From positions 5,452,501-5,516,500 of the forward strand of contig OZ038468.1 in assembly GCA_964036295.1 (NCBI GenBank): DNA of 64,000 nt, given 5' to 3'. Below, in pieces: positions 1 through 64,000 of the stretch. How positions within the stretch are numbered: position 1 is the stretch's first letter; every line of letters begins with the position of its first letter. Both the position numbers and the translations under genes were made by a program. The stretch is from Plumapathes pennacea (taxonomy: Eukaryota; Cnidaria; Anthozoa; Antipatharia; Myriopathidae). The notes under the pieces are model-generated. The model saw only the letters and a program-made list of their open reading frames with translations. It was not told the DNA's origin and did no database searches.

Positions 1-96
1 GGGTTCCCCAAGGGGCTAGAACAATAACTTGAAGTATGATAACTTGAATCTACACTGATTGTTAATTTCTAAATTGCCAAGTACATGCATTTATAA

Positions 97-3000
97 CTAG
101 AATTTAATTTTCCATTGTTTTAGAAGTGCATCACTATATTTCAGTTGATTTAACAACTTTGATGCCACTTCATTTTCTTTCATTTCCTTCAATGTTGGCA
201 TTCGGCAGTCATGGTCAAGAAAGAATTGTTTCTCCCAGTCCTTAATGTGCTGCTTGAGGACACCCTTTTGTGCCAACACTCGTATTTGGATCAATGCCAG
301 CTTATCCTTATAATTTTCAGTTGCAAATGCACTAGTTGGTGTTTTCTTTAGATGGCTACGGGCAGAGTCAAACTTTCTGACCTCTTCTGTTGCCCCCAGC
401 ACAATTTCTACTGCCTTGCCAAGTTGTGTGGTTAGTGTATGTTGATGCGTTGATGCTTCAGTATTGTCGGTGTCAGGTTCATTTGGTGAAGATGTAGCTG
501 GAATGGAGCATTTCAAGGATGATTCATGAAGGTGAGAATTAGCTGTTTGTTCATGTTTTCCAGGGTATGATTCTGTGGTGTCTGGTTGGAGGTTCTTGGT
601 CATGTTTACAGTTGGTGCTTGCAGCATTTCATCATTGCCCAGATCAGGCACCTGATCCTGGACCAAGCATACGTCAATCACTCTTTCTTCTTCTTCTTCT
701 TTGTCATTTGCCACCATTGTATCCTGGTCCAAAGGCTGCCCATCACCCATTCCTTCTTCCAAGAAGTCTGTGACCACTCTCACTACCTTTCCATTAGTAT
801 TTGGAAGGTAAAGAAAGTGGGCAGGGACTTTGATCTTTTGTTCCAGGCATGTGTTCCAACACTGGGAAAGGTAGTTTTCTTCCTCCTTGAAGTTTGTGGA
901 AATGATGCAGTGTTGGCCCTTCGTTCCTTGTGTCTGGTTCATCTTTGCTGTCCAAAAACTCCACCATTCCACTGATATCATGATACTTCCACCAGACCCC
1001 CTCTCCTGGTAAAAGAAAGTCACTGATGTTTTCCAAATGGGCTTGCCACCATCTGGAGAGTTTCAGCTCATACAGGATACAACTAAGCACCTTGGTGTTT
1101 CCAGATTTTGGCAGGCTTGAAGCAAGCTTGCTGATGTGGTTTTGCTGCTTTCTTCTGGTGTTTTCTCCAGTGCCAAGTTCCTCTTCTGCCTGAAGCCTCA
1201 ATAGAAGGTTGGGAATGAGATGACTTGGTTTGTTAGAAGTTGACTTGGTGATGCCCTTAATCGCATTAAAGATACGTTCCTCATCTTCTGAATTTGATGA
1301 CTCACGAGATATGAGGCGGAGCTGAATTGGTTCATGGGCAACAAGGTTGTGCAAATACTTTCCATAGAATTTTCTGGCACTTAGGGCTGTAGGAGTTGCA
1401 CCAAACTCGAGGCTGCACATCACAAAATGGAGAAAGCTGATGTTGTGATACCTGAGAATCAGGCGAGGGCATTTGTTATAATCTTTTGCATATAGTACTT
1501 GCTCCATCTCAACTAGGGTGTCAAGAAGCATCTGAACAGTCTCTGTCACCAGGCCTTTCAGTCTCTTGGCAATGAGAATGATTGCAAACCTGTAGTCGCA
1601 TGCTCTCTTTGCTTCCTTGTGTCCAAGGGACAGCTCCCAGGTCTCCTGGAACTTTCTCTTTGCATCCCCTGCCAGGTGATTGGGAAGTTCCTCCAGTACA
1701 TTTGATATGTGATTCGATATATCATGCATTGGTTCACAAGCAAGGGCTTCATATGACTGGAGGTTGAGGCTCTCCAAGGAAGTAGTTGAGTCACAGTAGA
1801 GCAATGCTGGCACTCGTTGTACTCCACAGAGCTCTGATGTTAACTCCTTTTCAAGGGCAGGTTTCTTCATACTGGTAGCATCCTTCACTATTGCTCTATC
1901 CTCCAACTCTTCCTGCAGCTCTTCTTTCTTCAGTCCCTGCAGTGGTTTTGGATTTTGTGCAATGGAGTTCCTTTTGCCAAAAGGTCCTCCTAAAACCAGC
2001 TGCTGTTTGTCTTGGAAGGATCTGTGCTTGCATCTGAAAACATAATCCAGCTCATCACACATAGCTGCATGGACACCACAGACAGAACAAAAGAAGTGCC
2101 CCCTTTTCTGCTGGCCAGTCTCAAATGCCACTGCTGGTCCATCACCCTTGAAGAATCTCATCACATCAGTAACAGGGACACCTGGCGAGACCTCCATCTG
2201 GTTTGCTAGGTTGTTGAGACAGTCACACCGTGTTTCCACATAGGCCAGCTGCTCGACATCGTTGCTTTTGCATCTGCCTACAATGTAGATATCTGGTTTC
2301 TCGACCTCCGCCTGTATGTCCAACCACTTGCCTGTCATCTGATGGTATTCTTCTGGTGTGAGGTACAGTGCAGGGTCATAAATGCAGGATACCATGAAAA
2401 CCAAGTGTCCATGATTTGCCACCGTGGAGTGGTCATGCCAAAAAATCAGATGCCTCTGTCTTTCAATCTTCTTTAGTTTTCTCAGCATTACAGATAGCCC
2501 CTCTCCATCATCAAACTCATTCAATTCAGAAAGCCTGTTTGCAGCATCAAGTCTAGACATCTCTTCATAGTACTGGTCTGGATGGTATCTTGTGTACTCT
2601 TTGTGTTTCATCATAGTTTTCTTGCGAATTTCATCTAGAGGCCTTTTCCTTCTATTATGAATTCTTCTTTCTTCACATTCCCTTCTTTGTCTAAAACAAG
2701 CTTTTCATACTTCTTTGGAACGATGAGCTCACCCACAGTGTATTGTCCATTCTGAATTTTCAATCTGAGGGTTTTCTTGATGTCATCATTTGTCTCAAGT
2801 GTTGGCACTGTTATTTCCCCTATGAATAAAGCATGTAGAATTTATTTTAAGAGTATTTTGACACCTACACGTACATGTGTATATTAATATTGCATCCATC
2901 AATGTGCATCAGGGTGCTGTACGTACGCAGTTCTATGTGTTGCAGTTGTTAGTATCTTTTTGTAAACTTTTGTTTGAAACAGTTAGATAAATCTTATGAA

Positions 3001-4510
3001 CACAGTGTACTGTACCTCCAATTCCCCGTAGTTTTTTCCTTCGAATTCTGGGTTCCATGTCTGCTTGTTCATTTGGTCTTTTGAAGCGGTGTATGTTGAC
3101 TCCTCCCTAATGAGAAATTCTTGTGCTATTTGCCCACCATTCCCCTCTTGTTGGTAATGCTGTACCTCCTAGCAAGGCCACTCCAGTTTACTTTGAACCT
3201 ATCTTCATATCCTTCAACCTCAGCTCTAAGGCCAGTCTTGTCCCAAGTCATCTCGTCAATCTTGCCTGCATGGTCCTTTCTTCTTTTAGGGGCCCCTTCA
3301 TGACCAACATCACTCTCTCTTCTCTTTTGAAGCTTGTTTCGTTTCAAATGACATGGCTAACCTTTCACGTTGTCTTGCACAGAATGATTGTCTGTTTCCC
3401 ATGCATCTATAAATAAGAATGAAAATAGTGTATAACCAATAAATATAAATAAATAATTATAATTGTAAATCAGGCTTTGTTCAGATTTTTGTGCAAATGT
3501 TGCATGCACCCATGAGTACATGAGGTCTATGTATAAATAATTTATGTATGGTTATGTATATATGCAGCATATACATACCCTGTATGTTATTTACTTTATT
3601 AGTGTGTATGCTATAGTCTGTCTTACATATTTTGTGGGTACATGTTTGTGTTTATATCATACATGCAAGTTTGCTTCTAACTGATATTCATTTTGTCTGT
3701 GCATATGTGCTTGTCTGTTTGTGCCAGAGTGCCAAGTTGAAAGCAATATTTTAGTGCACTCATATGTTGTTATCCTTTACTGTACCTGGCGAGAGATGTT
3801 TCTCTCCAGTGAGCCTCCACATTTTCCTTAGCTTCTCGTAGAATATTCCTTTATGCTGCCTTTTTCTCACTCTTGCTTTTTCTTATTTCTAGGTTTGTTG
3901 CAGGGACTTGAGAGAGTGCTTCAGCAAATGACATTCCACCAGACACACTTTGAAATACTGGATTAATGCTGTCATATAGAGCCTTGGCAGTTTCTTTAAT
4001 CTGTGTTTTGCTGACTAGAACTTTTGCAGTCGTTTCTTTGGCAAGACCATCAGCAATGACAAATGGATTTTCCAATGCCCTTTTCTGTAGGCGTGGAGAT
4101 TTGACTGGAAACAGTGATTGTATTTTGGAATAGTTTTGGTGGCATCCTTTGCGGTCAAATAGTGTGTGTTCCCTCTTCTTCGCCTCTGAAAGTCTTCTCC
4201 AGATTTCCACTGAAAATTCTGTAAGGAACTGTTCCTTTTCTTTTTTCTTGCGTGGACTCCACTTGCTGATTGTGGTCTGAAGAGAATTAAACTTTTTGTT
4301 GAACTCCAGAAAGTCCAATTGATACGACTCAACTCTCGACGTGAACGTGTCTCTGAAGATTCTGAATCTCTCCTGTAAACACCGCGCGCCAAACTTCGCA
4401 CTGCCTTCGTTCATGTCTCGTTTTAGGTTTTGAGCCTGCTTTGCTGCATGGAAAGCAGCTACTTTACCGAAGCCACAAGCCTTTGGATCTAGAAATGTTC
4501 TACACATCAT
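97..4510 (-). pseudogene. Degraded multi-exon gene of unknown function
   Basis: Read leftward. The first coding block (4510 to 3851, 219 codons) begins MMCRTFLDPK and is basic and helical. Further coding stretches lie at about 3347-3030 and 2820-2640 (contains VGELIVPKKYEK), then a long block 2614-794 and a last block 1023-97. The long block contains CxxC-type pairs (FFCSVCGVHAAMC) and an EPMHDISNHI segment. I do not recognise a named domain. Reading frame changes at about 2,645 (within a run of A) and again at about 880-930, where the long block and the last block overlap in different frames, so the copy is broken or misassembled. Introns between blocks are likely, but I could not fix all junctions. 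It could be a transposon-derived multicopy gene; that is a guess from its style, not shown by the sequence. Confidence 0.5.
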
Positions 4511-5406
4511 GGAAGCTTTATGTTTTCTAACTGAATCGTCGTATTTTGCGCCAAAATGAACGGTACAATTGGTGTAATACTATACCTTTGAGAAGTCGGA
4601 TAAATTAAAAAGCGCGCGCATTTGCAATAAGAAGCCAAGTCAACTACACGCAACTTTCCCTGATCGCACAGTGGCGTTGTTTATTCGTAAATTCCTCTTT
4701 ACCTCGTTAATATACAGGACAGCATTATTTGAAGAAGATTAGAAGAGCCGTGGTTACTTCTCTTCCGCTGAAAACTAAACATACAGTTTCCAGCACATAG
4801 CACACAGGCTAACTCGTATCATGACGTTTCGTGCTCTTCTCCGCCATCTTTGCTGTACAAACGCCTTCCCCTGAAAGCCGTGCTCATTGGTCAGTTTCGT
4901 GCATGTGCTGCTGACCGCTGGTTCAAACTACAATGATACAGTGGGCTCATGTTTCAAGATGGCGGAACGACAACGGTATTGTGACGTTTAATGTTTTTGC
5001 TTGGGAGGACTGGTTTTACCGCTTCTTCCAGCGGTTTCTGCTACCATATACTTTCTTGCCAATCTTAACTTTTTCATGCTAATTAGAAATATTCGAATAT
5101 AGTAATTTTAACCTTCATTTGAGCACTGTGAATACCGAAAATGAAGTAGTTTTGCGATAAAATTGCCTTAAATTGTGTTAATGGCAGAAAATCGAATTTA
5201 TCTAATTAGCTGAGCACTTAGGGGTATGCTCTTCCATTAACATTAAATTTAACTGTTTCAGGGATGATTGTGAGGTCCTCCCGACAGCTTAAAGAAAGGC
5301 GTATTTTTGGGCACCATTTTCTTCCCTTATTTGGTCACGTGATAGGTCAAAGGTCACATAAACATCACTAAATGAAGATCATATACCACCTCAACCCTGC
5401 AAGTAA
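4511..5406. other. Non-coding flank upstream of the left gene
   Basis: No credible gene. Near 4,840-4,975 there are GCCATCTT and AAGATGGCGG motifs, of the type found in TATA-less animal promoters, lying upstream of the start of the leftward gene at 4,510. The rest is AT-rich sequence without visible structure. Confidence 0.35.
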
Positions 5407-6880
5407 AACACACAAATGAATAACTTAATAAGCTGTTTACCCTTTCAATCATTAAGTCATAAAGATTTTAAATCTGTAAATGGGATAATGGTCCAATATA
5501 TTCGATCAATCCAATCTTGACCTATACAACATAATACCTAATCCGTACAAATTTGATGAGAATGAATCTGACCTTATGCTGGCTACACCAAAATCTGATT
5601 ACTATTTTCATAGACGAAATTAGCAACTCTCTTGATAAGAGGGTCTAGATGGGGGGGGGGCTCTGCATAACACTTAACAGTAAAAAAATTATGTACCGTA
5701 GGCCCATAATACTTAACATTAAACCCCTTCTAGGCCCTCCTGTCTTGTATAAAGAAGTCATTACACGGGAAGGAGTGTAATACGGCGAAGTATTTTTACG
5801 AGTCGGTTTTATTTTTTCGAGCCTGCTTCAGGCGAGAAAATAAAACTGATGAGTAAAAATACAGCCGTATTGCGCGACTTTTTGTGTAATAAGTTGTTTA
5901 TTACACGACAAACGAAGCGCGGCAAACATTCTCGCCGCGCGCAAAATGGAACAAAAAAATGACGCGTTCGTAAACTTTGCTTGCGAAAACTGATCACATA
6001 AGCTAATAAACCAGTTGATCTGGTTCCTGATAAGGGCAATAGGCTCCCATCTTTGCGCTCGTTTTGGCCCGTATTTGCACTCGAAAATGTGAAGTCGTGT
6101 AATAATATTAAATATCTAGTCTTGTAGCATTTAACTATAATATAATATTTTACATAACCCTTAACATTAACTTTTTTGGCATCATAACAGTAAAAACAGG
6201 CCCACAACAGTTAACAGTAAACCCCATCTTGGCCTGATAAATACTGGACCAAAACTATTTTCACTATTTCAATGCAATGTGAGAAAAGAATTTGACCTTG
6301 CTTGACGACTTGCTATATTCCTTTAACAAAAGCAACAAAAATTGAGCAATACTAGATGTATGTCAACAGACATCCGTCCAGCTCTTGTAAATTTGCGAAA
6401 GCGCAAGAACAAAATAGCGTGGCGGAGGGGACAATTTGCAGGTTCCAGGTTGGCAGGTTAAATCTGCAGTGTAAAGTTGCAGGTCAAATCTTCAGGTTAA
6501 AATTCCAGTTAAAATTTGCAGGTTAAAAGAAAGGTCCAATTAGTTGAAATACCTACCAGGCCAATTGCAGATTTAACCTGCAAATTTAACCTGCAACCTG
6601 CAACCTTCATTTTGTCCCCTCCAATGGTGTGATCTCGGTATATATGATTCTGGAAATTATATAAAACCTCCCATCTGGAAACAAGTGAACACACTGAGAT
6701 CACGAACAGCAATGAGATATACCAAATAGATACTCACGTTTCGTTTTAAACTGAGGTCCGACCAAGGGATCAATCAGCTTTTATATGAACAGTTGAGTTT
6801 CCGCATGGACCGTGTCGAAAGCAGGCCTGCAAAAATTAATATCCGCATTAGTGCATATTCTTTACAGCTAAAAAAGCAAA
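5407..6880. repeat. Repeat copy A of a duplicated 1.5-1.8 kb tract
   Basis: The sequence from CACACAAATGAATAACTTAA (about 5,407) reappears nearly identically from 7,179. A later part (about 6,630-6,870, containing GAACACACTGAGATCACGAA) reappears at about 8,775-8,960. The two copies differ by insertions: copy A holds the 350-bp inverted-repeat element at about 5,748-6,110. Runs of G (near 5,651) and repeated GCAGGTTAAA words (6,438-6,600, both orientations) are present. No gene is supported. Confidence 0.7.
5748..6110. mobile_element. Short non-autonomous element (MITE-like), copy 1
   Basis: About 350 bp bounded by TTACACGGGAAGG on the left and its degenerate inverse (AGTCGTGTAATAA) on the right, with internal inverse sequences (GAGTATTTTTAC-like words and their complements). 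Further copies are at 11,052-11,402 and 45,731-46,077, with a fragment at 63,077-63,180. The related tract at 7,179-7,640 lacks it at the equivalent place, which supports insertion. Confidence 0.6.
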
Positions 6881-7178
6881 AGTAAAAAAAAGCAAATTAA
6901 TTTAGTTTAGTAAATTCTTCATTACACACACTATAAATAAATAACAAATGATGGAGTGTAATGACACGAGGAAGAAACAGGACTCGCATTCCAGTAATTG
7001 GGATTGACATCCAACTCCTAAAAATGAATACATTTAAATTCTTGTGGACTGCAAATTCGAAGATATTTCTGAGAGTCTGAATCATCCAACATAACTAAAT
7101 TCATACTCCATGAAGAATTTGAAAACTACCTTGGTCAATTTCATAACTTTTTTTCTGAACTTAATATGTCAATATTTA

Positions 7179-8975
7179 CACACAAATGAATAACTTAATA
7201 AGCTGTTTACCCTTTCAATCATTAAGTCATAAAGATTTTAAATCTGTAAATGGGATAATGGTCCAATATATTCGATCAATCCAATCTTGACCTATACAAC
7301 ATAATACCTAATCCGTACAAATTTGATGAGAATGAATCTGACCTTATGCTGGCTACACCAAAATCTGATTACTATTTTCATAGACGAAATTAGCAACTCT
7401 CTTGATAAGAGGGTCTAGATGGGGGGGGGGGGGGGGCTCTGCATAACACTTAACAGTAAAAAATTTAGGTACCGTAGGCCCATAATACTTAACATTAAAC
7501 CCCTTCTAGGCCCTCCTGTCTCGTATTATTAAATATCTAGTCTTGTAACATTTAACTATAATATTTTACGTAACTCTTAACATTAATTTTTTTGGCATCA
7601 TAACAGTAAAAACAGGCCCATAACACTTAACAGTCAACCAGGCCGTGTGTTCTATAAAATTAGACAACATCTCAGAATAAAGAACTATATTTTCCCGTAG
7701 AACTTTGGACTGCAAGTACATGAAATCATACAGTCGGCTAGTGCATAAAATGCAAATTTGAAGGGAATCAACGAATGCTTCAACGGCCGACTCGAAAATT
7801 GTGTGAATGAAAACTTACCGATTTCTTGACTCTACCTCGTGGTACAATCATTTGAAGTCCGTCCGAAAATTCTTCAATCATTTTTTTCAGTCACATCGTC
7901 GGAAATTCTTTCTCTTGCATCACTACAAACACATCTGTTCGTCTGTCTTCGCCGTTCATGTTCAGTGATTGCTCACGGCTGATCTTCAACTGAATGATTT
8001 GCCCTCTCCTTGTTGAAGTATTCAACTTCATTCAAAGAACCCATTGATGTAATTGTGACTCCCAAATATGCTGTACTTAGGGACAGTGCTTAAACCGAGT
8101 CGCTTTCCACGTCGCTGACAAGAAACTTGCTGTTCTTTGACATAGATTTTCCCTTTCCAAACTGTTGAAGTGCTTTTTGATGAGGTCACGTTCTTTAACG
8201 ATTCATGGTGAACCGTACTAGCCGGTGTCTTCACTTAAAGCCAAATTTCATCTCGAAGTTGGGCATTGGTGACTCCATTCTCGCATTATTTTCTTTTTTT
8301 GCCAGAGGACAACGTGAGCGTGGTTTATACTCTGGCAAACCACGGTTTTCGACCAATCAGCGCGCGGCTTGTATCGTGACTATGTTATAAACAAAATTAG
8401 CAATATCTTATCTCTCTTGATAAGAGGGTCTAGATTTTAACCTGCTAATTTGACCTCCAGATTTAACATGCAAATTTAACCTGCATATTTAACCTGCGAC
8501 CTGCAACCATCATTTTGTCCCGTCCGAGAGCGTGATCTCGGTATATATGATTCCGGGAATTAACAGTCCAAAGTGATGACTTTACTGGGAATAAGAGGTT
8601 TTATGGAATCTTTTTCTGACTTCAAAGAATGGCGTGTACACTTTTTCCGGCCGTCAAACTTATTTGATTTATAGTGGCGGTGAAGTTTTGATTTGTTTTG
8701 TACGCTGTGGCGTGACTTGTTTTCAAAAACCATCGATTCGAACGAAAACAAGTCTCTGTAAAACCTCCCATCGGGAAACAAGTGAACACACTGAGATCAC
8801 GAACAGCAAAAAGATATACCAAATAGCTCCTCACGTTTCGTTTTAAACTGAGTTCCGACCAAGAGATCAATCAGCTTGTATATGAATAGCTGAGTTTCCA
8901 CACGGACCGTGTCGAAAGCAGGACTGCAAAAATTAATATTTCCTCGTTAGTGCATATTCTTTACAGGTAAAAATA
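7179..8975. repeat. Repeat copy B of the duplicated tract
   Basis: Matches copy A (5,407-6,880) at both ends but lacks the MITE near 7,530. It carries different internal sequence (about 7,650-8,530), including a copy of the GCTAATTTGACC/TTAACCTGC tract. A G16-type run occurs at 7,421-7,436. No coding region is supported. Confidence 0.65.
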
Positions 8976-9240
8976 TTCTGTGTGCATTTGTACATACTTT
9001 GTACCCCTTTGCAGGCTATATTCGATTCCTGGCCGCTGACAGTTTAGTAAAAACTTGCACCGACTCTAGCTTTTATGGCCTTGTGTTATCGCGGGACCAA
9101 GCGACGCGAACTATACTTGAGTCATATCTTTGTTCAAAATACGTACCTTCCCTTCCCCATTCACAGAAACTGGAATCTGACGTTAAGAGGACGCATGAGC
9201 ACAGAGAATCACTGACCGTTAAGTATTATTACTTTCCGCA

Positions 9241-9267
9241 TTTGTGGCTGAAAATTTCAGCCACAAA
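9241..9267. repeat. Short near-perfect palindrome
   Basis: TTTGTGGCTGAAA is followed at once by its inverse complement and would form a hairpin of about 12-13 bp with almost no loop. It lies just left of the first tandem unit. Function unknown. Confidence 0.6.
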
Positions 9268-10472
9268 TCCAGGACCGGCCAGCATTCTTTCCCATGAGAC
9301 TACGTCTGCGCATGTCAGTGACGTCAAACCAGGGTTGCGTCCCAATGTCGTACCCAGACCCTCTGGGCTCTAGACTGTCTACAATCGTTTTGGGCACAAT
9401 GGCATAATGGCAGACTGAAATCTAGGCCAAACAAGGTAAGTTCTCCACATACCGGTGTTGACCAAGACTTTCGTGACTGTAATGTATTTTTTGTAATGAT
9501 TTATGTAAAGCGGCTTCTTGTGATAAACACCAATTGTTCGGTTTCCGTGAATGTGGAAGCTGATGTAAATGGCCATTCCATTTTATATCCCCCCAATAAG
9601 GGTCTTCTAATAAGAGCCCCTTGGATATGACCCCGTATTCCCTATCAAAAGTGGCAGTTTACGTTTAGAAATAGCTTCTGTTTCGCACAGATTATAAAAC
9701 ACAATAGAAAATGCAATCGAGCGTAAGTCGCCCCTCGTGGTAGGCAGATCGCATCGAGTTGTCTATTTTACTGTTCGTTTGAGGAACTGTTCACCGAGAA
9801 TATCGTACAATTGTTATCAAAGAATCCCCTTTTTTTTTGTAGTCATACTGCTCTACACAGGAAAGCGAAGATTAGAGGAGAGAATACATCATAGAACAAC
9901 TGAGCAACCACGTGATTTGCCTTTCACGCCAATTTGCCGAGGTTATTAGCTTTCTGTGGGGATCTTTGATATTTAAGTCTTTTTGCATGTATCTTTTAGA
10001 AGATTTGAGTTGTTCCATCTCGAGTGTGTGGCTCAGTGGTGAGACGGAGTCGTTTTGTGATCAAACGCTTTTGTTTTTAGGCTTAAAAATGGCAACAAAA
10101 TTTAGACTTAACCCGGGGTTAGCTTAATCTTGCTTCGAACACCCGGGTCCAGTTGTTTTTGGGAGATTACCCATCTTCAGCCTTGTCCTGTTCGAAGGCT
10201 TACACATCTTGTGCTCCCTATCCAACCTGTTGAACATAAAGGTTACTGCCAGTAATATGGGCAACATATTCTTGCAAAACTTGTCATGTAAGTTGTACCA
10301 TAATATTTCTCTTATTACAATCATGTTGCAAGTTGCAGTGAGATGTTGCAGGAAGATGTGGTAATATGCACAATGTTATATCACACACAACAATTTATGG
10401 ATTTCAGCTGTTTTGTTAAAACTAGATTGAGAACACATTAAGTGACTGTCTAATGTTGTTTTTGCACATTCC

Positions 10473-10545
10473 CCCTTGCCGGAGTTGAACCAGCAAACAC
10501 CATTCTGGTGTAACCACTGAGGGTAATGTGTGCGTCTCCTATGTA
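10473..10545 (-). repeat. tRNA-related SINE-like segment
   Basis: On the minus strand the segment reads an A-box-like CTCAGTGGTTACACC, a small hairpin (ACACCA/TGGTGT), then a perfect B-box, GGTTCAACTCC, inside a T-arm-like stem, and AAGGGGG. No anticodon arm is present. The same segment occurs in unit 2 at about 45,148-45,220. It may be the head of a tRNA-derived SINE; no tail was recognised. Confidence 0.35.
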
Positions 10546-11051
10546 TGTATGTGAGTAAGTTCCTGTGTTTGGCTGGTTTTTGTCTGTGGTGTAACATGCT
10601 TGTACAAAGGCCTATTGCTTTTATTTCGATCCAGACTTCAGAAACAGACTGAAGTCTGGCACGCCCAAGGGGGTTGGTTACCCCAAGCTTGTGTTGACCC
10701 AGAAACAGCCTTTAGTGTTTCCTAAGAATGATCAGAGGAAATAAAAGTTACAATGACTGTTTTGGTGTTTTTAGGCCTTTACCGTGCATTGATAAGATGC
10801 AAGGATTATATGCATAATTATTATGTACATTATTCGTCCGTAGTATTTACAAGTCGCAAAGATTATATACATATTATATATACATATATACATGTGGTTA
10901 GAGGGTAAATTACTCATCTGTGATATTTACAAGACGCAAGGCCTGTTCTACTGCTGGCATGTTGTTGGGGGAGCCGCTTTCCAGAACTTGGACAATGCGG
11001 GCCAGCACCTTAGGAAATAAACAACACTCCTTAACAATCATATTATAAAGA

Positions 11052-11402
11052 GGCTATTACACGGGAAGGAGTGCAATACGGCGGAGTATTTTTACGAGTT
11101 GGTTTTATTTTTTCAAGCCTGCTTCAGGCAAGAAAAAATAAACTGACGAGTAAAAATACAGCCGTATTGCACAACTTTTAGTGTAATAAATTGTTCATAA
11201 AACGACAAACAAAGCAGGGCAAATGTTCTTGTAGCACGCAAAATGGAACAAAAAAATTATGCGTTCGTAAACTTTGCATGCGAAAATTGATCACGTAAGC
11301 TAATAAGCCAGTTGATCTGGTTCCTGACGAGTGCAATACGCTCCCATCTTTGCACTCGTTTTGGCCCGTATTTGCACTCGAAAATGTGAAGTCATGTAAT
11401 AA
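11052..11402. mobile_element. MITE-like element, copy 2
   Basis: Same 350-bp family as at 5,748-6,110: it starts near TTACACGGGAAGGAGTG and ends near GAAGTCATGTAATAA. It lies inside unit 1 of the tandem duplication and is therefore also in unit 2 (45,731-46,077). Confidence 0.6.
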
Positions 11403-11485
11403 ATTTGCATATGTTTCAAACCACTGTATGAGTGATGTGGTATCTATGTATTGACTTGTAACACATATTTGTTATTCTATTTCAG

Positions 11486-11658
11486 ACCTGGTCAGAGTAC
11501 AGCCTCCAGTATGCATTCCGTGGACTGGGATCATACTGGAGGAGCAGTTCCTCCCCGGCGCTGACATTCCTCGTGGTCGTGACCCATACTTCATCCATCC
11601 GCACCCTGAACTTGCAATTGGCACGCTGCTGTACAATTTTGGAATACTTCCGATGTAG
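11486..11658 (+). CDS. Putative terminal exon of a duplicated host gene (copy 1)
   Basis: A good 3' splice site (TTGTTATTCTATTTCAG) precedes a short open stretch ending at TAG 11,656-11,658. In the preferred phase the peptide is protein-like (contains DPYFIHPHPELAIGTLLYN). The copy at 46,161-46,336 differs by a 3-base in-frame indel and keeps the frame open, which favours a real exon over chance. No upstream exon of the same gene could be identified in the window, so the gene is unknown. Confidence 0.35.
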
Positions 11659-11727
11659 TGTAAAAGGCCAGGATCCTGGTATTCAAAATGCATTTGAAGA
11701 GAGGACCGGCCAGCGTTCTTTCCGTGA

Positions 11728-11734
11728 GACTACG
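11728..11734. repeat. Polinton target-site duplication, left
   Basis: GACTACG precedes the left terminus of the element and recurs directly after the right terminus (43,981-43,987). The uninterrupted unit 1 has a single GACTACG at the equivalent place (9,298-9,304). Polintons normally make 6-bp duplications; the seventh base may be shared by chance. Confidence 0.8.
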
Positions 11735-11921
11735 AGTAGTATGGTGTCCGGAAAATGCCCCACTTTGCATACTAATGAGATGCCTTACCCCCACCCCCTG
11801 GGGATGGTTTTTGTCACCCTAAAAATGGGAACTAAGGGGGTGGGGGTGGGGTGAATTTTGTCACTGTAGGAGGGGAAACTGAGGGGGAGGGGAGGGTGGG
11901 GAGAAGGGTTGGCCTGAAGTA
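11735..11921 (+). repeat. Left terminal inverted repeat of the Polinton
   Basis: Matches the inverse of 43,864-43,980, including the GGAAAATGCCCCACTTTGCA block and a G-rich inner part. The left copy is about 69 bp longer because of an inserted second version of the GTCAC...GGGGG module. GGGGGAGGGGAGGGTGGGG at 11,883-11,901 is a clear G-quadruplex motif. Protein-primed replication is expected to start at these ends. Confidence 0.9.
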
Positions 11922-11925
11922 AGAT

Positions 11926-12026
11926 GAAATACAATTAAGAAAAACAATAGATATGAAATAATGTGCTTTTAATGTCAGCAAGATGAAAATACAATTAAGA
12001 AAACAATTGATATGAAATAACGTGCT
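11926..12026. repeat. Tandem duplication of about 58 bp next to the left TIR
   Basis: The module AAGATGAAA...CAATTAAGAAAA...GATATGAAATAA...GTGCTTT occurs twice in a row. It overlaps the poly(A) signal region (TTTATT on the plus strand) of the leftward Fic gene. Variation between the copies is small. Confidence 0.65.
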
Positions 12027-12784
12027 TTATTGACTGCATGTTGAAATGCATTGTTTGTAGGTTTTCAAGGCATCAAGAGCAGAACGGAGGAGTAGAGTGG
12101 TCAGGGTTTTGGGGTGACCATTGCAGCTTCGCGCGTCGACCAGAGTTTCAGTGAAGTTATCTGAGGATCCTAGGATGGAGATAGGGAAGGGAGCGTTGAT
12201 GGTATGTTGGAGAATGTGACTGGTTAGAAGTCTGGCGAGACGACCATTGCCATCGCCGAAGGGGTGAATGTCCAGGAGTTTATAGATGAACCAGGCACAG
12301 AGTTTGAAGGATTCGTAGTGTCAGGAGACCAAATTCGTGGAGATCGTTGAAGCGATCACAGAGTGTTTCCAGCTGATGTTTAATTTCTTTGGGGGATGAG
12401 TAGGTGTACTCTTCCGCCAAAGGTAGTGCTGCGTACGTATGGACTGAATTGGCTGGGGTGCTTGCTACCAAAAATGCGGGAATGCACTTCGCAGATGAAG
12501 TCAGGTGTCATCAGTGGCGGGTATACTACAAAATCGTACTGTTTGTCGGGGAAGAACTCTTGTCGAAGAAATTTATAAGCCAGTAGGAGATCTTGAAGGT
12601 CTGTGGTTTTTTCTTCTGTATCTTGGATGTGATGGAGGAAATCTGTCATTCTATCATCATGACAATTTGATTTGAGAGTTGTTTTTTCAGACATCAAAGC
12701 TTGAATTTGGTCAGCTAAGTGCTGGCCTGTGACGCCATAATCAATAGACGCTTCAAAGTTTAGCACGTCCGCCACGACTGACAT
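12027..12784 (-). pseudogene. Fic-domain protein (AMPylase-type), frame-broken
   Basis: Start ATG at 12,784; the last block ends at TAA 12,027-12,029. The third block contains HPFGDGNGRLAR (coded at about 12,231-12,268), an exact fit to the Fic active-site signature HPFx(D/E)GNGRxxR, preceded by the expected helix (WFIYKLLDI). Upstream blocks carry YSSPKEIKHQLETL and FDLHEFGL-like spacing typical of Fic proteins. Fic enzymes usually transfer AMP or another nucleotide group to Ser/Thr/Tyr of target proteins. Reading frame switches at about 12,405-12,420 and about 12,318, so the gene is broken or misassembled. The N-terminal SxxxE(G/N) inhibitory motif is not clearly present. It sits 18 nt after the FAM72-like gene on the same strand, which suggests joint expression. 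Confidence 0.8.
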
Positions 12785-12802
12785 GACGAGGGTAAAATGA
12801 AG

Positions 12803-13539
12803 TTAAACTTCGGTTTCTTTTAGTTGTCTTAGCCGTCCAACGAGAGTGGCAGAGTCGTGGCGTGCCTTTAATTGTGCTTGGATGTCACGCTTGATGTCCT
12901 CGGTTTCTTGTTCTGAATCAATATGACAGTGGTGTTGCCCATGAGTTAGAGTGGTAGAGTTGCGTCGGGTACGGGGAATGGCTATGACTGAGTCGGGGTG
13001 AAAGATCCATTGATTGCCGCTGTGCGCGGTTTCAAGACATTCCAAACAAGGCATGCGAACGTTGTAGCCTACGTAGCGGTTGCATTTTGTGCAATGGATG
13101 TTTTGAATCACACAATAGCAGTTTGGACCCCACTGCCAATCACCTGTAAGTTGCACGGAACTGAAATAAAAATAAAAATAATGTAAGTAGATGAAAACAA
13201 TGAATTGAAAAATGGTAAAATAATAACCTACTTTTTTAGAGGCATGGTAGAGGTGTAGTACCACGGCTGACAGTTATAACGATCGTGTGTGGACATGGCC
13301 CAGTGTTGATCGCGTAAACCTTTCACGCTCAAAACATGCTCGCAGGTTTTGCAGCAAATAACCACGACGGCTTCGTCTCGAAAAACTTGCCAGTCAATGC
13401 CAGCTTGAATAGGACCGTAACCCCGTCTTTTAACGAGTTTTTCTTGATTGTTCCATGCGGTTATTCGCATCCGTTTTTGTTGCCGGGTCATTGGCGGGTC
13501 TGGTATAGTCTGCCATTCATGATTATACATGTTTGCCAT
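12803..13539 (-). CDS. FAM72-like zinc-binding protein, two exons
   Basis: Spliced as complement(join(12803..13160,13232..13539)), 221 codons plus stop. The 71-nt intron has GTAGGT at its 5' end and TTTATTTTTATTTCAG at its 3' end, and removing it joins the frames exactly. The cysteine pattern is that of animal FAM72: CxxC at residues 63-66, CYC at 117-119, CxxC at 126-129 followed by YVGYNV, PCxxC at 140-144, then a conserved Trp (154) followed by FH. Mammalian FAM72A binds the nuclear uracil glycosylase UNG2 and promotes its loss, favouring error-prone repair of uracil in DNA. The protein is longer than human FAM72A (about 149 residues), with extra N-terminal and charged C-terminal parts. 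A viral role in controlling uracil repair is inference. It is transcribed from a divergent promoter with E-boxes. Confidence 0.8.
13161..13231 (-). other. 71-nt intron of the FAM72-like gene
   Basis: A canonical GT-AG intron with a pyrimidine-rich 3' end. Its length is identical to that of the intron at 41,845-41,915 in the right accessory block. In-frame stops within it support removal. Confidence 0.75.
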
Positions 13540-13711
13540 GTTGTTATTGCTTGAGTGAAAAATATTAAAAAGTGAAACAGTATTTATAATAGAAAAATGA
13601 TACGTCACCCCCACGTGGGATGCCATCACGTCGGTATCCCACGTGGGGTGACGTAAGCAAAGATAAAAATAGTTGTGTTGATTTGTTTATAAAAACAGGG
13701 AGCGGGGAAGA
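13540..13711. promoter_or_regulatory. Divergent promoter with two CACGTG palindromes
   Basis: Between the leftward FAM72-like gene and the rightward membrane protein. CACGTG cores at 13,612-13,617 and 13,640-13,645 sit in CCCACGTGGG-type palindromes. TACGTCA (13,601) and TGACGTAA (13,649) flank them. TATAAATA-type boxes face each gene: leftward near 13,583-13,590 and TTTATAAAA at about 13,686-13,695 rightward. Confidence 0.65.
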
Positions 13712-14242
13712 ATGAGTGCATACACGAAAATGAAGTCAATTGTGTTGCTCGTAGTTGCGCTGTTTCTGTATGTCTTTTTTGTTCTGAACAATGGTCAAAA
13801 GTTCAGCTCTCGCGATGCAGCATTGGCAGCATTTCAAAAGATGCAGAATACGCAGAATATGCAGAAGATGCAGAATGGTACGAAGAAAACTGTAATAACC
13901 CCGCCGCCGGGTTATGTACAGTTGCGAGTGGGTCCGAACAAAACGATTCCTGTCAAGAATGGTTCAGTCGAGTCGCTTGGAACCTTTGATTCGTTGGATG
14001 CAGCATTGTTGGTGTTTAAGAAGCTACAGAATACAACCCGGAAGCGTCGTGATACTGAATCCCAGCTACCGATTGCTGGTGAAGAGCAATTATTGCTGTC
14101 CCTTTATTGTCGCAGTAAGGTCAATACGTCCGAAACAGGCAAAAGGGAGTTTAAGGTTTGGTTAATGCGACTGTCAGAGCTGGAATGCTCCATGATTCGG
14201 GGCCAGTTTCTTCGCGCTGATTTCGATGCCATGTTGGAGTGA
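13712..14242 (+). CDS. Small membrane-anchored or secreted protein, unknown
   Basis: 176 residues. A hydrophobic segment at about residues 8-25 (SIVLLVVALFLYVFFVL) is a signal anchor or signal peptide. Two related internal segments, FSSRDAALAAFQKMQN and FDSLDAALLVFKKLQN, suggest an internal duplication. A KRRD site follows the second repeat and could be a furin-type site (guess). N-glycosylation sequons (NGT, NGS, NTT, NTS) are frequent, consistent with a luminal or extracellular body. Start chosen at the first ATG after the TATA box. No family recognised. Confidence 0.6.
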   Translation: MSAYTKMKSIVLLVVALFLYVFFVLNNGQKFSSRDAALAAFQKMQNTQNMQKMQNGTKKTVITPPPGYVQLRVGPNKTIPVKNGSVESLGTFDSLDAALLVFKKLQNTTRKRRDTESQLPIAGEEQLLLSLYCRSKVNTSETGKREFKVWLMRLSELECSMIRGQFLRADFDAMLE

Positions 14243-14254
14243 GTGATCAAGTGG

Positions 14255-14419
14255 ATGCAGTGGCGAAAAGCCGTAGAGATATTTGACAAAGGTTGGGACA
14301 AGAAAGACTGGCCGTGCTACAAGTACAAGTACAGAATGTACAAGCCCGATTGTAAGCCTTGGGATTTGTTTGATAGTGATGTACTGCGTCGTTATGACAT
14401 TCCTTGTGAGAAACTCTGA
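14255..14419 (+). CDS. Short Trp/Tyr/Lys-rich ORF
   Basis: 54 residues from ATG 14,255 to TGA 14,417-14,419, starting 12 bases after the preceding gene ends. The composition is distinctive (WDKKDWPCYKYKYRMYK) with two Trp-Asp pairs. A poly(A) signal AATAAA follows near 14,474. It could be a separate small protein on the same transcript. No family recognised. Confidence 0.4.
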   Translation: MQWRKAVEIFDKGWDKKDWPCYKYKYRMYKPDCKPWDLFDSDVLRRYDIPCEKL

Positions 14420-14484
14420 ACTTGTTGAAAAAGTGATGTTAAAAAAGTGTATTTTAAAAACACCATGTTTGAAAATAAAAGTTT

Positions 14485-14746
14485 TTATTGTTCATCTTCG
14501 AATGCAGGACGCATTTTTTTATTTACAAAGTTTTGTAGCCATCCTTTGCCACGTTGTTTATCGAATGCCTTATGAAGAAAGCGACCAAAGAAACTGTTAT
14601 CAATTTTTCTTTGCCGTTCTGTTTCCCGCCTTTTTTGCTGCCTTGCTAACTCTTTCCCATCTCCATTTATATCCACCACTCTGTTTCTTTTGCTTTTTCT
14701 TCTTTTTCATACGTCTTCTAGCAATGCCACCTCGTCGACACACCAT
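14485..14746 (-). pseudogene. Small highly basic protein, frame switch in an A run
   Basis: ATG at 14,746 opens a frame with VCRRGGIARRRMKKKK. After the Lys/A-rich run (about 14,690) the long open frame down to 14,485 continues in another phase (RRETERQRKI, then FFGRFLHKAFDK). An RGG motif near the N-terminus recalls other small virion-like proteins of this element. It is likely a nucleic-acid-binding or virion core protein by composition only. It ends convergently against the rightward gene pair at 14,419. Confidence 0.45.
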
Positions 14747-14771
14747 GTTTTTAAAAAGTGAAAAATGTTGT

Positions 14772-15086
14772 TTATTCTTTTGCTTTTATAACAACACCAC
14801 CAAATGCACAGCGTACATCGTGTTCAGCTTCGCGGTACAGTGTGGTCATTTCTTGTTGTTGTTCTTCGCTTGTCATATGATAAAATATCAGTTCTTGCAT
14901 GCGTGGGGAGTAAGTCTTGATAAGTTCCCGCCGCCGGTCTTCAATAAAGCCTTGTTTGCTTTGTGGAGTGAGATAATTCCAACTGTGGGAATATTTGGGG
15001 CGATGTGTGGCCATGTAGTCTTGAAATTGTTGGTGACGGTCTGCAATGTTTTGACGCGCTATTTTCATTTCTTGTCTAAAATTCAT
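14772..15086 (-). CDS. Unknown 104-residue protein
   Basis: Begins MNFRQEMKIARQNIADRHQQ. It is charged and mostly helical, with aromatic-rich SHSWNYLTPQ in the middle. No hydrophobic segment and no cysteine cluster. It lies in a leftward series of small genes (15,884 to 14,485) driven from the promoter at 15,885-16,169 or from local promoters. No family recognised. Confidence 0.5.
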   Translation of the reverse strand: MNFRQEMKIARQNIADRHQQFQDYMATHRPKYSHSWNYLTPQSKQGFIEDRRRELIKTYSPRMQELIFYHMTSEEQQQEMTTLYREAEHDVRCAFGGVVIKAKE

Positions 15087-15095
15087 TGTTTTAAC

Positions 15096-15200
15096 TTACC
15101 CGACCATGACGCTTTCTACTTGATAGTTGTATTCAGCGTTGTATTCAGCGTATTCTGCTATGTAGGTATCGCAGCGGTTGCATTTAAGAAAATACAACAT
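15096..15200 (-). CDS. Possible 34-residue ORF with Glu-Tyr repeats
   Basis: ATG 15,200 to TAA 15,096. Starts with a CxxC (KCNRC) and contains AEYAEYNAEYN, an eight-base-type tandem repeat in the DNA. The stop overlaps a GTAAGT sequence that looks like a splice donor, so this may instead be an exon. Weak support. Confidence 0.25.
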   Translation of the reverse strand: MLYFLKCNRCDTYIAEYAEYNAEYNYQVESVMVG

Positions 15201-15251
15201 GCTCGCCGAAAGATAAATGTCGAATGAGAATAAAAGTAAAAATGTTTTTAT

Positions 15252-15884
15252 TTATGATTTCTTTACAAATGTAGTTACATACAGAGTGGTAGTGGTGGTG
15301 GTCAAGTTCAGTTCTTCCAGTGTTTCTTTGAACAAGGTTTCTTCTAGCTGTTTCCACCGCTGTTCGATGAGATAGGCGTTTGGGTCGCTAGCACCTTTCA
15401 TCTTGGCCAGTTCTTTTCGTTCCACATTCGCCCACTTGGTTTTCATTCGTGTGTAGATTTCATGCCAATGAGGGTAGTCAATGGCGCCACACACTAATTC
15501 TTTGGTCCAAGCTCGAGCCGAGGCGGTACGAAAGTCTGGGCAACATTCCGTTTCTTCGCTGCTTTGCTCGTTGTGCATCACGTACTTGGCAATGGCGTTG
15601 AAGAGGACGAAGCTGCGTTGGCTGGCGGTCTGTAATAAGCTTTTTTGGGGAACAAAGTCGAGAGCGACGATCGCTTCTTCTAAGAGAGTTCGTTCAAACT
15701 CTTTTTGTTGCGCTTCGTTTTGTTCTTGCTCACGCTCTTCTTGGTCTCTTTCTGTGTATCGGTTGTGATATTGTTCGTTCATCCAGTCATAGATTTTTTT
15801 CCAATCTTCATCACAGGGCTTGTAACGAATGAAAGAGTTTTGAGTGTATTTCGGAAATACACAGCGAGGTTTGGAGTTAGCCAT
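15252..15884 (-). CDS. Unknown 210-residue protein, early-type promoter
   Basis: Start chosen at ATG 15,884 (MANSKPRCVF), nearest to the TATATAAA box at about 15,950. The N-terminal half holds a Glu/Gln-rich coiled-coil stretch (RDQEEREQEQNEAQQKEFE). The C-terminal half has IDYPHWHEIYTRMKTKWAN. It is divergent with the large gene starting at 16,170. It ends with a Thr-rich tail. No family recognised. Confidence 0.55.
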   Translation of the reverse strand: MANSKPRCVFPKYTQNSFIRYKPCDEDWKKIYDWMNEQYHNRYTERDQEEREQEQNEAQQKEFERTLLEEAIVALDFVPQKSLLQTASQRSFVLFNAIAKYVMHNEQSSEETECCPDFRTASARAWTKELVCGAIDYPHWHEIYTRMKTKWANVERKELAKMKGASDPNAYLIEQRWKQLEETLFKETLEELNLTTTTTTLYVTTFVKKS

Positions 15885-16169
15885 AGTGATGAAAGCAATG
15901 GAAAGAGAAAACATTGACGGCGCAATGTGGAAAAAGTAGAAAAACGTGATTTATATATAGGGTTTTTTCCGCTAAAAATAGCTTGCACCACGTGGGATGA
16001 TGTATATAGGTTTTTTCCCGATAAAAATAGGTTGTTGTTGACATTAACCCCACGTGGGATGATGCATGTGCTACTATGTGACGTCATCCCACGTGGGGTG
16101 ATAAAAATAAAAAACATGCTGACGAATCCTCTAGAAAATATGTTAAAAGCGTGACGATATAAAAGAAAA
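15885..16169. promoter_or_regulatory. Divergent promoter with three CACGTG sites and a CRE
   Basis: CACGTG at 15,989-15,994, 16,051-16,056 and 16,090-16,095, each in a (C)CCACGTGGGATGA-like context. A perfect TGACGTCA lies at 16,079-16,086. Two similar TATATAGGTTTTTTCC modules (about 15,953 and 16,003) are a short tandem duplication. The TATA box for the rightward gene is GATATAAAAG at about 16,155. Confidence 0.7.
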
Positions 16170-19159
16170 ATGTTATTCAGTGACATGGCTCAGGCGATGC
16201 TGGATGCGAGTGATTTTATTCCTTTGAATAAAACACCGCGTAAACGAAAATTGCCAGATGGGCCGGCGGCGAAAAAGTCAACAAAGAAAGCAGCGGGAAA
16301 GAAGAAAAAGGTGGAGAAGAAGACATCCGGCGCTGCCGGAGCCAGTGATGGCCCCCCTCTTGGAAAAGTTATACCGATTGACATGCTCGTCTACGAAAAG
16401 AGAAGCGCCCCCTGGTACGACAACTGGCCCTGGGTCTACAAGTCGAAAGGAAAGCGTATGCATGCAGTGACTGGTGATCTGATTGAGGCGTCCAAAGGTG
16501 TGTTTACAGATCCCTACGAGGGAATTATTTTTACAAGCACATCATGGTTCGACGATCCATGCAAATATATACCATGGTACAACGTGGCGCCTTCGTGGTT
16601 AAAAGGACCTCAGGAAAACTACCGAAGAAACAATCATACCCTGAAGATCAGTATTCTAGCCCCCTTTGGCCCCAGTCCGCCTCTAGGTGTGGGATATTAT
16701 GAAAACGAAATGAAGAAGCGTGCAGCGGCTTGGCTGAAAGTACCCCCCAGTGACCCCGATCTACGGCAAAGTCCTCAGTGGTACAATGAAGAACCGTACC
16801 ACTCTGGTTTGTCTTCGAACTCGCGAATCACCACAATCTCTTTCAACAGCTTGTGATACCGTTCGCAGGGATGCAAAGTGCGCCAGAATGATATAGGTCC
16901 CGTCTCTGAATACCGGAGTGGCTTTCCGTTCTCGACCATTGGTCCTGCAAGTAGCATAACCCCCATAATGCGATGGGAGCGGTACGTGTTGAACGGGAAA
17001 ACGTGTCAGCCTCCAGAATTACGCGATCATCCTTGCGATGATCCTTATCCTTATCCAGCCTTAGTGCCCGAGTCAGAAGCGGAGGCGGCATTACCGTGGT
17101 ACGACAAATATCCGTGGATGAAGATTGCCTGTGTTGATCCTCGCACGCCCGATTTGACGCATGACCCGTTTCGTCGCGCGAATGTGCTCAACGGACAAGA
17201 AGTGTTTCCCCCGAATTGAATGCACCTGGCGAAGGCGATTGGTACGTGTCGTTGGCCAAAATTAAAGAGCGGGAGAAGGAGATGCCTAAACTGAGAAAAA
17301 AGAAGAATAAGAAAGTGGAGCCCATGAAAGGGATAGGTTTTCGGGTGCTAACTGAAAAGGAGATTCATGTGAAGCGCAAGAAATGGATGCGTAGTGAGAA
17401 AGATCAAGAAAGGATCCAGTACGAAGACATCAACGGAACGCGCAAACTGTATGTGAACATTGCGTGTCCTGATGGTGAGCCAGGATGTGAAGCTCTGCAT
17501 AGCCGTGCTGCCACCCCCGAGGAAACCGCCCAGTGGAAATCACAATTCAGCGGCGTGTTTGGTGATTATAAGAATATTCCAAAAGAGTTTTTGGAAATGA
17601 TTCTCAAAGGGTCCGATGACAAGGGCGTCTACTATTGCACGTTTACGAAGAAGTATTTTCGAAAAATGGCCACGGCTGCATATCGGCTGTTCTATCCTAT
17701 TGATCTTCAAGAACTGGTGATGAAAAGAGATTTCTTGTCCAGTATCGAAGACAAGGAGATACAAGAGAAGACACGCGAGATGATCATAACGTCCCCCTAC
17801 GCTATCTACTATGGTGAATATTCAGATCTGAGTATGGATCTGCTGGAGGAAATCACCTTTACGGGTACCGTGGACGAGTACAATGTGTACAGTTCAAGTA
17901 GCCAGGCAACCCTCTTTTCCATGTCGAGAGGTTTTCAGGAGTTAGCACGTCGGTCTCTCCTTACCTACGAAAGCGTCGAGGAAGCCGTGGCAGCGCTGGA
18001 AGCCATTCCGCCACCCCCTCCCCCATCATCACCAGAAAAAAGAACGGGTCTCGATGTCGTGGAAGACGTGTGTGCCATTCCAGAAGAGATCTTGAATGCG
18101 ACAGATACGACTAAGGAGATCAACGAGCGGGTAGCAGAAGAAGAGGATTAGCAGAATGGTCTAGAAGGCATCAATCAATACTGGGGACAGATTGAGCTAG
18201 AGAAGACAAAACAGCAAGTGGAGACTAGCAAGAAATGGTGTCAAAACATCCGAAAGGAGATTGAAGCGATGGAAAAGAATCTAAGAAATTACAAGATGTG
18301 GAAAGACAAAACTGTGGAGGAATTGAAGGAGGGGTACCATGAACTGGATTACAAGAAAGAGCAGTTGGAGATCTTTTTGAATGATGGAAAGCCTGTGGTG
18401 AAATTGCCTGAAAAAGACATCATCGCCCAAATGGCTACCGAGGACTACGAGGAATGGAAAAAAGAAAAGAAGGAAAAACCCAGCAAGGCCTATGAAGAAT
18501 GGCGTGGGGGGTGAGACGAGGCTGCGAAGAATTCACTAGAGTTGAGTGAGAGTCGGGATCGCCGTCGCACATTGCGCCAGCAAATAATTCGGAGTCGCGC
18601 CATTCCACCCTTGATGCATTGCTTTTGGGGAATTATCGTGGAAGAAATGCGAGCAACTATTGTTCGTTTTTGTCGCAGTGCCTGTTTGGGTTGTCGTTCT
18701 TCTTCCTGGAGGTTGCATGACGCATGCACTCGGTCTATGCGTTCTGTCTGGAGCGAGCATGCGTTTCAGATTTTGAATGAACTGAATCTGGCCAGTATGG
18801 AGATGATGTGGAATGGAGTGATGGAACAGCACAATCTCGATGCTGACACGACCGAGAGCATTTTAACCATTGCACCCCCAGCGGATTTGATTCACATGTG
18901 GCAGCGGGAAACACGTTGTGACCCACCCCCCGTCACTTTGGCAGCCATGTATGATGTGATTGCACGGCAAGTGCCTGACCCTCCCCCTGAAGGTTCTGCG
19001 CTACTTCAGGATTTCCCTACCACATGTGGCGCTTCAAGGGAACTGTTTCATCAACTGAATCGCCGCGTGGATGTGTTCATGTCTGACTATAAAGTGTCTG
19101 ACGTTTTTTGATGAGCATTTGGGTGATGTGGTGAAAGAGTTGTCAGAAAAGAGTCAGTA
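16170..19159 (+). pseudogene. Very large unknown protein gene with repeated WY motifs, several stops
   Basis: Open blocks 16,170-16,856, 16,878-17,219, 17,216-18,151, 18,218-18,514 and 18,542-19,111 form one gene of roughly 990 codons. The first two blocks share a frame across TGA 16,854. The last three share a frame across TAG 18,149 and TGA 18,512. The frame switches at a C run near 17,212 and again at a T run near 19,108. The N-terminus is strongly basic (nuclear-signal-like, residues about 20-50). A motif of the form PWYDxxPW recurs (APWYDNWPW, IPWYNVAPSW, SPQWYNEEPY, LPWYDKYPW), and a VLNG...PPE motif recurs twice. The C-terminal part has coiled coils and then PPPPPP. No homologue recognised. 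Expression from the E-box promoter suggests a non-structural role, but a virion role is possible. Confidence 0.5.
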
Positions 19160-19193
19160 AAGAGTCATTATTTTTTGTAAAACGATGTTTTTA

Positions 19194-19643
19194 TTACAAA
19201 ATGTAAACTCGCCGTTTGCGAGGATCTTTATTAAAAGATACATAATGGATTCCTTTGCCTATCTGTGGTCGTTTGCTTTGGGTTCTTTGAGCGACTGGGG
19301 TGAGGGGGAGAGGGGGGATATGGCTTCGGGGTTTGCGTGTGGCTGCTGGGGTGCTGGGAGAGGGTTTTTTGGGCGGGGCTGTGGCCATGACCACGCGGGG
19401 TTGAGCGGCGGCGGCCGGTTGCTGTTCCTGATGCTCTTGGAATTTTTTCAGTTCATGCATAAAGGTGTCCCGTTTTTGAGATGGTGAAGCGGCCGGATTG
19501 TCCAGGATAGCCTGGAGACGTTTGCCTGTGGCTTGAGCATTGTAGTGGCGTTGATCAGGGGTCATGCTCATGGGAGCGCTCCATTCGGGAGTGTCATAAC
19601 GTTTTCTTTTTTGGGAAGAGGGGATCACAATGGTTTCGGTCAT
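19194..19643 (-). CDS. Pro/Gln/basic-rich protein, possibly virion-associated
   Basis: 149 residues, first ATG 19,643. Low complexity: a QPAAAAQPRVV stretch, Pro/Thr-rich middle, Arg/Lys-rich end (KDPRKRRVYIL). It is the last gene of the leftward structural series and converges with the large rightward gene at 19,159. It overlaps the end of the next gene upstream by almost nothing (stop 19,647, start 19,643). Composition fits an internal virion or DNA-binding protein; the function is not shown. Confidence 0.5.
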   Translation of the reverse strand: MTETIVIPSSQKRKRYDTPEWSAPMSMTPDQRHYNAQATGKRLQAILDNPAASPSQKRDTFMHELKKFQEHQEQQPAAAAQPRVVMATAPPKKPSPSTPAATRKPRSHIPPLPLTPVAQRTQSKRPQIGKGIHYVSFNKDPRKRRVYIL

Positions 19644-19646
19644 TTT

Positions 19647-19994
19647 TTAAAAGGCGTGTTTGACTACTTTTCGAATACCCCAACGCAAGACCACGTGTAA
19701 CGGAAATCCTCCTGTTTGTTTATTGCCTCGGAAGAGAGACTGGAGTCGACAGCGCTGCGTTTTGTGGTCACAGGCAGTTTTCCAGGGCATGTCCCAATAT
19801 TTGTCGTTTCACACCTTTTATGAGTTTGGGGGTAGGGGAAGGGTGCCCATTTTGATGTTTTGCAGGACTTCCTGGGCGGCACGCAACTGTTGCGGACCAG
19901 CGCGTATTAAGAGGCTGGGGTCGTGTTCAAGGTTGCATAAAAAATGCTTGTGTTTTCGCATGAGAGGGGTGGGGCCACGCCGCGGGCTCGCCAT
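19647..19994 (-). pseudogene. Small conserved-type Polinton protein, frame-broken
   Basis: ATG 19,994 (MASPRRGPTPLM) opens about 45 codons containing LLIRAGPQQLRAAQEVL and MGTLPLP. A second short segment continues in another frame (LIKGVKRQILGHALENC). The last segment, ending at 19,647, contains TGGFPLHVVLRWG. This order (Leu-rich helix with an ARPxQ-like motif, LP/LTP, basic helix, GGF plus hydrophobic tail) is what I know from a small protein widely present in animal Polintons. Its function is unknown, and the assignment rests on pattern only. Confidence 0.45.
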
Positions 19995-20027
19995 GATTGA
20001 TGTTTTTAGAAAAGAGGGCTTGGTATT

Positions 20028-20762
20028 TTATAGAGTTAAGGACGGGGAAAAGAGTCGGGTGGGGCGATGCTGTTCACTGGGAATTAAGTTGATGCGAAGG
20101 CGGCAGTCGTCATCGGTGTCCATGGCGAAATCAATTGTAAAGTTCGAGTAAGGTTTGCGATGGGTGGTGCGTCGAATCCAATTCATGATTTCACGTACTT
20201 GTTCTGCGGTGTAACTGCTGTGTAAAAATCGTCGGATGACGTCCATGTTGCGAAGTTCAATGATGAAAATAGCTACAGACACATTGCGAGCTATGTCTAC
20301 ATTGTGTTTTCCTTGGTGATAGGGGTTTTGGGAAGTCATAATGGTAGTTACACCCTGATGATGTGATTTTTCTACGAATATGCGTTGAATGGTATCGTCA
20401 TTGACGGCTGACCCCATTTGATCGTCTAGGACCAGAATGCACACTTCGTTCTTGGGCGTCTTTTGGGGGAAGTCTTCTTCAATGGATTCGGGGAGTCCCT
20501 CTTTGAATTCCACGCCCATTTTTTTCAAGTAATCATAGGCGGGTTGCCAAGAACCGTAGCGGAACACAATTTTGGTGACAGGCCATTGGAAAAACTCTTT
20601 TCTCCGTTTAAAAATCTCTGTAATGAGAGTGGTCTTACCACTGTTGGAAGGTCCAGAAACGAGAATGCGCGCCGGGTGTTTGAAACGCAAGTCGAGTTCA
20701 TGTGCATGTTTTTTGATGGTCTTGGGATAGGTCAACTGTGACGTTGCGCGTCGTTTAGGCAT
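20028..20762 (-). CDS. Genome-packaging ATPase (FtsK/HerA, A32-like)
   Basis: 244 residues, intact. The Walker A motif is GPSNSGKT at residues 37-44, the Walker B motif is VCILVLDDQ at about 107-115, and a downstream TSQN motif serves as the sensor. This is the arrangement of A32-like packaging ATPases of Polintons, virophages and large DNA viruses. The enzyme is expected to pump the element's DNA into preformed capsids. It lies next to the protease and capsid genes, the conserved Polinton morphogenesis cluster. The N-terminus is basic. This is one of the few core genes here without a visible break. Confidence 0.92.
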   Translation of the reverse strand: MPKRRATSQLTYPKTIKKHAHELDLRFKHPARILVSGPSNSGKTTLITEIFKRRKEFFQWPVTKIVFRYGSWQPAYDYLKKMGVEFKEGLPESIEEDFPQKTPKNEVCILVLDDQMGSAVNDDTIQRIFVEKSHHQGVTTIMTSQNPYHQGKHNVDIARNVSVAIFIIELRNMDVIRRFLHSSYTAEQVREIMNWIRRTTHRKPYSNFTIDFAMDTDDDCRLRINLIPSEQHRPTRLFSPSLTL

Positions 20763-20795
20763 GACACTGGGAATGAAAAGAAAAAATGAACATTT

Positions 20796-21356
20796 TTATT
20801 TATGCATTTTGTAGGTACAGGTTTGTACTTTGGCTAAACTAATATCAGAAATAACATCCTGGGGGTCTAAATCGGTGCTGGCCAAGTGAGCCATGTGGCG
20901 GTCGTTTTGGACGAATGCGAGAGGTTTCAGATAGGGTAGAGATTGAAAATCATAGCGTCCTTTGAGACCGCGTTCGGCAGCCACCACGATGCAGTAATAA
21001 CCGCACGCATTGCTCATGCCCTGGTATTGAATTTGATTTTGATGCGAAGTGGAAAAATGTTTTTGGAAACGATTGAACCAGGGGTTGCGATACTGTTGGA
21101 GATCTTGTCCGTAACTGTCAAAGATGTGCAATTGACAGGGGTCGTCCGCTCCCATGAGAATCCAATGTTCCCCCGACTTGGACGCCGGATGAGTATTGAC
21201 CACGAGCAGCCAGGGTCGAAAATGTCCGTGTGCGTCTAGGGGGAAAGGGGATGGGAGTTCATCACAGGCAAACACACCTCGAAACAGGTGTTGTGTGAGA
21301 GGGTGCTGGGATAAGAGTTGATTGATTTGATCGGTCCAGAGGGCAGTCACATTCAT
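20796..21356 (-). CDS. Adenain-type maturation cysteine protease
   Basis: 186 residues, intact. The catalytic set is visible: His64 in GEHW, Asp80 in IFDSYG, Gln112 in YQG and Cys118 in NACGYY, the order seen in adenovirus and Polinton maturation proteases (C5/C48-like). It is expected to process capsid and core proteins during assembly. GG-containing motifs in neighbouring virion proteins are candidate sites. Start at 21,356. It ends 33 bases before the ATPase start. Confidence 0.9.
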   Translation of the reverse strand: MNVTALWTDQINQLLSQHPLTQHLFRGVFACDELPSPFPLDAHGHFRPWLLVVNTHPASKSGEHWILMGADDPCQLHIFDSYGQDLQQYRNPWFNRFQKHFSTSHQNQIQYQGMSNACGYYCIVVAAERGLKGRYDFQSLPYLKPLAFVQNDRHMAHLASTDLDPQDVISDISLAKVQTCTYKMHK

Positions 21357-21362
21357 GTTTTT

Positions 21363-22826
21363 TCACACACGGTTTTGGAATTCCACGGAGCCCAACATGT
21401 CCAGTTTCAGTAAAGCAGTGTCAAAGAAAAGAAGCAAAGCTTTGAGTTTCTTTTGGGCACCTGCTCCGTTTGGACCGTCAAAGTAGAGTGTGAATGACTG
21501 CGTGCCGTGGGGTTGTTTATAGATTTGCGGGTCTGCTGGGCTCTCAGCGGGGGTGAAGTTGAAGATGATGAAATGGTATTTTTGGTCAAATGTTTCTTGA
21601 GGCATGTAAATACCATCTCCAGTGTTTTCATACATTTTCATGAATCTGCGATAGGGTTCCGCTGGGTTTTCTTTCAAGTCAATCACGTCATAGCCACCAT
21701 CTCCATTGGTTTCCACTTTTACCAGATTGTGTTTTCCAAACGTGTAGGGGTTTTCTTTCCGCCCGTTGCCACCTTCTGGATCGTCTGTAGCGGTGTCGGG
21801 TTTTTCATAATTGACTTGGGGCTGGAGCATCAGCACAACGTAATTGGGCATCACTCCCACCCTGGCGTTGGGGATGTGATACTTTTTCACACCATTTGTG
21901 ATGTTGTAGTCTTTCAGTTCCGATCGTGTGATCACTTAGGCGGCTTTGCGGCCGCCTGGGTGGGTCAGTTCTTTTTCAAGGGGGGCTACGTGGGCTGGGT
22001 TCATGATGGCTTTATGTAATTCAATGAAGATTTTCTCATCGTCATTGATAGGCACTAGTTTGCCTTGCCATGCTTTGGCGGTCATCAGGGGCCAGTTGTT
22101 GTTGTGAAAGTGGATTTTCAGGTCTATTTCCACATTGGGTGGAAGGAATTCAATGCGGGCCAGTTCGGGAATCTGCTTGAAAGGAATGACGAAATCACTT
22201 GATCCCAAATATCGGGTTTTGTTTTTACCAGTACCACCCGTTTTGGTCATCCACTGTTCCCAGCGATATTTAAATACTAATGTGCCATCATTTACACTGG
22301 TACCATCTGCCACACTGTCATTTGTATCCATGTCTAGGAATGGAGTGTAGCCCTGTTGCCGCCCCCAACTCTTTTTGTCTGCTTCGCTCATGTAAAACCA
22401 GGCGTACCACCATTCTTTGTAGCCAAAATCCTTGGGAGTTGGAGTTCCGAGTGATTTTCCATTCAATTTTATTTCCATGTGCGAAATGGAGGAAGGAGCA
22501 GTATTTTGAACTGCTCCAATGAGATGAGTGGTCCAATCCTCGTCGATTTTCTTTCCATCTGCTGACACCAAGCCCAATCGTAGTCTCAGAGAAGAGCGTT
22601 GCAAATTAATGCAATGTGCTCTTTTCAAACGAAAATGGAGGGGCTTCAAGGAATCATTGAGAGGGTACACTTCTTCCCTTTCAAAAGCGTACAAGGTGTC
22701 ATTGATGGGGGGAGGACTGAACAAATTGAGTCCGGGATTCATGAGTGTAGTGGTAACAGGTGTAGCCGAGACTGCTTTTCGGCGAGATGGGGCTCGCTTG
22801 CGACCTCCTCCACGCTGTTTAGGCAT
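21363..22826 (-). pseudogene. Major capsid protein (double jelly-roll) with in-frame TAA
   Basis: Start MPKQRGGGRK at 22,826. 296 codons are followed by TAA (21,936-21,938) and then 190 more open codons in the same frame. The second part has no ATG at its start, so it is the C-terminal half of one gene. N-terminal features fit Polinton capsid proteins: VYPLNDSLKPLHF, a VQN...HMEIKLNG strand pair, and a YKEWWYAWFYM helix followed by FLDMD. The second half contains NPYTFGKHNL and a Pro/Gly-rich strand pattern, the second jelly roll. Without readthrough the capsid subunit would be truncated. A TATAAATAG box lies at 22,853-22,861, about 30 bases upstream of the start. Confidence 0.8.
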
Positions 22827-22869
22827 GATTAACAAATGAGGGTGACAGCATTCTATTTATACATTTTTC

Positions 22870-23645
22870 TTACAACCAGATATTATTTGTTTTGTATCCC
22901 TTTTTCATCTGTTTTTTCATTGTTGCCATTTTTGCATAGTCTCTGGCTGTTAGCTTCTTTCCCTTCCCGCGCTGTTTTTTTCCTTCCAGAAAGTCGCGGG
23001 CCCTGGTTTTATTCCCCATCACACTGCCTAAATAGCCTTTTCCTTTTTGCCAATTTCCGAAGAAGGGGGGTGGTCGTCTGTAATTGACACCTTTTTGTTT
23101 TTTGGCGCGTTTCCTTTTCCGACCTCTGCCTGTTTGCATCCAAGAAGGACCCTCTTTTTTAATAGCGGTGGCGGTTTCTGGTACAGGGGTGCCTGCTGTT
23201 GTACTTGTAGGTACAGTGCCTAGTGCAAGTGTTGGTAAAGCGGGGGCAGCAGCAGCAGCAGGTGTAGGAGCTGTCATCATGGGTAAAGAGGGGGCTGCTT
23301 GGGGGGCGGCTGGGACACTGGGGACCATTCTGGGTGTTGCTGGTATAGCTGTTGCAGCTGTTTTGCGGGCAGCTGGTAACGTGGGCGGGGTTGCGGCTGG
23401 GGTGAATTTGGGTTGGACGGCTTGTTCAATGGGCGTGGTCGTGGAAGGTGATGGAGTTGCATCCTCGGATAAACTTTTTAAATCTTTTGCTAAGCGACCA
23501 CTGGACACATATTGTTTGGCTTGTTTTTCAAGTTGTCCAGCGGCTTTGGCGGCAGTTCCTGCCAGATCTCTCCAAAATCCATCCCGCGCTGTTGGGGGTA
23601 GGCTGAGGCCCCATAATTGTGACGGTACTTGAACATGTATCGCAT
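22870..23645 (-). pseudogene. Putative minor virion protein, Ala/Pro-rich with basic C-terminus
   Basis: ATG 23,645 (MRYMFKYRHN) starts a frame that switches after about 25 codons at a run of T (about 23,575). The main open part then runs to 22,870. After an Ala-rich amphipathic stretch (GTAAKAAGQLEKQAKQ) comes a long Pro/Ala/Thr-rich linker and a Lys/Arg-rich C-terminus (GRGRKRKRAKKQK). The design resembles internal adenovirus-like proteins (amphipathic helix plus DNA-binding tail), but homology is not shown. A TATAAATAAGAG box lies at 23,682-23,693. Confidence 0.5.
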
Positions 23646-23684
23646 GATGATGGTAAAATGGTAAAAATAAGGAACGTGTACCTC

Positions 23685-24140
23685 TTATTTATAGGCAGAT
23701 TTATGTCTCTTTCTTCTCTTTCCACTCAATTTGTAAAGGTTATTAAAATTGGATCCGGCTAAAAAGCCACCACCCCACAAGTCCGCTATGGGTTTGGCCT
23801 TCCAGGACCGGACGTGCCAGGTGCTTCCATGATATTTCTTTCTCTTTCTTCCCGATGTCACTGCTGATCCTAATTCTGACGCATTACTGGCTAAACCTGC
23901 AGCGAAACCAGCAGGACCTGCAGAAGTGCTCATGAGTAATTTTGCTGCTACAGCGCTTCTTTGCTTTTTCCGCGATTGAGTGTAGTCAAGCCCGCATTGA
24001 CGTCGTTGTTCTTCCGAGTCTGGACCCAGACTGGGAATGACTAGGGAACCTGCTTGTTGAAACCATCTTTCCACATCACTCATACCACCACGTTGAGCGC
24101 GTTTGCGCTGCTTGCACTTGCGTGGTTGTCCTTTAGCCAT
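23685..24140 (-). CDS. Small basic virion-like protein with QRGG motif
   Basis: 151 residues from ATG 24,140 (MAKGQPRKCK). It has the N-terminal motif AQRGGM and a central Ala/Gly-rich hydrophobic segment (LLMSTSAGPAGFAAGLA), and the C-terminus is Arg/Lys-rich (LSGKRRKRHK). It is one of three small basic proteins here that share an (R/K)xQRGG-like sequence near the N-terminus, a possible maturation-protease site. A TATAAATAAAAG box lies about 35-45 bases upstream (24,176-24,187). Confidence 0.55.
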   Translation of the reverse strand: MAKGQPRKCKQRKRAQRGGMSDVERWFQQAGSLVIPSLGPDSEEQRRQCGLDYTQSRKKQRSAVAAKLLMSTSAGPAGFAAGLASNASELGSAVTSGRKRKKYHGSTWHVRSWKAKPIADLWGGGFLAGSNFNNLYKLSGKRRKRHKSAYK

Positions 24141-24180
24141 CTTTTTGAACAAGTCTTTTCTATTTTGTCTTTTCTTTTAT

Positions 24181-24360
24181 TTATATCCTTGGCAATCCCA
24201 TGGCTGACAGTATCGCTTTACGTACTTTCACATTAGCACTTTGTGCTTTTAACATACCTTTAACACATCGAATAGGGAATTTTTTACAGACAGAGGCAGC
24301 TATGAATGGATTGCCACCACGCTATCGACGCTTTCAACGGCGTTGTTTACGTTTACACAT
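24181..24360 (-). pseudogene. Small basic protein with two in-frame stops
   Basis: ATG 24,360 followed by CKRKQRR, then TGA and TAG within 5 codons, then an open run RGGNPFIAASVCKK to TAA 24,181. The RGG near the N-terminus and the size match the two neighbouring small basic genes. The stops make this copy non-coding as assembled. It is listed because its reading frame is otherwise open to a poly(A)/TATA-type junction. Confidence 0.4.
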
Positions 24361-24361
24361 G

Positions 24362-24619
24362 TTACAAGCTGTTCAAGTATTTGGTTAGCGGGGTGTTGTC
24401 AACAACGCCTTTAAAGGCTTGTTTGGCCAATAGACGACCTGCTGTGGCAAAGGTGGGGCTTGGTCCACTTAAAAACATGGACATGACTTCGGCCACATCA
24501 TCAATTTTTTGGCGTTTGTACTTACGAACAGCACCCCCTCTCTGTTTACGACGGACAAGTCGTTTTTTGCAATGTTGTCGACGCTGCTTTTGTTTACGCA
24601 TAATGACCAGTATTTTCAT
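24362..24619 (-). CDS. Small basic virion-like protein with QRGG motif (second)
   Basis: 85 residues from ATG 24,619 (MKILVIMRKQ). Very basic first half (KKRLVRRKQRGGAVRKYKRQK), then an amphipathic region (VAEVMSMFLSG) and a hydrophobic end. It is packed tightly between its neighbours: its stop lies next to the start of the 24,181-24,360 ORF. Probably a DNA-associated virion protein, by composition and context only. Confidence 0.5.
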   Translation of the reverse strand: MKILVIMRKQKQRRQHCKKRLVRRKQRGGAVRKYKRQKIDDVAEVMSMFLSGPSPTFATAGRLLAKQAFKGVVDNTPLTKYLNSL

Positions 24620-24641
24620 TCGTTTCTCTCTTATTTGTTTT

Positions 24642-24866
24642 TTACTGCATAATGATTTGGGGGCGGCGACCGCGTGATACACGCACACGGGTTCTGCGTT
24701 TGCGACCTCCTCCATCGTGTTTGCGTTTTTCTTGGACAGGGTAGGGACGAATGGTACCAGAGCCCACTTGACGGCGTCTCTTTTTTCCCAACACCCTTGT
24801 GGAACGTGTTTGAGGGTAGAGGGGTACGCCTTGCAGACGGTTGTACTTTGAACTGATTTCTACCAT
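24642..24866 (-). CDS. Arg-rich protamine/core-like protein
   Basis: 74 residues from ATG 24,866 (MVEISSKYNR). The second half is dominated by Arg/Lys and Gly (KKRRRQ, HDGGGRKRRTRVRVSRGRR). Such composition fits a DNA-condensing core protein of the virion. An in-frame upstream ATG is possible but would overlap the TATAAATAAGAG box at 24,902-24,913. Confidence 0.5.
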   Translation of the reverse strand: MVEISSKYNRLQGVPLYPQTRSTRVLGKKRRRQVGSGTIRPYPVQEKRKHDGGGRKRRTRVRVSRGRRPQIIMQ

Positions 24867-24904
24867 GGTGCTTTTGTTTGCTAATGTATTAAGGGGTGAC
24901 ACTC

Positions 24905-25973
24905 TTATTTATAGATATTTTTTCGTCGGATGTGTAATGTCATGAAAGTGGTGGCAGTGTCGCTGGGGGTAAATTCCAGTGGATGCCCGTCTTCATCTTT
25001 GAACCAAATGTGAAAGTGATGGAAGGTACCCGCTCTAATGGGGACATAATGAGGGTGATAGACCACGTATTCGTGGGCCGGCTTGTCGGGGTTGAGAGGT
25101 GGTAAGACATCCATGAAGAGGAGAGGTTCTTTTTTACCATTCACATTACTGTTATGAATGAGATCAGAATAAACGCAGATTTGGTGACGGACCACATTAT
25201 TTTGATTTTCATAATATTCCAAACTATGGCGTCGAATGATGGGATCAATAGGGTTAGCACTGGTGGAGTGGCCGTTCTTGGTTAGGGGCAGGAATTGGTC
25301 CAGAGGCTGAAACAGTCCGCCGGGGGGAGAAGTGATACCCAGACTGGTTTCCTTTTCTTTGGTCAAATATTGGAATTCCCCATAAGATAAATGAATGTAA
25401 TAGCCCGACAATTCAGGGGCACGTATACCCACACCTAGAAGCTAAAAACGGGTTGACAAACAGAATGAATTGATTCGACATATCGTGAAGAATGCAATAA
25501 TGTGCAAAATCTTGATGATTGTGTGCTTTCGACGATAAGCGTAGAAATCGTGGTCTAAAATCACCACAAGCATTTGTGGTAATTTTAACAATCATATCTA
25601 CCACATCGTCGGCCACCTCATACTCTCCTGAAGGTAAGGTAAACAGTACCACTTTTCGATTCCCTAACCATTTTCCATGTGGTTCTGCTTTGACTTCAAT
25701 GGCCAAAGTGTCTAGACGAGATGGTATAGGTCGATTGCTCACAGGAGGGCGCCGCATCAGCAGCCATTGTGCTTTGCGTGAGTCCAAGGCGCCAAGCGTT
25801 GATATTTTTTTGTGAGGTATAAACGAGTTGGGAATCGTCAGGGATTTGAGAGCCACTTCTGCATCCTCGGAAAAAGTAACACTGTGGGGAAAGGGTGCAA
25901 TAAAATTCCCGGGCGTGTTGGTGAAGGACAGCGCGTGTGCCACATTGCTGGCTAAAAAGAGGACATCAAACAT
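24905..25973 (-). pseudogene. Polinton structural-type protein, paralogue C, frame-broken
   Basis: First block 25,973-25,413 begins MFDVLFLASN and contains the family opening NTPGNFIAPFPHSVTF. Second block 25,432-24,905 contains the family ending HPHYVPIRAGTFHHFHIWF, GHPLEF and LHIRRK. This N- and C-terminal pattern is common in a Polinton protein family of about 350-450 residues that I know as conserved but functionally unassigned, probably a virion component. The two halves overlap by 20 bases in different frames near 25,435. It is one of three tandem relatives (with 25,999-27,213 and 27,255-28,351). A TATAAATAAA box is present at about 26,010-26,020. Confidence 0.6.
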
Positions 25974-25998
25974 GCTGAGAAAAAATGAATTTTTTTAT

Positions 25999-27213
25999 TT
26001 ACGCATGTTTATTTATACTTTTTCGAAAATGTAATTGTACACGGCTGACACCTGTGTCTCCCAAGGTTAATGGTTGGCCGTGATCATCTTCCCACCACAC
26101 TGTAAGAGTCTGCCGTATTTCAGGTTTCATAGCTTTATAGGATACGTTCATTTCTTCCCAATGTTGTATAGGCGCCTCTGGTACTAATCCGGGATTCTTA
26201 ACCACAGCCAATAAAGAATCCTCAGCATTATTGACTATTTGCGATCGAATAAAATCACCATGCAAATAAAAACACTGTCCAACTCGCTGTGCCTCGCGCG
26301 GCCCCCAGAGTTCACTAGTCGGCCAGTCTGGTGGTTGATGGTCAGGATGAAAATCATCGACTATTTCTCCAAATGTCTCGTTCAAATTGGCGGCAAAGGG
26401 GTCAAAAAGTAAGGGGCCAGCGTGAAAATGGTCCAGCGGGTCCATGTTAAAAATGTAGGGTGGTCGGGATGCCACATCCCCCAATAGTCCACCCCCAGCC
26501 CGCCATGTAGCCTTGAACGTGCCACAAAGGCGTTCGTGATGGGTCGAAAATGACCATGCGCCCCTTTAGGGTCTACGTGGCGCGCCCACGGATCCCAAAA
26601 CCATGTTCCCCCATAAAAATAATTAATGGGATCGCGAGAGGCAAATCGTAGGCAGCGTTCCAAGTTGCGGTTGATCTGGATAACAATTGTCTGATCGGGA
26701 GTGGTTTCTTCGATATGACCCAATCCAGGTACATAAGCTTTCTTGAACATTAAGCTAGGTTTTTGATGAGGAAGGTCCTCGTAGACGTCATTGATTTGTC
26801 GAATTATTTGTTCTGCCACATCCTCGCCTGTGAAGTAAAGTCCCGGCTTCAGTGACATGACTAAAAGATGTCCTAGGGGTCGCGCCTTTTTGATCCAATC
26901 ATCAGCAGGGTGAGTAATCCATCTGGCATAAGACCCCAGTTTCATTTTCTCCCACTCGGGAAATTGTTGAAACCCGTGAACAGCTTTTCGAAGTTTGCTT
27001 ATCGTACTCTCCCGCATCCATACCCATGCGTGTGACTACCCATGTCATGGGTCTTTGAGGTTGAAACCAGGTGGTTGGCAAGCTTAATTCTTGGACACCA
27101 GCTTCCCATCCTGTGAAATCCGCCGGTTTGGGCAGTTGATTAGTAAATTTTTGGGGAGTGTTTATCCCTGCATATCGAGCATTACTGAGCAACTCAACGA
27201 TGGGAGTCACCAT
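25999..27213 (-). pseudogene. Polinton structural-type protein, paralogue B, two frame switches
   Basis: ATG 27,213 (MVTPIVELLS). The first block has NTPQKFTNQLPKPADFTG and WEAGVQELSLPTTWF, the clearest form of the family opening. The frame changes near 27,010 into the middle block and near 26,480 into the last block, which ends with a family-type TLTVWWEDDHGQPLTLG and LHFRKS. Trp-rich middle (YFYGGTWFWDPWARH). Upstream box TATAAAAGG near 27,252-27,262. Presumed virion component; exact role unknown. Confidence 0.6.
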
Positions 27214-27254
27214 GTTTTTAATGATGTGTTCCTTTTTTCTTTTTTGGTTTCCTT

Positions 27255-28351
27255 TTATAGACTGTCCCAGGCTCGTTTGTTGCTAGGTCGTTTTGTGACA
27301 TAGACTACCACTGTGGTGACTCCCCAACCAAAATCAATTTCTTCTCCTTCCTCGTCAAAAAATTGAAACGAAATATCTTTAATGACTTTATCTTCTGTCT
27401 GTATAGGAATAGGATTAGCAACGCGGTGTGTATATGCCGCGCAGTTCAATCGTTCTTTGTCCCCCAGATTAGGAACAATGGCCAGCAAATCTGACAAGAT
27501 ACTGCCGACAACCACATTTTTACCCAGGGTGGAATACAGCAAAAAACGACCAATTTGTTTGTCACTTGTGGTGGTAGCGCTTGCATTCATCAAAATAGCG
27601 TTGTTTTCCTTAATGGATTGTCTAGTGCCGCTCCGGTCAATTTGTCCGTCGGAGGTGCACATGAAAGGGCTGTCTAGATAGCTGCCCCGCGCTGGCAATT
27701 GATTTTCCTTGACCAGTTGACCTCCCCGCACCCCTTGATCAGTCACCAACAATCGTCGCGGCAACAGGTCATTAGGGTCTTGTCCAAAACGAAGCAGTTT
27801 TGCCATGGTCTCATTCACCCATATCTTGTAATCGTGTCTTGAATGGTGATCCGTTGTTTGTTGACAAACGACCCATCAGCGTTTCCATTTTCAAAAGTAA
27901 ACCGCAATTTTTTAAAGTGATTTAGAGGGAAGGCGCTGTACGTCTGTCGCATCATCTGCATGAGCACTTGATAGACGTTTTTGTAGGGTTTATTGTTTTC
28001 CAGCGTGAACAGGACGGAGCGTACCTGTTTCTTTTTTTGACCCTGACTGTCTGTTGTTTCACATCGCAAATATTTTGAATGCTCGTTCATTCTCAAATTT
28101 TTCCAACTGATATTTTTGGCGCCATCGTATCCGCCGGTCACCACCGAGGTGCCTTGATGTCGCGATGTTTGCGAGAAATGGCATTCCACGAGGTAGGAAT
28201 AGACACTCATCACTTGCACTTGCATTCCCGTCAAATCAATGGGATACGGCAGTTTCACATTAAAATTAGCAGGAGTGTTGACTTGTCCATTATGCGATTC
28301 ACCATTGCTAAAGAAAGTCATTGTCTGTCCCTCCACATTGTGAACACTCAT
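27255..28351 (-). pseudogene. Polinton structural-type protein, paralogue A, frame-broken
   Basis: ATG 28,351 (MSVHNVEGQT) overlaps the stop of the integrase/chromodomain frame as ATGA. The first block has NTPANFNVKLPYPIDLTGM and MSVYSYLVECHF; it ends at TGA 27,815. The second block (27,806-27,255, MAKLLRFGQD) has the family ending ISFQFFDEEGEEIDFG and VVVYVTKR. The frame switches beside a GGG run at about 27,818. Together the halves have the length of one family member. Closely linked to paralogues B and C. Confidence 0.6.
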
Positions 28352-29482
28352 CTTAGATTCTTTTTAGGGATCCACGAGTTATACTTATCCGGATACCCTA
28401 CCCACTTGATCAACACTTCGGTTACTTTCTTACCCCTGATGTTTCGCCGTCGTTCGTCTAAAACTTCTTCTACAGCAAAATCCTGTTGGGGATCGTAGGG
28501 AACCTTTTGTACTTCGTCTCCGTAAAATTGACCTTCGAGTACCATCCAATTCTTCCACTAAATAACGAAGGTTTCCTAAAGTACGCACCACGCGATGCAC
28601 TTGATACAAAGCTTCGGTCCAGCGCCCGTAATAACTTCTTTGAAACACATTAGCTTTGGCAATGCTCAAACGAACGTAATCGCCCACACGTAACTGAGGA
28701 CGTTGAACGCGTCTGCCTTTTATACTGTACAGACGCTCGTACACTTGATATTGATTCCAGGTGGTCACATCCTGGGGAGCCATTCCAATGCTTGAATGTG
28801 GTCTTGAATTGTAACCTTTTACAAACTCCTGCAATTGTTTCACATAATTCATTTGACGTGTGTGAATGATGAAATTAATAATCTTCTGCTTAAATTCTCG
28901 ATTAAAACGCTCCACAATTGCCGCTTTGTTCTCGCTAAATGTGCCATAGTGATGGATGGACTGTTCTTTCAACCACGCTTGCATACTCTTGTTGTAAAAT
29001 TCTTTGCCCCGATCCGTGTGCAAGTTCGTGGGCTTGGTCTGCGCTTCGTCCACAATGGACTCGAATGCAGCCACGACAGCACTGCCCGTTTTGTTCTTGA
29101 GAGCACGCACATAAGCCAGACGCGACAATACATCCACTACCATCAGTAAATAGCGTATGCCCTCATTGTCGGGTGCCAGAGCTTGCATGTCCAACAGATC
29201 TGCCTGCCACGTTTCATGCATCCCCGTCACATAGGTAGGGTCCCAGCGATTGCGACGGGGGGCTGGACGCTCTTTGGTATAGACACGCTGTGTGCGCAGC
29301 CACGCTTTCGTTTCAGCATGTGGAATACCGTAGCGACGCTCGACCTCGCAAGTAAATACGTTCAGCCCCGAGAACGCCAAAGGACTGGCCGGATCCGTAT
29401 ACAGCGCAGAGAGAAATGCATTCCGATTCTTGCGGGGTGGGGGCTGGTACGTCCATTGTTTCGAACGATGGATCTCCGCCAT
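28348..29482 (-). pseudogene. Polinton integrase (RVE) with C-terminal chromodomain, frame-broken
   Basis: Start at ATG 29,482 (MAEIHRSKQW). The core shows the DDE triad of retroviral-type integrases: Asp in WQADLLDM, Asp in NLHTDRGKEF, and Glu in SENKAAIVERFNREF about 35 residues later, followed by GYNSRPHSSIG. After an SH3-like DYVRLSIAK region the frame shifts at about 28,540. The last block (to 28,348) is a chromodomain (FAVEEVLDERR, LIKWVGYP, NSWIPKKNL). The enzyme inserts the element and makes the 6-bp duplication. The chromodomain probably guides it to chromatin marks. As assembled the chromodomain is separated from the catalytic part. Confidence 0.88.
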
Positions 29483-30087
29483 TTTTTTTAGTCTGCATGT
29501 TTTTAAGAACAACGCGTTCTTTTATGGAGGACGTTGCGTGCCGTAAGGCAATGTGTCAATCAATCAATCAATCAATCAATCAATAGTTTATTTAGCACCG
29601 CATTTAGCTTTGTTACATTACTACAAAAGAAGTTACACTTATTAATTGGTGCAAGCTAACTGTAATAACCATAAGGCTAGCCTGGGCAGTTAGCTTACTA
29701 AATAAATTTATACATGAATAAGGTCAAAAGATAAGCGAGTATCAAAAGAGTAAATAAATAATCAATTAGATAATTAGTCATTAACATAATTAAAGTAGAA
29801 ACTGAAAATAAGGTTAGGTAATGAAAAGTGTCAAAAACACACACATACAAACAGGGCTTACTTAATATCTGTGATACTTGAATGATAATAATAATATACA
29901 TTGAGGTGAATGACAGGTAGTATAACAAAGTAATATAAATATTATGTACATAATAAATATCTCATGAGATAGACTCAATATAAATTGGCAATTGTGAAGG
30001 ACAATTTGTTGGAAAAAGCTTCTAAACAACAATAATTGTATATATGAATAATATTATACATGTAGTGATTTTTAGTAGCAGGAGAAC

Positions 30088-33005
30088 TTATCCATAATTA
30101 GTTCTTGCTCGAGGAAGACAGTATGATGATCTTGAAGCAAGTCTGGTGTTATAGTTGTTTTTGGTGTACTGGAAGAAAGAATGAATCAAACACGTCAGGA
30201 AGATTTCCTGAGTGATAGTCATACATAAACATGGCATTGTGAAAAAAAAAACAAGATCATGGAATTTAAGCAGTTTAAGTTTAATAAAAAGAGGATTAGT
30301 ATGCTCTTGATAAACAGAAAATGTTATCAGACGAATAGCCTTTTTCTGTAGGATAAATAAGGGGTTGACTGTGGTGTAGTAAGTGTTGCCCCAGGCTAAT
30401 AAGCCATATGTGAGATAAGGATAGATTAGTGTGTAATAAAGATTAATAAGTACGTCAAGATTAACATAGTGTCTTATTTTTGATATCACTCCAATACTAC
30501 GTTTGATCTTTTTTGAAAGATAGGAGACTTGGGCTTTCCAGTCTAAATGGCAATCAATTATCACACCTAGATAAGTAATACTGAGTTCTTGTTTCAGTGA
30601 TTGGTCTTTCAGAGTAAGTTTAACATCATAATTTGTTTTCTTTTGGGGGGGATGAAATATGACAAAGCACGATTTTCCAATGTTAAGTGAAAGTTTGTTT
30701 GCACAAAGCCATTCATGGACAGATATAAGTTCATTATTAACAACAGATTCTAGTCTTGGCAAACTTTTGTCAGCATAAAAGAGGTTGGAATCATCAGCAA
30801 AAAGGTGGAATTTAAATATCTTCGAAGAGTTTTGGAAATCATTTATATATAGCAGAAAAAGTAGTGGTCCAAGAACTGAGCCTTGAGGAACACCACATGA
30901 GATGTGTCTGGTTTCTGATCTGATGTTTCCCAAAGAAACAAATTGCTTTCTATTTTCTAAATATGATTTAAACCAATCATTTGCTATTCCCCTTATCCCA
31001 TAATGTTCGAGTTTTTGCAGTAATATGTGATGATTCACTGTGTCAAAAGCCTTGCTTAAATCAAGAAAGATGCCACAGGAGTAATTTCCACTATCAATGG
31101 CTCCCTGTACTTTGTCAGTGATTGATAAAATTGCCTGCAGTGTAGAATGATTTGAACGAAAACCAAATTGTTTATTGTACACTATTTTAGCATTATTAAT
31201 GAAAGAAATTAGCCTTTTGTTCAGGATTTTCTCAAGAACTCTGTTGAATATGGATAGCAAGGAGATAGGGCGGTAATTATTTAGGCTAAGTTGAGACCCC
31301 TTTTTATAAATAGGAATAACACTAGCTAATTTGAAGCAATCAGGGACAACACCAGTGGATAGAGAAACATTAAATATAATTTCCAATGGCTTTGATACAG
31401 ACCTTTCAGCAGCTTTAAGATTTTTACAGGTATACTGTAAGGGCCAGTAGCCTTGGATGAGTTCAACTTATCAATTTCTTCCTCAATCTCTTCAGGGGTG
31501 GTCGGATGAAGATATAAACTATTGGGCACATTAGGGGGCATGAATTCTAATGCTGTCTTATTTACTGGGGGGACAGATGCAGCCAAATTGATACCTATAT
31601 TAGAAAAATGAACATTGAATGCATCGGCAATAGACTTGCTATCAGTGAGCTCAGTGTCATCCTTGAGTATTTTGTGTGGTAAAGTACTTCCCATGGGCTT
31701 CAGACTTATGATTTGCTTTATTCCTCTCCATATGTTCTTCAGGTGAGTTCTATTTGAATTAAAATATTTGTTATAGTAATTGATTTTACTGATTCTAGTT
31801 AGGTGGTTTAATTTATTTCTATATATTTTAAATTTATTTTGGTAGTATAGTGACCTTGTTTTAATGAATTTTTTATAAATTTTGTTCTTAACAATCAGTG
31901 AGGCTCTTATGCCTGAAGTTATCCAAGGTTTTGATATGTGTTTGATGTCTTTTTTGCTCAGCTGTTTAAGGGGGATATGTTTATCTACAATTTTAGATAA
32001 TTTTGAGTAAAAGGCATTAAACATTAATGTAGCATTATTGCTATCTGGAATTTCTTGGTTCCAATTTACAGACTGAAAATCTTCTAGAAGACTAGAGTCG
32101 CTGAACTGGGAATAATCTCTTCTGAAAACTTTGAAATTCTTTGGTAAGGTTGAGAATTTATTTATGATTAGAAAATTGGGTAGGTGGTCGGTTAGATCAT
32201 ACACTATATTACCACTTATAGTATGATGGACAATTGAATTGAAGAAAATGTTATCAATTAAAGTGGCTGTGTGATGGGTTATGCGAGTAGGTTGCAATAT
32301 GTGAGGGTTGAAAAAATAAGATCCCAAGGTATTTAGGAATTCATCAGTAGCAGAGTGAGAGTCTGTATTTAGAAGATTTATGTTAAAGTCACCCATTATT
32401 ATACAATATTTGTTTTCATTATTTATTTTATCAATAGTGTGGTTTACAAAGGTCATAAATGCTTCAAGATCACTGTTTGGGTGTCTATAAACAACTCCAC
32501 AGATAAGATTATGGTGGAGGTCACACTGAATTTCGATCCACAAGGATTCATAGTTGGGTGTAGATCCAGATAGGTCCATTCTTGTGGTGGAACTTAATTT
32601 TTCAGAAATAAAGAAACCCGTTCCTCCGGCATTTGATAAGCTGGGTTGAGAAACAAATGTATACCCAGGAATGGTATGATTATTTACTTGCTCATGTGAA
32701 GATTTGTATTTTGTTTCAGTTAGTCCAATTACCGAAAAAGTATGCTTCAATTCAGTTAGCATCTGTGTAAAGTTGTCAAAGTTAGCATTCATGCTTCTTA
32801 TATTGGAGTGAAGAACTGAAAAGTGATTGCTGGAAGTGCAGTTTGCAATTTCCTTACTATCTTGGAAATCACGAGTGGTATAGTAACTAAAGTTTGATTG
32901 TATAGGCACATTGAGATCAGGATCTATGCCAGAGAGATCATGGGTGGAGTTCACAGAGGATAACCGATCTAGATGAGGTAGCATGTTAATTAAGTCAAAT
33001 GACAT
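30088..33005 (-). pseudogene. LINE ORF2: endonuclease plus reverse transcriptase, frame-broken
   Basis: The N-terminal apurinic-type endonuclease shows HSNIRSM, GLTETK, GDFNINLL and TDHLPNF. The reverse transcriptase shows NNYRPISLLS, DLSKAFDTVNH, GVPQGSVLGPLLF and FADDSNLF. Frames change near 31,410 (run of A, between the EN-side and RT-side blocks) and in the C-terminal part near a T10 run (about 30,241-30,250). Otherwise long and well preserved, so the insertion looks fairly recent. Confidence 0.9.
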
Positions 33006-33110
33006 GATGTTTTGGTTAATTGTTTATAAAATTAACTGTAATGGCTCTATCAAGAGAACCATACAATAAGGACTAGTTGACAATGTCATCACAGTTACAG
33101 TTAGTTACAG

Positions 33111-33869
33111 TTACTTATCTCTAGCAGCTGCATCGTAGATCTTCTTAAGGTCATCTTCGTGTTGGATACATTTCACTGGACTAGATCCATCTCTTCGAAG
33201 TAGAATTTTACCTGCTGAAGTCCAGATAAATTTGAAGTTCAGTTCCCTTTTAGCTTGAAGGCAGCGATTGAACAGTTTCCTGTTATGGCGAGTCAGGCTC
33301 TCTCCTATATATATTCTTCTCTCAGTGGTTCTGAGCATACCAATGTCTCTTGTGGTTTTGTCATGGAGGTTTTTCCTTGCCTTGTAGAACTTGTCCCGAA
33401 TATCGCGTCGTGTAAACTTAACAATGATGGCTGGGTCACGAATGGTGGAGTTGTGATCACCATGTTGATTCCTGCCATGTTCACTCGGGAGACGATGGCT
33501 AATAGAAATGTCAGCATCAGCGACTTCGACTCCGATTTGATTCACAATAGATTGGACGATTTTGTAAGTGTTTTCATTAATCGTAGGTGGAATCCCGCGA
33601 ATTTCGAGACAGTCTCGCCGTGAGTACTGCTCCATGTTGTTCATTTCTTGTTTCTGGAGCTCCAGTTCGTTGGATAAGCGAAAACACTCGCCCTGTAGTT
33701 GCTTGTTTTCCATTGAGATTTCACTCTTGTCTTGTTCAAGCTTTGCCATCTTCTTTGTAATTTCATCGAAGCTTGCGCTCATGAATTCAACCGACTTTAG
33801 GATGGGATCCAATTTCTTGTTCAGTTTATCTTCTAGGATTTCTTCCAAGACTTCTCGTGTTAGTGCCAT
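33111..33869 (-). CDS. LINE ORF1 nucleic-acid-binding protein
   Basis: 252 residues from ATG 33,869 (MALTREVLEEI). An N-terminal coiled coil (MAKLEQDKSEISMENKQL onward) is followed by a QYSRRDCLEIRGIP motif and a C-terminal RRM-like/transposase-22-like region (AIIVKFTRRDIRDKFYKARK). This is the usual architecture of L1/CR1-type ORF1 proteins, which bind LINE RNA. Intact. Confidence 0.8.
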   Translation of the reverse strand: MALTREVLEEILEDKLNKKLDPILKSVEFMSASFDEITKKMAKLEQDKSEISMENKQLQGECFRLSNELELQKQEMNNMEQYSRRDCLEIRGIPPTINENTYKIVQSIVNQIGVEVADADISISHRLPSEHGRNQHGDHNSTIRDPAIIVKFTRRDIRDKFYKARKNLHDKTTRDIGMLRTTERRIYIGESLTRHNRKLFNRCLQAKRELNFKFIWTSAGKILLRRDGSSPVKCIQHEDDLKKIYDAAARDK

Positions 33870-34022
33870 TTCACATAAAAAGGTAGATAACAGGAAAAAA
33901 AAAAAGGAAAAAGGATAACAGAAAAAAGGTAGATGGTCTAGGTAGATGGGCAACTAAATAGCGAATATATCGAAGATATTGGGAGCCCAAAAAATTCCCA
34001 CCATCTTGATCCCTGACCGCTG

Positions 34023-34060
34023 ACATGGTCTGACCGATGGGAAACACAGCATGAGTGTCA
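34023..34060. repeat. 38-bp copy of an internal polymerase segment
   Basis: ACATGGTCTGACCGATGGGA... at 34,023-34,060 repeats 34,695-34,732 with one mismatch. It encodes the same HAVFPIGQTM peptide in both places. The outer copy sits exactly between the end of the polymerase gene and the LINE 5' end. Confidence 0.85.
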
Positions 34061-34065
34061 TAGGG

Positions 34066-37000
34066 ATTACAATGGGAGGGGTGAGCACTTCCGTCCGACA
34101 AAAGACTGGCCACCATCATTCGCTTGCTAATGACCGCACGATACGTCTTGGTACGTTCCCGAGCAAAGACGCGTTTCTGAGCATTGTGACTTTCCCGCAC
34201 AATGCTGTTGGGATAGACAATGTTAATGGTATGCGCATTAGCAGCGTCTCAAGGCGCCATACCAGCACTGACATCTTCGACCACATTGACGATTGTGTCA
34301 CGAATAGTGTCCGCCGTCAGTTTGCGACAAGCGCGCACCGTTTGCGAAATACCGCGCACTTTCACTTCTCGATCCCCATTGTCTAATTCGTACGCATAAT
34401 TCTTAGGGCCTGCACTGACAAACATCTTGATAGCGCGTCCCGGCTCAATCTCGTCTGTCAAATCACCAAAAAACTCTCCCGTCTTAATCAAGTCGCGCTG
34501 ATCTCCTGGACCCGTAGTGAAGATGATGGAATCCGTGTCCATATACAAGACGCGTTTGTCCAGAGGGTTTAGGCATTCCACATACAATTTCTTGCGTGCC
34601 AACCAAGTGGTCCAGGCCGCAATGATGACAGACACGTGAGCGGGACACATAGCATCGTCCACATGTTCTTCGCGGTAATTATATACCACCATCAACATGG
34701 TCTGACCGATGGGAAACACAGCATGAATGTCAATCTTAGGATTCGTGGCCAAAGCCATCCATTCGGACACGTCCGTCAGGTACTCGGTTTGCATCTTGTT
34801 CGTTTGCTCCCCTTGCTTGCCCCACATACCGTTCAACGATTGTTTGTTAATCGCACGATTGCCTTCGTCACGCTCCATCTTCTCGGGGTCCAAATACACA
34901 CCCGAATTGCTGCGTACGCAGCAATGAACGCAGCACGTTTTTCTTCCATGTCTACGCCAGCAGGCCATCCGCTAGCCTCTTCTTTCAATTTCTGAAACGT
35001 TTGAATATAACTGCGAAACAAATGATGCGAGCGTTGCGGATAATGCCAGACTTCCCATACTTTATGGATGCGATAGCCTTTGCGCAATGCCAATTTCACC
35101 TCTTCACTGACCCAGGTACCACGCAAACACCGCTCCCAAGGGGTGTGGTCACAATACCCCCGTTTCATCTCTTGAGCACACGTGCCACAGAGGGGGAACA
35201 TTAGCTTGTTATTACATCGATAGGGCAATACTGCATTGTACAAATCACCTGGCGGTTTGATATCACACTTGACAAACCCATAGGTTTGATGTACATCGGC
35301 TTCGGTCAGGGTGTGATTCCAGTACTGTCTGATTTCTGGCTGGCCAATGGGATAGGGGTCGTGGTCGTCTGGATCCCAACTGCCCATAGGTTCGCTGGGG
35401 CCCACTGAGGGGGGTACACTGGGGTCTAAAGGCTCCATTCTTTCCATTCTTTCGTCACGACTTATGTTCAAATTACAATCAGGATACAGTGACTTAAAAT
35501 CAAAATAGCTGATTTCTTCCTCAAGACCTGCGCTTGCATACAATTTGGTACAATCAGCAAAGTAGCTTTATGTTCACCCGTCTGTTGCTGTGTCTCAATA
35601 TCATAAAACACAAAATTGACAAAATTGTCAATGTCTCCCTCCACTATTTGCTCTTTCAAAAGATCAAAAGATCAATAGGTTGATTGAAGGGGGACACACG
35701 TCTGACAGGTTCCAAGCGACCGTCTTTGTGTTTCTTCTTGTCCACTTTGACAAGGGGAAATGAAAACGTAGGCACAAAACAGTGGTGCCCCTCGGGTTGA
35801 TTGCTTTCACACACGCGACAATAGTACTCTCCACACACGTGCGGAGGTTGATTAGCACGCTGTACATACTCGCGACCACATGTCTCACACAAACGCCATT
35901 GATTGGTGCACTGACCGTGATGTTTGTGATTTTCCAAACACTGCGGTCCGTAAAAATAGCGACGACAAATTCCGCACTGCTGTTCACGCCGTTTATTTGT
36001 TTGACGGTCTTGACAACATTTGCTCTTGCAAGCCTCGCACAGAAGAGAGCATCGATGATTCAACCGATGGTTGTGTGGTTTGTTTTGCAACTCGCAAAAA
36101 TGTTTAGCCCCCATGTAGGATTCATTCAAGGGATAAACACGTAATGACCATCATGCAATACTAGATTCAAAATTTTTTGCGTGCGCACATCCTCTTCGTG
36201 CTGTTCCTTGAAGAAAAGAGCATGATTCATATTCGTAGCATAGACGCAAATGATAAATCCTTTGGGCCGCAAATACTGAGCAAATTTCACAAGTTCCGCT
36301 TGTCCTGACCGCTGATACACACCCACATTACAGGCCAAACACAATTCGGCCGCTTTCCGTTTCCACAACTCGGGATTGTTGCGCAGTCGTCTCATGCCCC
36401 GACGCACTTGTCTCCTTTCTTCATAGTAGAGCTACCATACACCAAACATCGAGCCAAACACATCTGATCGTCCGCATCGAGAGGTGGACACACAACACTT
36501 TTGTCACGTTTCAGATTGTTCATGATGTTCACACCGTGCAGTCGATTACCACTACCCCCCACCGGCTGTCGCATTGCTGTCACGTTGACAATAACTGTGT
36601 CGTCAATCTTGAAATCACGATGTGATTGCATCACCCGTCCAAATGTTTCATTGATTACCGTATCGGTCAAATGGTAAGCTGGCATAAACGAAACGCGAAT
36701 CGGAATTTGCAATTGTCGCAATCGAAACGTTATCAGAGCGTAGTCATCGTTCTCTAAATTAGCTTCCGCCATGGCACGATGTACAAGCGCAATCAATGCC
36801 TCATTCAAATGCTCCATGTTAGTGTGCAAATCACCGGCCTCAATGGCCGCTAATTGTTGGGCCCTGGGATGAAATTGCATGTCATACTGCCGCACTCCAA
36901 ATCGACGTGACTCACGTTCCGTGCGTCGTCGTAAATCCCATTCCAAATGCCCAGCTGCTGCTGCCTCCTCTCTTTCACCACCCCCCACTTGCATATCCAT

Positions 37001-37096
37001 ATCTTCTAAAGGGTCCATCATCTCGAGTGGTTCCTCCAGAAGAGCACCTTCTCTTATAAGCTCCTCCAGCCAATCATCATCATCATCATCATTCAT
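34066..37096 (-). pseudogene. Protein-primed family B DNA polymerase, deleted and broken
   Basis: Start MNDDDDDDWL at 37,096. The N-terminal part (to 36,126) is followed by a Cys/His-rich zinc region at 36,129-35,656 (several CxxC pairs, e.g. CGICRRYFYG). The Exo I motif FYDIET is at about 35,602. Motif A (DFKSLYPDCN) follows after only about 33 codons, so most of the exonuclease and the upstream palm region is missing. Motif B is NKQSLNGMWGK and motif C is YMDTDSI (about 34,530-34,547). Frames change near 36,399 (A run), 36,130 (C run), 35,650 (an 8-bp direct repeat GATCTTTT) and 34,920. TGA at 34,249-34,251 lies in frame with the C-terminal VYPNSIVRESH block. The enzyme would copy the element from protein-primed ends. 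This copy should be inactive. Confidence 0.88.
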
Positions 37097-37143
37097 AACC
37101 TATAAATAAAAAAGACTCATATCATACACTCATATTTTCGATC
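37097..37143. promoter_or_regulatory. Very short divergent promoter (polymerase / small basic gene)
   Basis: Only 47 bp separate the two starts. CCTATAAATAAAA is present, but there is no CACGTG motif, unlike the accessory divergent promoters. Confidence 0.4.
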
Positions 37144-37551
37144 ATGTCTGAGGACTGGAACTACAACAATACACGCGGACGCAAACGCAATACCCGCGTA
37201 GGATGGACTCAGAAAGTGAGGAACGCAAGAGAAGCAAAAAGCAGACGATATGCTCACGAAAGCTACAATCAATTTTGGAAAGATGCAAAGAAATGGATGA
37301 CCCCTCCCCCTCACGTTCGCACGCACAAGCGCCGTACCCGTACCTGCCGCGATGACCTCTATGATCACTCTTTCCACAGACGGCCGGGATGGGAAACAGC
37401 ATTTCAAACGTTGTACACGAACCAAATCAAACAGCGACGCAAGCGCAATGCCAGAGAAGCTGCTCACAGAGCCACTCAAAGAGCTCACAGACGCGTTATA
37501 AGAAAAACACTTAAAAACCTCCCCAACACTCTTGCTGCTGCAATGGCCTAA
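37144..37551 (+). CDS. Basic protein, MSEDWNY family member 1
   Basis: 135 residues beginning MSEDWNYNNTRGRKRN. Rich in Arg, His and Trp, with repeated RRTRT/RRKRNAREA stretches. It shares the first ten residues with the next gene (MSEDWNYDNT), so the two are tandem duplicates that diverged behind a conserved acidic-aromatic head. Likely nucleic-acid binding. It ends about 55 bases before the second copy and has its own TATA-like sequence. Confidence 0.6.
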   Translation: MSEDWNYNNTRGRKRNTRVGWTQKVRNAREAKSRRYAHESYNQFWKDAKKWMTPPPHVRTHKRRTRTCRDDLYDHSFHRRPGWETAFQTLYTNQIKQRRKRNAREAAHRATQRAHRRVIRKTLKNLPNTLAAAMA

Positions 37552-37606
37552 ATTATTCTATAAAAAGACATCACATTAACATTATTGTCACTACTTCATC
37601 CTTATT

Positions 37607-37864
37607 ATGTCAGAAGACTGGAACTACGACAATACTCATGCACGGGACGTGCGCAACATACGAAGAGTACGTTTTAACACGCCCAACAGCCGTGGTCAAT
37701 GCAAAAACCGTGGTCGACGCAGAAACGACACCAAGTGGAAAAAAGCTTTCAAGGAATTGGCGCAAATGAAACACCGTTTCAATCAATTAAAACGGCGCAA
37801 AACACAGCGTGTTTCTACTCACACATGCGTTGTTCAAAAGACGGGAAGGCGTAGAAGACGATAA
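37607..37864 (+). CDS. Basic protein, MSEDWNY family member 2
   Basis: 85 residues beginning MSEDWNYDNTHARD. Arg-rich body (CKNRGRRRNDTKWKK) and C-terminal RRRRR. A paralogue of the preceding gene by its N-terminus; the bodies are only loosely alike. A TATAAAAAG box lies upstream (about 37,559). Role unknown. Confidence 0.6.
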   Translation: MSEDWNYDNTHARDVRNIRRVRFNTPNSRGQCKNRGRRRNDTKWKKAFKELAQMKHRFNQLKRRKTQRVSTHTCVVQKTGRRRRR

Positions 37865-37912
37865 AACACTATAAAACAGCTGTACCACTTAAAAAGTACA
37901 ATCACTTTCATC

Positions 37913-38338
37913 ATGGACACGGCCAAGTACCGATTCAAGCAAGCATTGCACGACTACCTTCATGACCGCGATCTCCAAAAACTTTTCAATCGTACCTGCA
38001 CGAGCGGACTGGCCATTCTTTTCCAATACTGCCGAGGTATTATCAAAAACATACATCACAGTTTAATCAGCATTCTGGCTCGCCGCATGAAAAAGTACTT
38101 GGGAATTACCATCCCCCCTCCGGGTTGTCACGTCACGGAAGAAAAAACCCATCAAGAGCGTGAAAACGCGATCATTCAAAACATTTTAGATGTGACTGAC
38201 CGCTCTCCCAGCGTACTGGATGGCGACCAGATCGATGGCCCCACCCCACCCCCACTGGAAACTTTGTTTGACGTCACCACCATCACCCCCCAGGAATACA
38301 TGACACTTCCACTTGAATCACTTGTAAAACATGTTTAA
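37913..38338 (+). CDS. Unknown 141-residue protein
   Basis: Begins MDTAKYRFKQALHDYLHD. The first half is helical and basic with a hydrophobic patch (GLAILFQYCRGIIKN). The second half is acidic with Pro-rich IDGPTPPPLE. AATAAAAAAC directly follows the stop as a poly(A) signal. It converges with the leftward spliced gene at 38,392. No family recognised. Confidence 0.55.
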   Translation: MDTAKYRFKQALHDYLHDRDLQKLFNRTCTSGLAILFQYCRGIIKNIHHSLISILARRMKKYLGITIPPPGCHVTEEKTHQERENAIIQNILDVTDRSPSVLDGDQIDGPTPPPLETLFDVTTITPQEYMTLPLESLVKHV

Positions 38339-38391
38339 TAAAAAACTTCAAAATTAACAGTTTTTCTGTAATCACTGAACAAACTCTGTTT

Positions 38392-39602
38392 TCACACATG
38401 GCGCTGTTTTTTAGCTGACGACTTTTCATCATCTTCTTCCTTTACATCACCACGTGGCATCAAAAAATTCACACTCGCTTTTACAAACCCGCCATGCACT
38501 CTCATACATATTTCTGGAAAAAATTTACAGCATCCCAGATGACATGGAAGCAACAGAGGGCCTATATCTGTATCATGACGACACTCAAACAAAGTGCCAT
38601 CATCATACATACTGCATGCGCGACAACATCGCAAATCGTGCGCATCCAAAGCGCGCACTGCTGCCCAGGTCAGAAAACTCTTCTCGTCATAACCCAGGAC
38701 TGCCCAGTCGCTGCGACACTGACTCATCATCCACCAACACCGGTCCCAGCGCCCCTTTTCCACTATCTTATCTTTCTTAACCTCACACAGATGCTTTTCA
38801 CCAGGAAACAGCTTTTCGCAAGCCAAGCGCGACACTTCAATATTATTCAAGAACTTGCGACGCTTTCCCTTGGCCCACTTAAACTCTTTCCACTCGTGCG
38901 GTGCTTTAGAAGTATCCCCCATCTCTATTTGGGGAAGATCATTGGCTTTCCATCGACCGTCCTGAATAAGACGAGAAAACCAAACCATTAACATTACAAC
39001 ATTTTTCAGTTGCATTAGTTATAACTTAAATTAAAATAAAAAATACGCAAAGTATTTACCTCAAACATAGTTTCGGACGGCCCTGCCTCTACGGCATCTG
39101 AAATGGTATCTTGGGCGGGCTGACTTTGACTGGTCCCTCCTCTACCCTGATTGCGTCCTTGGAATGTCTATAAATTTAATACATTTTACAATTATTATCA
39201 TTCGTGATGGATTACAACGCGTTAGCTAACTTAGCAAAAAATATACGCGCAACTACGAACATGGAACAAGGTGCCACCGACTTAATCCGAGGACTTCAAT
39301 CGAATAATCAACCCGAAATTGAACACACACCAATGAGAGGACTTGACCCCCCGTACCCCGCCAAAAAGCACCATCTCCGGCAAAGAAAAAGAAAAGAAAA
39401 CAAAGCGAATGGAATCGTGTCTTTAGCAAAAAAGGCAAACATAAAGCCCGCTACACGCCATTCGCCCCGACGATGAATGGAGTGATATATTTGATTGCTT
39501 ATACCGTAACAGCCAAAAACGACGCAAAGATCGCAGAAGACGTCGGCAAAAAAATATCAGAAAAAAAGAAAACACTTGATTTCTTGCTCTTCCATCAGCC
39601 AT
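38392..39602 (-). CDS. Cys/His-rich protein, probably three exons
   Basis: Proposed splicing complement(join(38392..38961,39060..39167,39576..39602)), 234 codons plus stop. The inner intron (38,962-39,059) has GAG|GTAAAT and TTCTCGTCTTATTCAG and is well supported. The outer intron (39,168-39,575) has a weaker donor (CAA|GTGTTT). If it is not used, translation may start at ATG 39,068. The C-terminal part holds a cysteine cluster (RCCRACSMYDD, FECRHD, CHLGCCKFF) that could bind zinc. A TATAAAAA box at about 39,640 fits a start at 39,602. The outer intron would contain an oppositely oriented gene. No family recognised. Confidence 0.5.
39207..39579 (+). pseudogene. Small basic protein with repeated EW motif, frame switches
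   Basis: ATG 39,207 (MDYNALANLAKN). Open to 39,476 in one frame, but the conserved-looking parts lie in three phases: the head, a middle with KQSEWNRVFSKKGKHKAR, and a tail DDEWSDIFDCLYRN followed by Arg/Lys runs, ending at TGA 39,579. The switches coincide with an A run (about 39,365) and a C run (about 39,467). The EW(N/S)xxF motif occurs twice. It lies antisense to the outer intron of the spliced leftward gene. A TATAAATTT box is at 39,169-39,177. Confidence 0.4.
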
Positions 39603-39816
39603 GATCACAGTTTTTGTGCTGACTTCTCCAAAAACCGCTCTTTTTATAACAATAAGATGCTTACGTCAGACCCACGTGCAACAGCCCACGTGGGTTGTCT
39701 AAAAATACATGTTTGTCTAAAAATACATTGTTTGTCAAAAATAAAATTCTTGTGACATCCCACGTGGTATTATTTATTTCATAAATACAATAACGCGCTG
39801 TAATTTTTTTCACAGC
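39603..39816. promoter_or_regulatory. Divergent promoter with three CACGTG sites
   Basis: CACGTG at 39,673-39,678, 39,687-39,692 and 39,761-39,766. TTACGTCA (inverse of TGACGTAA) lies at 39,661. A TATAAAAA box for the leftward gene is near 39,640, and a CATAAATAC box for the rightward gene is near 39,780. TTGTCTAAAAATACA-like words are tandemly repeated (about 39,695-39,740). Confidence 0.65.
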
Positions 39817-40060
39817 ATGGATGAAGTGCTAAAGAAGATTCAAACACGATTAGAAGAGCGAGAACAAATTCAAACTCGATTAAGATTGAAAGTACAATCA
39901 CTCTCAACTCTCGTTGATTCACTCGAAAAAGAAATTATAAGGCAAAAACTTCGACTCCAAATCAGACGAAGGCGAAGGAAACAGCGATGTCCCAAAAAAT
40001 GTCAAAGATGAGCAAACCGCTCAAACCGCTGAAACGCCGCCGACACTCCGACGAGAATGA
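39817..40060 (+). pseudogene. Coiled-coil protein with acidic tail, frame switch
   Basis: ATG 39,817 (MDEVLKKIQT). The strong coiled coil (about residues 5-45) has the near-repeat IQTRLEEREQIQTRLRLK. The frame open to 40,011 turns Arg-rich, while another phase after the A5 run (about 39,945) gives an acidic tail (SDEGEGNSDV, AETPPTLRRE) ending at TGA 40,058-40,060. That TGA overlaps the next ATG as ATGA. The assembled frame may therefore be off by one base, or the short basic version may be real. Confidence 0.4.
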
Positions 40061-40721
40061 ACCGTCAGCCAAAAAACAAACAAATTGTCTGGCAAAATGA
40101 GTGGGGAAAAGATGTGATCAACGATTTCAACTGGGAAAAACACATTGATCAATCCCTTCTACTCTATCACCGCCAACAAGAAACGCTCACCGACGATGAA
40201 GTCAATGCCTACTGCGACCGCTACCAAGAAGAGATCGACTGGGTGAACTTGGAAAAAATAACACCTCCCAGCTGCTACAACGACAGCAGCCATGAAAATA
40301 TGAAAGCAGAAATCCAGGAATTAAAAGAAAGCGAGGAAGGGAAAGAATGGCTAAAGAAAAAGATTGCTAAAGAAAAGCAACGACTAATCCAAGAGAAGCA
40401 ACTATTGGAACTGGATATCAGCATGCTGAAACAAGAGATCACAGAGGACATGAAAGATATGTTCTATCCAGCTCCAGACATCTTCCCCGACTGGGATAAT
40501 GAAGTCGAGCGTTTTCGTCAGTTGATGGATTGGGTCGATGAGTCTAAAGCAACCACGTGCGCGAAGACTTTGTATGGTGGATGTTTGGCCTGGCCAAGGA
40601 CAGACCTGAGCTGGAAGAAGAAATCGTGGAGAAGCACTACATGAAGCCATGGTTTGAAGAGAAACTACAAGTCATTCTGGATTATGGATTATTTGAAAAG
40701 AACAAAGACAATCATGCATAA
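40057..40721 (+). pseudogene. Acidic/charged coiled-coil protein, frame switch near the C-terminus
   Basis: ATG 40,057 (MNRQPKNKQI). Strongly charged coiled coil in the middle (KEWLKKKIAKEKQRLIQEK). The frame open to 40,644 changes near an AAA run (about 40,546) to one that continues with VREDFVWWMFGLAKDRPE to TAA 40,719-40,721. Trp-rich start of the C-terminal segment. It follows the preceding gene with ATGA overlap. No family recognised. Confidence 0.45.
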
Positions 40722-40812
40722 AACAAGTTTGTTTTATTTTGAAGTCATGTAAACAAACATGAATAAAAAACACAGTTTTCAAAATCAACTTGTGTTTACC
40801 ATTTCTTCGTCC

Positions 40813-41271
40813 TTAATCAACTAAACTTAATTTATAACACGCTTCTTTAAACAGTTCTTGTTGCTCCTCCATCCAGTCGCTCTCATCCCAGTACTTGTTC
40901 ATCAATTCAAGCTGGCGATCACTGTACCGTGCAGCCCGTAGAACGCTCATTTCATTCCAGATATATCGCTGCTTGTCGCGTTCTTTTCCCTTCACCCAGG
41001 GTTTATTAATAGCCGCGTCTTCTCTCCACTTTTTTCGCTGGTCATGAATCAAATCATGCAACTCTCGAAAATCAACCAAATCATCGTTAGCCGTCAACTC
41101 TTCGTATTTTCGTCTCCCCACATATTTCAAGCTGACTTTTCCAATGACCGCAGCAGGTCTTAATATTCTCCTTCTCTTCTTTACAATTTTTTCCTTCTTC
41201 TTCTCCTTCTCCTCTGTCTCTTCTCCCTTCTCCATTTTAACTTTCTTCGGAACCGACTCGCTCACCTCCAT
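40813..41271 (-). CDS. Lys/Glu-rich protein of unknown function
   Basis: 152 residues from ATG 41,271 (MEVSESVPKK). The N-terminal 40 residues are nearly all Lys, Glu and Arg (EKKKEKIVKKRRRILRP), nuclear-signal-like. The C-terminal part is folded-looking (VDFRELHDLIHDQRKKW). A tRNA-like structure lies 110-165 bases upstream on the same strand. It converges with the coiled-coil gene ending at 40,721. No family recognised. Confidence 0.5.
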   Translation of the reverse strand: MEVSESVPKKVKMEKGEETEEKEKKKEKIVKKRRRILRPAAVIGKVSLKYVGRRKYEELTANDDLVDFRELHDLIHDQRKKWREDAAINKPWVKGKERDKQRYIWNEMSVLRAARYSDRQLELMNKYWDESDWMEEQQELFKEACYKLSLVD

Positions 41272-41380
41272 CTCAAAAGACAACAAACAACATCTGATTC
41301 AAATTTTATTTTCTGATTTCTATTTATGAACTCTTTTCGAAAATCGTGTGATGTTGTGTCAGAAGACCGCATAGTTTATA

Positions 41381-41434
41381 GATTTCCCGCCGGAATCGAA
41401 CCGACCTCTCCGAAGAGAGTACCAGAAGAGAAAT
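41381..41434 (-). ncRNA. tRNA-like structure without D and anticodon arms
   Basis: On the minus strand the segments join without spare bases: ATTTCTC (41,434-41,428), an 8-nt linker, a 5-bp hairpin CTCTC-TTCG-GAGAG (41,419-41,406), a T-arm GTCGG-TTCGATT-CCGGC (41,405-41,389), GGGAAAT (41,388-41,382) pairing with the first segment over 7 bp with one G-U pair, and an unpaired C. GGTTCGATTCC is a perfect RNA polymerase III B-box, and the A-box is poor. A TTTT stretch follows about 36 bases downstream. It might be a viral small RNA, a processing signal, or the remnant of a SINE. Transcription is not shown. Confidence 0.45.
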
Positions 41435-41540
41435 TTTTGTGTGCGGTCAATGTATGCACATGTTGTTTGCTTTTTTTATTTTTTACTTACAAGAAAGGCA
41501 AAAGATCAAAAACGACAAAAGGACAAAAAAGACAAAATAA

Positions 41541-42328
41541 CTAAGAAAGGCCATAGTTGTGTTCGGCATCAGCTCTGCAGAAACAATGCTGAGCCCCATG
41601 CTGGCAAGTTGGCCGGTCAAACGCTGAACATGGCTGGCCCTCGTGGCTGGTCGTCGTTTCCGTCAGCGCGCTGAATGCGTCCAACAAATTTTGTACAGCC
41701 ATTGCTGTCCCCCGGAACTCATCCTCCGTGATGATACGTGGCCCGGCTTCGTCCTCGGAATCCATGAGGATCGATCTTCCCTGTGATCGCCCCTCGCACC
41801 AGGCTTGAACAGGGTCGTCATCTTCACCGGTAAATGGTGCAGTACTATAAAATAAAAAAACATGAATGAAAAATGCAAAAAAACATAAACATCATTTTTA
41901 ATTCAAGTTACTTACGCATAGCTGTCAAAGCTAAACTCCGATCCGGTGGCGACAGCATCGCTCAGCATCGGATTAACATCCACATCCTTCAAGGCCTCGA
42001 GCATCTCTGCACCGGTGTCCGACGACATCAACGGACTTAGGCCGCTGTGTTCCGACGATGACTCATGGCTGCTATTAACCGTAAGAATGGACCAATCAAC
42101 AGTTGCACGATCCACCGCGTCACTGACCACTTGCTTTACTGTTGCGTTAATCGCCGGCCTTGTGGGGCACTCGTCCATGTAGTGAACTCCGGCGTGAGCC
42201 GGACAACCTGGATCCTCGCATAACCTTGCCGGAGAGATCGTCTTTAGTACACGTACGAGTTTCCCGAAGCATTCTTTCCCACCTGGGAGGAGAAATGGCT
42301 CCAATTCATACGCTACCTCTAGCGCCAT
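41541..42328 (-). CDS. Acidic Cys/His-containing protein, two exons
   Basis: Spliced as complement(join(41541..41844,41916..42328)), 238 codons plus stop. The 71-nt intron has GTAAGTAAC and TTTTTTTATTTTATAG, and joining keeps the frame. The N-terminal region has CEDPGCPAHAGVHYMDEC, a possible zinc site. The centre is acidic and Ser-rich (GEDDDPV, SEDEAG). The C-terminus has CQHGAQHCFC. The style is that of a transcriptional activator or adaptor, but no domain was recognised. It is divergent from the TM/HUH-like genes across the promoter with heat-shock elements. Confidence 0.65.
41845..41915 (-). other. 71-nt intron in the acidic protein gene
   Basis: GTAAGT donor and T-rich acceptor. The length equals that of the FAM72-like gene intron at the other end of the element. 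Stops inside it in the relevant frames support removal. Confidence 0.75.
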
Positions 42329-42882
42329 CTCCTCTCAGGTCATCTCGGAAAGGTCTTTAGCCATCTTTTCTTTCTTTTCTTTGTGGATTAATCGCGAACG
42401 AAATGATCTGATTGTGAACCTAATCAAAAAGGTGTCGAATTTCATGCGCGAGTGGTTTTTATACTAGCTGTCAAAAAATCCAGTTTCAAACCTGTTTTAA
42501 CTCCCCCACCACTCACAACCAAGAACGATTTCGCGCCTAAATTACCATGTGCTCGCTTTGATTGACAGATAAGCTACTGCTCCAATCAGAACTGTACACA
42601 TTCCACACCACGTGGAGGCCAACTCAAACCGGTCTGTAAGTAGTTTTCCGCCGCTCTGTAAAGTAGTTTTCCGGACAAAACCCATTATAATGCCAAAGAA
42701 CTTTCTACAACTTTCTATTTCTAGAACTTTCTAGAACAACAACCCCACGTGGGATTCTTTTACTAATGAACTCATTAGCGGCGTCAACAAGTTTATTTTT
42801 AAAACCCACATGGGATAGTTGCACGTAAAAAACCTTTATAAACAGCTTTTTTAAATATAACATTAACAAACTCGTTATTTCC
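42329..42882. promoter_or_regulatory. Divergent promoter with heat-shock-element array and E-boxes
   Basis: TTCTAGAACTTTCTAGAA at 42,719-42,736 is a perfect alternation TTCnnGAAnnTTCnnGAA, with further GAA/TTC units just upstream (from 42,698). CACGTG occurs at 42,609-42,614 and 42,746-42,751, and a CACATG variant follows near 42,808. TTTATAAACAG near 42,835 may be the TATA box for the rightward genes. Confidence 0.65.
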
Positions 42883-42978
42883 ATGTCCATATCGGAGTTG
42901 ACGGAATACTTTATTTTTATTATCGCATTTATTTTTGCATGCTGGCTTCGCTGGCTGGTACAACATGATCGGAATTAG
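42883..42978 (+). CDS. Possible 31-residue single-pass membrane peptide
   Basis: ATG 42,883 (MSISELTEYF) to TAG 42,976-42,978. Residues about 10-27 (FIFIIAFIFACWLRWLV) form a plausible transmembrane helix with Trp/Arg at its end. It is the first ATG after the TATA box and overlaps the start of the next gene, so it could be a small viral membrane protein or an upstream ORF controlling the next gene. Confidence 0.35.
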   Translation: MSISELTEYFIFIIAFIFACWLRWLVQHDRN

Positions 42979-43622
42979 CGCTAAACTAAACGATGTTGAA
43001 TGGAGTGATTACATCGTCTCACGGACCCCGGTAATTATCCCGTGGATGATGGTTCACCAACTCGAACTAGAAGAACAGAAACTATCCTACATCATCCTAG
43101 AAGACAACGACCGCGTCCACTTCCATGTCCTACTAGCAAGCCCCTCGAAACCCGAACGCTTCCTGACCTGGCTAAACGACAACTGCCGAGATGCTCGCAA
43201 AACACTGCCTAACAGCCAATGCATCCGCTGCATCTACGCCATGTTGCGTGACGTACAACGCCGCAAATTCAACATGGTCGTCACCAACTATCCCACCGCT
43301 CGAGACTACTATGAAAAAATCGAGAATCCCTCCTACACAGATGCCTTCAACATCGACTCAGAAATCGCTACCGGTGTGGTCAAACAGATTGAAGGCATCG
43401 TCAACGACGTCGAGAACGGGAAATATGCAACAGCCCGCCCCCCCGACGGATGTACCATCACTCCTACTCCAAGACACGTTATCTATCCTGTTGGACAGTT
43501 ATTGTCTCCTATGCGGTCGTTACCAAAATCTGGTTCACCAAACTCGGCCTTTTTGCCCCAGCTGTGAAGACCGCCGTTTTACTGGTTTAAACGGCTTTTC
43601 CTGTAAAGGACATGGCAAATAA
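42965..43622 (+). pseudogene. HUH-like motif protein with C-terminal zinc ribbon, frame switch
   Basis: ATG 42,965 (MIGISAKLND). VHFHVLLASP (residues 51-60) has the H-hydrophobic-H-hydrophobic pattern of motif II in HUH endonucleases. DYYEKIE about 60 residues later could supply the Tyr-x-x-Lys of motif III, and SYIILED just upstream fits a strand before it. At a C7 run (about 43,440) the useful frame changes. The other phase gives a clean zinc ribbon (YCLLCGRY, then FCPSCEDRRF) ending at 43,622. The HUH assignment rests on short motifs only; rolling-circle Rep, transposase or an unrelated fold are all possible. AATAAA overlaps the end. Confidence 0.4.
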
Positions 43623-43863
43623 AAACTTTTATTTCTTCACTCTGTCTCGGGTGGTGCGCTGTGGCGCCCTGTGTAATCTCTTATTCCCTCTAACCCGCAA
43701 CCCTTCTCAACTTTCCACAGTTCGAATCCCCGGTCCGACAATGACCAAAAATAAAATTAACCCACCGAGGCAAAAAAGGCCTGACCTCACTATGGTAAGT
43801 AAAACTCCTATTTCCCCCACTACCCCCTCTCCCCAGGGCGCCCTTTGCACACCCCTTTTTTCC
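43623..43863. other. Right subterminal region of the Polinton
   Basis: No gene supported. It contains a poly(A) signal, a GTTCGAATCCCC word resembling a tRNA T-loop without matching stems, and CCCC-rich tracts leading into the right TIR. Confidence 0.4.
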
Positions 43864-43980
43864 ACTTCCGGCCAACCCTTCTCCCCACCCTCCCCTCCCC
43901 CTCAGTTCCCCCTCCTACAGTGACAAAATAAGGCATCTCATTAGTATGCAAAGTGGGGCATTTTCCAGACACCATACTAC
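43864..43980 (-). repeat. Right terminal inverted repeat of the Polinton
   Basis: 117 bp, the inverse of 11,735-11,921 minus a 69-bp inner insertion there. The C-rich stretch 43,883-43,901 is the inverse of the G-quadruplex motif of the left end. The outermost base differs from the left end. Confidence 0.9.
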
Positions 43981-43987
43981 GACTACG
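43981..43987. repeat. Polinton target-site duplication, right
   Basis: GACTACG directly follows the right terminus and repeats 11,728-11,734. The sequence after it continues as in unit 1 after 9,304. Confidence 0.8.
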
Positions 43988-45730
43988 TATGCGCATGTCA
44001 GTGACGTCAAACCAGGGTTGCGTCCCAATGTCGTACCCAGACCCTCTGGGCTCTAGACTGTTTACAAACGTTTTGGGCACAATGGCATAATGGCAAACTG
44101 AAATCTAGGCCAAACAAGGTAAGTTCTCCACATACCGGTGTTGACCAAGACTTTCGTGACTGTAATGTATTTTTTGTAATGATTTATGTGACGCAGCTTC
44201 TTGTGATAAACATCGATTGTTCGGTTTCCGTGAATGTGGAAGCTGATGTAAATGGCCATTCCATTTTATATCCCCCAATTAAGGGTCTTCTAATAAGAGC
44301 CCCTTGGATATGACCCCGTATTCCCTATCAAAAGTGGCAGTTTAGAAATAGCTTCTGTTTCGCACAGATTATAAAACACAATAGAAAATGCAATCGAGCG
44401 TAAGTCGCCCCTCGTGGTAGGCAGATCGCATCGAGTTGTCTATTTTACTGTTCGTTTGAGGAACTGTTCACCGAGAATATCGTACAATTGTTATCAAAGA
44501 ATCCCCTTTTTTTGTAGTCATACTGCTCTACACAGGAAAGCGAAGATTAGAGGAGAGAATACATCATAGAACAACTGAGCAACCACGTGATTTGCCTTTC
44601 ACGCCAATTTGCTAAGGTTATTAGCTTTCTTTGGGGATCTTTGATATTTAAGTCTTTTTGCATGTATCTTTTAGAAGATTTGAGTGGTTCCATCTTGAGT
44701 GTGTGGCTCAGTGGTGAGACGGAGTCGTTTTGTGATCAAACGCTTTTGTTTTTAGGCTTAAAAATGGCAACAAAATTTAGACTTAACCCGGGGTTAGCTT
44801 AATCTTGCTTCGAACACCCGGGTCCAGTTGTTTTTGGGAGATTACCCATCTTCAGCCTTGTCCTGTTCGAAGGCTTACACATCTTGTGCTCCCTATCCAA
44901 CCTGTTGAACATAAAGGTTACTGCCAGTAATATGGGCAACATATTATTGCAAAACTTGTCATGTAAGTTGTACCATAATATTGCGCTTATTACAATCATG
45001 TTGCAAGTTGCAGTGAGATGTTGCAGGAAGATGTGGTAATATGCACAATGTTATATCACACACAACAATTTATGGATTTCAGCTGTTTTGTTAAAACTAG
45101 ATCAAGAATACATTAAGTGACTGTCTAATGTTGTTTTTGCACATTCCCCCTTGCCGGAGTTGAACCAGCAAACACCATTCTGGTGTAACCACTGAGGGTA
45201 ATGTGTGCGTCTCCTATGTATGTATGTGAGTAGGTTCCTGTGTTTGGCTGGTTTTTGTCTGTGGTGTAACATGCTTGTACAAAGGCCTATTGCTTTTATT
45301 TCGATCCAGACTTCAGAAACAGACTGAAGTCTGGCACGCCCAAGGGGGTTGGTTACCCCAAGCTTGTGTTGACCCAGAAACAGCCTTTAGTGTTTCCTAA
45401 GAATGATCAGAGGAAATAAAAGTTACAATGACTGTTTTGGTGTTTTTAGGCCTTTACCGTGCATTGATAAGATGCAAGGATTATATGCATAATTATTATA
45501 TACATTACTCGTCCGTAGTATTTACAAGTCGCAAAGATTATATACATATTATATATACATATATACATGTGGTTAGAGGGTAAATTACTCATCTGTGATA
45601 TTTACAAGACACAAGGCCTGTTCTACTGCTGGCATGTTGTTGGGGGAGCCGCTTTCCAGAACTTGGACAATGCGGGCCAGCACCTTAGGAAATAAACAAC
45701 ACTCCTTAACAATCATATTATAAAGAGGTT

Positions 45731-46077
45731 ATTACACGGGAAGGAGTGCAATACGGCGGAGTATTTTTACGAGTCAGTTTTATTTTTTCAAGCCTGCTTC
45801 AGGCAAGAAAAATTAAAACTGATGAGTAAAAATACAGCCGTATTGCACGACTTTTCGTGTAATAAATTGTTTATTATACGACAAACAAAGCAGGGCAAAT
45901 GTTCTTGTCGCACGCAAAATAAAACAAAAAATTATGCGTTCATAAACTTTGCATGCGAAAATTGATCACGTAAGCTAATAAACCAGTTGATCTGGTTCCT
46001 GACGAGTGCAATACGCTCCCATCTTTGCACTCGTTTTGGCCCGTATTTGCACTCGAAAATGTGAAGTCATGTAATAA
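45731..46077. mobile_element. MITE-like element, copy 3
   Basis: The counterpart of 11,052-11,402 in unit 2, with the same TTACACGGGAAGG left end and CATGTAATAA right end. Confidence 0.6.
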
Positions 46078-46160
46078 ATTTGCATATGTTTCAAACCACT
46101 GTATGAGTGATGTGGTATCTATGTATTGACTTGTAACACATATTTGTTATTCTATTTCAG

Positions 46161-46336
46161 ACCTGGTCAGAGTACAGTGGCCTCCAGTATGCATTCCGTG
46201 GACTGGGATCATATTGGAGGAGCAGTTCCTCCCCGGCACTGACATTCCTCCTGGTCCTGACCCATACTTCATCCATCCGCACCCTGAACTTGCAATTGGT
46301 ACGCTGCTGTACAGTTTTGGAATACTTCCGATGTAG
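46161..46336 (+). CDS. Putative terminal exon of a duplicated host gene (copy 2)
   Basis: Same splice acceptor and phase as 11,486-11,658, ending at TAG 46,334-46,336. It has one extra codon (TGG) after GTACAG. Both copies contain DPYFIHPHPELAIGTLLY. Differences include Arg to Pro and Asn to Ser changes, so constraint is not proven. Confidence 0.35.
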
Positions 46337-46529
46337 TGTAAAAGGCCAGGATCTTGGGATTCAAAATGCATTTGAAGAGAGGATTAATTTGACTTGTTTA
46401 CTCTATATAGGGGCTAATTCAACAAATATTATTTTAAAAGACAGTGTATTTCAAGTTGGACCATTGCTTGAGTACCTCTTGATGGACTCATCAAATGGAA
46501 CAAGAGACAAAACAACCACAACAAAGGGC

Positions 46530-48263
46530 TTAGTTACCATCATTCAGTAACCTCCCTAAACCAATTTTGCACTTCTTGCCATCCACGGAAAGCCTTTGCT
46601 GCTGCCATGTGAATTCCAACGTGTAGTCTCCGCTGGCGCCAGAGGCATTCTCGAAAGGTGCGGATGGAGCGTATGAACACACCCAGGTGTTTGACGGGAT
46701 TGCTTTCATGGTAAACAGCCCATTACCTGTGTCCACGTTGCCAAACCCTGTGACCTTGCTCTTCATGATTTTAAGAGCGCTCTCTCCAGTCCTACATGAT
46801 AGAAAGCAATGGAAGACCCATTAGTTAATTAGAAAGTGTGTTTACTTGTGTCTTTTTGTCTGTTGTGGGGTACCTCTCAAGAAGTATCCTGAATCCATAT
46901 GGTGATTGACTTGTTGTGGCCTTTTGCTCATTGATTGATCTGCCACGTCCAGAATCCTGCAGTGTCTTGAGTGCCTGCCGCTCTTGCCATGGGAAGTTTG
47001 TGATTCGGATGTTATCATTCACAAACATGACAGAAAAGCCTGTTGAGTATAAACTTTGAACATATCGAACATTAAAAACAGAAAACAGCTGATCAGTAAG
47101 ATGTTGTTCGTCAGCAGTGCTCCGGGGGACAAGGTTGTGACTTGCCCCACACCAGATAGGACCAACTTTGTTGGTTTTGGCAATATTCTGAAGAGAAAGA
47201 AGGCGTTGGTCCTGACAGAACTTTGTAAAAACGAAACTAGCACCTGAAAGCACAAGGAAAGAATTTAGATTGACAAGAAATGGATTCTCCAAAGTTGCAT
47301 CCGCAGGGTTGGACAGAGACATCACTCGTCCCCTCAGCCTCTCCGAAGAAACCATTTGTCTGTAAGTGGAGATGACTTCGAGGGCTTCATCAGAGGGTCT
47401 GCAACAACAGAAACAACAAAACTTTATTCACACTTCATTTACATATATTTTACAAAAGAATAAGAATTAATCAAATAGTGCTAGGAAGCCTGAAAAATAG
47501 CATCAGACTATCTTTAAACTGCCTAACTGCAGGTCCAAGCCACCCAATACTCCCTGATGGGACGTTTATAGATGTCCACTGGTTCTGTACTACCATCTGA
47601 GGGGATTTCATGGTGTAACTGCCCATTGCCTGTGGATACGAATGTTTCTAGAAAGAAGAAAAGCAGTGTCATGCTGTGATGTCCAGTAAATTTGTGGTAT
47701 AGTGCTCTATTGTCATCATGCATGTAATGGACAGCTGCCAACTTGGGTGCGTCAATGTGTGCAAGTCTGGTGTATTTGCAAGACCCCATTGGGTGTTCTG
47801 ATGTAGGGTTGACACCAATGACCAAACCATCACCATCATTCACAAGAACCTGCTCTATGGGGATGGTTGTGGAAAGGTGTACAGGTCCTTTGTCTGCACC
47901 CAAACGGAATGGACAGCTCATGGTGAAGGACTGGTGGAGGTCTGCATTGACTTTTGCTGTGGTAAGGTAAATGAGAGACCCTTTTAATGTAGTTAAGTAA
48001 TGAATCCCATAAATGCTCTAATAAGCCCCCCTGGAAAGGGGGGTTATTTGTAAAGATGAAAAGACAAAAAGAGGTACTGTATTCCTGGTCAACAAAATAC
48101 TATGTGAACAATCGTTCATGTCCTGGAAAATTATGACCTTGTATGGTGCATTCAAACTCAGGGAAATGTAAAGTTGAAAAATATATCTCAAGGCATCTAA
48201 TGCACTTATTTCAAAAATTGACCTTGTAAAGGTACCTCTGCAGGTCATTTATACAATAGGATC

Positions 48264-48299
<36 letters not shown>

Positions 48300-51200
48300 G
48301 TAGTAATAATAATAATTCTGCTATTAGAGTGGTAAAGTGATGACGTCATAAAAATATTTTTTTCAGAAATAATGGACTTTGTGCAATTCTTCAAAATGGC
48401 CTATCTAAAAAAAGATCACACAGAAAAAACTGGCTTTTTAGTGCATTAAACAGCTGAGATATAGGCTTTTGAAGTTCAAATTGCTTCATACTAAACCCTC
48501 TTATTTGGTGTTGGTTCCTTTGATTTGGAACCAATGCTAAATAAGAGAGTTTAGTTAAGACTATCTCGAACTTTAAACTTCTCTATCTTCGCTTTCAGTA
48601 GGGCTGGCGATTTGAAATTTTGCACATGTTCTTTCAGCAGCTGTGTATATCGCATGATGTGGTTTTGAGGTTTGAATGGAAAAGTTTGCAAAATGATGAA
48701 GAACTACACTACACTTTACCATTCTATTGCTATATCATTGTTTTAGGGGGTCACCTGACAAAAGTTGCAGTGACTCGTGCATGTTGTTAGAAAGAAGTGA
48801 AACCAGAAAGTATTGTGTGAAAGTAGTGTCTTCCTTTTTTTTGGTTCATATTGAGAAACGATGTATATACTTACCTGCGTGGCATAGAACATCTGGTATG
48901 GCTTTTAGTGCATCACGGACATCACTATTACATAGATGTGCGATAGGCTCGTTAACATGTTGAATTAGGGGGAAGTTAGACACAGCGCGGTGCACAAAAA
49001 TTGCTTCTTGAAGAGAGCTAGAAGAGGAACCAACTTGGAGAGTCTGATCTAGTATTGTGAGAAAGTTACTGCTCTTGGGTCTTCTCCTGCGTGGCCTATC
49101 TTCGACTGGTCTTGCTGCTTCTCCGAGGTATTGACTAGTGTTGGATAAAAGGTTCCCAATGTTTCGTTGCTGTTGTATTCTCAGCCGCTGTCTTTGTTGC
49201 AGTGCCAATTTCAACTTCACTATGACCTTAATATAAGGGAGTTCACACAAAGTACATATTTTATGTTTATTAGGGTTTGCAACAGTTGACCAACATCTTG
49301 TTGTTTTATCCAGTTGAAAGCAGTTGGATATAGCTACAGCCAAAATAATGTGCCATACTGTTTTTTTTTATGAGGATAATGGTGAATTTTTGCACCGTCA
49401 GTATTGCACAATCATTAAGTTGTGATTCTGCCTCTACTGTGCTGTCAGCTGTGTGTTCAAAGTGTGTGCTTTTGTACATTTCATCCAACTTTGATTCAGC
49501 TCTTTCATATGCCATTAGTTTTGATCCAACTGGTTAATTATTGAGGGAGATATGTATATTTTGGGGGGTATACCTTAACACTTTTTTTAATACTTTAGTC
49601 AAGAATTTCTTTCTTTGTTCATTCCTTTGTGTGTGATAGAGCATTGCATAACAGTTACATACTTCACAGTTCTCATGGTTTCAAGGCACATCCTCCAGTA
49701 GATTTCTTGCCACTTCTGCTAGCTGAGTAGGGTCATCTGGAATAGAGAAGGGGATGACAGAAGAGCGGTGGAAGTAAGAGTTAAATTCACACTGTTCTAG
49801 ATATTTCAAATAGATGACTGCTTTGCCATATGGAGTCTGAGCCTCTTTCATGTAGTTTTGAAGGTAGAGGAGGCTTCTGTTCTCTTCAAAATTTGGTGCA
49901 ACTCTGTCATTTCCTCTCGAAGAGGGTCCTGCAATTGGATCTCTGGCCTGCCAAAAAGTCAGTAAAGTAACGCTGTGAGTCCATGTTACGGTGGAAGACT
50001 GTCTACAGTATAGGGTTTTTTTAGTGTGGGGGTAAGCTACGATGTAGCACACTTCAGTTTGAGAATAGCAAGATGAATCATGTTAGCAGTGATCTAATGT
50101 TTGAATTAACCCTTTCACTCCCAGGAGTGATCAATTTCGAATTTCTCCTTCAATTTCTCACCAAAGATATATATCTTGCAGAATCAAGAAGTTGGGTTTT
50201 GATAGCTTGCTATGATGACAGCTGATTGAAGTATTAATTCTCCATACATCTCTCACACATTTCCTTCTTAAATGGTTGGGAGAATCTGCACTTTGAACTT
50301 GGGATTGAAAGGGGTAACTTGCACACCAGCATTTACTGCTACATAATTAATCATGTGAAATGAAAGTGAGTGAAAAGGTTATAAAGATATTCCTTGACTA
50401 CATGGTATTAATTAAATATTACATTAAACAGTATTCCCAAACAGTTGTCTTGAGTTGGGTGTAACATTTGGTTTTGAGAACCCCCCCCCCCCCCTCACAC
50501 ACACACACACACACACACACCTGGGAAATTGCGACTGATTCCGACCCCCTTAAGAGGTTCAACTGATTCCTACAGGTCATTTTTGGAAAAAAGACTTTCC
50601 TGTGGGGCATTTAAAAAATATCAACTGAATCCTGCGTACCTGGGGGGAGGGGGTGGGGCTTCACCACGCAAATCTGATTTTTGCAAAGTTTTTGCCAGGG
50701 CTTTGAAAATTCCTTGCATAAACAAACTGTAGTTACTGTAGCTGGTCGCTAATAGCTATTAGCTGGTCATTAAAACTGGCAAACAGTTATAATTGGTTAT
50801 AATACTGCGTCCTATACGAGACGGTGAGTGACCTGATGATCGTCGATGCGAATTTTCTTGGCCACTCGTCGTGTTCTGCGCTTAACTGTACGCTTGCGAT
50901 TGTCGGGAAGTTCGTCATCGCCTACTCCCTCTTCTTCTCCTTCTGGTAATAATAATAATAATAATAATAATATTAATATTAATAATAATAATAATCATGA
51001 GTTAGCTTAAACCCCGACCCAACCCTACCCCCACCTCCTTTAAACTGACTCGTGCATTACTATAAGTGTCTGAAAGGGGTAACTTTTAGCTTTTAGAAAC
51101 TTATTTGGGACACTATACTGACCGTCGTCTTCTCCCTGTACTTGTTCTTCTTCTTGTTCTTCTTGGTGTTGTTCTTGCTCTGATCCACCTGTCGACGAAC

Positions 51201-51571
51201 ATTTATAGAATTCCTTTAAATTGACTCATGCATTTTTAAGTGTCTGATTGTCCGAACTATTTAGCTTTGAGAAACTTATTTGGGACACTATACTAACCGT
51301 CTTCTCCCTCTAGTTCTTCTTCTTGCTCTTCTTGGTCTTGATCTCGGTCTTCTTCTGATTCACCTGTGGACGAAAATTCATACTTACCTTGTGAAAAAAT
51401 CGCTTCGGTGTCTTCATCATCCTGCAAAAAAGTAACAACTTCCCTAATCTTTTCTTGGAACGCCGCAAATAACAATTTACTCTCGTCGCTGGCCATAAAG
51501 CGCCCTAAGGCGTTTGAATGCTGAACAATTTCAGTTATGAGACCTCTAGGAATTTTCACAAAAACCGCCAT
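46530..51571 (-). CDS. Multi-exon host gene with SET-like C-terminus
   Basis: First exon from ATG 51,571 (MAVFVKIPRG), then acidic exons (about 51,119-51,200 and 51,296-51,370), an NLS-rich exon (about 50,828-50,950, RKRTVKRRTRRVAKK), middle exons within about 49,681-50,060, 48,846-49,515 and 47,523-47,960, then 46,874-47,398 and 46,530-46,791. The last junction is good: GAGAG|GTACC to TAG|GACTGG keeps the frame. The last exon has TGNGLFTMKAIPSNTWVCSY, a YTLEF strand and GLGRLLND, the layout of a SET methyltransferase domain. Middle exon boundaries are uncertain. Probably a chromatin or transposon-derived regulator of the host. Confidence 0.55.
48000..48845. other. Intronic region with microsatellite and fold-back
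   Basis: Lies between exons of the SET-like gene. A (ATA)n/(AAT)n microsatellite occupies 48,264-48,316. An imperfect inverted repeat centred at about 48,522 (AACCCTCTTATTTGGTGTTGG and inverse) occupies about 48,494-48,552. No gene. Confidence 0.55.
50481..50521. repeat. C14 run followed by (CA)n microsatellite
   Basis: Fourteen C, a TCA step, then about 12 CA units, in an intron of the SET-like gene. Confidence 0.9.
51030..51370 (-). repeat. Tandem exon-plus-intron duplication in the SET-like gene
   Basis: About 180 bp containing an acidic exon and its flanks (TTATTTGGGACACTATACT and CTTCTCCCT...TTCTTCTTCTTG words) occurs twice, at about 51,030-51,200 and 51,215-51,370. Each copy keeps GT/AG-type borders and phase, so the Glu/Gln-rich exon was duplicated in place. 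Confidence 0.6.
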
Positions 51572-52330
51572 TTTTTTTGAAAATTCAGATCATCGACTCG
51601 TCCCCAGTCGCCTCTCTTATCTCCGCGAGGCAAAACCCCGTCCTGAAGTGGTCGTCCCTTAACACTGTAACTGAAAGGAGTGTACCAGCTGTCAAACAGT
51701 GGTAAATAAACGTCACATTAAAGTAGAAGTATCTAAGTTCCTAAAGCGTTCTATTGGGAACGTGCGTATAATACCTACTTAATTGCGACTTACGTTTACG
51801 CGATTTTGAAGAAAAATTTATGCGCCGCCCAAAAGCAGTATCGTTTTAAGGCATTTTAGTTTCTATTAGGAGATATCGGGCATATTTTGGTATTTGGTCT
51901 GCAGAAATAGGGTGAAGATTGTGGTACACAGATTGAGTCTGAAAAAGAGTAGAAAACCGCATATTTTTGTAGAAATCAATGTTGACAAATCGTACATTTT
52001 AGTTTGAAATAAAGCAAGGGTTTTGACAAGACTTCGACTCAAAATTATTAAGGGTTCAAGCACCCTCCCCCCTGACAACGACAACAAAATCAGTAATAGT
52101 AATCAACTTTATTAATGTGTCGATGAATCAGGTACAATCTTGATAAAAATCACTGCGACATCACTGAATTGTTTTCTTATCTGAAAAAAATGTCGAACCT
52201 CGAATGGCAGATCTCCTTTCGTAAAAAGCACTCGATATATATAAAAACATAATATTTACATTTTTTTTTGGAAAAAACGGTAGTAATAGCACATGAGGGA
52301 CAGTAACCTCAAACAGACGCGCCAACTTAA
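51572..52330. other. Upstream flank of the SET-like gene
   Basis: No gene supported. Just upstream of 51,571 is likely promoter sequence (GC-richer, 51,590-51,660). Further out the sequence is AT-rich and unremarkable. Confidence 0.3.
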
Positions 52331-52334
52331 GCCT

Positions 52335-52500
52335 GGTCCTCACTAGCACATAAGCATAAGCATAAGAATAAGAGAGCGACAGTGGCGACATAAGCATAAG
52401 CATAAGCATAAGCATAAGGAACGAACATGTTTGATCCTTATGCTTATGTCGCCACTGTCGCTCTCTTATTCTTATGCTTATGCGCTAGTGAGTACAAGGC
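52335..52500. mobile_element. Fold-back (hairpin) element with CATAAG repeats
   Basis: Left arm 52,330-52,420 and right arm 52,430-52,503 are inverse copies (CTCACTAGC...CATAAGCATAAG... GAGAGCGACAGTGGCGACAT). The loop around 52,425 is short. Both arms contain tandem CATAAG hexamers of different number. Resembles a MITE; no coding capacity. Confidence 0.65.
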
Positions 52501-52503
52501 TTT

Positions 52504-53036
52504 AGACGTCAACCCAGTATCCAGGTGCCAGTTGCAAAATCAGCAATCATTTGTGAGTGGGTTAATATTCAGTTGCTGGTTATATGAGAATGAGAAAGTC
52601 GCTATTCGGAAAAATGGAATGTTCTATTTTTTATAGTCAGTGCCAAAAACAAAAGAACTTGTACCACCTTATCCAAACCCCCTCCCGCACAACCGAACAC
52701 ACGCGCGCAAAACTTCGTTGTGTCCAGGTCTGAGCAGAAATAACTTAAAAATAATAGTAAATTTTTTTAATGCGTCAATAAATCAGCTACAATTTTGAAT
52801 AAAATCACTGCGACATCACTGAATTGTTTCTCTAAAAGAAATAAGGAACACTGAATAGCAGACCTTCTGTAAACAGCACCTGCGATAAAAAAAAAGACAT
52901 TCACATTAATTGCGAAAAATTATCAACGTTTTCTACAAACCTCTGCAAAGCTTGGTAATTTAATAATGACGAAACCGTTTAGGTTTTTTGTTTTTGTTTC
53001 TTTTTTTTTTGTAACCCCGCTGCAAATAAAGCGCTT
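52504..53036. other. AT-rich non-coding tract
   Basis: The segment at about 52,750-52,880 (AATAAATCAGCTACAATTTTGA and following) resembles 52,110-52,230, an old duplication. Nothing coding seen. Confidence 0.4.
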
Positions 53037-53039
53037 GAT

Positions 53040-53640
53040 GGACACTGATTACTTGCGCATCCAGCCTGTACAGGTCTACAAGTCATCCTAGATTATTATA
53101 AACGAGAGATCGTTTAAAATTCAGAATTAACAGAAGATATTCGTGGACACTGATTACTTGTGCATGAAACCTCTAAAGGTCTAAAGGTCATCATAGCTTA
53201 CTAAAGAATGTCTGGCGAACCCGGCTATGAAAAGATCGTTTAAAATTCAGAATTAACAGAAGATATTCGTGGACACTGATTACTTGTGCATGAAACCTCT
53301 ACAGGTCTAAAAGTCATCATGGCTTACTAAAGAATGTCTGGCGAACCCGGCTATGAAGAGATCGTTTAAAATTCAGAATTAACAGAAGATATTCGTGGAC
53401 ACTGATTACTTGTGCATGAAACCTCTAAAGGTCTAAAGGTCATCATAGCTTACTAAAGAATGTCTGGCGAACCCGGCTATGAAAAGATCGTTTAAAATTC
53501 AGAATTAACAGAAGATATTCGTGGACACTGATTACTTGTGCATGAATCCTCTACAGGTCTAAAGGTCATCATAGCTTACTAAAGAATGTCTGGCGAACCC
53601 GGCTATGACAAGATCATTTAAAATTCAGAATTAACAAAAG
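53040..53640 (+). repeat. Satellite, 126-bp period, about 4.5 copies
   Basis: AGATCGTTTAAAATTCAG starts at 53,107, 53,233, 53,359, 53,485 and (diverged) 53,611, an exact 126-bp spacing. Each unit includes GGACACTGATTACTTG and GTCTGGCGAACCCGGCTATG. Confidence 0.9.
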
Positions 53641-53642
53641 AT

Positions 53643-53665
53643 ATTCCTGGCTCAGAATACGGATG

Positions 53666-53748
<83 letters not shown>

Positions 53749-54465
53749 ACATGAGTGCTAGACGTGTACTTATGTTCTGAGTACATTGCGCCGAGTTAGC
53801 CTGTACAGGTCTAACAAGTTAGGGTTATTATAGGGTGCCTGGCGAAGCCGGCTAAGGGGTTCTAAGAGAGAAGCGTTCTAAGGGTTCTGAGGAGATGCAT
53901 GGATGTGCTGCTCGACAGGCCGGCCGGCCGGCCGACCGCTTTCGTACGTACGTATGTACCTACCTAGCAACATGACTGCAGGGCTGTGAGCTACTCAGGT
54001 CACATCAGAGACAGCATTTTCTGGGCCACGCACAGAGCACTTAACGGCAGAGACAGGTTGCCTGCATGTGTGTGACGCAATTTGGGACATAATAATAATA
54101 AGAATAATAATATGTTAATATGGGCCGTTAATAGCGGCGAGAAAACCTTTTCCTGCCATTCCTGGCTCAGAATACGGATGTTAATATATATACATATATA
54201 TACATGAGTGCTAGACGTGTACTTATGTTCTGAGTACATTGCGCCGAGTTAGCCTGTACAGGTCTAACAAGTTAGGGTTATTATAGGGTGCCTGGCGAAG
54301 CCGGCTAAGGGGTTCTAAGAGAGAAGCGTTCCAAGGGTTCTGAGGAGATGCATGGATGTGCTGCTCGACAGGTCGGCCGGCCGATCGCTTTCGTACGTAC
54401 GTACGTACCTACCTAGCAACATGACTGCAGGGCTGTGAGCTACTCAGGTCACATCAGAGACAGCA
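53643..54465 (+). repeat. Direct duplication of about 310-370 bp
   Basis: ATTCCTGGCTCAGAATACGG ... CATCAGAGACAGCA occurs at 53,643-54,013 and 54,158-54,465. Both contain the GGCCGGCCGGCC and CGTACGTACGTA short tandem stretches with different repeat numbers. The end of each also resembles the satellite unit (TGGCGAAGCCGGCTA). Confidence 0.85.
53668..53744. repeat. (AT)n microsatellite, about 38 units
   Basis: Uninterrupted AT dinucleotides, followed by a GTATACATGAGTGC sequence. A shortened version stands at about 54,183-54,205 in the following duplicate. Confidence 0.95.
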
Positions 54466-55000
54466 ACTCCTTCGAAAGAACAACTATTGCATTGTTCCAA
54501 ATTATGGAACCATTTTCAATCAGCATTGGGGTGTTCTGCAAGCGGGATTTGGTAAGTACTGACCACTAAGCTACACTGTGGCAGAAACAAGCCCTGATGT
54601 CTGTCACATGAGATAGCAATCACCTTACCTGGGCTTACTAGGGCATTAGCGCACACAATGGGAGAGGCAGTCCTGGTCAATGTCTCGAGTCTTCTGCGCC
54701 GATGACATAAGGAGAACAGCCTGGAGCGAGTTTGACAGACAGAGAAACGAGTGAAGTCAAATCATTTAACCTCCTTAACGAGGGACAGGGACTTCTTACA
54801 GACAAACGCTCACCATTTTTTAATATTCCTGCTAGAAGGACTCCAGCATCAGTGTTCATTAAGGTAGAGCCATTATTCCTGATGTGCTGCAAATAAGCAA
54901 AGAAGAGAAATGACTGTAAATCCTGAACTGTGTTCTTTGGCATTCAGCTTTGTGGTGAAAGGAACCCTGTCACCAAAAACAGCTGAAATTGATCATGTAA
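54466..55000. other. Unassigned tract, possible host exon
   Basis: The minus strand is open from 54,943 to 54,677 (MPKNTVQDLQSFLFFAYLQH, NTDAGVLLAGILKNGE), which may be an exon with unclear borders. Support is weak. Confidence 0.25.
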
Positions 55001-55009
55001 CAGCTGTAT

Positions 55010-56300
55010 TCAAAATTCGATTTTGAAACGACTCATCATCATCATATTCTTTACTTCATCACAGTGTCTCATCATCATATGTAATTAAGAAACTTACAGA
55101 TGCTCTTCTGGAGAGCCGTGAAATATGATAATATAACAATATAAAATATATTACAAAATACTTAAAATCTATATAATTAACTTAGTAATTGCCTAATTAT
55201 TTAAAATCTATGGCTAGTATGCTAAAAATACCTATAATATTTACAGCCTACAAATAAAAGTTTATTAATCTATAACGTATACCTGGTTAATAAACTGCGC
55301 AATACCAGAAGTATTGCATTGGTCTTTAGATAGACTGTTCCATAGTATAGCCCCTCTGCATGAAAAGCATTTTTTTAAGGCTTCAGTATCAGGTCTTGGT
55401 ATAAAAAGACTATCACCAGATCGGCGCAGGCCATATGCAGGTATATCACTAGTTTTAGTAAATAGTTGAGAAATATATTGTGGAACCTGGTTATTCATGG
55501 TTTTAAACATAATGGTAGCTAGTTGCTGGCGGCATCTTTCTGCCAGGTCTTTCCAGCCTAGGTTGTTGAAAATATCTTTCGATCTGGTGTCATAAATTGA
55601 GTGAGTAATGATTCTGGCTGCCCTATTTTGGAGTTTCTGGGCCTTTTGGGATAAACATTTGCCCATTGAGCCCCATACAGAACTACAATAGTCTAGGTAG
55701 GGAGCAATTAAAGAATTGTAAATAGTGATTAGTGTATTTCTCGGTACAAATAGCCGGAGTCTTCTCCAAACACCTAAACCTTTTGCAACTCTTTTAGAGA
55801 TAATATTGATGTGAGATTCCCATGTGATTAACCCATCAATATATACGCCTAGACATTTGTAGGTTTTGACCCTTTCTATTTGGCAACCATTTATGCTGAT
55901 ATCCGGATTTTCTGGGATCAGACCAAGCCTCTGGTGTTTACCCAAAAACATACACTTAGTTTTCGTGATATTCAGACTAAGTCTATTCGGACTGAGCCAA
56001 GCATGTACATTTTTAAGGTCGTTATTGATAGTGTGGGATAACTCATCCAGGCTGTTAGAGGCATATGTGAGACTTGTGTCATCCGTGTACATACGAACAT
56101 TTGATTCTAGATTAGAGTTTGGTAAGTCATTGATGTACAGGAGGAAAGGCAAGGGGCCCAGTATGGACCCCTGTGGGATGCCGCATGTGACTACATTAGA
56201 ATCAGAAAGAACGCCATTTACCATGGTTCTTTGTGATCGCTGCGACAGTTATCCTGAGAACCATGATAGAGTTTTGGGCTGCACGCCATAAAGCTTCATT
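55010..56300 (-). mobile_element. 5'-truncated LINE, reverse transcriptase remnant
   Basis: The open frame 56,224-55,265 (319 codons) holds the C-terminal part of a non-LTR reverse transcriptase: GIPQGSILGPLPFLLYINDLP, YTDDTSL at the catalytic site (usual form YADD), LSLNITKTKCM, LGVYIDG and the SVWGS...NRAARII thumb region. The frame breaks upstream of 56,250 and the 5' part is absent. The 3' end is near 55,030 with CATCATCAT-type repeats. A different lineage from the LINE in the Polinton. Confidence 0.85.
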
Positions 56301-57497
56301 TTTGAACAACAAAAGTTGATTAAACACGTAAAAAGCATTTTAAAATATCGTACCTTTAAGCTTCGAATAGTTCTTTAGTCTCCAGTAAATAGCGACACTG
56401 TGAGAACGTATGATAAGCTGACAATAACATTGCGACCATCTCTTTTTAGCTTAGTAACCGGGCCCGTTTTGAACAACGATCTGTCCCCGTGGGGGTGGGG
56501 GATTAAACCAATTTCGCTCCCTGTTCCAGTCCCCACCTCGGGACACAAGGGGGACTGGAAACAAGTGTCGGAAAAAAATGGCGACTGGAAAAGGTACAAA
56601 TCCACTGAATGACATTTTGACCTCATTTGCAACGTATCTTCCAGACATATTGAGGTACGTGGGCCAAGTAGACTCAATGTTATAGTGGAGGAAATTTGTG
56701 ACAAGGATAAAATATTGGTGAGTTGTTCCTACATGGGTTTTCGCGAAACACGTGGATAAAAGAATAACTAGAAATACGATATTCGCAGAAGCCCCACGCC
56801 CTAATCGATTACATATGACACTGCTGGGTAGAGCTCTCATGTATGGAATACATAGGAATACATGGGAATACACGGGAATACATAGGAATACATATCCTAG
56901 AAATACGATATTCGCAGAGGTCCCACGCCCAAGTAATCGATTATGTATGACACTGCTTAGAGTTCTCATGTACTGTATGCTTTCACTACACATCTCAATA
57001 TTATATAATGTAATTAAAGGCGGATGACAATATATTAGCATTTACATGATATTGGCATGTGTCCCATTCCGGAGAGTACTCATCATAATTTTGGGTGGGG
57101 TGTGCCGCCTGGACCTGAAAACCCCTTACCCTATTTCAAACCAAAATATCTGACTTACTATACCCATTTTAGACCTGACTCCATAAATATATACCCTATT
57201 TCAGACCTGACTCCAAAATGTAATACCATATTTCAGACCTATTTTAGAGATTTATTTCTTTTGCATCAATTTCCGCCCTGTGTTTTTTCCATTTGCTGTG
57301 CATTGTCCGCTGCGACACATTTCTATTAAAATCATACCCTATCACAGGCCAAAAAGGCAAAATCTATACCCTATTTCAGACTACAAATGTTTGAAAACGA
57401 TACCCTTTGGGGCGGCACATACCTATATGGCATATTACTCCCCCCTCCCCTCCCCCCCACTGCTGTTTGAAGAGTACAGTAATTTTAGTATATAATA
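56301..57497. other. Non-coding tract with short internal repeats
   Basis: No supported gene. GGAATACA(T/C) units repeat at about 56,845-56,890, and two related segments (AGAAATACGATATTCGCAGA) stand at about 56,770 and 56,901. CCCTATTTCAGACCT-type units recur irregularly at about 57,125-57,390. Confidence 0.5.
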
Positions 57498-58140
57498 TGT
57501 AGGGTGGTCTTAAAAGAAGGAAGTTTTATGATATTATTCATCATGCCATGTCCATTTCACAGTAATTTATTCTGTCTCATAAGAAAGTATACATAGTCAG
57601 TCTTTGCACTACATTCATTGGTGAAAGGCTGTATATTACATACTTCTCAAGTACCTGTAGGTTACATTATACTTCTCAGAAGCAAATTGATGCATGTGTT
57701 GCCCAGTACATGTACAAACACACAAAATCCCATGCCAGAGAAATATAGCCCTAACCCTATACTCTCCTGTGAGTGAAAATGGAAAAATGAATTATAAATA
57801 TTCAATAATTTTACAGAATATTAGACAAATCAGAGTCAGGTTTGCACATTATCCACAACTGTAAGATGCTGTGAGACATGAGAAGAGCATCAGTTTAGTA
57901 CTGTATTGAAATTCTTATCTTAAAAAAGGCTCATTTCCCATGTCATGTGGGTATAAACTACCTCTTCCTAATCACAGAAAGATACTTTTTCCAGTTGGAC
58001 CTAGTGAACTTCATGTTTGTCTTGATATTTAGGGACCTATGAAAAACAAAACAAGGATCAAAGTCTATAATTTAAAAAGTGTGTTCTGTGGCTTGAGATA
58101 CTATGTGTTGGCGGCGTAACAGTTTAGACAATATCTCACC
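57498..58140 (+). repeat. Dispersed direct repeat, copy 1
   Basis: GTAGGGTGGTCTT... with GCCATGTCCATTTCACAGTAA and AAATCCCATGCCAG. It is repeated at 60,398-61,110 with small indels. No coding potential seen. Confidence 0.75.
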
Positions 58141-59394
58141 AGATGTCATGCAGGTGCATGGAAAAAAACTTGTTCAAAAGAAAACTTATTAAACTATATC
58201 ACTATTTCTATCTAGGAAAAGAAAGAAATTAATGCTAGTAAAGAGCTGGCTGAAGTGAAATGAAACTGTGGTAAATGCAAATGACTTGTTTGGCTTATAA
58301 TTATGTATCTTTGCAAATGGATTTTTGACTTTCAGTCTACTGAAGGCATTGACTTGTCAGGGCATTATCTAATTGAACTTGTTTAGATCATGGCAATTTT
58401 TTCTGCCCACACCAGCTACTAACACAGTAAATCTCCTCTGAACATTACTTTATACACAGTAATATATAAAGTACAGCTAAACTGCTAATTCAAAAATGCA
58501 AAAGGAAATGCAGCAATAAATTACATTCTTTTCCTGGTGCCAAATTGACAAAATAATCATTCATAACAATTTCTAGTTTACTAAACATAATTTCTGTTTA
58601 TTTATATATACATTTTATATTAGTATATGTACTATGATTTATAGAAAAGGGAAGGGGGGCTTAGTAAGACAAAGAAGTAAACACAAACAAAGACTGTATG
58701 GAAAGTAGTGGCCGGGTTTTGGAAAGTTTAGCCCAACATAAAAAATACAGTTCAAATAACATTTGACTTATAGTACTTATACAGTGTTATACAGTACATC
58801 ATAAAAACAGCTGAGCAGTTAAAAAAAACTGCCTACTTAAACCAGAACTCACAAGTTTTTGCACTGTATAATTTCACAGAGGACAAATATTTTGATCTGT
58901 TTTTCTGATAAACTGAAATCATGGTTTCTAGTGCTGCAATTTTAATAAACACAGTTCTCTCTAATCAAATGCACAGAAACGCCAACTTCTCCTGTTTGAG
59001 TGATATATATGTTGTGATTTTGTCTATAAAGCAAGTTATTTTTTAAGTGGCAAATTATTACCTCTGCACTGTATGACACTGGAAGTTAATTTAACTATCA
59101 AGACTCAAACGGTCAAAACAGTTTTCTGTCGTGAAAATTTATAGCATCACAACAACAAAGCTTTATCTCGGCCACAAAATGTCCGATAAGCTCGAAGCAA
59201 TGCATAACGGACGAGTTGAGTGAAGAAAGTAAATAGATGTTTTTACCACAACACACTAGTTTCTCGCTCCCTGATTGGTCGCTTTACCGTGGTAAATAAG
59301 AGTCCAGACAACGATGCTGACGCCAGCATGTCACGTTTTGCAGCGAAATACAACGAAAGTTTCCTGTATATTTCTAAATGTTGTGGTAAAAAAC
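58141..59394. other. AT-rich non-coding tract
   Basis: No gene. Parts (GATTTTTGACTTTCAGTCTAC, GCTACTAACACAGTAAATCT) resemble 62,750-62,960, which extends the duplication of copy 1. Confidence 0.45.
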
Positions 59395-59575
59395 AAATTT
59401 CCACTGGTTTGCCGTGGTGTGGACTCTTATTTACCACGATTTACGTCATCCCATGGTCAAAATTAGTTGCGGACTCATTCGGCGAAGCGCCTCGTGAGTC
59501 CACAACATTTTGACCATGTGATGACGTAAATCGTGGTAAATAAGAGTCCACATCACGGCAAACCAGTGGAAATTT
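59395..59575. mobile_element. Fold-back element of 181 bp
   Basis: AAATTTCCACTGGTTTGCCG at the left end matches the inverse of the right end. Arms of about 85 bp pair almost fully around a short centre near 59,485. An extra GTGGTAAATAAGAGTCCA copy lies outside at about 59,289. No coding capacity. Confidence 0.75.
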
Positions 59576-59621
59576 ATTAAGTATTACCTGCCCCTTGGAG
59601 CTATCGGCTTGCCTTCAAGCA

Positions 59622-60112
59622 CTATTTTAGCTTATTTTCTGTCCTCCTGCTGTTCGTGCAGAGCCGGGTTGTCAGGGTTAGCCCATCCACGGCTATGCAG
59701 ATATTGTTGCCTCTGGAAGTTGCCTCATTTTGAGCCTGAAGCCTGCGTGCCTCTTGTGCAATTGTTTCATTGTGGTGTCGGGAAGCAGCTCGTTGTCGAG
59801 CGGCTTTCACGCGCTGTTCTTTTGCCTGAGTTGTTTCTTGGGCCAGCTTCTGCCTATGATGCTCCCGATCAGCTGCTCTCTTTCCTGCGTTGTCTCCTGA
59901 GCTCGTTTCTGCTGATAATGCTCTCGGTCATACCGTTGCTTCGCTTTTTTGGCAGCGACAGCACTGTCTGTTTGCCGTCTGTGCTCGAGACGGATACACC
60001 ACTCCTGCCTTGTCTTACGAATTCGTCTTAGTCTCGCTTGTTCTCTTCGTTTTTGAAGACAAACTTGTTTCTCCTCTTGAGAGTGTTCGGTTTGATTCTT
60101 CGCTTGAATCAT
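59622..60112 (-). pseudogene. Arg/Gln/Glu-rich ORF fragments (mobile-element type)
   Basis: Two leftward open blocks (60,112-59,807, then 59,810-59,622) with repeated (K/R)RxxxRxRR..E..Q(E/Q)xR patterns (CLQKRREQARLRRIRKTR, EHYQQKRAQETTQ). A related ORF in the other orientation is at 61,406. Such regions often precede helicase ORFs of Helitron-like elements in invertebrates; no helicase is present here, so this is a tentative reading. Confidence 0.35.
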
Positions 60113-60397
60113 ACTTGCCTCCTATACAGTGTCCATTGCTTTGCAGTGGACCAGCAGAACACCACGTGATCAACCCAGCAGACACCGCGGTGCGGGAAGG
60201 TCACCCGTGAACGAAAAACATTAAAACACGAGATTCGAGGTTGCGAGAGGAAAGAGCCTGGGAACGAGGTTAGAGTGTTCTACCCAGCAAACCCTGCGCG
60301 TGATTCTGTTCCGAGTTTCTACCCAGCAGACCCAGCAGACATTAAAAAACGACATGGTGTTCAGATTAGTACCCACGCAGGGTGTGGGAATTATATG

Positions 60398-61110
60398 TGT
60401 AGGGTGGTCTTGAAGGAAGAAAGTTCTCATCATGATAATATTCTCTTTCACGCAAAATTATGCCATGTCCATTTCACAGTAATTTATTTTGTCCCATAAT
60501 TATACAAGTCAAGTCAGTTTTTGCACTACATTCATAGGTAAAATGTATACATACTTCTCAAGTGGGTTACATAATATACTGTACTTCTCAGAAGTTCTCA
60601 ATTGTTGCATGTGTTGCCTGGTACATGTACAAAAGCACAAAATCCCATGCCAGGAAAATATAACCCTAACCCTATACTCCCCAACATATTGAAAAAATAA
60701 GAAGTTCTGTAAGTGAAAATGGAAAAATGCATTATAAAATATACAATAATTCTACAGAATATTAGACAAAAGAGTCTGATAAGCACATTCTCTGTCAATG
60801 TAAGATGCTGTGAGACACAAGATGAGCATGATCAGAGTATTACCATATTGACATTCTTCTCTTAAAATGTCTCATTTCTTATGTCATATGGGTAAACTAA
60901 CTCTTCTTATCACAGAAAGGTACTTTTTCCAATTGGTCTCAGTGAACTTCATGTTTCTCCCATTGATATTTTGGGACCTGTGGAAAATAAAACAAAGCAC
61001 TGAAGTCTATAATAAGAATGTTATCAAGTGTGTTCTGTGGTTGGCAATGGGGGGGGGGGGGTTGGTGTTGGTGTTGGTGGTAATAACAGCTGGAATAGTA
61101 TCTCACTAGC
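60398..61110 (+). repeat. Dispersed direct repeat, copy 2
   Basis: The counterpart of 57,498-58,140. Its end (AAGAATGTTATCAAGTGTG..., G12 run, GTTGGT repeats) recurs at 62,512-62,640, so the tract was split by the 61,149-62,500 insertion or partly duplicated. Confidence 0.7.
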
Positions 61111-61148
61111 AATATTATTGTGGAGCTGTATAGGATTAGCATGCTCAA

Positions 61149-62500
61149 ATGAGTCTATAATCCCCGAGCGAAGCGAAGTGAGGGTAATAATCACGGCGCT
61201 AATGCAGCAAATTCGCTTTGTGTGGAGACTCCAATCGAGTCGCCATCTCGAAATCTAATGTTCGTCAGTCAGTCTGTCAGTCTGTCAGTCTGTCATAGGG
61301 CGACCTCTAAGGCAATGACGTAATAATAATTATCAATTAGCGTCAAAGCGAGGTCAAACAAAGGTTTGAACGAAGCAACAACTGTACGTAACTGCGTTCA
61401 CGAAAATGAATTTGAAAACTGGAAAACTTGACACAGCACGGTCTCGCGAAGCTTGTCTGCAAAAGGGAAGGGAACTAGCACGGGCAAGGCGAAATCGTGA
61501 AACAATTGAACAGCGCATACGTCTAGAGAAAAGACGACAAACATTTGATAACCGACAGCATTATGAACGGAAGCGTGCAGAAGAAACGGCTCCGCAAAGG
61601 GAAAAGCGCTTGGAAGGAAATCGGGAGCTTCAGACGCTGTCTTGTGTTAAACTCAGATCCTTATTCAGAAAGGACAAGCAACAAAGGTTAGTCAGTGGAA
61701 AGCGAACAATCACCGTGACAAATATATTCTACCCGTATCTTGTAACTCGATCACTTCAAGAATGTATTAAAATCTGTATGCTGATCATTTTCCCTCGAAG
61801 TATTGTTTTAATACGCTTCTGTCGCCAGTTTCGGCTACCGTGTTGGCTCAGAGCAATCGGAACTTGGAGTCTTGAATGATTCAGTCAGATGTCTTATTAT
61901 CTCTTTCAAGACTAAAACTGTCAAATACCGTAATTTGACATGCGATGATTGCAGCGAGAATCGTTCACAAGCCCTTAGAAGTATGACTAGGTCTGAAGCC
62001 CATGTATAATTTGAAGTAAACCGTTCAAGTTTTGCTTTGATTCTGGGAGAAATCATGTTGTTTTGAGCGCGTTCACGCACAAAACAATTCGAGCTCATTA
62101 AACATGCATGCCTGAGTCTTGTGCATGCAGTCCAGAGTAAAATTGCACAGGAAGTCTATTTAATTGTACTGCCTATGAATTCAAAATTGGAAAATCAGTG
62201 TTCCTTTTTTCCGTACTACGACGGCCGACCAACTTCAAAATTTGAATATTAAATTTGAGAACGTGCTTGGCAGACTGTATGAATTAATTTGACGTGCAGA
62301 CCGTGGGAAATACGTACTTCGTCATGCAATCGACTCTTATAACACACACCATTCTTTTTCTCCTTCCTTTGCGTGTAGCACTTGACTTCGAAGAGAAGAT
62401 TGAGTCAACATTTCGGTAACACAAAGGCTACTCTTGTTGGGAGTACCAAAGTAAAAGTCCCATCAATGGCAGAGCGAGGGGGTATCTGCGATTATCGTAT
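61149..62500 (+). mobile_element. Possible inserted element between repeat halves
   Basis: The sequence from about 61,149 (ATAATCCCCGAGCGAAGC) to about 62,500 lies between two copies of the AAGAATGTTATCAAGTGT...CTCAAAT segment. It contains (GTCAGTCT)n at about 61,263-61,295 and the ORF at 61,406. Ends could not be fixed and no terminal repeats were seen. Confidence 0.35.
61406..61879 (+). pseudogene. Arg/Glu-rich ORF fragment, relative of 59,622-60,112
   Basis: 157 codons from ATG 61,406. The first 80 residues are Arg/Glu/Gln repeats (CLQKGRELARARRNRET, HYERKRAEETAPQREKR) alike in style and order to the leftward ORF at 59,807-60,112. The second half is unlike it and is probably read-through of non-coding sequence. 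Confidence 0.35.
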
Positions 62501-62511
62501 TTCTAGTATTA

Positions 62512-64000
62512 AGAATGTTATCAAGTGTGTTCTGTGGTTGGCAATGGGGGGGTTGGTGTTGGTGGTAATAACAGCTGGAATAGTATCTCACTAGCAATAT
62601 TATTGTGGAACTGTATAGGATTTGCTTGCTCAAATAAAAACTTATTAAACTTTCAATTCTCGTAACACCACTCAAACACTTTTCTAACTGTCAGTGGTAA
62701 ATACAAATTGATTCTTTTCACTTAATGATGTACAGTTAGTATACTGGCTTGCAAATTGATTATTGACCTTGAGTCTATGAAGGCATCCAGGACTCAATTT
62801 CTACATACTGTATTTAACAGTCTCTGTCAGTGCTATCTATTAATTCCAACTTGTTTAGAGGGCAATTTTTTTCTGCTCACACCAGCTGCTAGTGCAGTAA
62901 ATCTTTCCTGAACATTACGTATACCAGCTAAACAACTAATTCAAAACAGCAAAACTGCAGCAATAAATTACATTATTTTCCTAATGCCAAATTTAGTGAG
63001 GCTAATCTTGCACTCTGAAAATAAATGACTATGAAATAATACATACATGTACTAGTATCAATAAATACTTAAAATAATTTATTACACGACTTCACATTTT
63101 TGAGTGCAAATACGGGCCAAAACGAGTGCAAAGATGGGAGTGTATTGCACTCGTCAGGAACCAGATCAACTGGTTTATTATTGTTATGAACTTAAATTAA
63201 TAATATTTGTGAATCACTCTTCTTCAGCACATGTTCACATACAAATCTGTCCATTTTTTGTACCATAAATTGAACCAAAGAGCACTAAATATCTGGTGTT
63301 TGCCATTTCCTAACAAACCCTCAATCTTTCCTCATCACCATTGCACTTTAACAGCAGTACAAAAAATGATTGTGAATGAAATCTATCCACTTTGCAAGCT
63401 GTTGGCAACCTTTAGTCTTTGATGCCTGTGTAGAAAAAGGGAATTTGGTCACTGTTTACAGCTGTTCATAACTCACAAGACAAATTGTATGGTATATTCT
63501 ATATCATTCCATTTCAGTGAATACATTATGGACACTGGCAAAAGTCTAAATTCTGTAACATGTACATAAAAGCATGGTTCAAACTGACGGTTGCTCTGGA
63601 CAATCTATGGCTTTAAGGAAACATTGAAAATTGCATGGGACAACCAAGGTCAACCAAACACAAAAGTTTTTTCCAAACTCTGAAAAATATGATTTATCTC
63701 TGTCAATGAGGCAGTCAATTTACAGGCCGTGTACTAGATGTCCTATGAATGGAACAATTCTGGCAGCTTTTCGCTGTATTTTTCTGTTGAACAGAAATAC
63801 AAATTACAAGGTCACATACCCAGTACATGTACAATATAAAGTTCAAAATAAACTATCATTATCATTATTTAGCCTTGTACTCATGCTGAATAAACAAGTA
63901 CATAATATTTCTTGGGGTTGAGAGACTTGCTGAACCTTATTCAACCCAGCAGTACTATCATAAATTACATTGAATACTACACTGTACAATCGTGTACCTT
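62512..64000. other. Right end of window, repeat-derived and non-coding
   Basis: 62,512-62,640 repeats 61,015-61,140. 62,750-62,960 resembles part of 58,320-58,540. 63,077-63,180 is an inverse fragment of the MITE family (GAGTGCAAATACGGGCC). No gene is supported; CATGTACA and AATAAA-rich AT sequence fills the rest. Confidence 0.5.

Follow-up and report, generated by a model that had tools for sequence, protein, structure and literature searches.

A FAM72-derived gene in an apparently decayed Polinton, possibly encoding a decoy of the FAM72-CTLH pathway

In the window, a 64,000-nucleotide stretch of Plumapathes pennacea DNA, a gene derived from FAM72 lies within an element that is taken to be a Polinton and that looks decayed. 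We tentatively favor the reading, at rather less than an even chance, that this gene was captured as genomic DNA and remade, and that its protein would be a decoy of the FAM72-CTLH pathway and not a UNG2-degrading adaptor.

FAM72A has been studied as a switch that lowers UNG2 and turns uracil lesions into mutations in B cells and tumors. Excerpts of two papers describe FAM72A as the receptor that links UNG2 to Muskelin (MKLN1) of the CTLH ligase (PMC12223117, PMC13061415). In an excerpt of another paper, the FAM72A C-terminus docks into the Muskelin kelch repeats and the yippee-like core is also important for binding (PMC12871134). Sections of a modeling paper name W125 and F104 as important for UNG2 and model the FWMF strand as a UNG2 contact (PMC8616359). 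Human FAM72B-D bind MKLN1 but only FAM72A binds UNG2 robustly, according to an excerpt of PMC12223117, which suggests that UNG2 binding is easily lost. Contrary to this, parts of PMC11377751 report that UNG is also bound avidly by FAM72B; the same parts report that FAM72 paralogues bind one another. The fold relative YPEL5 binds WDR26-CTLH, blocks a substrate and is a CTLH inhibitor (PMC12687426, in part).

The FAM72-derived gene

The FAM72-derived gene consists of two exons separated by a 71-nt intron (Table 1). The spliced frame encodes 221 amino acids and is intact from the ATG at 13539 to the TAA at 12803-12805 on the minus strand. A sequence-only reading had placed a FAM72-like gene at 12803..13539, and its coordinates and strand are as described. 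Exon 1 carries an N-terminal extension of 50 aa and the first zinc knuckle. Exon 2 carries six of the eight zinc cysteines, the W154-I-F-H motif and a predicted C-terminal helix at approximately residues 186-220. The spacing is C63-x2-C66, C117-x-C119, C126-x2-C129 followed by YVGY, and PC141-x2-C144 followed by W154-I-F-H. The cysteine spacing of FAM72 and the Trp followed by FH, both of which the sequence-only reading had claimed, are thus present.

The spliced protein matches PF14976 (FAM72, listed as YPEH2ZP) over residues 52-189 with 74.9 bits (E 9.5e-21). The curated Pfam cut-off for this family is 27 bits, and the HMM check that had been proposed for the spliced protein therefore places it in the FAM72 family. 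On an HMM built from 31 cellular FAM72 sequences, the protein scores 74.9 bits, versus 11.0 bits or less for 2000 residue-shuffled versions. Unspliced exon 2 by itself scores 57.3 bits on our own FAM72 HMM, so the FAM72 assignment is independent of the splice. A DNA pattern of the FAM72 Cys/VGY/PCxxC arrangement has one match in the window, at this gene, and none in 100 shuffles. The match to the Yippee-Mis18 family PF03226 is weak and below the cut-off (14.4 bits). A Yippee/YPEL identity is ruled out by the two scores, 14.4 versus 74.9 bits.

The Polinton protein is 17-30% identical to the aligned cellular FAM72 rows. Three named cnidarian FAM72 proteins share 51-61% identity with coelacanth FAM72, and on this comparison, with 17-30% for the Polinton copy against all aligned FAM72, a recent host pseudogene is rejected.

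The Polinton carrying the gene

The element that contains the gene is taken as a Polinton because it has terminal inverted repeats, a target duplication, an rve-family integrase and a PolB piece (Table 1). The defining genes of Polinton/Maverick elements follow an excerpt of PMC6431247. The FAM72-derived gene lies between the terminal repeats, in company with the integrase, the PolB piece and the target duplication, and the proposal that it is carried by a Polinton is supported. The target duplication GACTAC(G) is present on both sides of the Polinton and once in the empty site. A 2.4-kb direct repeat flanks the Polinton (9298-11705 and 43981-46383; 97.4%). This repeat may be a tandem duplication, or the assembler may have placed two alleles end to end. 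The left copy has no insertion, so the empty site is demonstrated alike under both of these readings.

Table 1. Coordinates of the Polinton, the FAM72-derived gene and other features of the window.
Feature	Position	Strand	Details
Polinton (includes LINE)	11735..43980		TIRs, target duplication, rve integrase, PolB pieces; 32 kb; taken as a Polinton
Left terminal inverted repeat	11736..11920	+	11736-11787 pairs with 43929-43980 (98%); 11855-11920 pairs with 43864-43929 (97%)
Right terminal inverted repeat	43864..43980	-	97-98% identity to left arm
Sequence of empty target site	9272..9310	+	Start of left copy of the 2.4-kb direct repeat
Fic-domain gene, apparently in pieces	12027..12802	-	PF02661 E 5.7e-9 for 12030-12320
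FAM72-derived gene, exon 2	12803..13160	-	Last base of codon 103, residues 104-221, stop
FAM72-derived gene, 71-nt GT-AG intron (predicted)	13161..13231	-	Phase 2, in AA|T codon of N103
FAM72-derived gene, exon 1	13232..13539	-	Residues 1-102 and two bases of codon 103
Inverted repeat with two CCACGTGG boxes (13611, 13639)	13604..13652		17 matching bases per arm, one bulged base
P-loop ATPase, candidate A32-like packaging ATPase	20028..20795	-	PF04665 16.6 bits, cut-off 22.8
Adenain-like cysteine protease candidate	20796..21362	-	PF00770 14.9 bits, cut-off 21.3
Candidate double jelly-roll major capsid ORFs	21363-21935, 21936-22856	-	No Pfam match above cut-off
Seven small ORFs, mostly overlapping or adjoining	24905-28363	-	126-217 aa; no Pfam match above cut-off
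rve-family integrase	28430..29521	-	PF00665 E 1.1e-13
LINE-type retrotransposon beside polymerase gene	30088-33023, perhaps to 33953	-	RVT_1 E 3.4e-37, endonuclease E 1.4e-8
Family B DNA polymerase pieces, different frames	34249..35567	-	PF03175 E 8.3e-13 for 34833-35567

The polymerase region spans several frames, and a single piece is above the Pfam cut-off. This piece matches PF03175, the type B family of organellar and viral polymerases, and 34249-34971 matches PF00136 with 11.4 bits, below the cut-off. At the candidate packaging ATPase, other P-loop families are likewise below their cut-offs. PDB sequence searches with the protease-like ORF and with the capsid-like ORF at 21363-21935 give no match. 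The two capsid-like ORFs are in one frame with a single TAA between them, and they are possibly one interrupted major capsid gene. The seven small ORFs are possibly virion-surface genes, which is a guess. In the Pfam matches of the 40 window translations scanned, there is no dUTPase or uracil glycosylase family.

The Fic-domain gene contains an HPFGDGNGR motif. It lies on the same strand as FAM72, and its first ATG (12784) is 18 bp 3' of the FAM72 stop. Neither of the two upstream pieces matches Fic, and their membership and differing frames were judged by eye; the gene looks broken in this Polinton copy. The copy as a whole looks decayed and dead, because the polymerase occupies multiple frames, a LINE lies alongside it, the Fic gene is apparently in pieces and a TAA separates the capsid-like ORFs, while the FAM72 frame stays open.

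Intron position and capture

The intron (13231-13161) has the ends GTAGGT...TATTTCAG and is 80% A+T. In total, 48 GT-AG pairs of 41-399 nt give one open frame. When these are ranked on the FAM72 HMM, the 71-nt splice is best (74.9 bits), followed by splices of 104 nt (73.2 bits) and 101 nt (72.7 bits). The 71-nt GT-AG intron of the sequence-only reading is therefore found as described. The 104-nt and 101-nt splices are identical to the 71-nt intron in acceptor, exon 2 start and phase and differ in their donors. Since the three best-scoring splices share one acceptor, this site is firm, and the donor is likely, within a splice that is itself predicted.

The Polinton intron cuts the N103 codon as AA|T, directly before S-V-Q-L. 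The vertebrate intron positions with which it is compared derive from protein isoforms and models, not from gene sequences. In 12 of the 186 retrieved proteins, all vertebrate FAM72 isoforms, exon 2 is skipped exactly between codon 51 and codon 78, and the codon after STDIPPx is joined straight to GNxVGYH. Alternative first exons of vertebrate FAM72 join just before A/T-V-D-F/L, and the residue that precedes the join varies freely. Two proteins that are fish-like by sequence (P0172 and P0185) read into the intron and continue with Arg-Trp. The isoform joins and the Arg-Trp read-throughs are all consistent with an intron in phase 2 of the aligned codon. The Polinton intron thus fits the inferred vertebrate FAM72 intron 1, at the exon 1/2 junction, in both site and phase (phase 2). 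A second vertebrate intron, placed in the same way in the C77 codon, is absent from the Polinton gene.

Because the Polinton intron appears to match vertebrate intron 1 in site and phase, the comparison favors the capture of an animal FAM72 gene as genomic DNA over a cDNA route. The earlier suggestion that the intron points to capture from a host gene gains support from the same position and phase. The gene was likely taken from a host long ago.

Sequence boxes in the gene gaps

The window contains 10 CCACGTGG boxes, all inside the Polinton and none outside it. The number expected inside the Polinton from dinucleotide frequencies is 0.26. The boxes at 13611 and 13639 sit in a 172-bp divergent gap between the FAM72 ATG (13539, minus strand) and the ATG of the next gene (13712, plus strand). 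A similar inverted pair is present at 16050 and 16089, and a third box lies at 15988 (span 15988-16096). The remaining boxes are at 39686 and 39760, at 42608 and 42745, and at 38450, the last of these within an ORF. The boxes mark four gene gaps (13611-13646, 15988-16096, 39686-39767 and 42608-42752). CACGTG is a bHLH-type E-box. In this Polinton, the CCACGTGG box is a candidate for a shared promoter element. Because the boxes are common to the FAM72 promoter and the other gaps, the FAM72-derived gene would share a cis element in the manner of an integrated accessory gene.

Residues kept and lost relative to cellular FAM72

The zinc cysteines (CxxC, CxC, CxxC and PCxxC), which are invariant in a 14-row FAM72 alignment, are all present in the Polinton protein (8/8). 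The Polinton strand QWIF aligns with human FWMF (101-104), and its W and F are kept. The tail Trp (human W125) is absent. There is no Trp after W154, and in the HMM alignment the Polinton protein has THG around the tail Trp position. The C-terminal Arg is also absent, and the protein terminates in KETEV.

FAM72 proteins were retrieved from fungi, a sponge, cnidarians, a priapulid, hemichordates and vertebrates. Among the non-vertebrate proteins, 34 of 35 contain the NGHFWM motif. The tail Trp is present in 31 of these 34 and the terminal Arg in 30. The exceptions are P0155, P0159 and P0162, which stop without the tail, and P0149, which has the Trp and ends in His. The vertebrate or unassigned proteins contain the motif in 121 of 151 cases; within the 121, L/V/F-x-W is present in 102 and the terminal Arg in 89. 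Those vertebrate or unassigned proteins missing tail features that were inspected are alternative-exon isoforms or odd models. In a full-length alignment of 29 rows, which we chose after the 34-protein count and which leaves out P0149, P0155, P0159 and P0162, the eight cysteines, the Trp at the W125 position and the C-terminal Arg are each present in all 29 rows. Long N-terminal extensions occur in some cellular FAM72 proteins too.

In the FAM72 proteins of sponge, cnidarians, hemichordates and fungi (P0130, P0133, P0135, P0136, P0143 and others), the tail Trp and the C-terminal Arg are mostly kept. The contacts made by these two residues may be older than animals.

Predicted structure

The AlphaFold2 model of exon 2 alone consists of a core half, with strands and a short helix, followed by a C-terminal helix of 35 residues. 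It is a half domain with a pTM of 0.42, and the block pLDDT of the C-terminal helix is 77-80. In this exon 2 model, the predicted helix replaces the region of the lost tail Trp and C-terminal Arg. When the model is compared with the PDB, the first six chains listed are Mis18 Yippee-domain chains, with a best E of 0.12 and none at E 0.001. The best PDB sequence matches of the Polinton protein are Mis18 (E 0.03-0.04), and no FAM72 chain is found in PDB sequence searches with the Polinton protein or human FAM72A. The model of a cellular FAM72, from Actinia, matches Mis18, YPEL5 and cereblon structures. In the Actinia model, the tail Trp falls in the ordered portion, and the pLDDT is below 50 for the final 14 residues.

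Relatives and phylogenetic placement

A search of 5.8 billion proteins with the Polinton protein, by a method that needs shared exact words, gives 38 candidates, none at E 0.001. In IMG/VR, the Polinton protein gives two stretches, neither confirmed, and the 14-row FAM72 alignment gives 18 stretches, of which comparison with the Polinton row confirms none. The FAM72 cysteine pattern has no matches in IMG/VR. A looser FAM72 pattern matches at least 120 stretches there; none of the 120 listed has a FAM72 HMM match at E 10, and the window does. The integrase, ATPase-like, PolB and capsid-like pieces of the Polinton likewise give no confirmed relative in IMG/VR, so the absence of FAM72 from that collection says little. 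IMG/VR may lack this Polinton lineage. No second FAM72-bearing Polinton is found in the protein search or IMG/VR, and the gene is known from one copy.

In the placement tree, the Polinton end branch has a length of 10 changes per column. It is saturated, and the position of the gene is uninformative. A split with 99/98 support leaves the Polinton gene with the animals, a placement that long branches can produce. A full-text literature search finds no paper that joins FAM72 with Polinton, nor Polinton with Yippee. Among the matches listed, none joins FAM72 with a Maverick, an endogenous viral element or a transposable element.

Discussion

The Polinton protein resembles FAM72 (PF14976, YPEH2ZP; human FAM72A-D) in its profile match over residues 52-189, its eight zinc cysteines, VGY and W-x-F, and the intron of its gene lies where the vertebrate exon 1/2 junction is inferred. 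It differs in its identity of 17-30%, in the loss of the tail Trp and C-terminal Arg, in its 50-aa N-terminal extension and predicted helical C-terminus, and in being encoded by a mobile element. On these sequence features, the protein is filed as FAM72-derived and not as a FAM72A-type adaptor. YPEL5/Yippee, Mis18 (PF03226) and the CULT domain of cereblon are of the same fold class according to excerpts of the literature and the cellular FAM72 model. However, the FAM72 profile is far better for the Polinton protein than PF03226 (74.9 bits versus a weak, sub-cut-off 14.4 bits). The element resembles other Polinton/Maverick elements (polintoviruses) in its rve integrase, PolB, inverted terminal repeats, target duplication and sub-threshold ATPase-like and protease-like genes, but it differs in that FAM72 and a Fic-domain gene lie next to its left terminus.

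In the favored reading, an animal FAM72 gene would have been captured as genomic DNA, with its intron in place, and then remade in the Polinton. It would be expressed alongside the other Polinton genes from divergent promoters. The CULT/Yippee-fold core would still engage FAM72 partners, which may be FAM72 itself, Muskelin, or UNG via the retained W-x-F strand. Without the tail contacts, the UNG2-FAM72-Muskelin bridge would not be completed, and a core that meets the partners but cannot complete the bridge would be a decoy. YPEL5, with the same fold, would be a precedent through its binding to WDR26-CTLH and its block of a substrate. The turnover of pathway clients, UNG2 included, would be altered during viral DNA replication in cells that harbor a live relative of this Polinton.

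The sequence-only reading had proposed that the protein acts on UNG2 as FAM72A does. Plain UNG2 antagonism is not favored, because W125 is named for the UNG2 contact, the C-terminus docks on Muskelin, and both features are lost. A working viral UNG antagonist, in which the zinc core binds UNG and either blocks it or delivers it to the ligase, so that uracil in the DNA of the element or host goes unrepaired, is accordingly judged unlikely. The cysteine core is conserved, the W and F of the strand modeled as the UNG2 contact in sections of PMC8616359 are kept (FWMF to QWIF), and the yippee-like domain itself adds to Muskelin binding in an excerpt of PMC12871134, all of which speak for such an antagonist. 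However, the tail Trp and C-terminal Arg, kept in 31/34 and 30/34 non-vertebrate FAM72 proteins, are missing, and the lack of dUTPase and uracil glycosylase among the Pfam matches of the 40 translations gives no sign of a uracil-centered program. The Polinton protein may yet function as an adaptor, since the human FAM72A core itself contacts Muskelin in that same excerpt (PMC12871134). A re-aimed substrate receptor, in which the CULT/Yippee core docks on CTLH and another host protein is brought in for degradation by the new N-terminal extension and C-terminal helix, is also on the unlikely side. The 50-aa extension and the predicted 35-residue helix (pLDDT 77-80, pTM 0.42, exon 2 alone) would suit this role, as would a fold that FAM72A, YPEL5 and cereblon have in common, all of which work with ubiquitin ligases in the excerpted literature. 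Yet the C-terminal Arg linked to Muskelin docking is gone, and the long N-terminal extensions of some cellular FAM72 proteins weaken the argument from the extension.

That the gene is a dead passenger, a role-less piece of a host gene in a fossil Polinton, appears distinctly unlikely. The multi-frame polymerase pieces, the adjacent LINE, the apparently fragmented Fic gene and the stop in the capsid-like frame are what such a fossil would contain, and neither the protein search nor IMG/VR gives a second FAM72-bearing Polinton. Against it, the gene has promoter boxes in common with other Polinton gaps, and the open FAM72 frame, the canonical splice sites and the retention of 8/8 zinc cysteines at only 17-30% identity suggest that the gene has long been under constraint in a lineage distinct from that of the host gene.

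We put at close to an even chance the broader proposal that a lineage of animal polintoviruses has captured a FAM72 that then lost its contacts with UNG2 and Muskelin; this FAM72 would be a decoy or a re-aimed CTLH receptor and the first FAM72 in any virus-like element. The Polinton FAM72 would be a natural separation-of-function variant. That a virus-like element took FAM72 and lost two tail features kept by nearly all sampled cellular copies would suggest that there is something to gain from attacking the FAM72-CTLH axis. The presence of the tail Trp and C-terminal Arg in both fungi and animals suggests that their contacts predate antibody-making animals. If the proposal is true, the element would have made a CTLH decoy or a re-aimed receptor from the host's own mutagenic-repair switch.
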